A stretch of 64,000 bases of DNA from Terebella lapidaria (taxonomy: Eukaryota > Annelida > Polychaeta > Terebellida > Terebellidae): contig OX424555.1 in the NCBI GenBank assembly GCA_949152475.1, forward strand, positions 18,184,868-18,248,867. Reading direction: 5' to 3'. The position numbers were made by a program, and so were the translations under genes. The notes under the pieces are model-generated. The model saw only the letters and a list, made by a program, of their open reading frames with translations, did not search any database and was not told where the DNA came from. Shown here one piece after another: positions 1 to 64,000 of the stretch. Numbering within the stretch: position 1 is the first letter of the stretch; each line of letters begins with the position of its first letter.

Positions 1-1139
1 AGCCGCAGCCTGAGCGACGCAGAGGCTCTGCCAGAGCTGTAAGCTTACTGTCTGTAGTATATCTGGTATGCAAGTTGAAGTTAATCTTGCAGTCATGCTT
101 TGCCTTGGCTATGGTTTTGGCTAATGCTGAAATGACAAAATGATTCCAAGTGTGATTGTGATGTTCACAGCTAGCATAGATATATACTGTATACAGTTGC
201 AAAGTCGATAAAATAATATCTCTTCATAACTGAGATCCGCCGTTGCATCTAGATCCGCCTCAAATGTGGCATAGAGCACGTGGCAGTGCGACGTTTTGCA
301 CTCATTGAACCTGAGACTGAGTGAGGCTGGGCTGGCAACGTAACCACGGCACGGGTGATGTATTCTAGTATCATCATGTTTCATACATTGGGGGTAAAGC
401 CCCCAAACCCCCTAAACTAGGAAACTTTATCGAGATCTTTCACTTACCTTCAATTATCTACCATAATCGTAACAAACGGAGCTGGAAAATCACACGCTTC
501 TGAAATCAAAACAAAACTAGCGCCAAGTGACGCACGCGACTAGATCTACCTTGACCTTTGTTGTTGCTAGGGGCGTGGTGCAATGACGCGATATGATTGG
601 TTCGTATGCAAAAGCTATATACGCATAAAGATGACGTCATTCAATACGGTGCACAATACAGTTATAGCAATGCAAAAGCGACATTGCAATGAAATACATA
701 TTGAAAAATAAACTGAATGAGCTGTTGCGACCATATTATCGCAACCAAAAGTAAGTGTATGAATCACACTACAAAAATTTAGGGGAATATGGGTCGTAGA
801 TTGGGGGGTAAACCCCCCAAACCCCCCTAACCTACACAACTATCCAGACGTCTTCAGCCAAAATGCAGTATTAGCTGCGCCATATTTGGGTCCTCCATGG
901 CTTCATGGATTTGTGAATACACTACCAAACATGGCGCCTAGCCGCTTCGCGGCTAGCGATGTTGGTAAAAAGTACAAAAAACGTCATGTCCATTGTCTGC
1001 ATTATGCAAAAACAAACATGACAAAATTTTAATGCAACATTATTACGTTTTTGTATTATATGGCGCAGTAGACTGTTTCTATGGTTTATCTATACCCGAA
1101 TTACATGGTGGCGATTCTGGTGGCAAACGGGAACCTCCT
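1..1139. other. No recognisable gene; two G/C-run motifs and a small hairpin
   Basis: I see no supported coding region here. A motif made of a G run, TAAA, a C run, AAA and another C run occurs twice in the same orientation, near 390-415 and 803-832. A perfect 8-bp inverted repeat (CTAGCCGC, TTC loop, GCGGCTAG) lies at 938-956. The short ORFs have no family features. Confidence 0.5.
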
Positions 1140-1966
1140 TTGTTGGGCTTTGTTTCTGTTGCAAAATGTTGTATTTTATGTTTGTTATTGGAATCATCAA
1201 AATTTGGTTGTATTGGTGGTAATAGATTGATACTTACATTCATACCACTGAGCCGGTGTCACTGCTGGTGGACGTTAAGTCTGTCCCCGAGAATACCATC
1301 AACTCTGTAGCCTGTTGGCTTGTGATCAGGTACCTATGTACTTGTCATATATCTATTCCATGGGGTTTGTTTCGGATTTCTAAATTATTTTCATAGGTTC
1401 TGGGCAGTTGTATACTAATTCCATCAGGTGTACAGTAGAAACAACTACATTTACCACACTGTCTGCCCCTGATGACGCCAGTGTGTCTTTTGATAAAGTA
1501 ATTGGTCGGGCTTTGTTTCTGTTGCAAAATGTTGTATTTTATGTTTGTTATTGGAATCATCAAAATTTGGCTGTATTGGTGGTAATAGATTGATACTTAC
1601 ATTCATACCACTGAGCCGGTGTCACTGCTGGTGGACGTTAAGTCTGTCCCCGAGGATACCATCAACTCAGTAGCCTTTTGGCTTGTGATCAGGTACTTAT
1701 GTACTTGTCATATATCTATTCCATGGGGTTTGTTTCGGATTTCTAAATTATTTTCATAGGTTGTTGGGCAGTTGTATACTAATTCCATCAAATGTACAGT
1801 AGAAACAACTACATTTACCACACTGTCTGCCCCTGATGACGCCAGTGTGTCTTTTGATAAAGTAATTGGTCGGGCTTTGTTTCTGTTGCAAAATGTTGTA
1901 TTTTATGTTTGTTATTGGAATCATCAAAATTTGGCTGTATTGGTGGTAATAGATTGATACTTACAT
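1140..1966 (+). repeat. 364-bp tandem repeat, about 2.3 copies
   Basis: A unit starting TCATACCACTGAGCC and ending TTGATACTTACAT is present as a partial copy (1140-1239), a 363-bp copy (1240-1602) and a 364-bp copy (1603-1966), differing by a few bases. The third copy joins a LINE remnant. The second unit boundary (1603) is also the left end of the 2,793-bp duplicated segment. A reverse-strand fragment of the same unit lies near 32,740-32,880, so it is a dispersed repeat and not a local oddity. Confidence 0.85.
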
Positions 1967-2149
1967 TCTTGCAATATATATGTAATATGATCCCAAACTA
2001 CACGATAGTATACCCAAAAACTCCAGCAAAATTTTTTATGAAAATACTCATGATAATGGCTGACATCACTGAACAACATTGTGAGCAATATATTACAAAT
2101 GATGTATGCCGGATTAATGGCACAATTACATGGATTGTATAGCATACAC

Positions 2150-3450
2150 CTACACTCTAGTATTACATATATGATGTAGCTTTTGATACATTTGGGAAAT
2201 TCCAAGAAAAGAATAGGAATATGTTCATAGTTCATTTCCGTCCAAAGAAAAAATCACGCACACAATTCGAATTCCAATTTGCTGACAGTATTTTAGGTAA
2301 AGTGGACTCTTATAGGTATTTAGGAATTTATTTAGATGAATTTTTGGACTACGATAAATGTACACAAGTGTTAACAGAATCAGCAGGTAGGTTTGAAACT
2401 TGAAAATTGTTTGAAACTGGAGTTTTACCCGTATTACATTACGGTGCAGAAATATGGGGTTATGGAAGACACATCAGATGTGATACTGTCATTAATAGAG
2501 CTATGCGATATCGTTATGCCCCTGCGGCTGGTGTACAGGGAGATATGGCCTGGTTGTCTTTAAAGTTTAGACGATACATTCAGATGTTGAAATTCTGGAA
2601 CATACTTATTCAGTTAGACAGCAATAGAATTACCAAAAAAGTATTTTTATGGTGTTATGATAATACAGTTGGTGCGGTGAAATTATGAAAATTTCAGATG
2701 AATTAGGTCTAGCACATGTTTTTGAATCTAAGTATATTTGATGATGTTGTGGTTTATATGTTGTGGTTTACAACAGGTGTGATGAACGTATGTGTGAAGA
2801 ATGGAAAACAACTGTACAGAAGAAACCAAAGTTAAAAACAAATAGAGAATTTAAATTCGATTTCCAGGTAGAACCCTATATAATTTGCTATAGTTCTAAG
2901 TATGTTAGATCTGTATTTGCACAGTTCAGGTTTGGTATCCTCCCATTGCACAAAGAAACCGGTCGCTTTCAAAATGTATTCGATACAACTGAAGGCATAT
3001 ACAGAAGAATGACAATAGAAGAAAGAACTTGTAATATATGTAACTCTGGTGAAGTTGAGGATGAGATACATTTCATGTTTGTATGCAAAGGTTATCGAAA
3101 AGAAAGGAAACAATTTTTTTATTTCTGTAAATAATGTGAACCCGACTTTATCATGTTTATTAATATTTCGGATGTCGAGAAATTGAAGTACAGTATGAGT
3201 CATAACTGGAAATTGTGTGCAAAATATATGCAGCTATGGAAAAAACAAAAAAGTATTGTATACAAATAATGATGTTGTCAGACTACAGATAATCTCTGTT
3301 GCACCTACCAAAATTTAGGTTCTGGATAGAAGAGTCACTAATAAGTCCTGAAAGGGCTGGATGCTATTTCTCTTTACTGTATGTTCATTGTTGTTATTTT
3401 TATACATGCATATGTGACTATAATAAACAAATTCATTCATAAAGTACATG
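2150..3450 (+). pseudogene. 3' remnant of a LINE reverse transcriptase (copy A)
   Basis: Conceptual translation from 2221 gives the C-terminal part of a non-LTR RT. It contains a YRYLGIYLDE block, then VLPVLHYGAEIWGYG, then a terminal region (2763-3134) with a Cys-rich signature (CNICNSGEVEDEIHFMFVC) typical of LINE 3' ends. There is an in-frame stop at 2401-2403 and the reading breaks near 2688-2763. No RT catalytic core or endonuclease is present, so this is a 5'-truncated dead copy. It ends with AATAAACAAATTCATTCAT, a polyadenylation-like signal and short ATTC tail, near 3421-3440. I cannot place it to a LINE clade. Confidence 0.75.
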
Positions 3451-3460
3451 TTGCTGCAAC

Positions 3461-4229
3461 ATGATTATGGTTCAAACAGTACCCATGGTACAGGTGGTGA
3501 ATGTAAAGTCATCTTCAGCTTGCTTGACAAATTCACAAACCAAACTCAAAAAGTTGTTTAGTAGGATTGAGAACAATCTGATGATTGATGCATGTGAATT
3601 TGTGAAACATGGATACACTGAGGATGACTCGGACATTGAAGGTGCCTGTTTTCCAACAGCGATTCGGATTTTGAGATGCATGATGTACCATCTCAAACAG
3701 AACACCTCAAACTCATCAACAAAGTTATCCAAGTGGGACGCAGCTAAACTTGTCCTGTCCAAAGTCACTCCTTTCTATGAAAAAAGGGAACATTCCTATG
3801 ATTTCACAACGGAAAGCATGCGAAAAAATAATCAAAGTTGTGGACGAAAATAACAAGTTGAGAGCGATACCAGTTGCTCGGCGATCAACACCATCCGTTA
3901 CAGCTGAAGTGCAGATTGCTCTTAGAGAACTTTCAGAGACATTTATTTGTGGCCATGCAATGCAGAGACACTGGTAAAAAAAAAACCCTGAGGACCTAAA
4001 ATTTCTGCGGTCTATGAAGAGCGACCGTGTCGCATCATTCGCCTCAGCAGATAAAGTGTCAGCCCAAAAGTTTGAACACAAGGAAGGCCGAGCTGCAGCA
4101 AAATCCCGACAGATCGAAAAGGCACAGAATATCACTGAAAGCATGTATGCCACAACCAGTGGTGCTAATATCACAGACAGTCAATCCGAAAATGGAAACA
4201 CACAACGCCAATATGATAAGCTATTATGA
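3461..4229 (+). pseudogene. Relic of an unrecognised protein-coding sequence (copy A)
   Basis: About 130 codons from 3461 and a downstream part in another frame (ending near 4229) read like one protein. The first part is helical with Asp/Glu-rich and Ser/Asn-rich stretches; the second holds KVVDENNKLRAIPVARR and a basic helical tail. I do not recognise the family. The reading is broken, and the identical segment recurs at 10,644-11,412. It could be a fragment of a mobile-element protein or a retrocopied host gene. Confidence 0.4.
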
Positions 4230-4332
4230 ATTTATATGTGCACTTATTATAGTACGCATTTTACATGTCAATGAACTTCATATTAACCAGACAGATACTA
4301 CCCTATACAGTACGTGGTTTCATACTGCCCGC

Positions 4333-4378
4333 GGTCGTTTCACGGAGCCAGAGCTTGCGAGGAATCCGCGAAACGACC
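4333..4378. repeat. Inverted repeat just upstream of the PLE
   Basis: GGTCGTTTC (4333-4341) pairs perfectly with GAAACGACC (4370-4378) across a 28-nt loop. The hairpin ends 17 bp before the PLE 5' boundary. The same hairpin at 11,516-11,561 ends the right-hand copy of the duplicated segment. Confidence 0.6.
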
Positions 4379-4418
4379 AAGGGTAGAATAAAACCTAGAA
4401 TAAAAACTAGAGACTTCC

Positions 4419-4456
4419 GCACTTGACAAAGGATTCAACTCCGAAACCGGTCGTGC
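4419..4456 (+). ncRNA. Hammerhead-ribozyme-like fold with degenerate core
   Basis: In the PLE 5' UTR, GCAC (4419-4422) pairs with GTGC (4453-4456) as helix I. GGA (4431-4433) pairs with TCC (4440-4442) as helix II, followed by GAAA (4443-4446), a self-complementary ACCGGT helix III, and a GTC triplet at 4450-4452. This is the layout of the short-helix-III hammerheads known from PLEs. The CUGANGA core is not intact (about TTGACAA), so catalytic positions corresponding to C3 and G8 appear changed. It may be inactive, divergent or coincidental. Confidence 0.35.
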
Positions 4457-4689
4457 AACAGGCAGAGTACATTGTGAGTAACCTCTTTTATATTGTTTTG
4501 TATTATTTTGTTGTGTTTTAGATACTGGTCAGATTATTGACCATATCTTTGCATTCAGGTTTCTTCAAACGTTTTGTTCTCATTTTATACAATTGTTTTT
4601 ATTTTTCATAATTTTATCCTTTGGTTTTATCATCCAAATCAATCACGTTCTGGTTTTAATACTTTCAAAATTAATTGCTGAAACGTATC

Positions 4690-6399
4690 ATGGCTCTTTC
4701 TAAACCTCCTCACTTCCGTTCTTTTTACACTCTTCTTCAATGCTTTCACCACCTGTCACTAATGCTCCAGCAGTCTCAAGGCCAAGTCACCAGGGCTTTC
4801 AGTAAAAAACAACAACACCTGGATGACTTCATTAAACCTGCTTGTTCTGGTCCCCTAATCAAACAAAAAATCTCCAAAATTAATCAAAATTGGGTACAAA
4901 ACGTGACCAAACATTTGGTGGAACACTATGAGAGCTCAATTCAAAACCTTTTGGCCCACATTTCCTCTTTAGGTTTATCAGATTCGGACATTGCAAATTC
5001 GGTAGCTCTCGTCATTCAGCAGGCTAAATCTCATTTCGGCAAAAAACTTCAGGCTTCCACCATCCAGAAATTCAAAACCTCTACTCTTCCAAATTCCCCT
5101 ATTCCAAATTCTAACTCTCAATCAAAACCTCAGACTTGCGAGGTAAAAGGTCACAAACACCCACTTAGTAATTTCTTCCCATGTAATATATCCTATCGTG
5201 GTATGAGATTCCCTAGCCTTGAGCACATCTATCAGTATCACAAAGCCCGGTACCATGACTGTCAACACCTAGCCAATCGGATCCTCAGGGCTCCCCATGC
5301 AGGAGTGGCCAAACGTTTGGCTAGTGAAATTCCTAGCCTGTCCCCATTCTGGCATAAAAGTAAAAATGGAATCATGCGTCAACTTCTTCAAGTTAAGTTT
5401 AATTCTTGCAAATTGTTCCGTGACACTCTGATGGGTCTTCCTGAAGGGTGTCACATTGTCCATCCAGTTCCTGACAGCCACTGGGGTGTTAACCGTCATG
5501 GTCAAGGCTCTAACTTCTTTGGCCGCCTCCTAATGGACCTAAAACGTGCCAACTCTCCTACTAACAATCCTAAACCCTCTCGCTCTTCACCTCCATCTTC
5601 AAATAACACCCCTCCCTCTGTGTCCACTTCTAACCGCTTCCAACTCCTTGATACCCTCTCTAACCCTCCTTGTCTATCATCATCTGATGATTGGCCACCT
5701 CTCTCTCGCTCTTCTCCTGATAACCGCCTTAGTGCCACGCCCAAACGGCGTCCGCGCTCTCCCTCTTCTCCTGAACTCTCACCCTCCTCTCTACCCAAAG
5801 GCAAACGTACTCGCTTTGTCTCTCCTAAAAACTCTCCTAACACCACTTTCCATGTCTCTCCTTCCACTATCAGAGGACCCAAAACTCTTTGGGCCCTTCC
5901 TAAACTAACCTCCTCCACTGTCATCCTCGGCTCTTCTAACCTTTCTCGCATCACCAAATCCCCTGTCAGTGATATCCAAGTTGTGTCTTATCCTGGAGCT
6001 TTGTTCAACCATCTAAGAATGATGTTCACGGCCTGTAAAAAATCATTTGATGCCCCCCAAAACTTAATCTTAAGTGTAGGCCTGAACAATCGAAGCTCCA
6101 AACCAAGTGTTACTTCAATTCCAGAACTGAGGAATATGCTCAGCAGTGCTTTCCGAATCTTCCCCCACTCCAAAATTCTCATTCCAAAAATTAACTACTC
6201 AGACAATCTTCCGTCTGTAGAGAAACGCAACTTGGATATGATTAACAGGGCTTTGGATGACATGAGTTCACGTTTCAGCAATCTCACAGTTGTTAAACAG
6301 TTGGATCCAATCAAGTTTTCTACACAGACAGATAACATTCATTGGACTGAACAAACGGCCAATGAAATGTTGAAATTCTGGCTCAGTCATTTAAACTAA
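4690..6399 (+). CDS. PLE ORF1: NADAR + SGNH-hydrolase-like protein
   Basis: I chose the ATG at 4690 (ATCATGG context), giving 569 residues. Residues 1-150 are helical and basic with no family I know. Residues about 153-285 form a complete NADAR (YbiA-like) domain: HPLSNFFPC, FPSLEHIYQYHKAR and the C-terminal PDSHWGVNRHGQGSN block ending LLMDLK. Residues 286-400 are a Ser/Pro-rich linker. Residues about 408-566 resemble an SGNH hydrolase: GSSNLSR (block I, nucleophile Ser), SVGLNN (block III) and DNIHW (block V Asp/His). NADAR enzymes are known to remove ADP-ribose, including from guanine bases, and esterase-type ORF1 domains are known in some LINEs. A role in countering host ADP-ribosylation or in particle or membrane association is inference. 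The ORF ends in a slippery heptamer before its TAA, with ORF2 in the -1 frame. Confidence 0.85.
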   Translation: MALSKPPHFRSFYTLLQCFHHLSLMLQQSQGQVTRAFSKKQQHLDDFIKPACSGPLIKQKISKINQNWVQNVTKHLVEHYESSIQNLLAHISSLGLSDSDIANSVALVIQQAKSHFGKKLQASTIQKFKTSTLPNSPIPNSNSQSKPQTCEVKGHKHPLSNFFPCNISYRGMRFPSLEHIYQYHKARYHDCQHLANRILRAPHAGVAKRLASEIPSLSPFWHKSKNGIMRQLLQVKFNSCKLFRDTLMGLPEGCHIVHPVPDSHWGVNRHGQGSNFFGRLLMDLKRANSPTNNPKPSRSSPPSSNNTPPSVSTSNRFQLLDTLSNPPCLSSSDDWPPLSRSSPDNRLSATPKRRPRSPSSPELSPSSLPKGKRTRFVSPKNSPNTTFHVSPSTIRGPKTLWALPKLTSSTVILGSSNLSRITKSPVSDIQVVSYPGALFNHLRMMFTACKKSFDAPQNLILSVGLNNRSSKPSVTSIPELRNMLSSAFRIFPHSKILIPKINYSDNLPSVEKRNLDMINRALDDMSSRFSNLTVVKQLDPIKFSTQTDNIHWTEQTANEMLKFWLSHLN

Positions 6400-6427
6400 A
6401 TCATTCTGAGAGTCCACCGAACTCCAG
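6390..6427 (+). promoter_or_regulatory. Candidate -1 ribosomal frameshift signal
   Basis: TTTAAAC occupies 6390-6396 and is phased as T TTA AAC in the ORF1 frame, directly before the ORF1 stop (6397-6399). After a 9-nt spacer, CTG-A-GAGT pairs with ACTC-CAG (6406-6427) around a 7-nt loop. The ORF2 frame is open from 6366, lies in the -1 frame and has no ATG before its conserved N-terminal region. T TTA AAC is the classical coronavirus heptamer. A frameshift would give an ORF1-ORF2 fusion of about 1,330 residues. Confidence 0.65.
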
Positions 6428-8678
6428 TACGACTAATAATGTTGTAAACCTTTCCAAATTTACACTTTCGGACACACAAATCGCTCTTCTAAATCGTGGT
6501 TTGACATTTGTTCCCACACCCAAAATAACATTGGATCCAATTAAACAAGCTGTGCAAGATTTTGGTAGAAAACTCAAACTTCAAAATTATTTTTCTCACC
6601 GTCCAAATTCATTCACAAATAGATCAAAATTCACTCCAAAATCTACCTGGACTCCACCGAGTTCCATGATTGACAAGCCCGTTTTAGATTGCATTTCGGC
6701 AATATCTAAGGAAATTGAAAACTTGAAAATTCAACCAGAAACCAAAAACCTAACGAAAATGGAATATAAAACTATAAAGAATTTACAAAATAACGTAGAC
6801 TTGGTAATTAAAAAAGCAGATAAAGGTAGTGCAGTCGTAATTATGGATAGGCAAAATTATATTAATGAAGGCTTTCGTCAATTATACAATCCAGCTCATT
6901 ACAGCGAAATTGACACTCCTCTTTACCTAGAAAATTCAGCAAAAATAACAAAAATTTTAAAAGGATTACGCAATTCTGGATGCCTTTCTGAAAAAGTATT
7001 CCAATTTCTTTTACCACCAGAACGCCCTCGTCAAAGAAGATTTTATATGCTACCTAAAATTCATAAACCCAAAGACTCCTGGCCAATTCCAAATGTAATG
7101 CCTCCAGGGCGCCCAATTGTTTCGGACTGCAGCAGTGAATCTGAAAAAGTAGCTATGTATATTGATTCATATATAAAAGATCAAGCAAATAAGCATCCGT
7201 CATATATAAAAAACACGTATGACTTTTTAGATAAAGTTAGAGGGCTTGAACTAGATCCAAATTCTTTACTAATCACTTTAGATGTTGAAAGTATGTATAC
7301 TAATATAAATCATGAAGAAGGTATCCAAGCAATTAAAAATGCATTCCCGACTTTGGCAAACAATGAACTATTCAAAGGTATAATAGAATTATTGGAAATT
7401 TCACTTAAATGTAATGACTTTGAATTTGACGGTAAGACATTCCTACAAGTTTCAGGCACAGCCATGGGTCAGAAATATGCACCTCATTATGCAGATATTT
7501 ATATGGCTGAATTTGAAAAGCAAGCTTTACAAAAGTGTCCATTCAAACCAGATTGCTATTATAGGTATTTAGATGACATTTTCCTCATTTGGCCACATGG
7601 CATTTCCAAATTTCACCAGTTTCTCGAAATTTTCAATTCTCATAGGGCATCAATCAACTTCAAAGCTGAAATTAGTACTGATTCAGTTAATTTTTTGGAT
7701 ACTACTTTGTTCAGGAGCAAAGAAAACACATTAGAAGCAAAAGTTTTCTTCAAGCCAACGGATACTCATCAGTTGTTGCATAAGCTCTCTTTTCATCCAA
7801 AACACACTTATAAAGGACTAATCAAGTCCCAAGTTTTTCGATTTTTCCAAATTTGCTCATATCCAGATGATGTTGAATCAGCTTGTCAAATATTATTCAA
7901 GGCACTTTCGAAACGTAACTATTCAAAACGTTGGCTTCGCAAAATCAAGAATGAAACATTGAGAATTTTGAACAGTGAGGAAAGACTAGGTGCTGATTTT
8001 CAATTGCCCACTTCCAGCTCGTCTGGCTCAAAACCTTGTAATTCTAGACAATGTCAGACATGTCATTTAGTTCCAAATTGTCAAAATTTCTCGGGATCAG
8101 TTTTTGAACAGACCTACTCAATCAACTCAGCTTTGGATTGCAACTCAGAAAATATAATTTATCTATACACTTGTAAGCTTTGCGAAAAACAATATGTAGG
8201 TGAAACCGGTAAATCACTCAAATTCAGAAACAATCGTCACCGTGCTGCAATAACTAGCTGCAATGAGGAAAATGCATTATACAGTCATCTATCTAAATTT
8301 CACAGCAAAACTGAATTTTCCATTGAATGTTTTTCTCTTTTACCAATTGAACAGGTTTCCGATCTTGGTGATGAACTTTTAAACAAACAATGGCGACTTG
8401 AAAGGGAATATTGTTGGATTGATACTCTAGGCACTTTCGAACCTCATGGCCTCAACGTTCAAAAATTTACAAAGTATGACCCTTTGAACAAAAGTAAAAA
8501 TAAATTCGACATGGTGTATATAGTACCCTTCTCAAAAACAGGTACTCTTTCAGCCCAAATTGTTAAAAAGCATATGAAACAACTCAACAAAAATACTGAT
8601 GGTGATATTAAAATAGCAACAGCTTACAAGAAGCATCAAAATCTTAAAGAACTTTTAGTCAGAAGCAAACTTAAATAA
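6396..8678 (+). CDS. PLE ORF2: reverse transcriptase with C-terminal GIY-YIG endonuclease
   Basis: About 760 residues if read from the -1 frameshift; no ATG lies near the conserved start. The N-terminal part has the PLE signature IKKADKGSAVVIMD. RT motifs are LDVESMYTNI (motif A), GTAMGQKYAPHYADIYM (motif B) and YRYLDDIF (motif C, YLDD). A Cys-rich linker (KPCNSRQCQTCHLV) follows, then the GIY-YIG nuclease: YLYTCKLCEKQYVGET, FRNNRHR and the late REYCWIDTLGTFEPHGLN block. This order (RT then GIY-YIG) is canonical PLE, which primes from nicked or exposed DNA ends. The reading frame is uninterrupted and catalytic residues are present, so it looks competent. TAA at 8676-8678. Confidence 0.93.
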   Translation, partial: LNHSESPPNSSTTNNVVNLSKFTLSDTQIALLNRGLTFVPTPKITLDPIKQAVQDFGRKLKLQNYFSHRPNSFTNRSKFTPKSTWTPPSSMIDKPVLDCISAISKEIENLKIQPETKNLTKMEYKTIKNLQNNVDLVIKKADKGSAVVIMDRQNYINEGFRQLYNPAHYSEIDTPLYLENSAKITKILKGLRNSGCLSEKVFQFLLPPERPRQRRFYMLPKIHKPKDSWPIPNVMPPGRPIVSDCSSESEKVAMYIDSYIKDQANKHPSYIKNTYDFLDKVRGLELDPNSLLITLDVESMYTNINHEEGIQAIKNAFPTLANNELFKGIIELLEISLKCNDFEFDGKTFLQVSGTAMGQKYAPHYADIYMAEFEKQALQKCPFKPDCYYRYLDDIFLIWPHGISKFHQFLEIFNSHRASINFKAEISTDSVNFLDTTLFRSKENTLEAKVFFKPTDTHQLLHKLSFHPKHTYKGLIKSQVFRFFQICSYPDDVESACQILFKALSKRNYSKRWLRKIKNETLRILNSEERLGADFQLPTSSSSGSKPCNSRQCQTCHLVPNCQNFSGSVFEQTYSINSALDCNSENIIYLYTCKLCEKQYVGETGKSLKFRNNRHRAAITSCNEENALYSHLSKFHSKTEFSIECFSLLPIEQVSDLGDELLNKQWRLEREYCWIDTLGTFEPHGLNVQKFTKYDPLNKSKNKFDMVYIVPFSKTGTLSAQIVKKHMKQLNKNTDGDIKIATAYKKHQNLKELLVRSKLK

Positions 8679-9332
8679 TCCAACAAAATTTGTTCAATGT
8701 CGCTCATTGAATTTTTATTGCTGTTTTATGTTATGTGTTACTCTTACAATTATCTTGTGCCAGTGCATTTTTTATACTCTCCAAATCATACCACTGAGCC
8801 GGTGTCACTGCTGGTGGACGTTAAGTCTGTCCCCGAGGATACCATCAACTCAGTAGCCTTTTGGCTTGTGATCAGGTACTTATGTACTTGTCATATATCT
8901 ATTCCATGGGGTTTGTTTCGGATTTCTAAATTATTTTCATAGGTTGTTGGGCAGTTGTATACTAATTCCATCAAATGTACAGTAGAAACAACTACATTTA
9001 CCACACTGTCTGCCCCTGATGACGCCAGTGTGTCTTTTGATAAAGTAATTGGTCGGGCTTTGTTTCTGTTGCAAAATGTTGTATTTTATGTTTGTTATTG
9101 GAATCATCAAAATTTGGCTGTATTGGTGGTAATAGATTGATACTTACATTCTTGCAATATATATGTAATATGATCCCAAACTACACGATAGTATACCCAA
9201 AAACTCCAGCAAAATTTTTTATGAAAATACTCATGATAATGGCTGACATCACTGAACAACATTGTGAGCAATATATTACAAATGATGTATGCCGGATTAA
9301 TGGCACAATTACATGGATTGTATAGCATACAC

Positions 9333-10633
9333 CTACACTCTAGTATTACATATATGATGTAGCTTTTGATACATTTGGGAAATTCCAAGAAAAGAATAGG
9401 AATATGTTCATAGTTCATTTCCGTCCAAAGAAAAAATCACGCACACAATTCGAATTCCAATTTGCTGACAGTATTTTAGGTAAAGTGGACTCTTATAGGT
9501 ATTTAGGAATTTATTTAGATGAATTTTTGGACTACGATAAATGTACACAAGTGTTAACAGAATCAGCAGGTAGGTTTGAAACTTGAAAATTGTTTGAAAC
9601 TGGAGTTTTACCCGTATTACATTACGGTGCAGAAATATGGGGTTATGGAAGACACATCAGATGTGATACTGTCATTAATAGAGCTATGCGATATCGTTAT
9701 GCCCCTGCGGCTGGTGTACAGGGAGATATGGCCTGGTTGTCTTTAAAGTTTAGACGATACATTCAGATGTTGAAATTCTGGAACATACTTATTCAGTTAG
9801 ACAGCAATAGAATTACCAAAAAAGTATTTTTATGGTGTTATGATAATACAGTTGGTGCGGTGAAATTATGAAAATTTCAGATGAATTAGGTCTAGCACAT
9901 GTTTTTGAATCTAAGTATATTTGATGATGTTGTGGTTTATATGTTGTGGTTTACAACAGGTGTGATGAACGTATGTGTGAAGAATGGAAAACAACTGTAC
10001 AGAAGAAACCAAAGTTAAAAACAAATAGAGAATTTAAATTCGATTTCCAGGTAGAACCCTATATAATTTGCTATAGTTCTAAGTATGTTAGATCTGTATT
10101 TGCACAGTTCAGGTTTGGTATCCTCCCATTGCACAAAGAAACCGGTCGCTTTCAAAATGTATTCGATACAACTGAAGGCATATACAGAAGAATGACAATA
10201 GAAGAAAGAACTTGTAATATATGTAACTCTGGTGAAGTTGAGGATGAGATACATTTCATGTTTGTATGCAAAGGTTATCGAAAAGAAAGGAAACAATTTT
10301 TTTATTTCTGTAAATAATGTGAACCCGACTTTATCATGTTTATTAATATTTCGGATGTCGAGAAATTGAAGTACAGTATGAGTCATAACTGGAAATTGTG
10401 TGCAAAATATATGCAGCTATGGAAAAAACAAAAAAGTATTGTATACAAATAATGATGTTGTCAGACTACAGATAATCTCTGTTGCACCTACCAAAATTTA
10501 GGTTCTGGATAGAAGAGTCACTAATAAGTCCTGAAAGGGCTGGATGCTATTTCTCTTTACTGTATGTTCATTGTTGTTATTTTTATACATGCATATGTGA
10601 CTATAATAAACAAATTCATTCATAAAGTACATG
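9333..10633 (+). pseudogene. 3' remnant of a LINE reverse transcriptase (copy B)
   Basis: Identical in the compared stretches to the remnant at 2150-3450, including the same in-frame stop (9584-9586). It therefore duplicated after it died. Confidence 0.75.
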
Positions 10634-10643
10634 TTGCTGCAAC

Positions 10644-11412
10644 ATGATTATGGTTCAAACAGTACCCATGGTACAGGTGGTGAATGTAAAGTCATCTTCA
10701 GCTTGCTTGACAAATTCACAAACCAAACTCAAAAAGTTGTTTAGTAGGATTGAGAACAATCTGATGATTGATGCATGTGAATTTGTGAAACATGGATACA
10801 CTGAGGATGACTCGGACATTGAAGGTGCCTGTTTTCCAACAGCGATTCGGATTTTGAGATGCATGATGTACCATCTCAAACAGAACACCTCAAACTCATC
10901 AACAAAGTTATCCAAGTGGGACGCAGCTAAACTTGTCCTGTCCAAAGTCACTCCTTTCTATGAAAAAAGGGAACATTCCTATGATTTCACAACGGAAAGC
11001 ATGCGAAAAAATAATCAAAGTTGTGGACGAAAATAACAAGTTGAGAGCGATACCAGTTGCTCGGCGATCAACACCATCCGTTACAGCTGAAGTGCAGATT
11101 GCTCTTAGAGAACTTTCAGAGACATTTATTTGTGGCCATGCAATGCAGAGACACTGGTAAAAAAAAAACCCTGAGGACCTAAAATTTCTGCGGTCTATGA
11201 AGAGCGACCGTGTCGCATCATTCGCCTCAGCAGATAAAGTGTCAGCCCAAAAGTTTGAACACAAGGAAGGCCGAGCTGCAGCAAAATCCCGACAGATCGA
11301 AAAGGCACAGAATATCACTGAAAGCATGTATGCCACAACCAGTGGTGCTAATATCACAGACAGTCAATCCGAAAATGGAAACACACAACGCCAATATGAT
11401 AAGCTATTATGA
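10644..11412 (+). pseudogene. Relic of an unrecognised protein-coding sequence (copy B)
   Basis: Duplicate of the relic at 3461-4229, broken in the same way; family unknown. Confidence 0.4.
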
Positions 11413-11578
11413 ATTTATATGTGCACTTATTATAGTACGCATTTTACATGTCAATGAACTTCATATTAACCAGACAGATACTACCCTATACAGTACGTGG
11501 TTTCATACTGCCCGCGGTCGTTTCACGGAGCCAGAGCTTGCGAGGAATCCGCGAAACGACCAAGGGTAGAATAAAACC

Positions 11579-12408
11579 ATGCACGTATGGGGCGGTATTT
11601 GGTTTATTATATAGCTGATATCTGATTACATTTATCTTTCCTGTTCACCGATTGATGATTCTAATGGAATTTATTCGGTAAAATGTAGGCAATAGCACTC
11701 GAAGGGCTAAAAACTGCTCAGAAAATGGTGAATGGCGTAGGAATACCGAACGACAAGTATGATTACCAGGCAACCGTACGCTATGTAGTACATAATCTTG
11801 TGCATGGTTACTTTCAGTTTGTGAAATTTATGAATGACAACGATCTTTAACGAATCAGAGCAGGGGTGGAGTAAGGATGGTTGCTAGGGTGCAATACGAG
11901 GAAAAGTTTACACTCTGATCGATTCCTATGAATAAGACGGACGGTATCGTCATTCGTAGCTATATAATAAACAAGAGCAGTTTTCAAAAAGTAAGGTGGA
12001 AATACAAAATCCGAAATCTCTATTCATATAAACATGGTCAATCATGTTGGGATGCGTCATGGTTGACCAACGTGGTCAAAGAGTTTCCCGACCGGAAGAA
12101 GAACGTGAAAACAGATAGGGAAACCCTAAAAAATTATATACCTTCCCAAAGAATGCGCAACGTCAGTGTTCCCAGTGAAATGCTTGTTTAAGTTTCCAAA
12201 TCGAATTAACAGTTCGATTTGACGTTCAAGAGACCTAGTCCGTTTCATGTGCTACGTACGTCCATATTGGAGGCGAAACCTTTCCACGGCAACCCCCATT
12301 TACCCCTCTGAAATCATTACTGACTTTGCCTGATAATGTGGAATGCTCAGCATGGCAAGCAATAAAAAACATATGGAAGACTTTGATTAAGCATAAATAG
12401 TTTACTGA
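11579..12408. other. No recognisable gene or repeat
   Basis: Unique-looking sequence between the right copy of the duplicated segment and the Kir stop codon. It should contain the Kir 3' UTR on the minus strand, but I see no canonical AATAAA on that strand. A short plus-strand ORF at 11,928-12,191 has no family features. Confidence 0.5.
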
Positions 12409-14258
12409 TCAGTGTTGATCGGTTTTACAGGGTGTCAGGTGCCCTTTGTGTTGAGAGCTGAAGTCCTTTGCGCTGTCCTCAGCCATGGTCACGGTCACCG
12501 TGTCATGGAAGTACGTGTAGTCGATGGCGTAGAGGCCGCGCGTGGAGCGGGTGAGCAGGGAGCGCAGAGTATGGCCCCAGAGGATCTCGGCGGGCAGATA
12601 GGAGGTCCGTACCTGGAAGCTGGCGCCCGTAACCTCGCCCACGCCCTCCATCACGACTATCAGCTCCCAGTCTTGGAGAAACAGCGTCTCTTCGGTCAGG
12701 TCCCACAGCGGGCTGCGCTCGTCCACGACGTGCACGACGAGAATAGGCCATGCTAGGAACATGAAGTCGCTGCCGCTCTCCGTCGTTACGGGCACGTCCT
12801 GGGTGACGATGGGCAGTCTCTCTCCTTCCTCCGTCGTCTTGCGCCTGGCCAGCAGCACACGAATCGTGACGCCGAGCACCTGGGAGCTCCGCATATCGCC
12901 CACGCGGAACATAAGCATGCGGCGCCCGTCTCGCTGTGTGATCACCGCATTCTTGCTGAACAGTATCGTCTGTGCGCGGCGCTTGGGCCGTGCCATCTTG
13001 GCGAATATAATTCCAGTCAGTATACACTGCATTATGACTCCGAACATTGACTGGATCATGAGGAGAATAGTTGCGAATGGACAGTAGGGTGTGATGGCGC
13101 GTGTCCCGTACCCGATAGTGTGCTGGGTTTCTATAGAGAAGAGCAGTGACGTGGGGAAGTCTGTGACACCTTGGACACACAGCACGTTACTGGCCTCCAG
13201 GCTACTATTGGTGTCATGGTGACCGTACAGTGACCTGCGGTCAATACTGATCAACGCCCACCAGATCAAAGCGAAGAACAGCCAACTGAGCCCAAAAGCC
13301 AGAGCAAAGATCAGGATGTGGTAGCGCCACCTCATCTCAAGCACAGTGGTGAAGAAGTCGTGCAGAAATCGCCACCGCCTGTCTGAGATCTTAGAGTGGA
13401 TGACACGGCACTGACCGTTCTTGGTGATGAGGCGGTCTTCTTCCTTTTTTCTCTTGGCAAAAGATAGCCCACGCTTGGCGAGAGCTTGGATTTTGTGATC
13501 ATGTCGTGCTGAGTTTTTTCCAACAGAATGTAACGTGCGGTTCCAGGTCCCATTCTGATCGTGCGAAGGATGACACGTGACATTATCGGCGTCTATGTTA
13601 ATTCTTACGCACTTGATGTTGTTCTGGTGATCCACGTCCAGTTTGTGCGAGGCGTCTGGTATGTCTGGGGTTGGTTCCTCTGCTATGGTCGGTGCTATGG
13701 CAGGGCCATGCCAGGTACGGGCCGAGTTGTGACGAGTAAGAGTGGCTGCAGGCTGCGACACGTCCACCGGGTTTGGTCCGTAATTCGTCACCTCGAAGTT
13801 ATGTCGGCCGGATATTACGGAGTAACTCCGAGCATATTGCGGCCTTGTGGACGCCTGAACAAGTGTCGTTTCTGAGCTTCTCATGTCTGGAAACGCAACA
13901 ATTAGTCAGTTCATTCGCGGTCTAATCCACCGCACCTTCCAGCTCCTCTACATTTCATACACACGTTCATGTCGACCATCATCCCACACTAAGATATATC
14001 AGAACAAATATATCCCATCTAACTGAAGTATTGAATACTCCGTCTTAATCTGCAGGGACAACGTGAGACCATAGATCACGCACCTGTCAGGGACAAGGAG
14101 TCTGCACCCAGGCCATCGCTGTCCGTGTCCGATAGGAGATGGGTGTCTGAGGTGGGTTCGGTGGTCCGTCTGGGCCGCTCCGTAGTACTGTCGCCCTTCT
14201 CCCCCTCCCCGGCCGGCTCGGTCTCCCGGCGCACCCGCGGTACATGGCATCCCGGCAT
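12409..14258 (-). CDS. Inward-rectifier potassium channel (Kir family), two coding exons
   Basis: Exon 1 is 14,258-14,084 (donor CTGACAG|GTGCGT) and exon 2 is 13,886-12,409 (acceptor TTTCCAG|AC). The 197-bp intron joins in phase, giving about 550 residues. The Kir core begins near residue 210 (RLITKNGQCRV), with a slide helix (FLHDFFTTVLEMRWR), TM1 about 247-269, a pore with TIGYG about 315-319 between conserved Cys residues, TM2, then KMARPKRRAQT (PIP2-contact region) and the full cytoplasmic immunoglobulin-like domain to WELIVVMEGVGEVTG and ILWGHTLRSL. Gln (about 345) occupies the TM2 rectification-controller site where Kir2.1 has Asp. The N-terminus is about 150 residues longer than usual and rich in Ser, Thr and charged residues. 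It lacks clear features of one vertebrate subfamily. A start inside exon 2 (13,884) is possible but would ignore the clean exon-1 join. Confidence 0.93.
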
Positions 14259-14777
14259 TCTGGCGTCAACTCCTAGTGTGGTCCAGTCGCGGGATCATGA
14301 TACACTATACGGCCTGAAAGTGCATACGTGTAGGCCTATGATACAGGTTACATGGAAAGATGAGATAAGCCTCAATGTATACCGCTTGATATTAGGGCTA
14401 AAACGTGTTAACCATTGGTATAATTACTATGCGTCAAAACATATTATGTATATGTTTTTGGAGAGAGCATGCTACATGTTCATTACAATTACCGCTGCAC
14501 TGGCCCATGCATCAAGTGAGTGTTTATCGGGTGATAATTTTCATGATGGAGACACAGAGAAGATATAGCGGTCGTTGATGTTATACGTACGGCTATAACT
14601 CATTGTGAACAACGATTTGTATATATTCAGTAGGTTCGGCAACATATTCAATGGTTTATACTTCAGCGTACACTCATTGTTAGTTATATATGCAAGGCAT
14701 ATTTCTCATCATATTTCCCCCTCGTGGTTGTAGCAGTGTGTGATGATTTTATGCTCTACATCTGCATCTACATACTA
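14259..14777. other. Kir upstream region; nothing recognised
   Basis: About 520 bp between the predicted Kir start and a foldback element. It should include the Kir 5' UTR and promoter on the minus strand, but I see no clear TATA box or initiator. Confidence 0.4.
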
Positions 14778-16198
14778 CGGTGGCTACTATCTGTTTTTTT
14801 TTGGGTTTTTTTTCGGACAAAATTTAAACCTGGCGGTTTTTATGAAAATATTTTACTCCAGACAATAAAATTCACGAGCTAAATTCTTTCCCTCGCGAAT
14901 AATATTGCTGATGCACTTTTATTCTTATATTCACGAATTTCGAGTAATTTGCGAGGAAAATAATTTAGCTTGCGATTTTTATTGCTAAAAGAATTAAATT
15001 CATGAAGAAAAACACGAGTTAAACTATTTACTTCGCGAATAAAATTGCTTTGGCGATTTAATTCGTGAATCTAATAATAAAACTCGCGATTTATATTATC
15101 TCAGTACGGAGCCCCTGAGGTGACATACAAAATATATATATTAATCTGTGCGCACGTGTGACAATTTGTGCGCACGATTTACTAATTCGTGCGCATGAAA
15201 TACTAATTTGTGGCCACAAAATACTAATTTGTGGCCATGAAATACTAATTCGTGGCCACAAAATACTAATTCGTGCGCACGATTTACCAATTCGTGGGCA
15301 TGATTTAATAATTTGTAGGCACGACTTAATAAATCGTGTGCACAATTTAACAATTCGTGGGCATGATTTAAAAATTCGTGGGCATGATTTAACAATTCGT
15401 GTGCATGAATTACCAAACTGTGCGCACAATTTAACAATTCGTGGGCATGATTTAACAATTCGTGTGCATGAATTACCAAACCATGCACACAATTTAACAA
15501 TTTGTGGCCACAAATTAACAATCTGTGGGCAAGATTTACTATTTCGTGTGCACGAAATACTAATTCGTGTGCACGAAATTCTAATTCATGCCCATGAATT
15601 GGTAAATCGTGCCTACAGAGTATACCAATCCGTGGCCATGAAATACTAATTCGTGCGCACGAATTGTTAAATTGTGCGCACGAATTGCTAAATCGTGCGC
15701 ACGAATTGTTAAATCGTGCCCACGGATTGTTAAATAGTGCCCACGGATTAGTTAAGGTAATTTGTGCGCACGAATCGTTGAATCGTGCGCACGAATTACT
15801 GATTTGTGTGCACGAATTAGTATTTTGTGGCCACAAATTAGTATTTCGTGCGCACAAATTGTTAAATCGTGCGCACGAATTATTAAATATTTTCGGATTG
15901 TCACCTCAGGGGCTCCGTATCTCAGCAATATTATTCGCGAGGGAAATAATTTAGTTCACGGATTTTATTGCTAAAAGAATTTAATTCGTGAAAAAACCTT
16001 GCGAATAAATTTGCTTTGGCAATTTAATTCGTGAATATAACAATAAAACTCGCGATTTTTATGGCCTCAGCAATATTATTCACGAGGGAAATAATTTAGC
16101 TCGCGATTTTATTGTTTGGAATAAAATATATTCTATAAAAACGGACAGGTTGAATTTTTTTTCCGAAAATAAAAAACCTTGGCAGATAGTATCCACCG
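14778..16198. mobile_element. Foldback / long-TIR element with TA target duplication
   Basis: The ends are inverted repeats: left begins CGGTGGCTACTATCTG, right ends CAGATAGTATCCACCG, flanked by TA (14,776-14,777 and 16,199-16,200). The arms run about 330 bp with repeated AT-rich stretches containing TTCACGAG/CTCGCGA-type words, up to an inner inverted pair GGAGCCCCTGAGGTGACA and its complement. The centre is a 21-bp palindromic array. No transposase is encoded. TA duplication and TIRs suggest a non-autonomous Tc1/mariner-like or foldback element; the superfamily is inferred. Confidence 0.75.
15140..15895. repeat. 21-bp palindromic tandem array, about 36 units
   Basis: Units have the form TAATTCGTGCGCACGAATTAC with central variants GTGCGCAC, GTGGCCAC, GTGTGCAC and GTGGGCAT. 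The 21-bp period is two turns of B-DNA and a multiple of three, so several frames on both strands stay open and encode meaningless 7-residue repeats (for example NRAHELL). The units are mostly self-complementary, so the array is cruciform-prone. It forms the core of the foldback element. Confidence 0.85.
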
Positions 16199-16200
16199 TA

Positions 16201-17224
16201 ACATTCACAGGATATAAGTAGGCCTACATCTACATACATTCGAACAGCAAGGTCGTTTGTAGGGAAGCGGACTTGTATTCAGTTAAATGTGCATTAAAAT
16301 AAACATTCGTATATAGACGTACACGACGTTTGCAAATCACAATCATTAAAGAAGTAAGTGGATATCACGACTTGATAAGGGGAAACACTCCCCCCCCCCC
16401 CCTCCCTCCGCCCCTCACCTTCACTCTAAGCACATCGCCATGCGGTGAAGATAACTAGCGTTTCTATTTGTATTAAAAATTGTATACACAAGACGTCGGG
16501 TAAAAAGTAAGCCCGGTATATTCAAATACCCCCATACAAAACCTCCCGGGACACGTACCGTAGGGTGTGATGTGATCCGCTACAATATCCAAAGTAATAT
16601 ATCGATGACACTGGATCTCTGCTTTGTTATTATACGCACTTTACAAATGTAAACACCAATGTGTCCGGTGTGTATCAACGTGTCACAGAATGCCCATCTG
16701 TTTCGCGTGGTTACATTCACAGGATATAAGTAGGCCTACATCTACATACATTCGAACAGCAAGGTCGTTTGTAGGGAAGCGGACTTGTATTCAGTTAAAT
16801 GTGCATTAAAATAAACATTCGTATATAGACGTACACGACGTTTGCAAATCACAATCATTAAAGAAGTAAGTGGATATCACGACTTGATAAGGGGAAACAC
16901 TCCCCCCCCCCCCCTCCCTCCGCCCCTCACCTTCACTCTAAGCACATCGCCATGCGGTGAAGATAACTAGCGTTTCTATTTGTATTAAAAATTGTATACA
17001 CAAGACGTCGGGTAAAAAGTAAGCCCGGTATATTCAAATACCCCCATACAAAACCTCCCGGGACACGTACCGTAGGGTGTGATGTGATCCGCTACAATAT
17101 CCAAAGTAATATATCGATGACACTGGATCTCTGCTTTGTTATTATACGCACTTTACAAATGTAAACACCAATGTGTCCGGTGTGTATCAACGTGTCACAG
17201 AATGCCCATCTGTTTCGCGTGGTT
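16201..17224 (+). repeat. 512-bp tandem duplication
   Basis: 16,201-16,712 is repeated at 16,713-17,224 with no difference that I could find, including a 13-nt C run. The left copy starts one base after the TA flank of the foldback element. No coding content is recognised. The identity suggests a recent duplication or an assembly duplicate. Confidence 0.9.
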
Positions 17225-18173
17225 ACACTATACTCGGCCAGTTGATAATGTCGCCTATGTTATCTGCCTGTCATGCGAATTTTGGCCTATTTCTAGTTTC
17301 CGGCTCGGGTAGCACAAGACTCTCAATGTTGTTCTACGGAATGCGCGTGGCAGTAAAATAATGGCGAGAAATTTCGAGGAATATTTCGGGCGCTAGATAA
17401 CGAAGTCCTCTCACTCCTGTGAACATTGTGCACCCGAAAAAGGGAATTTGAACGTTCAAAGCTCAATTATGTACATGTATATCGAACAAACACAGGCCAC
17501 ATCATCGAATTAGTCATTTATACAAACGGCGTCGTGTGACGTATTTAAAACCGTGATCAGGGAGAGTACATGAATTAGGCTCCACTGTATGTAAAAAAAA
17601 ACATCTTTACCAAGTGTAACTGGATGGAATAGAAAACGATATCGAAATAAATATCAATAAATATCACTGAAAATATAGTTCCTATAAGAGACATTGGTTT
17701 GACCGGTTTGAAATGAAAACCTAACGCTGGTAATCTTATAGCCGACTTTCCTGAGCGGAATTCCACAGTGGAATTGTTTATCATCAAAATGATATATATG
17801 CCCGATCTGCCCTCGCACAATATTTGTTCGGTTACTCCGGTGCTGCCGCACAAACCGTTCAATGCAGCAGACTTCCTCTGAGATTTTCGCTTCCTTCACA
17901 TCGGCATGGAAATAATCGAAATGTATAATATCGTTATAAAGCAAGTATAGAATGTTCCTCTCGGGATAGTATTTCCAATGCAAGTATCCGAAGTATAGAC
18001 CGAATTCCTGTAGATCTATTCCACATGAACATGTAACAGGCAACATAATGTATGTATATCCGGTCACCAAAATTGGTTGTATCTTTTTAATGAAAAGAAT
18101 AATTATCAATTTTCAACTTTCTATTTATTACACGACATACCTCGTACTTCACTGCAGATTCATGTTGTTGTTT
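17225..18173. other. No recognised gene
   Basis: A 151-codon minus-strand ORF (17,654-18,109) is the longest open stretch; it has Cys and aromatic residues but no signature I recognise and no supporting splice context. Otherwise AT-rich unique sequence. Confidence 0.4.
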
Positions 18174-18317
18174 TTAGGTTACCAGACCTATGGTCCGATA
18201 ACCTATTGGCATGGCGTTGCGTCCGTCGTCCGTCGTCGTCCGTCGTCGTCGTCCACATTTTTATCTTTTATGTTAACGGGCGATTTTTTTTCTGAAATTT
18301 AGCACAAAAATACTTAA

Positions 18318-18733
18318 GGTAGTCCGCTCCATACAGTGAGGGGAGGGGGTCGAAGAGTTTTTTAAAATGAATAACTGTATCAACATAATCTAGAGCTTCA
18401 AAATGACATATTTTATAGAGTAACTGTTCAGCATCCTAAAACTGAAAAGAAAATAGGGGGTCACCGTATCCGTTCGCATGGAAAACACGATGCAAGATGT
18501 GAATATGGACAAAAAAGTGCAAAAAATGCCATAATTTATGTCATTTTAGGTAAATGTGTGTGATTTCGATCGAATATGTAGAAGAAACGAGCACGGTGAC
18601 CCACTATTTTCTTTTCAGTATTAGGATGCTCATTCTGTTACTCTATAAAATAGAGCATTTTGAAGAGAAAATATTCAAGAAATGACTTTTAAATTGTAAC
18701 TCTTCGTTACCTCAATGTTTGTAGCGGACTACG
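18318..18733. mobile_element. MITE with TTAA target duplication (piggyBac/Kolobok-like)
   Basis: 416 bp flanked by TTAA on both sides (18,314-18,317 and 18,734-18,737). Ends are GGTAGTCCGCT and AGCGGACTACG. The arms, about 170 bp, are imperfect inverted repeats, including the complementary TTTTATAGAGTAAC and GTTACTCTATAAAA. The uninterrupted host sequence is visible in the copy at about 56,355 (reverse strand), supporting insertion into a TTAA. No coding region. Confidence 0.8.
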
Positions 18734-19009
18734 TTAAAGATAATTCAAGAAGGAGGTATTTTTAGTTTATTGATTTTCACATTTATTTCAAAATGGCGGC
18801 CGTTTTCGACGAAAAATGCCTGATTTTGGACTTTGGCGGCCATTTTCTCAAAATCTGTTCAGTATTTTTTTTTTCATTTTGATACATAAGACTCTTCATA
18901 TGTACTCCTATGATGTCTATAAATTTCTTTGTGCTTGAATCGCTCGAAGTGGGCCATTTTGGCCCAAACTCGGCCCAAATGGTACTTTCCCATGTAAAAT
19001 TCTCCTATG

Positions 19010-19690
19010 CTTTATAATGGGACACATTGTGCCTAATATCTCACTTAATATTGAGACTAGAGACTAGGAATCAACTGTGGACTGATAGGAAATGATATAT
19101 GCTGAATATTCCCGTGACCTTGAATTTGATCTTTGACCCCATTCTCAAGGTCAAAGGACAAAATGGCTTATATCTCGCTTATTATCAACTCTACAGCTTA
19201 GGAATCAATTGTGGACATATAGGAAATGATGTATGCTGAATATTCTGATGACCTTAAATTTGACCTTTGACCCCATTTTCAAGGTCATAGGACAAAATGG
19301 CTAATATCTCGCTTGTTGTCGACTTTACAGCTTACGAATCAGTTATGAACATATAGGAAATGATATATGCAAATTATTGTCATGACCTTGAATTTGACCT
19401 TTGACCTCATTTTCAAGGTCACAGGACAAAATGACTAATATCTCACTTATTATCGATTTTACAGCTTAGAATCAATTGTGGACATATAGGAAGTGATATA
19501 TGCTGAATATTCTCGTGACCTTGAATTTGACCTCTGACCTCATTTTCAAGGTCCAAGGACAAACTGGCTCATATCTTGCTCCTCTATTGACTGTATGGCT
19601 TGGGAATCAATTGTGGACATATAGAAAATGATATACACTGAATATTTTGATGACCTTGAATTCGACCTTTGCCTTCATTTTCAAGGCCAC
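19010..19690 (+). repeat. 134-bp satellite, about 5 units
   Basis: The marker TGACCTTGAATTTGACC occurs near 19,115, 19,249, 19,383, 19,516 and 19,651. Each unit also has TGTGGACATATAGGAAATG and an AAGGTCA-containing block. Units often contain TGACCTTTGACCT (perfect at 19,395-19,407), a DR1-type double AGGTCA half-site. Confidence 0.85.
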
Positions 19691-19704
19691 AGCACAAAAT
19701 TTTA

Positions 19705-20155
19705 TCGTTCTATAACTTGGCGTACTTCACCTGGGAGTTAAACGGCAATTTTCTACCAAATTTCAGACTACTATCGCAAAAATGAAAGTGTTGGCAATCT
19801 ACCCCAATGTTAAATTTCAGCCCAAAACTAGATCTCGAGAATCTGAGCATATTAAAGTGTTTGGTCTTCTTTATATCCATCAGTATCCGAAGTATTATTA
19901 TAATGTTGGACCAGAAGACACATTGGGTGTATTCTACACAAACATGTTGATTTCGAAAGATTGCAACGTTACAAAACCGAGCAAATGAACAAGATTTTTT
20001 GCGGACACAGAAATTCAATGATAGGGCTAAATTTAACATTGGGGTAGATTGCCAACTTTCTCAATTTTCGAGATAGAAATCTGAAATTCAGTAGTAAATT
20101 GCCGTTTGACTCCCAGGTGAAATATGCCAGGTTATAGAACGATACCAATTCAGCA
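19705..20155. repeat. Inverted-repeat element, arms about 130 bp
   Basis: The left arm (19,705-19,845) and right arm (20,015-20,150) are imperfect complements sharing CACCTGGGAGT, AAACGGCAATTT and GGCAATCTACCCCAATG. The loop is about 170 bp. A third, unpaired copy of an arm lies at about 27,808-27,960. Probably a non-autonomous foldback repeat; no target duplication was identified. Confidence 0.6.
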
Positions 20156-20938
20156 TCAAACGAATTTCATCGAAAACCAATGTAAACGAGTTTGAAAAAT
20201 CAGAGTATTGTCATTTTGGCAAAGTAGACAGACAAGGAAACATAGTTACTAAACAATAAAGAACGCGTTCAATGATATTCAACTTTTCTCAGCAACAATG
20301 ATCAGATATTGTTCCATCAACACCAATAATGGAATTTACTTATAATATGTCAATTTTGGGAGCACTGTACTTTGCAGTGGTGTATAGACGTCAACAAATT
20401 GATGATATCTCTCACTCTTTAACTTCAGCCCCGAAATATCGCTTGATTACAAGGTGTCAAGTTAATTAATTATTATTGTCTCCCCACAGGGGAGGCTTCC
20501 TTGACGCCTTCTGAGAATCCCATGGAGGGATAGGCCTCTACTCTTCAATCCTGAGGAAAAATCTGTTTTAATGCAGAGTTGAACGTATATGATTGACTTA
20601 ATTATTATAATCTGACAAATACACTCATCGAATGTAGCGATTTCTCGCCGCTTTTCCTGATTATCAACAAGGTGTGCATTCAGCCAACCGGGAATTATTT
20701 TTTCCCTGCTGCCGAGCCATCGCTCACCTCGCACATTCGATCTCGTTACTTTTAATAATCATGTGCATTATGCATTAATTTTTCACTCTCCCATAACGAG
20801 CTAAGTATGGGTTATTGTATTATGAAGAGAACTTTCGCGTACCTATTGTGAGAGCCACCAGGCGAGGCATAATACAGTAACTCATTTATTTACAACTCAC
20901 GCCCAGACAGATTCCAGACACTTGTGTTCAGTGTCTGT
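20156..20938. other. No recognised gene; left flank of second PLE
   Basis: AT-rich sequence without supported ORFs. It includes the left copy of the PLE target duplication (20,921-20,938). Confidence 0.45.
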
Positions 20939-22537
20939 TTTGGAGAGAATAAAAAATGCACTGGCACAAGATAATTGTAAGAGTAACACATAACATAAAA
21001 CAGCAATAAAAATTCAATGAGCGACATTGAACAAATTTTGTTGGATTATTTAAGTCTGCTTCTGACTAAAAGTTCTTCAAGGTTTTGATGCTTCTTGTAA
21101 GCTGTTGCAATTTTAATATCACCACCAGCACTCTTGTTGAGTTGTTTCATATGCTTTTTAACAATTTGGGCCGAAAGAGCACCTGTTTTTGAGAAGGGTA
21201 CTATATACACCAGGTCGAATTTATTTTTACTTTTGTTCAAAGGGTCATACTTTGTAAATTTTTGAATGTTGAGGCCATGAGGTTCGAAAGTGCCTAAAGT
21301 ATCAATCCAACAATATTCCCTTTCAAGTCGCCATTGTTTGTTTAAAAGTTCATCACCAAGATCGGAAACCTGCTCAATCGGCAAAAGAGAAAAACAATCG
21401 ATGGAAAATTCAGTTTTGCTGTGAAATTTAGATAGATGACTGTATAATGCATTTTCCTCATTGCAGCCAGTTATTGCAGCACGGTGACGATTGTTTCTGA
21501 ATTTGAGTGATTTACCGGTTTCACCTACATATTGTTTCTCGCAAAGCTTACAAGTGTATAGATAAATTATATTTTCTGAGTTGCAATCCAAAGATGAGTT
21601 GATTGAGTAGGTTTGTTCAAAAACTGATCCTGAGAAATTTTGACAATTTAGAACTAAATGACATGTTTGACATAGTCTAGAATTACAAGGTTTTGAGCCA
21701 GATGAGCTGGAAGTGGGCAATTGAAAATCAGCACCTAGCCTTTCCTCACTGTTTAGAATTCTCAATGTTTCATTCTTTATTTTGCGAAGCCAACGTTTTG
21801 AATAGTTACGTTTCGAAAGTGCCTTGAATAATGTTTGGCAAGCTAATTCAACATCATCTGGATAGGAGCAAATTTGGAAAAATCGAAAAACTTGGGACTT
21901 GATTAGTCCTTTATAAGTGTGCTTTGGATGAAAAGAGAGCTTATGCAGCAACTGATGAGTATCCGTTGGTTTGAAGAAAACTTTTGCTTCTAATGTGTTT
22001 TCTTTGCTCCTGAACAAAGTAGTATCCAGAAAATTAACTGAATCAGTGCTAATTTCAGCTTTGAACTTGATTGATGCCCTATGTGAATTGAATATTTCGA
22101 GAAACTGATTAAATTTGGAAGTGCCGTGTGGCCAAATGAGGAAAATGTCATCTAAATACCTATAATAGCAATCTGGTTTGAATGGACACATTTGTAATGC
22201 TTGCTTTTCAAATTCAGCCATATAAATATCTGCATAATGAGGTGCATATTTCTGACCCATGGCTGTGCCTGAAACTTGTAGGAATGTCTTACCGTCAAAT
22301 TCAAAGTCATTACATTTAAGTGAGATTTCCAATAATTCTATTATACCTTTGAATAGTTCATTGTTTTTCAGAGTCGGGAATGCATTTTTAATTGCTTGGA
22401 TACCTTCTTCATGATTTATATTAGTATACATACTTTCAACATCTAAAGTGATTAGTAAAGAATTTGGATCTAGTTCAAACCCTCTCACTTTATCTAAAAA
22501 GTCATACGTGTTTTTTATATATGATGGATGCTTATTT
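20939..22537 (-). mobile_element. 5'-truncated Penelope-like element, same family as the full copy
   Basis: It corresponds base for base in length (1,599 bp) to 7,187-8,785 of the full element, reading on the minus strand, and ends at the same CTCTCCAAA. It is flanked by an 18-bp direct repeat, CTTGTGTTCAGTGTCTGT, at 20,921-20,938 and 22,538-22,555. The 5' end is cut inside the RT, before motif A. This copy fixes the element's 3' terminus. Confidence 0.92.
21046..22537 (-). pseudogene. RT/GIY-YIG ORF of the truncated PLE
   Basis: Open from the truncation point to the normal stop, with RT motifs A-C (YRYLDDIF), the Cys linker and the whole GIY-YIG nuclease. It differs from the full copy by a scatter of residues, for example FPTLKNNE for FPTLANNE. 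The frame happens to run on upstream for about 44 codons into flanking DNA (to 22,668), which is a chance chimera. It lacks the N-terminal RT region and ORF1, so it is a non-functional copy. Confidence 0.85.
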
Positions 22538-22555
22538 CTTGTGTTCAGTGTCTGT

Positions 22556-23120
22556 GTGTATGTATTTTTTTTCGTTCGCAGAGCATGTATTGTCGAAAAC
22601 TGTGGTATTGATCGTTGGTAATGTGTTAAAGTCGGAATGGGTGCCCAGTCAACACCACTGACTTCCACAGTGATAAAGAAGTGTCTTACTGGAGTTGAAA
22701 ATTGTAACTGAATATGTACTATCGCCCGGAAGTTTGATGGGCGGATTTAAACCGTTACGATTTTTTCTTGCTGCAAGTGCCAGCACTTCTACCACCATTC
22801 GATAGATGGGGACACTGTACGGGGAAAAGTTTGGGGAAAAAATGCATGCCCAATTTTAATGTTGATCACTGGTTCAGCATTTGATATGGCACTGTAACCA
22901 ACACTCGATATGGGGACACTATACCAATATTTTTTACATATATGCTTATTACGTACTGTTAAGTACACCCGTCCTCAAGGCATCAATTTAATTAAAATTG
23001 AAAAGTTGGAAGAATAGCTTGTTAGAGATCGATTTGGTTTATAATAATCTAGTCTATATGGGGTTGTTTATAGTAACTGTATCACTGATGCCTATGTTGA
23101 TGCCAATTCATGTCACTTTT
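22556..23120. other. No recognised gene
   Basis: Right flank of the truncated PLE. A short word, ATGGGGACACT(A/G)TAC, occurs twice (22,806 and 22,912). Nothing else is seen. Confidence 0.4.
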
Positions 23121-23345
23121 CTCGGTTACCGCCCTCGATAACCTATGGCCGTGGCGTTGCGTCGGTCTACATTTTTATCTTTAAAGTTTTCAGTCGAATC
23201 TTTCTGAATTTTTGCACAATAATGACTAAAAATCTTTGAAGGGGGAAGTATTCTTCAGTTTTTTTAATTTTCGCAATTTGTCCAAAAATGCAGCCAATTT
23301 TGCCGATAAACGGCCAATTTTGGTCTTTGGCGGCCATTTTCTCAA
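23121..23345 (+). mobile_element. GGTTACC-family fragment
   Basis: CTCGGTTACCGCC, then CGATAACCTATGG, ACATTTTTATCTTTAAAG and the 'TTTGGCGGCCATTTTCTC' block match the 5' part of the family. It is truncated before any satellite part. Confidence 0.6.
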
Positions 23346-23559
23346 ATACTGTCTGATCAGATTTGACACAAGTAGACACAAGGATCATTGCCTCCAGTGA
23401 TAAGCCCTTCTCATTTGAAGAACTCTGTGAATACCGTGTCCCAGTTCCGATCACTTTGCTTGAGTCCATACTTCTTCAAGTGACATGTGGGCTTGCAACC
23501 ATTCTTGTCTGTAACCTCAAATCCAGGAGGCCGTTGGACGTAGATATCCTTGTCGATAG

Positions 23560-25535
23560 GTGCATTGAGGTACCCCCCCCCCCCCCTTCGCGTCCATCTG
23601 GTGTAACTAGAGACTGTCGTTCACTGCCATCTGTAGGAGGATTCGAATTGTTGTGAAGCAAGTTGTGGGTGAGAATGTTTCGTAATAGTCCAGACCTTGA
23701 ACCTGTGAATATCCTTTTGCGACATATCGAGCCTTGAACTTCACCTCATCACCTGTGCCTTGTTTCAGTGTGTACACCCACTTTCCTCGTGTTTCGCTGT
23801 GATCGGCTGGCAGTGTTGTCAACTCCCATGTGTCGTTTTCATTGAGCGCAGTAATTTTAGCATCCATTGCTGCTGCCCACTACTCAGCATGTTCAGATTG
23901 GACTGCTTGTTCATAAGTTTTGAATATGACAGGCACTTAGTCTACTGTGTATGCATAGTCCACCCTGATTGCACATTGGTAATCTTGTAGATATGCTGGC
24001 TTCTATCTGTTTGTTCGCAAGTTGTATTTCTTCGGCTCAGTTTCAGCTCCTGTGTGCTGATCCTGTTCATGTGATGCTACAGGGTGTTGTGCTTCGTCAG
24101 CACCTGAGGTGTCGTCAGGGTCAGCCTGGCCTGCTGGTTCTGCTGTGTTATCACCAGCATCGTACTTGTCACTTGATGTTATTTGGGGTTCCCAACTGTC
24201 TTCATCGGCTGGTGGATCATGAACACGGACATTTCGTGAAGTCGTCACAGTGTTGTTTGACTGGTTTAGGATATAGCAACCCTGATTTAGTGGGTTTATG
24301 CCCAGAAACACACGTGGAAGTCCACGTCGGTCAAGCTTGCCTTTTGGTCCTTCTACAAAGACTACGTGGTGCGCCGAATTGGGTGGATGTGCTTCATCTC
24401 AGGTTTCTGTGTGGTCATTTTTTCCGGCGTTGGTAGCTCCGGTTCTGCAGGTATTGTGCATGTCTCACTGCATACTGCCAGAATGACTTGGACAATCCAG
24501 CTTCAGCAAGCAAACGTCATGACATTTCCAATAGACTTCTTCATATACGTTCCGACTTTCCATTTTGGAATGGAGAATATGGTCGTTTGCTTGATCCCGT
24601 TGTCTCGTAAGATCTGGCGGAGCGTTTTGCTTGTGTATTCCGGGCCATTATCACTGTGGAGTTCTTTCACCGAACCGATTGGCGCCACGTCGGCAATGAA
24701 GTTTTTGAGAGCATTGTCGGCAATGAAGTTTTTGAGAGCATTGTAAACGTCGTCCTTCGATCAAAGCAAGTAGACGAACAGCATGCTTGAATATCCATTG
24801 ACAAAGTTGACTATTTATCGAAAGCCGTCACGTGATCGTGGCTCAATTGGTCCACAGATGTTGGAGTGTACTCGTTGAAGAGGTTTCGTAGCCTTGGGCA
24901 CAACTTCGTCGTCACTTTTTTGGCGTTCATGTCTGCTTGTTCGCCAAACATGTTCAGACTTGTATATCCCTTGCTGAAAGTGACCTCTGCACCGGCTTCT
25001 GTTGCTGCTCGGACTGAGAGCAGGCTTGTTGGGAATCTAGGCGCCAGAAATGCGTCTTTCAGTATGACGTCACATATTCTCCCACTTGAGTCCAGCATGG
25101 TGTATTTCGCATCGCCCTTTGCCACTGCTAGCTCGTTGATGCGTCGACTGTCTGCCAGTCCAATGTAGTGGGGTTTTGGGTCGTGCGTATCATCGTAGGA
25201 GATGAAGTGCTCAGACTTGTTAATGATGTGACATGCCGCGCCACAATCGACAAGGAGACGGCTGCCATATGGTTCATCATCACAGGCTTGCTCGTCACGT
25301 GTCAGGAAAGAAAATGTGGCCGATGTTCGTGTTGTAGAAGTTGCTGGTTGTTTTTCTTGCCGAAACACACATTCAATGTGTTCCTGTTTGTGACAGTATT
25401 CGCACACCGGTTTTCTTTTCTCACGACAGTCACGGGTACTCCGCAGCTCCGTAACTTCGACCTTGCTCCAATGTTTATGGCCGAGTTTCAGTCGACATTG
25501 TGTCTTCTCGTGATTCACACTGAATGCCTTCAAGG
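23560..25535 (-). mobile_element. Ty1/copia LTR-retrotransposon fossil
   Basis: Minus-strand fossil of a copia-type element, in order from 25.5 kb down: zinc-knuckle end of gag with a CEYCHKQEHIEC motif and an aspartic-protease-like LLVDCGAACHI, a GAG-pre-integrase region, an integrase fragment (HSDNGPEYTSK), a tether region (PLNQGCYIL) and the start of the copia RT (NDTWELTTLP, then KARYVAKGYSQ). It is broken, with several breaks, and no LTRs are recognisable in the window. Probably fairly old. Confidence 0.85.
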
Positions 25536-25679
25536 CCTATAGGCCTATGATGTCTATAATGCTGGGAACATAGGCTCATACATAATACTCATACATTATG
25601 TTCAGGATGTTGAATTGTTTGGGTATGAGGATTATTTGCTGGTGGCCATCTTGGATGTTTCCATTTATTTTGTATTTAG

Positions 25680-26850
25680 TGCAGACATATCCCCTCAATC
25701 GACTTCTGCATGCCCAGAAACATAGGACCTGCTATTTATTGTTGTAGTGCAAATATTGACCGAGATATTGTAACATCGTATTTTAACTGCGAATTGTGGT
25801 CGCCAACGTGTATTTTTCCACTCATTTCCAATAAAAAAACCGACATATTGTGCATTTATTGCATACACAGACTCCATATTCGGCTTCTGCATGCTTGAAA
25901 ACATAGAAATAGACCTGCTATTCATCACCTTAGTGCAAATTTTGGCTCGGAAATGGCAATAACGTGAATCAACTGCAAATTGTGGCGGTCATTCGGGATT
26001 TTTTTTCTCACTCAGTTCCAACAAAGAATGATATGTTCTGCATTCATTGTGAAACAGACCCCACAATCGACTTCTGCATGCCTGTAAACATACGAATAGA
26101 CCAGCTATTTATAATTGTAGTGCGAATATTGACCAGGATACTGCAGCATCATGATTCAACTGCGAATTGTGGTGGCCACCTTGGATTTTTACTCTCTCTT
26201 TTCCAACGAAAAACGACAGATTTTGCATTTATTGCAAAAACAGACCCCATACTCGGCTTCTGCATGCTTGAACACATAGGAATAGACCTGCTATTCATCA
26301 CCTCAGTGCAAATATTGACTTGAATATGACAATATCGTGAATTAACTGCAAATTGTGGCAGCCATGTTGGATTTTTTTCTCTCAATTTCAACAAAGAATG
26401 ACAAGTTATGCATTTATTGTGAAACAGACCCCACACTCGACTTGTGCATGTATAAAAACATACAAATAGATCTGCTATTCATTATCTTAGTGCAAATACT
26501 GGCTGGGTGTCGCAACATCGTAATGTGACTGCGAATTGTGTTCACCATCTTGGATTTTTCCACTCATTTCCAACAAAAAATGACGAATTTTGCTGTTAGT
26601 GTAAGACGGACCCTAGCATCGACTTCTGCGTGCCTGAAAACATAGGAATAGACCCATTACTTATCATCTTACTGCAATTATTAGCTGAGATATTGCAATA
26701 ACTTGATTCAACGACAAGCATGGCAGCCATCTTGAATGTTTCGTCATAATTCCGGAATAATGAGAAATCCGGCATGGCCCTAAACCCAAAATGAAACCAT
26801 GTGTCATTGGCATCATTTGTGTCCATTTTAATGCTGTTACCACAATCCTT
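25680..26850 (+). repeat. About 184-bp diverged tandem repeat, 6 units
   Basis: The marker CGACTTCTGCATGC (or CGGCTTCTGCATGC) recurs near 25,700, 25,881, 26,068, 26,256, 26,439 and 26,621. Units share AACATAGGAATAGACC, GTGCAAATATTGAC and GCGAATTGTGG. Units are noticeably diverged, so the array is older than the others. No coding content. Confidence 0.8.
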
Positions 26851-27807
26851 TCAGATGTCTAAATATGTCTGCCCCACCATTATCAAATTGAACGATTTTC
26901 ACACCCTTATACTATATGAAAGTTCAATATGTAACCATAGATACCGAGGCATGACATAAGTTATCCTGGTGTTTTATTTTATTGTCATGAGTTCATTGTG
27001 CATGGACAATTCAATAAAACAAATATTTATTGATTTTTTTTACATTTCAGAATAAAAAATATTTAAATAAGTTGTGTGAAATTTCGATCATAAAAGCATT
27101 TTTTTCGTTGCCATGCAGGTTACCATGACAACTATGTATTGGCAGGTCATGACATCTTGTCGGATAGAGCATCTGCAAATCTATCAAAATGGACGTGAAT
27201 TTTCATAAAATATACAATATAGGCTCTGAGGAATGGTTATTTGCAGTCTGTGCATATTTTAAATATCCCCACCCATACTGTTGCTATGGCAACCAAAAAA
27301 TCACCCAAAGCATCATTTCAAAAATGGCCCCCCATTATTTTCATGAACTACAGACTCAGGGCTTTCAGAAAATATAGGTCCCGCTTGGTCCCTAAAAATG
27401 GTATGAAAAGTTGATTTGGCCCACGGACTATAACCTGAAAAATTGATAATCGAGGTCGGCCGTGTGACGACAAGTGTGTTCGTTGATGCGTGACACAAAA
27501 TTGAAAACCATTCAGTTTAAAATCCTGATAAAAACAGATATTATTCAGTGTATCCTGATGTACGATATAATGAAGGTGTTTCCATATTACCTTACCGACA
27601 AAATGGTGTTAAAATAGTTGTTCTAGCCCAGGTAGATCTGATAAAAATAGCTTGATAGCCTTAGCGAATTTTTAACGTGACTGCCTTCTCAAACGCCGAC
27701 ATTGCATTGCAGACAACAGAACGTTAACATAAACATAACCTGACCCCCAAACACAATAGAACTGGGTCAGATAATGTTCGGCGGATGGCTGCAGGGTGTG
27801 TTGCAGC
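26851..27807. other. No recognised gene
   Basis: AT-rich sequence. No repeat boundary or supported coding region is seen. Confidence 0.4.
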
Positions 27808-27960
27808 AACAGTTAACATTGGAGTAGATTGCAAACTTTTTAAATTTCCGCGATAGAAGTCTGAAATTTTGTATGAAATTGCCGTTTGACTCCCAGATGA
27901 ATTATGCAGGTAAGTTTTGATACGATACACCATTCAACATCACGATAATATCAGCAAAAC
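27808..27960 (+). repeat. Solo arm of the 19.7-kb inverted-repeat family
   Basis: AACATTGGAGTAGATTGC, GAAATTGCCGTTTGACTCCC and GATACGATACACCATTCAAC match the right arm at 20,035-20,160, including downstream sequence, so this family extends past the arm. Confidence 0.6.
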
Positions 27961-28010
27961 ACTGTGTAAACGAGTGAATTGTTTATAAGACAAATCTAAA
28001 ACTAGACTTA

Positions 28011-28933
28011 AGGCCCAGTCAGACTGAGTCGTACGATTTTATGGTCGCACGATCAGGCTCAAATTTGCTGAGTTACGACTGATCACCAGTGATCGCCATT
28101 GCAGTCGCAAGTAGCGACTGTTCATACGATTGGTCGTACGCTTGGTGGCACGATCACTGAAAGAATGGAAAATATTGATCGCAAGCAGTCGTACGACCAC
28201 GTGGCAGCGACCACCGACCTGTCGTGCCTTCAGTCGCAGCGACCACCGACCTGTCGTGCCTTCAGTCGTAGCGACCACCGACCTGTCGTACCTTCAGTCG
28301 TAGCGATCACCGACCTGTCGTACAACCAGTCGTTGCATTCAATGACCAGTCGTACGATAAATTGCGACCTTACGCACGACCGTCCGTCTGATTAGATAGA
28401 AGGGCACAAAACTTGAGCAGAAACCATATTTTGCAGTTTTATAGTTTACAAAAATCCTGAAAAATTTTGTTGTGTTGGGTAAAATATTTTTCACTGCACG
28501 TTTTATCCTCCTTTCGGGAAGCTTCAAACGGGTGTTACCACCAATCGTAAGGTCGTACTACCAGTCGGCACAGGTCGTGATTAATCACACCACTGATAAT
28601 GAAGTTGTACGACTGATTGCACCACTAGTCGCCAGGTTGTACGACTAGTAGCACGACCATTTTGGTTTGTCAATAACGTGCGACAATGTCCGATTGGTGG
28701 TGCCACCTTTCCCGACTGGTGGCACGATTGTGTAAGACCAACGTGCGACCAGAGATCGTAGGTTGGAAGTTTTGAACATGTCCATCGACCTTGCTGCGAC
28801 TAGTTTCTTGTTTGCGACCATTCATGACCTGTACGACCAGTCGTACGTTCGTGTCACGATTTGTCCACGATTACAAAAAATTTAGGTCGTAGCGAGGTCG
28901 TATCTTGGTCGTATCGTCAGTGTGACTGGGCCT
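28011..28933. mobile_element. Harbinger-like foldback MITE with TTA target duplication
   Basis: 923 bp flanked by TTA (28,008-28,010 and 28,934-28,936). Ends are AGGCCCAGTCAGACTGA and TCAGTGTGACTGGGCCT. Inside, many GTCGTACGAC and TAGTCGTACGACC-type words pair across the element. At about 28,195-28,335 there are four tandem 30-bp units containing CGACCACCGACCTGTCGT. No ORF of interest. A 3-bp TWA duplication is the hallmark of PIF/Harbinger; the family assignment is inferred. Confidence 0.75.
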
Positions 28934-29397
28934 TTACTATCACGGGTTTTAACGAGCGCAATGAGTAGATGTCGACCATTGCTTGAATGAAGGCGATAAC
29001 TATTTTGCTAATCGAACACAATCTGCAATTATATCGGTAACAGAATACCGGTGATCGAAGCAGGTACGTGAAGCGATTGATTATTCAGCCGTTGGTGCGC
29101 CTTCTAACAATGCAGATCCGACTGGCGTGAGTTCTGAATATTAACATTAGTGGTCTACAGGCGTACATTTGTCAACCTTACTCAAGCGAATAGTGCATGT
29201 GATCTTTTCCCTCCGTGTGTATTATTCATCTGACATTGGAAAGGTGATTCGGGGTGCCAGGGTACATATTGATCCTTCAGACTCCGGTGACGTTCGCAAC
29301 TCACGTGCATAGCTGAACAGTAAGGCAACAGTTGTTGGGAGTTGTGGAACGATACGAGAGGGAATTATTTATATCTGAACTTACTTGAGAGTGAACA

Positions 29398-32300
29398 ATG
29401 TCGAACGACATTTGGTTCATATTGGCCATCTGTTTTATGTCCGGTAAGTTTATGTTGCAGGCAAATTATTTCGAGCATGTGCATAATAATATCATTTCGT
29501 GTGATATGTACTTCTGGATAATTGACAGAAATTCTGATTCATTTGGTCGTATAGTCATTGTCCTAGATGTATATATTGAATACTCCTAATGCACTGTAAT
29601 CATTGTAAAATGGATGTCATTTGGGACTGTTTCGCTTGTGTATATAGATGGTAGAACTTGAAATGTTAAAAAGGCTTGAAATAAGGGCCCAAATTAGCCG
29701 TTGTGGCCCCGGGTTTGGCCAATAGTTCATATCTTTGGAACTTCGGAACTCAAGCAAACTATTCAGTAACTTTTCAATCTCACATGTGGATGGCATTAAG
29801 GACTGTTCAGCTTGTGTATGGAGAAAGAGGACCTATTCCTCCATACACAATCGCTAGAAATGCCCAAATTGTAGGGTCGAAGGGCATAAAAATGCACCTT
29901 TTGGCACTTTGCTCGAAATCTATTTAGTACCTTTCTCTCGAATGCAAAAGGTGGATGGCATTTAGGACTGTTTAGCTTGTGTATGGAGAAAGAGAACATT
30001 GAATCATTCGAAAGGCCCTGAATGTAGGCCCAAAAGGTCCTGAATAGCCACAGTGTCACTTTTTGAATCTGCGCGCGCAACTAGAATCCGTGCGAGCGTG
30101 CTGAGAATCGTGAATGGATAACCTCCGTGAAATGGATCCTGACCTTGAATTTGACCAAACTTTGCCTTGAGTGGTAAATCTCAAGGTCACGTCCAAAATT
30201 ATATGTGTAATTTGACATATACATACTAGACGACTGCAGATAGAGCGCAGGTTTGTATTATTCACGTATGGACAGCCATATATTGCGAATCTCTTCTTAG
30301 TTTTGGAGTTGACCTCAGATGACCATGAGTGGTAAATCCAGAGTTCACACCTGACCTTAGATGTGTTAATACACCAGTTTACGGTTCCGTTATTCATGAG
30401 GCTAGTATCATTTAAACACATGTGCGTGCTCGGGACTGTCATAGTATGGTGTCCAATCGAGGCCTTTTTAGTATCGCAAAACCAAGGGACCAGATAACGA
30501 CGCGAAGTAACAAAAAAGCGACGCGGATTCTTGTTGCCGGTTTCTTCAACGCCTAGCCCTACGTGAAAAACAGCAATTTTGTAATTTTTTTTCACGCATT
30601 CTGTTGGTAAAGAAAACTAGACGTGTATTCCAAAAAAAAGGATAACAGCATAATATATGAAAGTTGAAAAGGTCGTCTTGTGTGGCACACGTGTAATCAA
30701 TGTAAATAATATTCAGAATATAATTTTAATTTTCTTCAGAGAATGTTCGTTCATATGTGCTGCTGAGTGAACTAGATAATTCCAATTGCATCAAAATGAG
30801 TGGCCATTCAACACGTAGGCTAATTCGAGGAACGTTGCAATAGCGTAGGGAGAACTACCAAACATTTTGCTTCAGATTTACGGCATGCAGGCTGCCTTTA
30901 TGTTGTATTGTCGTTGATGAATTCAGAATACCAAGTATAGGCCACAAGATAGTGGAGAACATTAATTGATAATACATTATGTGGTGATGTGGACAGAATT
31001 ACGTCGCCAGGTTTTTGGTTTCACCACGGTGCGCTTTGTGGTTGATGTTGCATTGTCAGATTGGTGTCATATACTTTAGCACCAACATGGATATGATCGC
31101 TGTGTGCAGTTTTTCGTGTCGCCATTGTCCATTAATGTAAAACTGTCATTGCAGCGCCGTAGACCAAAATAGTCACCCTATCGCTGTGTGACAGGTGCCA
31201 TACTGAGAATGTTGCCAAGTGCAATTACCAGACTACCAGTTACGACACGACTGTAGAAAATCAACCATTCACCACGAAGCACGTGATTCTTTTTCATTTA
31301 AATAGTGTGATTTGATACACAATATCTAGATTGTCTCCCGATGCACCCAGTAGTACTGGAGTAATATTAGCACTTCTCATATTGTTCGGATATTGTTGAC
31401 ATTTAAAAGTCAACAAACTTTAAATACCAAAGATAACAGATTATGATAACACGAATAGTCTCTCAACAATATCAATTAATTCATCAAATCAATGACTTGT
31501 AGATAAATTTAGAATGTCGACATTTTTGTGCTGCACAAAATATTTTGCAAACTATTTCGCATCCCAGTTTTGTTAATCGCATCGTTCCTTCGGTATTGTA
31601 CAAATAGTGCACTGTTGATCTGCAAATACATGGAATTACTACCCGGGGCATGAACAGTCAGGTTACAGTCATAAATATTCTACAATTAGTAGACGAGGCG
31701 AAGCCGAGTGTAGTAATGTTTTTTGCCGAGGGTAGTAATTGCATGTACCTGCAGAGCAACAGTGCAGTATTTGTTTTATTATACAGAAAAATATAAATAT
31801 CTGTTGAAATCATTATCTAGTGATGAATACTATTTGCTATTCTTCAACATTTCTCGCATTCTGTATGACAATATGGGGATGTCAAGCAAATTACGTCATC
31901 ATTACAAAAACTACTTAATTCCATGTTATCAAAAAAGTCATCTTTTAGGACCGTTTTCCCAAAGGTGAGTGTAAGTAACGTTGAGGTATATATCAAACTA
32001 CTGCATGGCGAGTAATCGATATACGGGAACGTGTACTAGTACGTAAAATTGTTCAATGGCGATTGACCAATCACGACGCGGCGTTTTCGCTTGAGGTTCT
32101 CAGTAAATCGCATTGATCATTCTCCCCGTGGTAGCGAGAATTGAAATGGCTGCCATAGGACACCATAGCCTACAGTCCTGCAGCTGTCAACTTGTCAGTC
32201 GGTTCGATGAATTGATAGGAATGAAGAGAGTCCCGACCAGTTTTCCTTCTTGAACTGTCAGGAAGAAAGCTAGGATGGTCAAGGGGTCAGCTTGTAAAAT

Positions 32301-35300
32301 ATATATGAGTTCTTATTCATGTATTCTGATTGGTTTATTCTGACAGAAAATACCACCAGCACCATGCTGCTGTCGTGCTGACACAGTGTGATTTATTTAC
32401 CCGAAGTGACCTTGAACTTTACCTTATAAGGCAAACCGTAAACTGTGTATTGGACTCTACATACAAAATGGCTGCAGTGCTTGGGTTTTTATTATGAACA
32501 TATGAGAAGTCATATATTGTGGATCTTCTGGTTTTAAACTTGATCTCAAATGACCTTGAGTTGTAAATCTGAAGGCCATGTGTATATTGGATTTTGCATA
32601 CGAATCGGCTGTAGTTAGAGTTTAGTTGAATTGTGAGCATACAGGAAATCATATGCATGTAAGTGTCAATCTATCACCACCAATACAGTCAGATTTTGAT
32701 AATGCCAGTAACAAACGTAAAATACGACATTTTGCAATAGAAACAAAAAGTCCGACCAAATAGTTTATCCAAACACACAATGGCGTCCTCAGGGGCAGAC
32801 AGTGTGTTAAATGTAGTTGTTTCTACTGTACACCTGATGGAATTAGTATACAGCTGCCCAACAACCTACAAATCCAAGGAAACAAATACCAAAATGCTTC
32901 CAAAGAATCTTTAGATATCTTTAGATGTCTAGTTGATTTGTTGTATTCTTTTCATTATAATAATTAGTTAGGTCAAAGGACAAGATATTCAAATGCAAAA
33001 CCGCGGCTGCCATTATTCAAAGTCAAGGTGCCTGGTACCGCCAGTCCGGTGTGACGGGGGTATTAGTGATATGTTATAGGCCCTGTACGTCATGCACGTA
33101 ACGTCACTCAGTGATTCCGATGATACTCAAACATATACACCTTTGGGTTACCTGATTAATTTGAGTTCTAAATGACGTTCTACTCATATTAAATAAATAA
33201 CGGGTATATGTTTGAAATGGAGTTCTACTCGGATTAATCCAAAGGGGTATGTTTGTTTGTCACCAAAATGACACCATGACATCACGTTACTTACCAGTCT
33301 CTCCGCATATAGAATACGATCAGTGTGGGAAAAAAAACGCTACAACCGTTTAGCGTGTACGGGCAACCGTATACGTAAATGGACCAGATGGATTAACCAT
33401 TTCAGAAAGGTTTTTATCTCAATTTCAATTGCTATACACTTCGATTACACGATTTTGTTTTACAAAGTAACATTATATCACAACTAACATGTAAAGCAGG
33501 GGCGGGTCAAAGATTCTCTTGGACAGAGTGGGGCCCGTTCAAGATTCGCAGAAAACAGAGTTTTTTATGTTCTGTGGTAATTCCCTGACCTCTCATATAA
33601 ATTATAAATTCCACACAAATGCCCCTGTTCTCAAAACAAAGAAAAAAAATAAGCGAAAAAAAAAACGAATGAGGGCGTTTCGGTCGAGGGTTTGGGACCC
33701 GCTCAAGGGCCCTGAAACCCAAGCCTTGCTTATGTTCCTTGGTAGCTACCTAGCCTCTCGTGGGTATAAATTCCATACAAATACCTTTTAATGCCCAATT
33801 CTCAAATTAAGAGAAAAAAAATTGTCGAAGCGATTCGAGCCCTGTTTCGGCCAATGGTCTGGGGCCCTACAGCGGGACCAAGAAGCCAGATCCCTTTTCC
33901 GTGGTAGCTTCTTGGACTCTTCTCAGATTAAATTCCACAAAAACTCAACAAGAACACCCTGGTTTCATTCCACACAAACTTCACTATAAACACCCAAGTC
34001 TCATTTAACTCTCATTTAATTTAAACTCACAATGAATACTCTAGTCCCCCCTGGATCCGCCTACAAAATATGTGAGTTGGCCTTAATAGACAAAACATTT
34101 GTAAATATGCATGTAGTTATAAATATTGGATTTTTTTTATAGAGTAATTCACATACCGTATAGGTCCTAATAGCAAGGATCCTCTAAAAGATCATTGCTA
34201 ATAGTGGCACGTGCCCCGATAGTAGCACGCCTCCCCCCCCCCCCCCTTTTTCACCAAAAATGTTCGATATTTGTAACTTTGTATTTCACCTCATATTTTT
34301 CTAATACACTCTTGGAGTGTTCCGATCCACACATTCATGTTACTTGAATCACTATCAAGGGGATTGAAGGCTATAGGTATGTTATTCAGTGATTTCCTCA
34401 AATTGACTCTTGCTTTGGCATGCTGTGCAACTATTAGGACCAATACGGTAGGCTGATCTTTTTGGTGACCTTGACAGTGTTCTCAGTTTTCAGTCGAGTG
34501 GTGACTATGGAGGTCTTGTCTGGTTTGAAATTAACGAGTTGACCCCTGGAATAGAAATTGCTTTGACGCATAGAGGTTAGGTTTTATCATAAGCGTTATG
34601 TATCAATACAAGACAATAAGCAATAATTATAAGTGTGTTGATTGAGTGAAAGTGAGTGGAAAGCAGTGAAATCGCCCGGGAATGCTGTAATAACTTGTCA
34701 AGGAAAACTATCCCATGTTCTTTCTCTCTGTCACTCTGTATGGGCTTATATGTTGTAACGATGTAACATTGTCACATGTGTATAATGATAACACTTCATA
34801 TGTTCTAGGCTCGTTTATACAACATTCAATACGAAAACTGTTCCCAGGTGTATCGTCAGCTGATCTGGAGTACCGTGACAATACCCACACAAGTACAGAC
34901 CTGACTTTGACGATTCTTGTCGATGGGTTGGACTCTACCTGTGGCACATTTGACACCGGCACAGGCCAGCCTTGGGTCACAGACTTCAGCTTGCCAGTGC
35001 TGAATGTGAACCCCCCTGGCGAGTATCCCGTCAGCTTGAAAGGACGGAACATGGGGTGTACATCGAGTGATGATGGTAAATTGTACGTCTTCTTGGTTTC
35101 CGAGGCCAATAGGAAGAACATTTTGGGAAGGAAAGAATCATGCCTGCTGACTGGGGCGACATCTGGCGACCCCGATACTTGTGACTATTCCTGCAGTTGC
35201 CATGGGAACTGTGACGCCCTGAGAATCATACGTCGCCCAATGGAAAGCCAGTTTGCCACCTGGCAAATTTGCACAGTAACACCTCTTGTGTTTGGTATGT

Positions 35301-38300
35301 AATGTTATGCTGTACCTATCGTATCACCATTTTCAGGTTACCGAACATATACGGCCCGGTAACCTTTTAACATGTCGTTGCGTCCTCAGTCCGTCATCTG
35401 CATTTTTATATTCAAGGTATATGGACGAATCTTCTTGAATGTTTGAACAAAAATGCTCTGAAACATTTGAATTTCGCATCTTTTCTCAACATGGCAACCC
35501 GTTGGAGTTTGAAACATTAAAAACGTCTCCTCTTCCGAGACCACTTCGTCCAAACTTTGTATATTATGGGTATATATTGGCGTAGTTCCCACAAATACGA
35601 TATTTTTATAATTCTGATTTCTTTTCTTTGAGGATTTATTTTGAACATTTTGAATAATTGTCATACTCATATGGAAGAAATTTCGAACATCGTCTCCGAG
35701 AGCACTTGATGGAATCTTTTGAGATTGTGCAAAGTGATATTATGGGATAGTCCCTACGAAGTGACTTTTAACATTTTGTTTTGTGATTTTTTTTTTTTTG
35801 GGGGGGGGGGGGATTTCAACATTGAAAAAAATGTCACTTACGCATAATATGTATACAGACGGCAGTCTGAATGATTGCTGATACAACAGAGTTAGCATTA
35901 CGAAGGGATATAAACACGTACATATAAACTTTTCAGTCGCGATTCCAATTTGATTTTTCAATAGCTTCACTTGCACTAGGATGACCTGGAATACACAAAT
36001 TCAAAACTAGATCCACCACGGAATGAGCGAAGTGGTTTTAAAGGCAATTTCTTTGGAGATATAGCTTTTATTTGTATTATATAGGAAGTCATATTAATAC
36101 ATGTATATATGAAACATTTTCCGGTAACCTTGAACTTGACTCCAGCTGACCTTGAGTACGGAAGTACAAGGGGGCCACAGGGGGCTTACGTTCACAACAA
36201 ATATGTGAATTCCTCTTGTGGGACATAACTTAAAATAGAGTTTAGGTTTTTATTTTGAACATATAGAATGTCATATATGAATCTTATTTGGTGACCTTGA
36301 GTACTCATATTCAAGGTTATTTCCACCGCAAGATGTCTTTTGACATTTGTCCGGTAACCTTTCTAGCCATTGGGCTAATCTCTGCAACAAAATGATGGTA
36401 TTCTATCAAACTATCAACCACAAAGCCATTTTTGACTAGTAGTGGAACCAGAGCAGTAAAAATATGAGGCGATGAACATAGCCATATGCATCGCATACTG
36501 TACACAGCTTCACATATTACACAGAGAGCACGACATATGTTCACTGATACCGCCTCATTTTCTTGAAGATATACAACACACCCGAGTGAAAATATAACCT
36601 AATTTGCGGAAGTGAATACATGTATATACAATGCATTTATTATATTGATACTAAATATACCATATCACCATAACTACGGAAGCCCAGAACGGCCAGCTAG
36701 TATTTTTCTAGAGTTTGAATTTGTCTAGTTATTTTTTTCGAAATCCTGAGAAATATTTTCAAGATTTCGACTTTTTGAATTTTCGTTTTTTTGACTTTTC
36801 GAATTTTCGTTTTTTCGACTTTTCGTTTTTTCGACTTTTTGACTTTTTGACTTTTCGAATTTTCGTTTTTTTGACTTTTCGTTTTTTTGACTTTTTGATT
36901 TTTCGAATTTTCGACTTTTCGTTTTTTTCGATATTTTGACTTTTCGAAGTTTCGACTTTTTGAATTTTCGTTTTTTCGACTTTTTGAATTTTCGTTTTTT
37001 CGACTTTTTGACTTTTCGTTTTTTCGATTTTTCGACTTTTCGTTTTTTCGACTTTTTGACTATTGCAATCATGTCTATGTGAGTACATGTACATTCAATA
37101 ACCAAGTCTATGGACATGTATACATGGCCCCTAGATTCCCCAACACACACTTTTTCCAAGAAAATGTGATAGCCTTCAATAGAGTATCCTAGCTATGACT
37201 AAGAAATGTCTGTGTTATTTGCGATATTTTCTACTAATATTCAATTAATTAATCATGGTCACAATCAGATTATGCTCATAACCCTGCAGAGATCACCTAT
37301 AATCCATTAGATTCGAAAAAAACGAAAAATCAAAAAGTCGAAAAAACGAAAATTCGAAAAAACGAAAAGTCAAAAAAACGAAAATTCGAAAAATCAAAAA
37401 GTCGAAAAAACGAAAATTAAAAAAAAAGAAAATTCAAAAAGTCGAAAAGTCAAAATATCGAAAAAACGAAAAGTCGAAAAAACGAAAATTCGAAAAATCA
37501 AAAAGTCAAAAAAAAACGAAAAGTCAAAAAGTCGAAAAAACGAAAATTCGAAAAAACGAAAATTCAAAAAGTCGAAATCTTGAAAATATTTCTCAGGATT
37601 TCGAAAAAAATAACTAGACAAATTCAAACTCTAGAAAAATACTAGATGGCCGTTCTGGGCTTCCGTACCATAACACCTAACAAGGCAGCAATGTGATTGC
37701 GCAGATGAACACAGATTAAATATTTCGTGTTTCTTTCCAGTTCCCGTCGCGTGTAAGGTCGAAGGAGGAGCTAGCGGCGGCACGGCCTTCACACACGAGG
37801 ACTTGGTTCTCAAGCATGGCAGACTCACTGCCATCAAGTTAAACATCCACAATGGGCAAATTTCGGGGTAATTGAATTCATATTTGCTGTCGAGAGACAC
37901 TGCCTCTATTATATATTGTTTATGCAAGTGCTTTAGCCATACTATTCCGTGCTCCCGAGCACATTACGTAATCAAGTGGAACATATCGATGATTTTTTTT
38001 CACATTCACTGTCTCGAAAGCTTGCGGTTTTTAAGGTTACCTAACCTATGGTCCGATAGCCTATTGCATCGCGTTGCGCCCGTCGTCCGTCCGCCCATCC
38101 ACATTTTTATCTGTAAAGTTTACCATCCAATCTTTCTGAAATTTGGGAAAAGATACCTTGAAATAATCAAAGAAACACATGTTTTTCTTATTTTCTCATT
38201 TTTCTCCAAATGGCGGTCGTTTTCGTCGGAACTCGATCAATTTTGAACTTTGGCGGCCATTTTTTCAAAAACTGTCAAATCAGTTTTGAGATTTTTGTTT

Positions 38301-40508
38301 GAAAAGATTCCTCTTACGTACCTATGTGACGTGTATAAGTTTTGTTGCCCTTGATTCGCCGGTCTCTATGTGGCTGCCATTATGAATTTTTGAGGGGTCG
38401 GCAAAAAAACATTTCATTACTATCCATTCCGGGCTAATTCTAGGTGAATTTACTTTTTAAATTGTTTCTTACTAAATACTGGGAGCTGCCACCACTGTAC
38501 TCAATGCCTGAAGATAGAGCTTATATTATTATATTGGCACTTAAAAAATTCATATGCGGCGATTTGTGTGGTGACCTTGAATTTGACCTTCGATGACCTT
38601 GAAAGGTCAAAACACCGATTTTGTGGTAAAAAAAATGCCCATATTTGGCTCAACAGATAATATGCTCGTAGATAGAGTTTAGGTTCGCATTATGAGCATA
38701 TAGAAAATCGTATATGGAACGACTAATGATTATCTTGAGCTTGACCTCTGATGACCTTGAGTGCTAAATGTGTGACGTGAAATGTGTATGTACATTGGCC
38801 TCTGAGGCTCAAACACTTGCACATACAGTTTAGGATTGTGTATAATCTTATAAGAAGTCATATATATATATGTCACATCTTTTGGTGACCTTCAACTTGA
38901 CCTTAGACGACCTTGGAGGCTAAATCTCAAAATCTCGCCTGACCTGAAATGTGTAGCTTGGCCTTTACAGACAAAATGTTTGTTGATAGAGCTTCTATGT
39001 TTGTATTATGAACATATCTAAAGTCATATGCAGCATACCTAATGGTGACATTGAAGTTCACAAAGATTGGTTGTAATTGGTAAATCTCAATGTCATATGT
39101 CACATGGGTCATATGTCACCTTTAATGCTTAAAACCAAAATTCCCTGTAACTTATCTTAGCCCTTGGGCTAATTTTTGAAGAGCAATATAACGTACATGT
39201 GTTTTGCTTGCATGCTTGTGATAGGCCTACGTGATATGATCGTCCATTAGTTCCTTAACAATGACTTAGAGTTTTGACCGGAGCACCGATCTCGGTGAGA
39301 CTCCAAATTCCAGAAGCCGACATATGGGAACCAATAACAACATACTGGAGCCTCTTGTTCGGATTTTATGGTATCTGGATTAAAGTAGATTATATCGAGT
39401 CCTCGGTCATTAAGATCAGACGTTACAGTCTGACTCAAGAGGAGCAACAGTGTTATGTTTACGGTAGCAGATATGTCGTACATACGATCAGCATCCCTTG
39501 GCGCTAAATGTGAATGAATGCAGTCTGCAATATTAATGAATGATAAAGTGTATGGCATCGATTTCGAGCATGTTCCATCTTTCTGTTTAGTCTTCGCCCT
39601 ATGGTTTCAGGAAAGAGAAATAATCGAATAGCACATCATATGAAAGCGTATTAGGGTCATATTGTATGCCCCCAAAAATATGGTGTTTATTTCGTGATCT
39701 GGAAATACAGAGTTAAGTCGATATCTCGGATTACTAAGTCGTGATCTCGAAGTACATGTATGTTTTAATGTTGTCCGTGATATTTAAAACTATTGCGCGT
39801 ATCAGGGCCATGTTATATGTAAAACAAATGTGAAACTTAAGTCGTGATCACGAATTTACCCATCAATAACTTAACGTAGAATAAAATGAAAATATAATGT
39901 GTATTCGATAATTTCATTAGTTAAATGCACTTAAAAGCACTATTGTTATGGTTACAAATCAATTTAGCCCCCCATAGAATCCTAATTACCAACAATCGAC
40001 CACTAACTTGCAAATCAGACAATATGCATGATATATTTTGATATTTCACAAATGAATTACGTAATTTGTTATTCACAGTTTCAAATCGTTTTTAGTTCGA
40101 AAAAAAAGGATATTGATTCAAAATTGAAATATTGCATTCAGCTAAGTCAGTCATACGGATTAAAATTTGGGATTTACAGAAAGAAAATATGCTTGCTCTT
40201 GCAGGTTTCAAGCCACGTACAACACGACAGGGGCTCCTTGGAGAGGCCAGCGGCGGGGCACCAGCGAGCCCCAGGCCACACTGTCGGAGGGCGAAACCTT
40301 CACCAGTGCAACAACATACACGGGAGCCTTCACCGGCTGGCCTGGCCTAGTGGGTCTCTCACTTGGCACCAGCTCAGGTCGAGCTCTGGGCCCGTATGGA
40401 CAAGTCACAGGGAACGCTAATCAGGGCAGCGGGTCAGAGATTCTCTACTTGTCTGGAAAAACATACGGCATAGTCGACTGGCTGATACTGAATTTCAGTG
40501 ACTGTTGA
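29398..40508 (+). CDS. Secreted protein with C-terminal jacalin-like lectin domain, four exons
   Basis: Exons: 29,398-29,443 (donor TCCG|GTAAGT), 34,809-35,294, 37,741-37,867 and 40,205-40,508. Phases 1, 1 and 2 match at every junction, giving 963 bp and 320 residues. Residues 1-16 (MSNDIWFILAICFMSG) look like a signal peptide. Residues 17-177 are an unrecognised Cys-containing region (eight Cys, including a CDYSCSCHGNC cluster). Residues about 182-317 are a jacalin-type fold: GGASGGTAFTH, LTAIKLNI, ISGFQATYN, TLSEGETF, LVGLSLGTSSGRALGPYG and YGIVDWLILNF. Jacalin-like lectins bind glycans, so an extracellular glycan-binding role is inferred. AATAAA lies at 40,724, 216 bp after the stop. A longer open frame runs upstream of exon 2, but the splice join to the signal-peptide exon is better supported. 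Confidence 0.8.
29600..30060 (+). repeat. About 170-bp tandem repeat, 3 units (intron 1 of lectin gene)
   Basis: The marker TGGATG(G/T)CATT, then GGACTGTT, GCTTGTGTAT recurs near 29,610, 29,786 and 29,951. Diverged units, no coding content. Confidence 0.6.
30061..34808. other. Lectin-gene intron 1: dispersed repeats, no exon seen
   Basis: The intron contains scattered 'GACCTTGAATTTGACC'-type fragments (30,140-30,370; 32,400-32,660), a minus-strand fragment of the 364-bp repeat (32,740-32,880) and C and A homopolymers near 33,650 and 34,230. Two segments near 33,500-34,030 share the word GGTAATTCC/GGTAGCT followed by CCTCTC and ATAAATTCC(A)CACAAA, suggesting a diverged tandem repeat. No conserved coding exon is visible. 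Confidence 0.45.
32740..32880 (-). repeat. Dispersed fragment of the 364-bp repeat
   Basis: On the minus strand it reads GGTTGTTGGGCAGCTGTATAC through AACTACATTTAACACACTG to GCCCCTGAGGACGCCA, matching about 1,760-1,865 of the tandem array. Confidence 0.75.
35333..36378 (+). mobile_element. GGTTACC-family element, copy in lectin intron 2
   Basis: It starts TTCAGGTTACCGAAC and ends CCGGTAACCTTTCTAGCCATTGGGCTAAT, the family's 3' signature. The interior is diverged, with a T/G homopolymer run near 35,790 and AAGGTCA-type blocks at 36,120-36,320. Confidence 0.65.
36675..37667. mobile_element. Foldback element of short TTTTCG repeats, 8-bp target duplication
   Basis: The ends are long inverted repeats: left begins TACGGAAGCCCAGAACG and the right end is its complement. 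The pairing runs about 100 bp through CTAGTATTTTTCTAGAG and CTGAGAAATATTTTC into arrays of GAATTTTCG and CGACTTTTTGAC words (36,770-37,065) and their complements (37,315-37,560). ACCATAAC flanks both sides (36,667-36,674 and 37,667-37,674, with a one-base overlap ambiguity). The unpaired middle is about 250 bp. No transposase; 8 bp would fit hAT or similar. The Lys-rich ORFs across it are artefacts of the repeat. Confidence 0.8.
38031..39172 (+). mobile_element. GGTTACC-family element, copy in lectin intron 3
   Basis: It starts TTAAGGTTACCTAACC then TATGGTCCGATAGCC and ends CTGTAACTTATCTTAGCC then CTTGGGCTAAT. It has the ATGGCGGTCGTTTTCG block and several TGACCTTGAATTTGACC satellite-like units (38,570-39,110). 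Confidence 0.7.
39173..40204. other. Rest of lectin intron 3; nothing recognised
   Basis: AT-rich unique sequence without a supported exon or repeat boundary. Confidence 0.4.
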
Positions 40509-41089
40509 ACATGTATTAGTGTTGATGTGACTGGCACATTTGAAGGCCAAAGTTTGGATCTGGTATTGACGAAAAACATATTTCAATGAATAACATCACA
40601 ATGAACTTCATAACACAGCATTCCTGTAGGAAGGACTACCATCCGCACACAATTCACATATAAAATACCTACTCGACCTCGAAGATGGAACAAAGGTTTC
40701 TGCACAGTGCCCAGTGTGAATAGAATAAAAATATATAAAATCAAACGTCTTGGCGAAGACCTAAAAGCTTGGCAGAAATCATAAATCTCGGCGCAAACCT
40801 AAAATATATTGGCGAAAACCAAAGATCTCGGTGGAAACCTGAGAAATTTTGGCAGAAACATTTAACAAGTGTGCTCCGACAAGAGAGACCAAGAATCTTA
40901 TGATAATTTAAAGTGACATTGGCAGAAAGTTATGGATTTTGCCATACATTTCTGACCGGACGAGAAAAACATAATAGTTATGTCTGCATTTGTATGCCCA
41001 CAGTACCCCATTCTAATGGATTTCGTGCGAGTTTCTGATGTAGATAGGTTGAGTTTGTTGACATTACCACCATTCTCGGTGCCTTGTAT
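40509..41089. other. Lectin 3' flank with short degenerate repeats
   Basis: 3' UTR and flank. At 40,745-40,865, about five diverged copies of a word like TTGGCGAAAACC(T)AAA occur every 25-30 bp. The left copy of the 21-bp direct repeat bounding the 1,655-bp array is at 41,069-41,089. Confidence 0.45.
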
Positions 41090-41105
41090 CTCTCCTGTGC
41101 CTTGT

Positions 41106-44100
41106 GGTTATGGACCTGTATTGATTTCCTTATATGGTCAAAATGAGGCATCAAAGTACTATATTATTTAAAAACTCCCAGTTTCTCCTCCAAATGCACA
41201 TGTATCACTTTAAAATGTCTCTGTTTTGGTTTGTATAGTGGTATTATGGGTATTCCTCTATGTACATGTGAATTTTCATGTTGATTGCAGCTGTTACTGT
41301 GCGCATGAATACATATAAACAAACCGGCCCTTTCTGGGAGTTTGCTTTCTGAGGAATTCGCCAGGTGTCAGCAGCTAACAGTCAAATGCTTGTAGCGTTT
41401 GATCTATTCCAACAACATGTGCTGATTTTTTAATATTTTGTAAGTTATATATATTGCTTCAACATACTGAAATTTTATGAAAATTGAAACATTTTGAAAG
41501 TGATTTCTCTCATAAAACGTTATAATGGAGTTAAATGGCAATCCTATATGTGTTCGTATACCTAAACCGAGGACATGGAATTTTGTGTATTATAGATTTT
41601 TAGCAGGTTTTGTGGCATTTCTTTAATTTGTGTGTGGATAGTGTGCTGTATTCATGAATTTTTCACCATTGCAACCATAGTTTTCGTTCACGTGGATTTT
41701 TATTACATATGTAGGATTATATCTACATGCTAATAGCGGCGGTGTTCATCCCCCCCTTGAATGCTAAAGACATGGAGTTAGTGCCTTTTTATTTTCTTTA
41801 TTTTCATATAGTAACCAATATTTCAAATCACTGTAAAATATTATACACTTTCACTGAGGACTACTGGACTCAGACACAGCCTAACCGAAAAAGGTGTCGA
41901 AATGGCCACCAAAAATTGAACGGTGGATAATACTAGGTGTCTCTGAAATTCATCACCACAACCTATATAGTCGATCATAAATAAGCTAGGTTAGGCATTG
42001 CAGAATGCATTTGGTATATTATTTGCAATTTTGGCACCATATCTGGTCAAGTACGCATTTTTCCGATTTTTTTACCATATTTTTTTTTCGATATTGCCGT
42101 AGAACCACATTTTTGACCCCATATGTGTCTCTTGCCGTTTGATCGATTGCAGTCCATCATATAAATGTGTTTTATAAATAAATTTCATACAGCACATAAA
42201 CTAGTCCCCTGTACAAGGCACCTATGTGACCTAATGTCGGTGATCTCTGGCTTACAGAAACCATATTTTCAACAAATTGTCTACGTTTTTGTGTTTTGTC
42301 AAGATTAAAACCTTGGAATTTTTGCTTAATTTAGAAATATACTATATTGAGAGTGTGGTGGTAGCATTTTGCGACATTTGAATACTATTGGTGTAGACAG
42401 CAGTATGGTAGAAAGTGTTTGGTGCTTAGCAGCGGGGTAGGACTACCAACTCTTTTAAAATTTTGACATATTTAGTCCAAGGGGAATCAAACTGATGGTA
42501 ATATATGGGTGAATAATACATTTATCTGAAACAAACCCCAAATTGTCCTTGAGCATGTTTGATCGGGCGTCAAATCAAAATTTCCAAAGAAAATCTCACT
42601 TTTTTGTTCAAAATATTTCCTTTCTTAAGTACAAAAATCACTGTTTTATTTCTTCTCTACAAGTCTTCCCTTTTCACATAAGAGCTCAATAATTGGGGAT
42701 TATCACCTCTGTATGTGGGGTGTTATAATTGTAAAATGTGAAGAAAATTGCCATTATTTAGGTTATGGACCTGTATTGATTTCCTTATATGGTCAAAATG
42801 AGGCATCAAAGTACTATATTATTTAAAAACTCCCAGTTTCTCCTCCAAATGCACATGTATCACTTTAAAATGTCTCTGTTTTGGTTTGTATAGTGGTATT
42901 ATGGGTATTCCTCTATGTACATGTGAATTTTCATGTTGATTGCAGCTGTTACTGTGCGCATGAATACATATAAACAAACCGGCCCTTTCTGGGAGTTTGC
43001 TTTCTGAGGAATTCGCCAGGTGTCAGCAGCTAACAGTCAAATGCTTGTAGCGTTTGATCTATTCCAACAACATGTGCTGATTTTTTAATATTTTGTAAGT
43101 TATATATATTGCTTCAACATACTGAAATTTTATGAAAATTGAAACATTTTGAAAGTGATTTCTCTCATAAAACGTTATAATGGAGTTAAATGGCAATCCT
43201 ATATGTGTTCGTATACCTAAACCGAGGACATGGAATTTTGTGTATTATAGATTTTTAGCAGGTTTTGTGGCATTTCTTTAATTTGTGTGTGGATAGTGTG
43301 CGGTATTCATGAATTTTTCACCATTGCAACCATAGTTTTCGTTCACGTGGATTTTTATTACATATGTAGGATTATATCTACATGCTAATAGCGGCGGTGT
43401 TCATCCCCCCCTTGAATGCTAAAGACATGGAGTTAGTGCCTTTTTATTTTCTTTATTTTCATATAGTAACCAATATTTCAAATCACTGTAAAATATTATA
43501 CACTTTCACTGAGGACTACTGGACTCAGACACAGCCTAACCGAAAAAGGTGTCGAAATGGCCACCAAAAATTGAACGGTGGATAATACTAGGTGTCTCTG
43601 AAATTCATCACCACAACCTATATAGTCGATCATAAATAAGCTAGGTTAGGCATTGCAGAATGCATTTGGTATATTATTTGCAATTTTGGCACCATATCTG
43701 GTCAAGTACGCATTTTTCCGATTTTTTTACCATATTTTTTTTTTCGATATTGCCGTAGAACCACATTTTTGACCCCATATGTGTCTCTTGCCGTTTGATC
43801 GATTGCAGTCCATCATATAAATGTGTTTTATAAATAAATTTCATACAGCACATAAACTAGTCCCCTGTACAAGGCACCTATGTGACCTAATGTCGGTGAT
43901 CTCTGGCTTACAGAAACCATATTTTCAACAAATTGTCTACGTTTTTGTGTTTTGTCAAGATTAAAACCTTGGAATTTTTGCTTAATTTAGAAATATACTA
44001 TATTGAGAGTGTGGTGGTAGCATTTTGCGACATTTGAATACTATTGGTGTAGACAGCAGTATGGTAGAAAGTGTTTGGTGCTTAGCAGCGGGGTAGGACT

Positions 44101-44874
44101 ACCAACTCTTTTAAAATTTTGACATATTTAGTCCAAGGGGAATCAAACTGATGGTAATATATGGGTGAATAATACATTTATCTGAAACAAACCCCAAATT
44201 GTCCTTGAGCATGTTTGATCGGGCGTCAAATCAAAATTTCCAAAGAAAATCTCACTTTTTTGTTCAAAATATTTCCTTTCTTAAGTACAAAAATCACTGT
44301 TTTATTTCTTCTCTACAAGTCTTCCCTTTTCACATAAGAGCTCAATAATTGGGGATTATCACCTCTGTATGTGGGGTGTTATAATTGTAAAATGTGAAGA
44401 AAATTGCCATTATTTAGGTTATGGACCTGTATTGATTTCCTTATATGGTCAAAATGAGGCATCAAAGTACTATATTATTTAAAAACTCCCAGTTTCTCCT
44501 CCAAATGCACATGTATCACTTTAAAATGTCTCTGTTTTGGTTTGTATAGTGGTATTATGGGTATTCCTCTATGTACATGTGAATTTTCATGTTGATTGCA
44601 GCTGTTACTGTGCGCATGAATACATATAAACAAACCGGCCCTTTCTGGGAGTTTGCTTTCTGAGGAATTCGCCAGGTGTCAGCAGCTAACAGTCAAATGC
44701 TTGTAGCGTTTGATCTATTCCAACAACATGTGCTGATTTTTTAATATTTTGTAAGTTATATATATTGCTTCAACATACTGAAATTTTATGAAAATTGAAA
44801 CATTTTGAAAGTGATTTCTCTCATAAAACGTTATAATGGAGTTAAATGGCAATCCTATATGTGTTCGTATACCT
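41106..44874 (+). repeat. 1,655-bp tandem repeat, 2.3 copies
   Basis: Copies are 41,106-42,760, 42,761-44,416 and a partial 44,417-44,874. They are near identical; I saw a one-T difference in a T run and a T/G change near 41,651/43,306. The units hold no recognised coding region. The whole block (41,090-44,877) is bounded by a 21-bp direct repeat (41,069-41,089 and 44,878-44,898, beginning ACCATTCTCGG). Confidence 0.92.
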
Positions 44875-44898
44875 TGTACCATTCTCGGTGCCTTGTAT

Positions 44899-45026
44899 TC
44901 CAGCTCACTCGTATGTTGGAGCTAACCAAGCGTAAACTGGGTCAGGCCAGAAGTAACTCTGAATGGCGCACAAAACAGGAGAAAAACGGCTGCCAGTACT
45001 ATCATATGCTTGATTTATCCATCTGA
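44899..45026 (+). other. Possible orphan terminal exon
   Basis: TGTATTCCAG precedes an open stretch encoding about 42 basic, hydrophilic residues (LTRMLELTKRKLGQARSN and on) ending at TGA 45,024-45,026. Codon use looks more gene-like than the surroundings, but I recognise no family and cannot find a donor exon. An AATAAAT at 45,413 could be a polyadenylation signal. Weak call. Confidence 0.2.
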
Positions 45027-45419
45027 TCATGTATAGTTTGTTTTGTAACCTATTCTTCTGAAACCACAGGCATATCTGCAGTTGATTTGAAACAAATAGT
45101 TTCTAAGTTGCCACACAAAACTGAATAATGCAATGTTAGGATGTTTATTGATTGAATATATATATTTAATTCATGGATGGAAGAGCATAAGTACTGTATG
45201 TACGATGGTTCTTTTGAGTGCATAACTTGCACACTGTATATCTTCAATGGAAATATCATTACACCATTATGATAAAAATATAAATCATAATGCACTCAAT
45301 TCTTTTCCGTGTCAGTTTAAAGTCATTCATAAGATGGGCTGTCTGGGTTGAATGACTATCTTCACATAAATGTCACAGTTGGCTTGTCTTAATACATTAT
45401 GTGTCTGTGATAAATAAAT

Positions 45420-46140
45420 AGCCCTAAGACATGTTTGCCTGGGGTCACAGTGTCCAAAAATAACTTCCGTTTCGCTCTACGATGCACTGTTTCTGAGATC
45501 CCAATGAAAATACATTAAAATATTGACTCAACAATCAGACAGAGCAAGATATCAAGATATCGATAAAATATCAAATGCTGCCTCCGCAAACTTCAGGTCA
45601 AGGTCAAAGTTCATCTCTAAAACCTCCAGGACACACGAGTCCTAAAACTAAAAAAACGTCCGTTTTGTTCCACTCTTACGAAATATGCGGGAAGCTTGAA
45701 GGACGACTCAGCAAAAATTATTTCGAGGTCAAAGGACGGATTGTTATCAAAAACAGCTCCTTCCACATAATATTTGGCTCGTGGTGAAAATTTTGCTACG
45801 TTTTGTGGGGACTAATTCGTCTAGAAAGTTATCGTCCAAAAACCAAGACGGCAGGAGAAAGAAGATCAGTCGAAAGACTAGGAAAGTTTTAATACCAGAG
45901 CTAAATTCCAACGACAAAGATTTTTTTGAAGCGCGCAAACCGGCGACGTCGAGCGTACGGATGGAATCCAGTGCATTCATTCCAGAAAAAAAGTTACTGA
46001 CAATAATATGAGAAATGGTCGTCTAAATCCTGAAACGTTACTTTTTGACTTTCAAGGTGTTCGTTTTGACTTTCAAGGTCATCGAAGGCCAACGTCAAGT
46101 TCGCCACAGGAATCGCCATACAGGACTTGCCAACCGAATG
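45420..46140 (+). repeat. Degenerate copy of the 147-bp satellite element
   Basis: GACATGTTTGCCTGGGGTCAC, then AATAACTTCCGTTTCGCTC, AGGTCAAGGTCAAAGTTCATC and the end block with AAAGTTATCGTCC match the family at 48.2-50.3 kb, with many changes. Confidence 0.6.
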
Positions 46141-47580
46141 TGAAAATAAATATATATATATAAGCTCCATTGAAGCATCCTAGGAGTTCACTATATACAA
46201 CACTCATCAAAAATATATATTGGATAAAATGTCCAAAAAACAGTTTGCCTAGAAATGACTCGGAAACACATAACTTGATTCCCGATCAAACAAATCCGAA
46301 AATCAAAACCGCCGCCATGTGTGGACCAGCGATTCAAGCGCGGTGAAACGTATGCATATTACACAAGAGTATACATGTAGAGTGCTATGCATTGAAAAGT
46401 CACTAATTGATTTTGAGAAAATGGCCGACAAAATTCCAAATTTGGCGTTATTGTCGAAAACGGACAATAACACCAGCGTCCAAGTGGGATGTTGGCCCGG
46501 ACGGCAATGGATGGACGCCGAATGACGACGTGAGCTCATCGGGTCATATGGTTTGGTGAGCTGCAAACTAAGAAATTAGTCCAAGGGAGAAGAAAAAGAC
46601 GTACCTGGTGAATTTACTGGGGTTAACCAGAAGCTGCACCCTTTTTAGTGAAATTGCTGCCTTAACCTAGCAGGTTCATTGCAAATCAAATTCAATGTCA
46701 CCAGAATATCCACCAGATGTGACTACACAAATCACTTAATTCAAACCTAAGCTGTCTCTGCAAGTGTTTTATTCGCAGTGGCCAATTTACATGTTCGAGG
46801 TTATACAGGACCTCTGAATGTCATCTTAGGTCAAGTTCAACCTCACCTAAAAAATCTACATGTTCGGGCACAAGTATCATACACTGCGCCTTTTTCTATA
46901 TTAGGTGACAGACGGATTAAATGGCATGCATTTAGTGGACGAGTAGTATTAAGGCACAGTGTTTGATACTTGGGCCCACGTTAGACTTCCTATATGCTCA
47001 CAATACAAACCAAAGCTCTACATGCGTCCGTATTGTATGCGGAGTCCAATTTACGCCTTTCAGGTCGCCTGATCTTCCGGATCATCACTCCATGCCATCT
47101 GGTCAGCTTCAAGATCACCACAAGATCCAAAATATATGACTCCCTATAAGCACAATATACACGCCTAAAAATCTGCAGTCGATTTCGGTTTGGACGTGAT
47201 CTCGAGATTTACCAAGTCACCAAAATATAATATGTCATACACAACTTTCGATATTGTTCAGAGGCCAATTAGTGTATTTCAGGGCATTCTGGCCTATATT
47301 CGTTTTAGAACGATTCGAGATATTTCATCTCTATACATAAAATGTATGGGCCTATGTGTAATATGAAAACAAGTTACTGAATAGATTTTGATCAGTCTAT
47401 CAGTTTCTGAGAAAATGGCTGCCCAAAAAGCAGAACTGGGCACATTTTGACGAAAACAATCGCCATTTTGAGAGGAAAAAAACCCTCTATCGCACATTTC
47501 TCCAAAATTTCGAAAAGATTTGACGGTAAAATTTAAAGATAAAAATGCAGACATACAGATGGACATACTGTAAAAAAATT
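46141..47580 (-). repeat. Diverged GGTTACC-type and AAGGTCA-type repeat remnants
   Basis: GAGAAAATGGCCGACAAAATTCC (46,417) and GAGAAAATGGCTGCCC (47,408), with AAAATTTAAAGATAAAAATGCAGAC (47,528), resemble the reverse strand of the family's 5' half. 46,800-47,290 has diverged ATAGGTCAAG/ACCTT blocks. Boundaries are not clear. Confidence 0.4.
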
Positions 47581-48245
47581 TTGGCTAACAATTTATTTGG
47601 CAGCTTTGGCAGTAAGGAAAAAAACGCCATATCAAATTTTCTGTCAAATTAACTAGATATACGTTAAGAACTTGAATTAAATCTCAGCCAAATCATGTGG
47701 GGGTCACAATCGCCAAATTTAATAACTAGTCTTTTTACAGTACTCGTGAACCTACAACTGGGACTAGTCTCTTTAAAGGATGTGACCTTGATCATTTCAT
47801 GATGTATACACAGAGAAAAAAAATGACATCTCTGCTATTTGGCTATGGAAGTTTTCAACATGTTCAAAATTTGGTTTCAACTTTGGCGACTATGATTTTT
47901 GGTGGGATCACAACAAAATCACCTCCCAGTGATTTAGACGTATTTATCAATGTCAACCGATTCATTTATTCATAGGGCCTATCACGACACATTTTGCATT
48001 GCTCAAATATTTATTGTAATGACAACTTACTGTAGTATTTTATGTCAGATTTTCACATCTCCAAATTAGCTACTCAACATTTAAACATTCTAAAGAACAA
48101 CAATTCATCTACACTTCCAATAAAACAAACCATACTCTATTCACATTATATGTACACATTGATGGCAAATTCGTAAAATATATTGCACTTCTTTCAAACA
48201 TCATACTTCATCTTTCCTCTGACATGAAGTCATCACTTGCTTAAA
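47581..48245. other. No recognised gene or repeat
   Basis: AT-rich sequence; nothing supported. Confidence 0.4.
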
Positions 48246-50336
48246 CTAGACGTCAAGGCCTAAAGATGCCTTGGAGGCATTTCGGTGTTTCCATCGTTTC
48301 CTAGATATGGATGAAAATGAAAAATGTCGACTCAGCAAAAAAACATTTCAGGTCAAGGTCAAAGTTCATCTGTTATACCCTTTAGACATGTTTGTCTAGA
48401 GCCACGAGTCCGAAAACAACGTCCGTTTCGCTCTACAATGCACCGTTTCCGAGATATCAACGAAAACGAAAAATGCTGACTCGGCGAAAAACTTTAAGGT
48501 CAAGGTCAAAGTTCATCCATAATACCCCTTAGACATGTTTGTCTAGGTCGCCGAGTCCAAAAATGACGTCCGTTTCGCTCTACGACTCATCGTTTCCGAG
48601 ATATGGACGAAAAGGAAAAATGCCGAGTCGGCAAAAAAATTTCTGGTCAAGGTCAAAGTTCATTCATAATACCCCTTAGACATGTTTGTCTAGGTCGCCG
48701 AGTCCAAAAATGACGTCCGTTTCGCTCTACGAGGCACCGTTTCTGAGATATCGACGAAAACGAAATATGCCGCTTCAACAAAAAAATTTCGGGTGAAGGT
48801 CATAGTTCATCCATAATACCCCTTAGACATGTCTATCTAGGGCGACGAGTCCGAAAATAACGTGCGTTTCGCTCTACGACGCACCGTTTCCGAGATATCG
48901 ACAAAAACGAAAAATGCCGACTCAGCAAAAAAATTTCGGGTCAAGGTCAAAGTTCATCAATAATACCCCGTAGACATGTTTGTCTAGGGCGGCGAGTCCG
49001 AAAATAACGTCCGTTTCGCTCTACGACGCACCCATTCCGAGATATCAACGAAAACGAAAAATGCCGACTCGGCAAAAAAATTTCGGGTCAAGGTCAAAGT
49101 TCATCAATAATACCCATTAGACATGTTTGTCTAGGGCAACGAGTCCGAAAATAACGTCCGTTTCGCTCTACGACGCACCGTTTCCGAGATATCGACGAAA
49201 ACGAAAAATGTCTACTCGGCAAGAAAATTTCGGGTCAAGGTCAAAGTTCATCCATAATACCCATTAAACATGTTTGTCTAGGGCGGCGAGTCCGAAAATA
49301 ACGTCCGTTTTGCTCTACGACACACCGTTTCCGAGATATCGACGAAAACGAAAAATGCCGACTCAGCAAAAAAATTTGAGGTCAAGGTCAAAGTTCATCC
49401 ATAATACCCCTTAGACATGTTTGTCTAGGGCGACGAGTCCGAAAATAACGTCCGTTTCACTCTACGACGCACCGTTTCCGAGATATCGACGAAAACGAAA
49501 AATGCCGACTCGGCAAAAAATTTCGGGTCAAGGTCAAAGTTCATCCATAATACCCATTAAACATGTTTGTCTAGGGCGGCGAGTCCGAAAATAACGTCCG
49601 TTTCGCTCTACGACACACCGTTTCCGAGATATCGACGAAAACGAAAAATGCCGACTCAGCAAAAAAATTTGAGGTCAAGGTCAAAGTTCATCCATAATAC
49701 CCCTTAGACATGTTTGTCTAGGGCGACGAGTCCGAAAATAACGTCCGTTTCGCTCTACGACGCACCGTTTCCGAGATATCGACGAAAACGAAAAATGCCG
49801 ACTTGGCAAAAAAATTCGGGTCAAGGTCAAAGTTCATCCATAATACCCCTTAGACATGTTTGTCTAGGGCGGCGAGTCCGAAAATAACGTCCGTTTCGCT
49901 CTACGACGCACGGTTTCCGAGATATGCAGGAAGCCTCAAGGATGAACCAGCAAAAAATTATTTTGACCTCTAGGTTAAAGGTCGTTTGACGGATCGATCC
50001 CAAAATCAATAGGGTTCTTCCCTGGTGGCATATGAACCTCCATGCAGAGTTCTGCAACTATTGCCTGTATATTTTTCCACTTATCGTCCGGAAACCAAGT
50101 CTCAAAATTAGCCTTGATTTCATCCTCACGGACCTCACGGACCTCGGATCCGGCTCAAAAAGAATAGGGTTCTTCCACATATCATTTCTGACTTGTGGTG
50201 AAAATTTGACGAGGATCCGTCAAGGCAATCTAAAGTTATCGTCCGGAAACCAAAAGTGGCGGAAGAAGGAAAAAAAAAAAAAAAAAAAAAAATTCTGCTA
50301 AAACCTTAAAGGCATTTCTGCCGAAATGCCTTAATT
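48246..50336 (+). repeat. 147-bp satellite element, copy 1 (about 11 monomers with defined ends)
   Basis: It begins CTAGACGTCAAGGCC and ends with a perfect hairpin, AAGGCATTTC-TGCC-GAAATGCCTT (50,309-50,332). Between are monomers with a period of 147 bp (markers AGACATGTTTGTCTAGG near 48,384, 48,531, 48,678, 48,825 and so on to 49,852; two monomers are 146). Each has TCCGAAAATAACGTCCGTT, TTTCCGAGATATCGACG and TCAAGGTCAAAGTTCATCC. A non-satellite tail (49,930-50,300) and an A run precede the hairpin. The same ends recur at 51,941 and 56,989, so this is a discrete mobile repeat. Confidence 0.85.
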
Positions 50337-51551
50337 ACCACTAACAGTCAGAACTTCTGATGTAACTGAAACTTATCAAATCTTAAAGAGAAGACTAGAT
50401 CCCATTTATACAATGCCATGACGATTCGATAGATCATAAAAAGATGTGCAACCCCAGCAGTCACCCCCAAGCATATGTCACTATACCCAATACAAACCAT
50501 AGATTCAATACAAAATACCTGTAAATATAAAAAATACATATTTTCAAAATACCACTTGGTCATAGGAATGTCCAATTGTTCCAAGAGTACAGTACGAGGC
50601 TATGGTGCATTCACCGACATAATGAATGCCCATATCAATACATAGTATTGAGGATATGTACCGCAAGAATACAGAGATTCTGGAGCATTATCAGCCTTGT
50701 TCATGAAATCATTTCTGTTAATTTGACATATAGAGGATTAATGTTACAAAAAAATTAGAACTAAATGCAATACTTCATGTGTGATGAGAAATTTGTGATT
50801 TAAACGATATAATTTCTATTTTAGTGGACAAAAATGTTATCGGTTCCCGATGAACATAATAAAGACTCAACTCAGATATGAAGTATGTTGATAAGTTAGG
50901 ATCATACATATTCAAACACTGTATAGCAAGCAGGCTTTTAACGATCAAATCTACTACCTACATGTATTGCATAAAAAAACTAAGTGTGAATTTTCTCAAC
51001 AACTACCACAGGAATTGTACTATTATTAACATAGATTACACATAGACAGAACAGAGACTCTTTGAGAGCATGATGGCACATGAATATCCCCACTGCAGTA
51101 TAGACAGGATGACCAGTGAACACAGGAGCCACTAGGATGACGGGTGTGGATAAGTACTGTCCAGTATGTACTGTCCGAACTTGCATGTCCCTCAATTACC
51201 GGCTTCTGTAAGAGAACGAGTGAGAGAGTAAGCATCATGTCTTACAAATTTCACAAGTAAATCTGCTATTAAATCAGCACAAATTCGTAAGAACAAATGA
51301 TTATACATGTATTTCTAAAGGTCAGCAGCATTCAATCATTGAGGGCATGTGCCATGTACAGAAATGTCACGAAACGACAGCTGGCATCACTGTTTTAGCA
51401 GCAATACTTCTATATCTCACGATACTGTGATACCGCTCCAATCACAAGGAACCTTTGTGTTAAACATCAAAGCAGCCATGTTCTGTATATGACCCGCTTG
51501 AACACAACCAAACATTCATAGAACTTTCCCCATACATCATTATATTATACT
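50337..51551. other. MTHFR 3' flank / 3' UTR
   Basis: Downstream of the MTHFR stop (minus strand). I see no AATAAA on that strand within this stretch and no other gene. Confidence 0.4.
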
Positions 51552-54500
51552 CTACAGCCGTGTTCCTGTACCTTGGACTTCCATGTTCTCCTGGCCGGCG
51601 CTGTGGTCAAGCATGTCCTTGACGACAGTGAAGAGGCAGGTGTCCCTGGGAAAGTCGTTGTCGACCAGGTTGACGAGGCAGTAGTTCTCCGTGATCTCCT
51701 GTATCACCTGCTGGCTGCGGGATCCTGCCGCGTACAGCTTCCCCCACTGCTCCCGCCACAAACCAAACGCCTCGTCCTGGGGTGGGTATACAGGGTTAGG
51801 ATATCAAAATTATGCACAAAAAAGAGATATTTGTGGGAATCCATATTCTGCGACGATTGTTGCTCAATTTTCAGTTTTTCTAGCCTGGCTGAATGAAACT
51901 AATCTATGCACTGACCGAAACTAATCTACGCATGTATAAACTAGACGTCAAGGCCTGAAGATGCCTCGGAGGCATTTCGGTGTGATGATTAATTTATAAT
52001 ATATACTAGATATCGACGAAAATGAAAAATGTCGACTCGGCAAAAAAATTTACCGTTAAAATAATACCCCTTAGACATGTTTGTCTAGGGCGACGAGTCC
52101 GAAAAAAAAGTCTGTTTCGCTCTACAACTCAGTGTTTCCGAGATATCGACGAAAACGAAAAATGCCAACTCGGCAAAAAATCTTTTAGTCAAGTTCATCC
52201 ATAATACATATAAGATAAATGTTGTCTAGAGCGACAAGTCCGAAAATAACGTCCGTTTTGCTCTACGACACACCGTTCCCGAGATATCGACGAAAACGAG
52301 AAATGCCGACTCGGCAAAAAAATTTCGGGTCAAGGTCAAAGTTCATCCATAATACCCCTTAGACATGTTTGTCTAGGGCGACGAGTCCAAAAATAACGTC
52401 CGTTTCGCTCTACGAGACACCGTTCCCGAGATATCGACGAAAACGAAAAATGCCGACTCGGCAAAAAAATTTCGGGTCAAGGTCAAAGTTCATCCATAAT
52501 ACCTTTAAGACATGTTTGTCTAGGGCAACGAGTCCGAAAATAATGTCCGTTTCGCTCTACGACACACCGTTTCCGAGATATCGAAGAAAACGAAAAATGC
52601 TGACTCGGCAAAAAAATTTCGTGTCAAGGTGAAAGTTCATCCATAATACCCTTAAGACATTTTTGTCTAGGGCGACGAGTCCGAAAATAACGTCCGTTTC
52701 GCTCTACGACGCACCGTTTCCGAGATATCGACGAAAACGAAAAATGCTGACTCGGCAAAGAAATTTGGGGTCAAGGTCAAAGTTCATCCATAATACCCCT
52801 TAGACATGTTTGTCTAGGGCGACGAGTCCGAAAATAACGTCCGTTTCGCTCTACGACGCACCGTTTCCGAGATATCGACGAAAACAAAAAATGCCGACTC
52901 GGCAAAAAAATTTCGGGTCAAGGTCAAAGTTCATCCATAATACCCCTTAGACATGTTTGTCTAGGGCGACGAGACCGAAAATAACGTCCGTTTCGCTCTA
53001 CGACACACCGTTCCCGAGATATCGACGAAAACGAAAAATGCCGACTCGGCAAAAAAATTTCGGGTCAAGGTCAAAGTTCATCCATCCCTGAGACATGCTT
53101 GTCTAGGGCGACGAGTCCGAAAATAACGTCCGTTTCGCTTTACGAAGCACCGTTTCCGAGATATCGACAATAAAACGAAAATTAGGCCAAGGGCCAAAGA
53201 TAGGTTACCGGACAATGTTTAATATTTTAGGTGTTAGCCAGGTCACTGGTTGAATTCAAGGTCAAGAGAATATTCAGCATATATAACATTAAGCATATAT
53301 CATGTCCACAGTTGATTGCTAAGCTGTAAGTTCAATAATCAGAGAGATATTAGCAATTTTATGCTGTAGCCTTGAAAATGAAGGGGCAAAGGTCAAATTC
53401 AAGGTCATCAAAATATTCAGTGTATATCAGTTTCTATATCATGTATATCATGTCCACAATTGATTCCCAAGCCATACAGTCAATAGAGAAGCAAGATATG
53501 AGCCAGTTTGTCCTTGGACCTTGGAAATGAGGTCAGAGGTCAAATTCAAGGTCACGAGAATATTCAGCATATATCATTTGATACCTCCCTGAACCCTAGT
53601 AAGGCAACTGGCCTTGATAAAGTTCCCTCCAGGTTTGTAAAGGATGGAGCTAGGTATATTGTATCTCCCTTAACTCATAATGTAAATTTATCTATATCTA
53701 GTGGCATTATTCCAGATGATCTGAAAGCTGCTAGAATAAATCCAATCCACAAAAAGAACTCTAAGACTGAAGCTGGCAACTATCGACCTGTGTCAATATT
53801 GAGCGTTATATCCAAGATTTTGGAGAAAGTTGTATGTGAACAAATCCATCACTACTTGAGTGATAACAAGCTCCTATATGAGCTTCAATCTGGATTTCGG
53901 CCCTCTTATTCCACAGATACATGTCTTATCCATTTATTGGACTCCATCAAATGTCAACAAGACAATTACACAGGCAATTACACAGGTATGATATTATTGG
54001 ATCTCCAGAAGGCCTTTGACACTGTGGACCACAAAATTCTTTTATGTAAACTGGAAGCCTTAGGATTTCAGAAACCTACCATAGACTGGTTCAAATCCTA
54101 CCTTAATGGAAGGCTGCAGTCAGTTGAGGTAGGGGGCACCCTCTCAACTGCTGCCATAGTTCAATGTGGAGCACCTCAGGGCTCAATCCTGGGGCCTCTA
54201 CTTTTTCTTATCTATGTGAATGACATGCCCTCAGCAGTGTCCTGCAAGCTGCTGTTGTACGCTGATGATTCTGCTTTAATTGTGTCTGGCAAGGATGTTG
54301 CAGAGATTCAGCAAACCCTAAGCTCTGAACTTGAGTCAGTCAGAGAATGGTTGTTAGACAATAAGCTGTCTCTTCACTTGGGGAAGACAGAAACAATCCT
54401 GTTCGGATCCAAACAAAGACTCGCCAAACATAGCCAATAGCAGGTAGCCTGTGCAGGTGATAACATCACTTGCAAATCCTGTGTAAAATATATAGGACTG

Positions 54501-57500
54501 ACCATTGATCAGTCCTTATCTGGAGATCAAATTGCTGAAAATATCATCAGCAAATCAAGTTCCAAATTGAAATTTTTGTACAGACAGGCCAGGCAGTTTG
54601 ACATTAGGACCAAAAGGCTACTGGTGTCAGCACTCATACAGTGCCATTATGATTATGCCAGCTCTTCTTGGTATTCTGGCCTAACCAAGAAGTATCAGGG
54701 GAGGCTGCAGACAATGCAGAACAAGATAATACGCTTCCTCCTCAACGCTCAACCCAGAACCCATATAGGTATCAATGAATTTCAACAGGTCAATATGTTG
54801 CCAGTAAACCTTAGAGTCGATCAGATTAAGTTGAATCATATGTATAATGTAATTCACAATAAAGCTCCTGAATATCTATCTTCATCCTTCACACAAGTAT
54901 CCACAATCCATAATAGGAACACCAGGTCCAGCATCTTGTCTTTAGTCATCCCTTCAGTGAGATCCTTTGGTGCTTCTTCTTTTATGTACACTGATGCTAA
55001 GGTCTGGAACTCTCTTCCTAGTCATATAAAAAATTGTTCTTCTCGTTCTAATTTTAAAAGCAGGGTAAAACAGCTTTTATTTCTTAACATGGTCCAAGCA
55101 GAAAATGACATATATACCTATCTTTAATTTTATTTCTTATACATCTTGTATTTGTGTCTTTTGTTATGTTATTCACTTTATTACCGTCTAATTATTACCA
55201 GTATTGTTCTACATATCCCTTATTATTATTTAGTAAGATTTGTTATTATTTTTATTATTATTATTAGTATTACCTACATTTACCATTGTTGTTTTTATTT
55301 TTGTAATATTGTTAAAATCTCTGCTGTCATATTATTGTCTGTGATCATATGGGCCACAATGGAAACAAGTGATTTTTCGCTTTCTTGTGTTACCCTGTGT
55401 ATTTTATAGTATCATTTACATTTGTATTTATACACTTGTATTTTTACATGGAATATGCAAATAAACTCAATCAAAGATATATGTCCACAATTGATTCCTA
55501 AGCTGTAAAATCGATAATAAGTGAGATATTAGCCATTTTGTCCTGTGACCTTGAAAATGAGGTCAAAGGTCAAATTCAAGGTCATGACAATAATCTGCAT
55601 ATATCATTTCCTATATGTTCATAATTGATTGCTAAGCTGTAAAGTCGATAACAAGCGAGATATTAGCCATTTTGTCCTGTGACCTTGAAAATGAGGTCGA
55701 AGGTCAAATTCAAGGTCATCAGAATATTCAGCATATATCATTTCCTATATGTCCACAATTGATTCCTAAGCTGTAGAGTCGATAATAAGTGAGATATAAG
55801 CCATTTTGTGCTCTGACCTTGAAACTGAGGTCAGAGGTCAAATTCAAGGTCACGAGAATATTCAGAATATATCATTTCCTATATGTCCACAATTGATTCC
55901 TAAGCTGTAGAGTCGATAATAAGCGAGATATAAGCCATTTTGTGCTCTGACCTTGAAAGTGAGGTCAGAGGTCAAATTCAAGGTCACGAGAATATTCAGC
56001 ATATATCATTTCCTATAGGTCCACAATTGATTCCTAGTCTCTAATCTCAATATCAAGTGAGATATTAGGCATAATGTGTCCCATTATAAAGCATAGGAGA
56101 ATTTAACATGGGAAAGTCCCATTTGAGCCGAGTTTGGACCAAAATGGCCCACTTCGAGCAACTCAAGCGCAACAAAATTTATAGACATCATAGGAGTACA
56201 TATGAGGAGTGTTATTTATCAAAAAGAAAAAAAGTTACTGAACAGATTTTGAGAAAATGGCCGCCAAAGTCCAAAATCAGGCATTTTTCGTCGAAAACGG
56301 CCGCCATTTTGAAAAAAATGCGAAAATCAAAAAACTAAAAAATACCCCCTTCTTGAATTATTTTTAAGTATTTTTGTGCAAAATTTCAGAAAAATTCGCC
56401 TGTAAACAAAAAAGATAAAAATGTGGACGACGACGGACGACGACGACGGACGACGGACGACGGACGCAACGCCATGCCAATAGGTTATCGGACCATAGGT
56501 CCGGTAACCTAAAAATGCCGACTCGGCAAAAAAAATTCGGGTCAAGGTCAAATTTCATCAATAATACCCCTTAGACATGTTTGTCTAGGGCGACGAGTCC
56601 GAATATAACGTCCGTTTCGCTCTACGACACACCGTTCCCGAGATATCGACGAAAACGGAAAATGCTGACTCGGCAAAAAAAATTTGGGGTCAAGGTCAAA
56701 GTTCATCCATAATACCCCTTAGACATGTTTGTCTAGGGCGACGAGTCCGAAAATAACGTCTCAAAATTAGCCTTGATTTCATCCTCACGGACCTCACGGA
56801 CCTCGGATCCGGCTCAAAAAGAATAGGGTTCTTCCACATATCATTTCTGACTTGTGGTGAAAATTTGACAAGAATCCGTCACGGAAATCTAAAGTTATCG
56901 TCCGGAAACCAAAAGTGGCAAAAAAAAAAAAAAAAAAAAAAAATTCTGCTAAAACCATAAAGGCATTTCTGCCGAAATGCCTTAATTAACCAGTTAAGCA
57001 GTGTGGAACAATCTGAGGATAAGCAACATCTCTGACACCACCAGCAACATGTACAAGTCAGGCCATGCTTATGACACACATACAGGAACGCTGCTCTAAA
57101 ACCAAATGGGAGCTGTACGAGATTTGAAGAGATTACCTTCCAGCTGGTGAAGGCGATGGGGTCCACGACAGTCGGCTGGATGATCTCCTTGCCTGGGAAC
57201 ACACCCCACGTCACAGCAATAGGCTGCGTCTCGTCGCAATTGGTCAGTGTATAGTTACCCTGTAAGTTAGTTACCAACATGAATAACAGCCGCTGTGACA
57301 TTAACATGGCGAATTGATGAATACAAAACTGCGAACAACTACTGTAGGTTTGCTATGACTCAACAATTCAAGGCTATGATCCATGGCTAGTCTGGTCCCC
57401 GATACAACTAGACGCTTCCGATCGCCTACGACCGCTTGGGTGTATCCCCCGTAGCCCTATCATCTCTGTTGCCCCAAATATATCGCTGTCAATTGTGAAA

Positions 57501-60500
57501 AACTAGAGTAAGGGCTAAAAAAGATTACCAGAGAAATGTTAAATCTCAAGTCACAACTGTTTTCTTTTCCCCACCAAAATTGCTGCACTGATTTTCCGAG
57601 GTTATTGAAGGTCGAATTCAAAATCACCACTGAAATCTCTTTATATGAATTTCCATTCGACATGTTTGATAAAATAACGAAAATACAGATAGATCAATCT
57701 TTTCACCTATTTATATTTCAACTCAGAATATTTTACAAACTTGGTTCCAAGTTGAAATTCAAAGTAAAATTTGACCAAAAATGCATTTCAAGATGACAAA
57801 ATTGGAGCTAGATTGAACTTCTCACCATAAGTTATATTTCGATCCATAATACATGTATGTGCCAAACATGGTTTCAAGTTGAAATTCAAAGTAAAAGGTA
57901 ATCAAAACTGCATTTCAAGATGACAAAATTGGAGCCAGATCAAACTTTTCGTCATGAGTTATATTTTAACTCATAATACCTGCCCAACTTGATTTCAAGT
58001 TGAAATTCAAACTAAAAGTTTACCAAAACTGCATTTTAAGATGACGAAATTGGACCCAGATCAAACTTTTCGCCATGAGTTATATTTCAACTCATAATAT
58101 GTGCCAAACTTGGTATTAAGTTGAAATTCAATGTAAAAGTTGACCAAAACTGCATTTCAAGATGACGAAATTGGAGCCAGATAGAACTTTTCGTCATAAG
58201 TTATATTTTAACTCATAATATGTGCCAAACTTGGTTTCAAGTTGAAATTCAAGCTAAAAGTTTACCAAAACTGCATTTCAAGATGAAGAAATTGGAGCCA
58301 GATCGAACTTTCCATCATAAGTTATATTTCAACTCATAATATGTGCCAAACTTGGTTTCAAGTTGAAATTCAAACTAAAAATTGACCAAAACTGCATTTC
58401 AAGATGACGAAAATGGAGCCAAATCGAACTTTTCACCATAAGTTATATTTCGACTTATAATATGTGCCAAACATGCTTTCAAGTTGAAATTCAAAGTAAA
58501 AGTTGACCAAAACTGCATTTCAAGATGACAAAATTGGAGCCAGATCGAATTTTTCACCATAAGTTATATTTTAACTCATAATTTGAGCCAAACATGGTCT
58601 CAAGTTGAAATTCAAAGTAAAAGTTGATCAATGTTTTCATAAAAAGCTATTGTGATCAATAATAGACTTAACTAGCAAAAAAATAATGTTGACTTATTTG
58701 GTCACAGCCATAAAATCTCTACTGGACAAAGCCTTCACCTTGTTGAGCCCAATAATAAATATTTCTTGTCTTAACTATTTTCATTGTCGTCACTTATAGA
58801 CTTAACATGTAAAAATAAAGTTAACTTATTCGGTTACACCCAGAAATTTCTACCGGACAAAACCTTAACCTTGTTGAGCTCAATAATAATTGTTTCTCAT
58901 CTTAACTATTTTTATTGAGGTCAATAATAGACTTAACTAGCAAAAAAAATGTTAACTTATTTGGTTACAGACATAAAATGTCTACTGGACAGAATCTTTA
59001 CCTTGTTGAGCCCAATGATAAATATTTCTTGTCTTAACTATTTTTATTGTAGTCAATAATAGACTAAACAAGTAAAAATAATGTTAACTTATTCAGTACA
59101 CCCATGAAATCTGTACTGGACATACTTTCACCTTGTTGAGCTTAATAATAAATATTTCTCATCTTAACTATTTTTATTGTGGTCAATAATAGACTTAACT
59201 ATTTTTATTGTGGTCAATAATAGACTTAACTAGTGAAAATAATGTTAACTTATTCAGTTACACCAATGAAATTTGTACTGGACAAAACATTTACCTTGTT
59301 GAGGTTAATAATAAATATTTCTTGTCTTAACTATTTTTATTGTGGTCAATAATAGACTTAACTATTAAAAATAATGTTAACTTATTCAGTTACACCCATG
59401 AAATTTGTACTGGACAAAACCTTTACCTTGTTGAGCTTAATAATAAACGTTTCTCGTCTTAACTATTTTTATTGTGGACAATAATAGACTTAACTAATAG
59501 AACTAATGTTAACTTATTCAGTAATATTGTCCTGTTTTCACTGGAAACTTCAGTTCTCCATTCTGAACAAGAAACCAGTGTCATTACCTTCCACTGTACA
59601 GGCTATTGGAATGATCGTACATGTCAAAATGGATATTTCAAAATTCTGTAATAAGTTAGGCTGTTAACATATTAATATGTATATGATCATTCTAAAAAAC
59701 GATTGGTTTCGTGTGACAGCCCTTCCCAACAACACTTCCAAATATTATCGAGATTCGTCAAAAATTGCCATCTGTAGAGCGTTCACAAGCCATGTGTCTC
59801 AAACAGGCTGTTTTCAATGCAAAATGTGTCCCCAAACGACCAATTCAGTTGCCACGGCAACCAAAATCGATTGGTGTCGGGATCTTACCATAATATATGT
59901 GCCTGCGAAAAATAATGGTGATCGGGTGAGAATTGCGGCCTATAGCGCGTTCACAAGCCATGTGTCTCAAACAGGCTGTTTTCAATGCAAAATGTGTCCC
60001 CAAACGACCAATTCAGTTGCCACGGCAACCAAAATCGATTGGTGTCGGGATCTTACCATTATATATGTGCCTGCAAAAAATAATGGTGATCGGATGAGAA
60101 TTGCGGCCTGTAGCGCGTTCACAAGAAAATCTCTGCGGACGCGGACACGGACGCGGACACGGACGCGGACGCGGACGCGGACGCGGACGCCGAAGCCAAA
60201 TCCATAGTATCCGCCGAACTTTGTTCGGGGGATACAATAATATAATGGTACTTGCCGTGCTGTCAATGATGTGGTAGTTGACCTGAGGATATCTCTCCAG
60301 TATCTCTTTTAGCGAGCTCACATTGGTCTTCGACGTGAAAAACTCCAGGTAAGCCTGTCACCCAGAAACACTAATATGTCAGCTTTCTAACATTAATATC
60401 GGTACTGAGCATCTCTTTTTATTATCAATCTACAAAATGAAATTTGACGAATGCAATTGACGAAATATGAACACAATTCACACGCAATATCAAGTGCCCC

Positions 60501-62768
60501 TCACCTTCTGGAATACGTAGCCACCAGGGTTTCCCCAGCCATGGACGGGGTCAGTCGACTCAGCTGCCATGACGCGTGGCTGGGAGTTGATGGTCAGCGC
60601 GCCACGACGGTTGATCTCAATCAGCTGTTCCGTGATCTGTTTTGTCTCAGCTGCCAGCGGTTCGTCACTCCAGGGGGTCCGTGTCACCTGAACGACATTA
60701 CAAGAGATACACAAGGGCCCTCGCTGTCACAACGCAGAGATAAATTGCAGAACACATTGTAGAATCAAGGAATTTCTCAGAAATTTTTATTTTGGCCTTT
60801 TAAAAATTTGCCCTGATTCCGGCCAATCTGTTGAAATCCTGACCTTGACACCCTGGTCGTTAGGTGTGCAGGACAGGTAGTGGTAGAACACCTTCCACAC
60901 GTCCTGCTCACAGGTCAACTCCTGACCCCACATCTGCAGCAGGTTCTCCTTGGACGCGCGGCTCTTCAGGTAGAACAGGTAGTAGTCGTTCAGTTCCCCG
61001 AAGGCGGCAGACGCCGAGTTGCCCCAGCGACCGTTGGGGAACTCCTCCCAGTCACACGTACGATACACATAGGACTGCGGCCGACAGTTCCAGAAGATTG
61101 GCCGCACATCCTCCTTGCACCGTGCATGGTTGGCCGTGGTTTTCCAAGGTAGAGGGCGCTGTGGTCCATCGCACCAAAGGCGCAAGTTTTTGAGAATTTG
61201 TATTGTGGCAATTTCCCTGTTCAATGTGTAAAAGTGCAGTCCATGAACATCATTGTTAAGCAGTTCTTTACATATTTCAGTGGCATGGTGAATGCCGAAG
61301 TTCCTTATAGCCTCGTCATTGTCTTTGATGGGGTTTATTGTGTCAATAATGTCTTGTGGCACCTCCAGTTTTGACAAGTTCACGATATGTCGCAGGGATT
61401 GGTAAGCCTGGAAAATGATGATCAAACAGGATTAAAAAGTCATATATAAACACATACTGGAAGTTTTACCAGAGGTCCAGTGACTACATTGCAAATTTGA
61501 CATTCTTTGATTGAACTAAGTGTACCATGATATAGTGTTGGTCAATCCTCACCTGTATGGGCAGTATGCCGGGTATGATGGGAACAGTGATGCCGATCTC
61601 GCGACAGTCCCTAACGAACTGCAAGAAAGCCTTGGCGGAGAAGAAGAGCTGTGTGATGATGAAATCAGAGCCAGCATCAACCTTCTCCTTCAGGTGCTGT
61701 AGGTCTTCCTTGTAGCTGGGGCAGTCTGGATGGCCAGTCGGGTATCCTGGGGGACAGAGCAATAGGGCATGGTACAAACTTTGAAGTGGGCGTAGCTTTG
61801 TAACCAGCTATGCAGTGTACTACGTATTGCTTGAGTCACTAAACACCAACCAGCTCTTCAACTCAATTTCATAATGTACATTATCATCACAGAATATTCA
61901 ACAGTTTACTCATAAAGATCCATTTAGTGTAATCCCATGGTGCATGACATCACGCAGTGTCCCATGACATACCTGCCACACAAATGACAAAATAGTCTCC
62001 GAACTCCTTGCGAATGTGTTTGACGAGATCTGTGGCATAGTTGAAGCCATTGTCTGGTGCTTTCCACTCCTCATCCATGACAGGAGGGTCTGTTTGGGAA
62101 CAAATAATACAGCACATGGCAACAAAAGTATAGAACTCAAGAAAACCTAATTGTAGTGGCCATGTATGAATTCAGCCTGTTGGATGGTATCCACTCACCT
62201 CCCCTGAGGGCGAGGATATTTTTGATTCCCATGTCCTTGGCACGTCGGAGATGAGCTGAGATCTCATCTTTTGTCATTTCACAGCAGGTCATGTGTAGCA
62301 TGGTCTCCAGACCGCAGTAGTTCAGCATCGTCCCGGCGATAGTGATGGAGCTTGTAGGTTTGTCTGAGCCTGGGTCTCCAGCTGGGTGCCAAGTGATGTC
62401 GCAGAACAGCGGCTTGCCAAGACCCATCCGGTCAAACCTAACGTAAGGAAACCAAGCAACTCTAGTATATATACTTCATAATAGTTCCTGCTGTCAATTT
62501 AGAAGCTGACCGTTATAGATGTGTAAAGGAAATTGCTGCACACAAACCTGGAAATGAGATTGACGGCTCCTGCCGCAGTTCTTGGTGGGAAGTACTCAAG
62601 TGAGAAAAACTTGTTGCCAGCGGTGATGTTGTCGTTGATACGGTCAATGAGACGTCGGTACTTGTACGTGGGGAGTACCTGTGAGTCACCATTGACACCA
62701 TTACCCTGGTAGTCCGCGGCAGCCCCGTTCTCCACGCCACCCACAGCTCCCTCCATCACTTGTGGCAT
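51552..62768 (-). CDS. MTHFR: 5,10-methylenetetrahydrofolate reductase, nine coding exons
   Basis: Cytosolic flavoenzyme reducing 5,10-methylene-THF to 5-methyl-THF for methionine synthesis. Exons: 62,768-62,548; 62,437-62,199; 62,089-61,973; 61,746-61,553; 61,407-60,844; 60,687-60,505; 60,354-60,256; 57,259-57,137; 51,776-51,552. The total is 1,965 bp, 654 residues (human 656), with all phases consistent. Residues about 45-335 are the FAD TIM barrel: [11 protein letters not shown] (catalytic Glu58), [32 protein letters not shown] and IPGILPIQ. After RPLPWK comes the eukaryotic SAM-binding regulatory domain: [70 protein letters not shown] and [10 protein letters not shown]. Residue 219, matching human Ala222, is Ser. 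The N-terminus is short and lacks the human Ser-rich phosphorylated tail. Intron 7 uses a GC donor. The start ATG lies 24 bp after a plausible acceptor (GTGTGACAG), so a 5' UTR exon is likely. Confidence 0.96.
53578..55478 (+). mobile_element. 5'-truncated CR1/Jockey-type LINE inserted in satellite
   Basis: It starts within the RT ([16 protein letters not shown]) and runs through [65 protein letters not shown] and YADDSALI (catalytic YADD), to the C-terminal region ending at TAA 55,125-55,127. One in-frame TAG interrupts at 54,438-54,440; otherwise the frame is continuous. The 3' UTR (about 350 bp) ends with AATAAACTCAATCAAAG. It interrupts a 134-bp satellite monomer between CATATATCATTT and ATATATGTCC. 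No endonuclease is present, so it is dead on arrival but young-looking. Confidence 0.88.
55490..56060 (-). repeat. About 134-bp satellite, 4-5 units
   Basis: Reverse-strand relative of the array at 19,010-19,690. Perfect AGGTCAAAGGTCA lies at 55,560-55,572, with AAATTCAAGGTCA in each unit. Confidence 0.85.
57480..59660. repeat. Two satellite arrays in MTHFR intron 7 (121 bp and about 131 bp)
   Basis: 57,780-58,640 has seven units of exactly 121 bp after the first (marker CATTTCAAGATGAC near 57,785, 57,912, 58,033, 58,154, 58,275, 58,396 and 58,517). 58,640-59,530 has about seven units of about 131 bp (marker AATAGACTTAACTA). The left edge (57,505-57,540) has AGGGCTAAAAAAGATTACC, reminiscent of the GGTTACC-family end, so the block may be another diverged member. 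No coding content. Confidence 0.75.
59777..60192 (+). repeat. 168-bp tandem repeat plus hexanucleotide microsatellite
   Basis: GCGTTCACAAGCC begins units near 59,779, 59,947 and 60,115 (period 168, nearly identical; the third is short). A (GCGGAC)n / (ACGGAC)n run follows at about 60,134-60,190. The long plus-strand ORF here is a product of the repeat. It lies about 60 bp from MTHFR exon 7. Confidence 0.8.
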
Positions 62769-64000
62769 GGCTGCTCACTCGTCAATCGAGGTCTGTCACA
62801 CAATATTAGTGTAAATTATTTTCATGACATCCCCGCGAGCATCATTTGGAGGGGACTGTTTATTTTCAAGTTTTGAAGCCAGAGCCCAGTGGTATCAGTG
62901 TAACCGGCACCGACTTGATTGGCACAGGTAGTATTGTGCACCTGCCTCATCAATATTGTGATAACGGAATAATCCACCAAATAATCTGCTTTAGATAAGT
63001 CCTGAGAAAATAAAGTAGCTTGATAAATGGACAAACACAAGAATGCTGTGGTGTTGTGACAAGTCATGCCTAGTTCTTGACTATTTGCTATAATTACATA
63101 ACATTTACTGTCATAACAACTGCAAGCCTGACTGATTCCCATGGTATGGGTATTATTTTGCACCTATTACTGTTATCCAAACAATAGCTAGATGAGGTAC
63201 ATACATTTTTACGAGGTACATGTATAGTTTTGAGCTATCAACTGATTGTCTATAGATCAAATATGTAATGTATTTGTCACATCAAAATGCAACATGCAAA
63301 CTGAGCTGGTTATTGTACAAAACAGTGGTTGCGAAGAAATAGGTCTGTGGGGGGAGGATGAATGGTAAGTTGGCAACCAAGGTAAATATGATTTGAGTGT
63401 GATGTAAATTATGTAAGTGCAAGATATACAATTTAGGATTTGAAATCTATGGAAAGCCAGTTCATGTAAATATGATCAATTGGTAACTTCTCAATTTACT
63501 TGATTCCACACAACAACCAGTGAAACTTCTCAATCATTACCACATGAATCTGATGCGAAATGAAAATACCTTTTAACCACTGTACATAATTTTACCGCAG
63601 TGAATTATTTTTTTTTCAACAATTGGGGGTGATGTGATAATTTAAATTTCAGACAATTGCTAGCAAGGAATAACTGCAGCAGATTCAACATTATCAAAAA
63701 AAAATTTTGACAGGACATGATCATCGGATCATACAATGCATAATACAAACACACACAAACATGTGCATTTGTTATGATAATTTCCAGTAGAAATTCCGTT
63801 GCGAAGAGCCAATATCTAACCTTTTTCTTCCAATAACTTGGTGAACAGAGTCGATAAGATCCTATTTATTGTGCAATAATCGCGCAAAGTCTCCTAGAAT
63901 GTTGTGTATATGTCTACAGAAAATTATAGCGTCTCTCCCGTTCCCTCCAGTTCGAGGATTCTGTGTGAGAAGAGGCCGAACATATTGATGCAGAGCCTTA
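62769..64000. other. MTHFR upstream region
   Basis: Likely holds a 5' UTR exon and promoter on the minus strand, but I cannot place them. Otherwise AT-rich with no other supported gene. Confidence 0.4.

What the first reader, a model, noticed from the sequence alone, without database searches (positions are those of the whole stretch)
4690..8678. Penelope-like element carrying a NADAR + SGNH-hydrolase ORF1
PLEs are usually described as a single RT/GIY-YIG ORF. Here an intact upstream ORF has a complete NADAR domain (PLSNFFPC, FPSLEHIYQ, HWGVNRHGQGSN) and an SGNH-like domain (GSSNLSR, GLNN, DNIHW). NADAR enzymes are known to strip ADP-ribose from guanine in DNA and related substrates. A retroelement that nicks DNA and primes from breaks could use this to undo PARP- or DarT-like modification at its target; that role is inference. 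I cannot check whether this architecture has been published.
Basis: partly seen in the sequence, partly recalled or inferred. Interest (0 to 1): 0.88.

Follow-up and report, generated by a model that had tools for sequence, protein, structure and literature searches.

The report
Penelope retroelement with NADAR-SGNH ORF1
A young, multi-copy jumping element in an animal genome carries two extra enzyme-like domains in front of its copying enzyme, probably joins them to it by ribosome slippage, and at most of the insertions examined is flanked by two copies of 0.8 to 5 kb of the DNA it landed in, which is very unusual.

Summary
Window 4411-8785 is a Penelope-like element (PLE): ORF1 (4690-6399) has a helical N-domain, a NADAR domain and an SGNH domain; a second frame encodes RT plus GIY-YIG. 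ORF1 belongs to the element: 76 near-identical ORF1 copies were scored in this genome, and relatives on unnamed public contigs (22-54% identity) keep it; four related ORF1/RT pairs share a contig length. (1) ORF1 ends T TTA AAC TAA and RT lies in the -1 frame; 19 of 22 aligned ORF1s hold LN at that place, and 23 of 30 RT relatives that reach far enough upstream carry FK[LR], so a -1 frameshift fusion is likely. (2) Of 11 non-tandem copies tested, 9 are flanked by direct duplications of target DNA, 99.5-100% identical, about 0.8-5.2 kb (both edges seen in two); two were uninformative. A truncated copy in the window has 18 bp. NADAR in Gypsy Pol and LINE ORF1 is published; NADAR in a PLE and kb-scale duplications were not found in my open-access searches. 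NADAR keeps catalytic E and K but mostly lacks the third acid; activity and role are untested.

The parts
1603..4395 (+). Target sequence X, upstream copy (2793 bp), preceded by TTACAT at its left edge
   Evidence: 100% identical to 8786-11578; its left edge lies inside an uninterrupted 363-bp satellite (1139-1968), so that edge looks ancestral
4396..4410 (+). 15-nt filler at the 5' junction, repeating TAGAATAAAA of the flank (by eye)
4411..8785 (+). PLE body; start matches a probable transcription start (TATAAATA about 30 bp upstream in tandem units, missing here)
   Evidence: shared by other copies at 98-100%; tandem unit about 4918 bp
4690..6399 (+). ORF1, 569 aa
4714..5085 (+). ORF1 N-terminal helical domain (LLQCxHHL ... 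FIKPA ... HY ... FGKKL), conserved also where NADAR is missing
5128..5553 (+). NADAR domain; E178 and K185 match catalytic E43/K50 of P. nicotianae NADAR; the E125 position is V, followed by an H invariant in 14 of 14
5902..6396 (+). SGNH-fold domain with S416, N466, D548, H551
6390..6396 (+). Slippery heptamer T TTA AAC directly before the ORF1 stop TAA; the -1 frame reads F-K-L
6390..8678 (+). RT/GIY-YIG frame, probably entered by -1 frameshift (the listed ORF starts at a TTG, 6501)
7230..7664 (+). Reverse transcriptase core (YLDD)
   Evidence: RVT_1 E=3.3e-11
8154..8426 (+). GIY-YIG endonuclease domain, preceded by invariant Cys residues
8786..11578 (+). Target sequence X, downstream copy (2793 bp)
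20928..22541 (-). Second, 5'-truncated copy of the same PLE (96% identity) with an 18-bp target duplication ACAGACACTGAACACAAG (read by eye)

Best explanation
This is an endonuclease-bearing Penelope-like retroelement, recently active in its host. Its mRNA starts at about 4411 (inferred). ORF1 (helical domain, NADAR, disordered linker, SGNH) is translated first; at U UUA AAC UAA some ribosomes slip back one base and make an ORF1-RT-GIY-YIG fusion (inferred from sequence conservation, not shown). The fusion nicks ACAT-rich DNA and primes reverse transcription from the element's 3' end (inferred from junctions). The other end of the cDNA is then joined, with short filler in some copies, to a DNA end 0.8-5 kb downstream, so that the stretch between is present on both sides (the flanking copies are shown; how they form is inferred, most likely a second 3' end on the sister chromatid, or kb-scale strand peeling and resynthesis). 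SGNH probably serves as in LINE ORF1 esterases (exact role unknown). NADAR most likely removes ADP-ribose from guanine in the element's RNA, cDNA or target (inferred from the family).
For: Domains. ORF1 kept in relatives. ORF1 and RT on contigs of equal length in 4 cases (4805, 5762, 5375, 14721 bases). Copies: 76 scored of 1292 first-look candidates; 74 of 76 without a stop. Frameshift: heptamer plus stop in 34 of 34 loci, four of them copies fetched twice, and in 11 of 12 further loci; 15 of 22 ORF1s end exactly in LN and 4 more hold LN there; FK[LR] in 23 of 30 RT relatives that reach far enough upstream. Duplications: 9 of 11 non-tandem copies; the nine flanks are unlike one another, 0 of 36 pairs matching; control 2 of 42 PLE-free pieces of the window, both from one tandem duplication; a tenth case, L024, from coordinates alone, about 4.56 kb. 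Selection.
Against: No stimulatory RNA structure behind the heptamer (z = -0.48). DNA of the distant relatives was not available, so the heptamer there is read from protein only; 7 of 30 RT relatives lack FK[LR]. The third NADAR catalytic acid is missing in 13 of 14. Both outer edges of the duplication are in hand for two copies only (window, L028); the other seven lengths assume that the second copy starts at the element's 3' end. In L032 the flank recurs twice downstream, so X there holds a repeat of its own. All 11 copies were picked for an intact ORF1, and the one truncated copy examined has an 18-bp duplication. Element-free tandem duplications exist in the window (41106-44874, and 16198-17227, which the control's thresholds missed). 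The dN/dS rests on one divergence and on loci ranked by protein similarity.
Confidence: 0.72

Rival explanations
1. ORF1 is not part of the PLE: a LINE ORF1 or host gene happens to lie upstream of a single-ORF PLE.
For: NADAR is very common in this genome and the eight other NADAR loci examined resemble a LINE-type ORF1; NADAR is published in LINE and Gypsy elements.
Against: ORF1 and RT lie in one 4.4-kb unit found at many places; the junction with the heptamer is constant; relatives keep both; the 14 PLE NADARs form one group apart from the nine LINE-type rows (99/97).
Confidence: 0.02
2. RT is translated by termination-reinitiation or from an internal start instead of frameshifting, giving separate proteins.
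For: The stop follows the heptamer at once; no stimulatory structure was found; 7 of 30 RT relatives lack FK[LR].
Against: Conserved residues (FKL, NLSxxxL) lie upstream of the first ATG of the RT frame; both readings of the heptamer, LN in one frame and FK in the other, are conserved.
Confidence: 0.15
3. The long flanking repeats are true terminal repeats (pLTRs) or captured spacers that travel with the element.
For: PLEs have pLTRs, and rotifer Pen1 has 0.9-1.5-kb captured spacers (PMC3846280, passages). Tandem units here carry a near-constant 537-bp spacer in the four junctions printed.
Against: The nine flanks share nothing (0 of 36 pairs), while 4411-8785 is shared; the left edge of X in the window lies inside an undisturbed satellite, and in L040 the right edge runs on into a 134-bp array.
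Confidence: 0.08
4. The duplications are an assembly artefact or come from later unequal exchange.
For: Element-free recent tandem duplications exist in the window.
Against: 9 of 11 copies, on five contigs, with the repeat ending at the element; control 2 of 42 pieces.
Confidence: 0.07
5. NADAR here is not a nucleic-acid de-ADP-ribosylase but a degenerate domain used for binding, or a YbiA-like N-glycosidase.
For: E125 equivalent replaced in 13 of 14; E. coli YbiA acts on riboflavin intermediates (PMC11543638, passages).
Against: E43, K50 and W133 equivalents kept in 14 of 14, D130 equivalent in 12 of 14; a phage NADAR retains activity, and phage NADARs have His in place of the acid (PMC11125620, abstract and passages).
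Confidence: 0.35

Closest known systems
Canonical endonuclease-bearing Penelope elements
   Same: RT followed by GIY-YIG, tandem copies, 5' truncation
   Different: Described as one ORF, and with 8-10-bp duplications in the A. vaga cases shown (PMC6431247 and PMC3846280, passages); here ORF1 with NADAR/SGNH, a likely -1 frameshift, kb-scale duplications
Terminon PLEs of rotifers (Athena group; that name is recalled)
   Same: Extra ORFs including GDSL (SGNH) esterases
   Different: They lack the endonuclease on the RT ORF and sit at telomeres (PMC6431247, passages)
NADAR-bearing Gypsy of Ectocarpus and Tx1 LINEs of Pacific oyster
   Same: Retroelement carrying a YbiA-family NADAR domain (PMC12477816, passages)
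   Different: Other retroelement classes; the published sequences were not compared here. LINE-type NADARs from this genome lie apart from the PLE NADARs
ZfL2-1 retrotransposon ORF1 esterase, PDB 4c1b
   Same: SGNH domain in a retroelement ORF1, sequence match 1.1e-7 to the profile
   Different: A LINE (recalled), and the solved domain shows no NADAR
L1-bridged tandem duplications in human cancer
   Same: One retroelement insertion between two copies of a duplicated segment; joining to a second 3' overhang on the sister chromatid is proposed (PMC7058536, passages)
   Different: The tandem case shown there is 22.6 Mb and somatic; here about 0.8-5 kb in an assembled genome, in 9 of 11 copies tested

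Membership tests
Penelope-like element (endonuclease type) | RT plus C-terminal GIY-YIG in one frame | tested here: met
   RVT_1 above cut-off; GIY-YIG below cut-off in the window copy but hit in 13 of 19 aligned proteins; Y598, G600, R609, H613, E669 (A2 numbering) invariant in 19
Penelope-like element (endonuclease type) | Partial or full tandem copies, 5' truncation | tested here: met
   30 of 76 copies in 4.85-5.0-kb arrays; 5' truncations
Penelope-like element (endonuclease type) | RT groups with PLE/telomerase RTs on a tree | not tested
   No named PLE reference sequences at hand; the 120 listed RT relatives bear no informative names
Penelope-like element (endonuclease type) | Single ORF (usual description, not strictly defining) | tested here: not met
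   Two ORFs in different frames; PLEs with two ORFs, without endonuclease, are described
NADAR superfamily | Sequence profile and YbiA fold | tested here: met
NADAR superfamily | Catalytic E43 and K50 | tested here: met
   14 of 14 NADAR-bearing ORF1s
NADAR superfamily | Third catalytic acid (E125/D171), or His as in phage | tested here: inconclusive
   Acid absent in 13 of 14; an invariant His sits one residue later, but the place of the phage His was not checked
SGNH hydrolase | Fold and Ser/Gly-Asn/His blocks | tested here: met
-1 ribosomal frameshift | Slippery X XXY YYZ in the zero frame, downstream ORF in -1 frame | tested here: met
   T TTA AAC
-1 ribosomal frameshift | Downstream stimulatory structure | tested here: inconclusive
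   z = -0.48 for 112 nt, no pseudoknot search
-1 ribosomal frameshift | Fusion protein made | not testable with these tools
   needs expression data

The most novel reading that the evidence does not exclude
A clade of PLEs uses a Gag-Pol-like frameshift to put an ADP-ribosyl-hydrolase-bearing ORF1 on its RT, as a counter to host guanine ADP-ribosylation of element DNA or RNA, and integrates by bridging two DNA ends kilobases apart, so that full-length insertions regularly duplicate 0.8-5 kb of host DNA. That would make it a standing engine of segmental duplication and could explain how PLE pseudo-LTRs (such as the 537-bp promoter spacer of the tandem units) arise.
Probability: 0.25. Interest if true: 0.92.

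Novelty: new variant of a known kind. Interest (0 to 1): 0.76.

Why it matters
If the duplications form at insertion, this is a retroelement whose ordinary integration makes kb-scale direct duplications, which joins retrotransposition to segmental duplication and gives a natural system for studying how PLEs, relatives of telomerase RT, finish an insertion. The frameshift would give endonuclease-type PLEs a Gag-Pol-like plan. NADAR in PLE, LINE and Gypsy elements suggests repeated recruitment of an ADP-ribose eraser; clams are reported to ADP-ribosylate guanine N2 in DNA, with CARP-1 purified from one (PMC11209040, passages), so a host-element contest over DNA ADP-ribosylation can be tested directly.

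Tried and rejected
Rfam scan of 2500-11500 at E<=1: no family. RNA structure behind the heptamer: none beyond shuffles. PDB sequence search with ORF2: none at E<=1. The profile search A1 against the protein collection (only 7989 candidates scored) listed 22 proteins, of which only P0144 and P0145 were new, both outside the PLE group. Related loci in viral and prokaryote contigs: the alignment was not conserved enough to search with. The own genome searched with NADAR-less P0014: 97 of 978 first-look candidates scored; all 12 loci fetched were this family. The first NADAR tree had P0007 cut at a wrong place; it was redone. For 17 of the 22 ORF1s the listed 120 (of 1962) RT hits gave no contig of equal length; the near-identical P0001 and P0024 lie on contigs of different length (4365 and 4749), so they do not count as a pair.

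Papers, ten searches: NADAR + Penelope-like (2 papers; passages read in PMC12477816, the other seen in the listing only); NADAR domain + retrotransposon (the same paper); Penelope-like + frameshift + ORF1 + GIY-YIG (1: PMC6431247, passages read); Penelope-like elements + terminal repeats + GIY-YIG + hammerhead (2, listing); NADAR + Tx1 + LINE (20, only PMC12477816 relevant by title); Penelope + target site duplications + retroelement + kb-long (none); NADAR + guanosine (passages read in PMC11543638, PMC11125620 and PMC11209040); long target site duplications + retrotransposon + endonuclease (6, nothing relevant by title); L1-mediated + tandem duplication (8; passages read in PMC7058536); Penelope-like elements + ribosomal frameshifting (none). 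PMC3846280 was read in passages. Two key PLE papers (PMC8557442, PMC5850863) are not held. 'Not found in print' therefore rests on open-access text and these terms only. No whole paper was read.
Full report
What is there. ORF1 (4690-6399) and an RT/GIY-YIG frame (to 8678) lie in one element. The body shared by the other copies runs from 4411 to about 8785 (one search gives 4411-8791; the exact end is read). The genome is 761.6 Mb, and the window is G000:C1:18184868-18248867. The search with ORF1 scored 76 of 1292 first-look candidates; all 76 were 98-100% identical and 74 had no stop inside. Thirty of the 76 lie in head-to-tail arrays with a unit of about 4.9 kb. In the four tandem junctions printed, a 537-bp spacer holds a TATA box about 30 bp upstream of 4411, the point where 5 of the 11 single copies studied begin (window, L040, L043, L026, L034; one begins at 4375 and five are shorter at the 5' end). 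The single copies therefore look like inserted mRNAs, and the window copy has no spacer promoter.

Selection. Between two subfamilies ORF1 differs by 23-27 synonymous and 8-9 nonsynonymous changes, dN/dS about 0.1 (35 of 37 long frames used, 22 different). Every informative pair involves L053, so this is one independent comparison, and the loci were ranked by protein similarity, which favours a low ratio. Long intact ORFs at 22-54% identity in relatives point the same way.

Frameshift. ORF1 ends CAT TTA AAC TAA; the -1 frame reads TTT AAA CTA and is open to the RT stop. The heptamer with its stop is in 34 of 34 loci (four are copies fetched twice) and in 11 of 12 others. Of 22 aligned ORF1s, 15 end exactly in LN and four more hold LN at that place. 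Of the 120 listed RT relatives (of 1962 found), 26 had no recognisable anchor, 64 were too short, and of the remaining 30 with at least 36 residues upstream 23 carry FK[LR] there and 7 do not. LN and FK are the two readings of the same seven bases. No stimulatory stem was found. That UUUAAAC is an efficient slippery site is recalled, not looked up.

Duplicated targets. In the window the 2793 bp before and after the element are identical. Of 30 fetched ORF1 loci, 12 have no other PLE sequence directly upstream; I examined 11 of these (L013 was left out). Nine have an upstream flank repeated downstream at 99.5-100% over 801-2793 bp. The right edge of the second X lies 809, 915, 1552, 2792, 2796, 2903, 3409, 4010 and 5201 nt behind the element's 3' end. 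Both edges of X were in hand only for the window (2793 bp) and L028 (806 bp); the other seven numbers are lengths only if X starts at the element's end. In L032 the flank recurs twice downstream. The nine flanks share nothing with one another (0 of 36 pairs). L026 lies in a repetitive array (94-95% matches) and in L031 no 3' end was found, so neither is informative. L024 gives about 4.56 kb from coordinates alone, taking two equal ORF1 pieces 8942 bases apart as the two copies of X. As a control, 2 of 42 PLE-free 800-bp pieces of the window had a copy of at least 400 bp and 99% within 11 kb, both from one tandem duplication; a further 512-bp tandem duplication escaped these thresholds. The truncated copy at 20928-22541 has only an 18-bp duplication (by eye), so short duplications also occur.

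Direction of the event. In the window the left edge of X sits inside an unbroken satellite, in L040 the right edge runs on into an array, and X differs from locus to locus, so X is target and not terminal repeat. The two left edges seen follow ACAT (TTACAT, ACATACAT). Behind CTCTCC the four printed tandem junctions read AAAACATAC, and L041 and L042 do too; the other single copies start A-rich and then differ. This fits priming by short pairing between the RNA end and ACAT-rich targets, but the sample is small. At the 5' junction 5 of 9 copies have 2-15 nt of filler; in three (window, L043, L027) it repeats neighbouring sequence by eye, a pattern recalled as typical of polymerase theta. The geometry matches the scheme drawn for an L1-made tandem duplication, cDNA joined to a second 3' overhang downstream on the sister chromatid (PMC7058536, passages); the case shown there is 22.6 Mb and somatic.

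Role of NADAR. Guanine ADP-ribose is removed by several characterised NADARs (PMC11543638, PMC11125620, passages), and six edible clams show guanine-N2 ADP-ribosylation of DNA (PMC11209040, passages). A counter-defence is therefore reasonable, but the host of this window is not identified and no activity is shown.

Verdict. The likely frameshift and the kilobase duplications make the element more interesting than the finding as given.

Noticed in passing
window 1603-4395 and 8786-11578: Exact 2793-bp direct repeats flanking the PLE, read as a duplicated target
   Followed up: yes
window 20928-22541 (-): 5'-truncated PLE copy, 96% identity, with an 18-bp target duplication
   Followed up: partly
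window 1139-1968: 363-bp satellite, 97.6% identical units, crossing the left edge of X
   Followed up: partly
window 41106-44874: Tandem duplication with a period of about 1656 bp, 99.9% identical, no PLE involved
   Followed up: no
window 16198-17227: Adjacent tandem duplication of about 512 bp, 99.8% identical
   Followed up: no
window 48292-53182 and 56511-56760: Satellite with a period of about 147-149 bp, near nucleosome size
   Followed up: no
window 12409-13884 (-): Intact 491-aa ORF that looks like an inward-rectifier potassium channel (TIGYGTR; by eye, no search)
   Followed up: no
genome G000, e.g. L001-L008: Very many NADAR domains (973 first-look candidates, 150 scored); the eight loci examined resemble a LINE-type ORF1
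   Followed up: partly
G000:C13 8346824, 8355081, 8363338: PLE ORF1 pieces at equal spacing of 8257 bp, perhaps an array of element plus duplicated target
   Followed up: no
tandem units, e.g. L018 700-1236: 537-bp promoter-bearing spacer between tandem copies; possibly an old target duplication that became a pseudo-LTR
   Followed up: no
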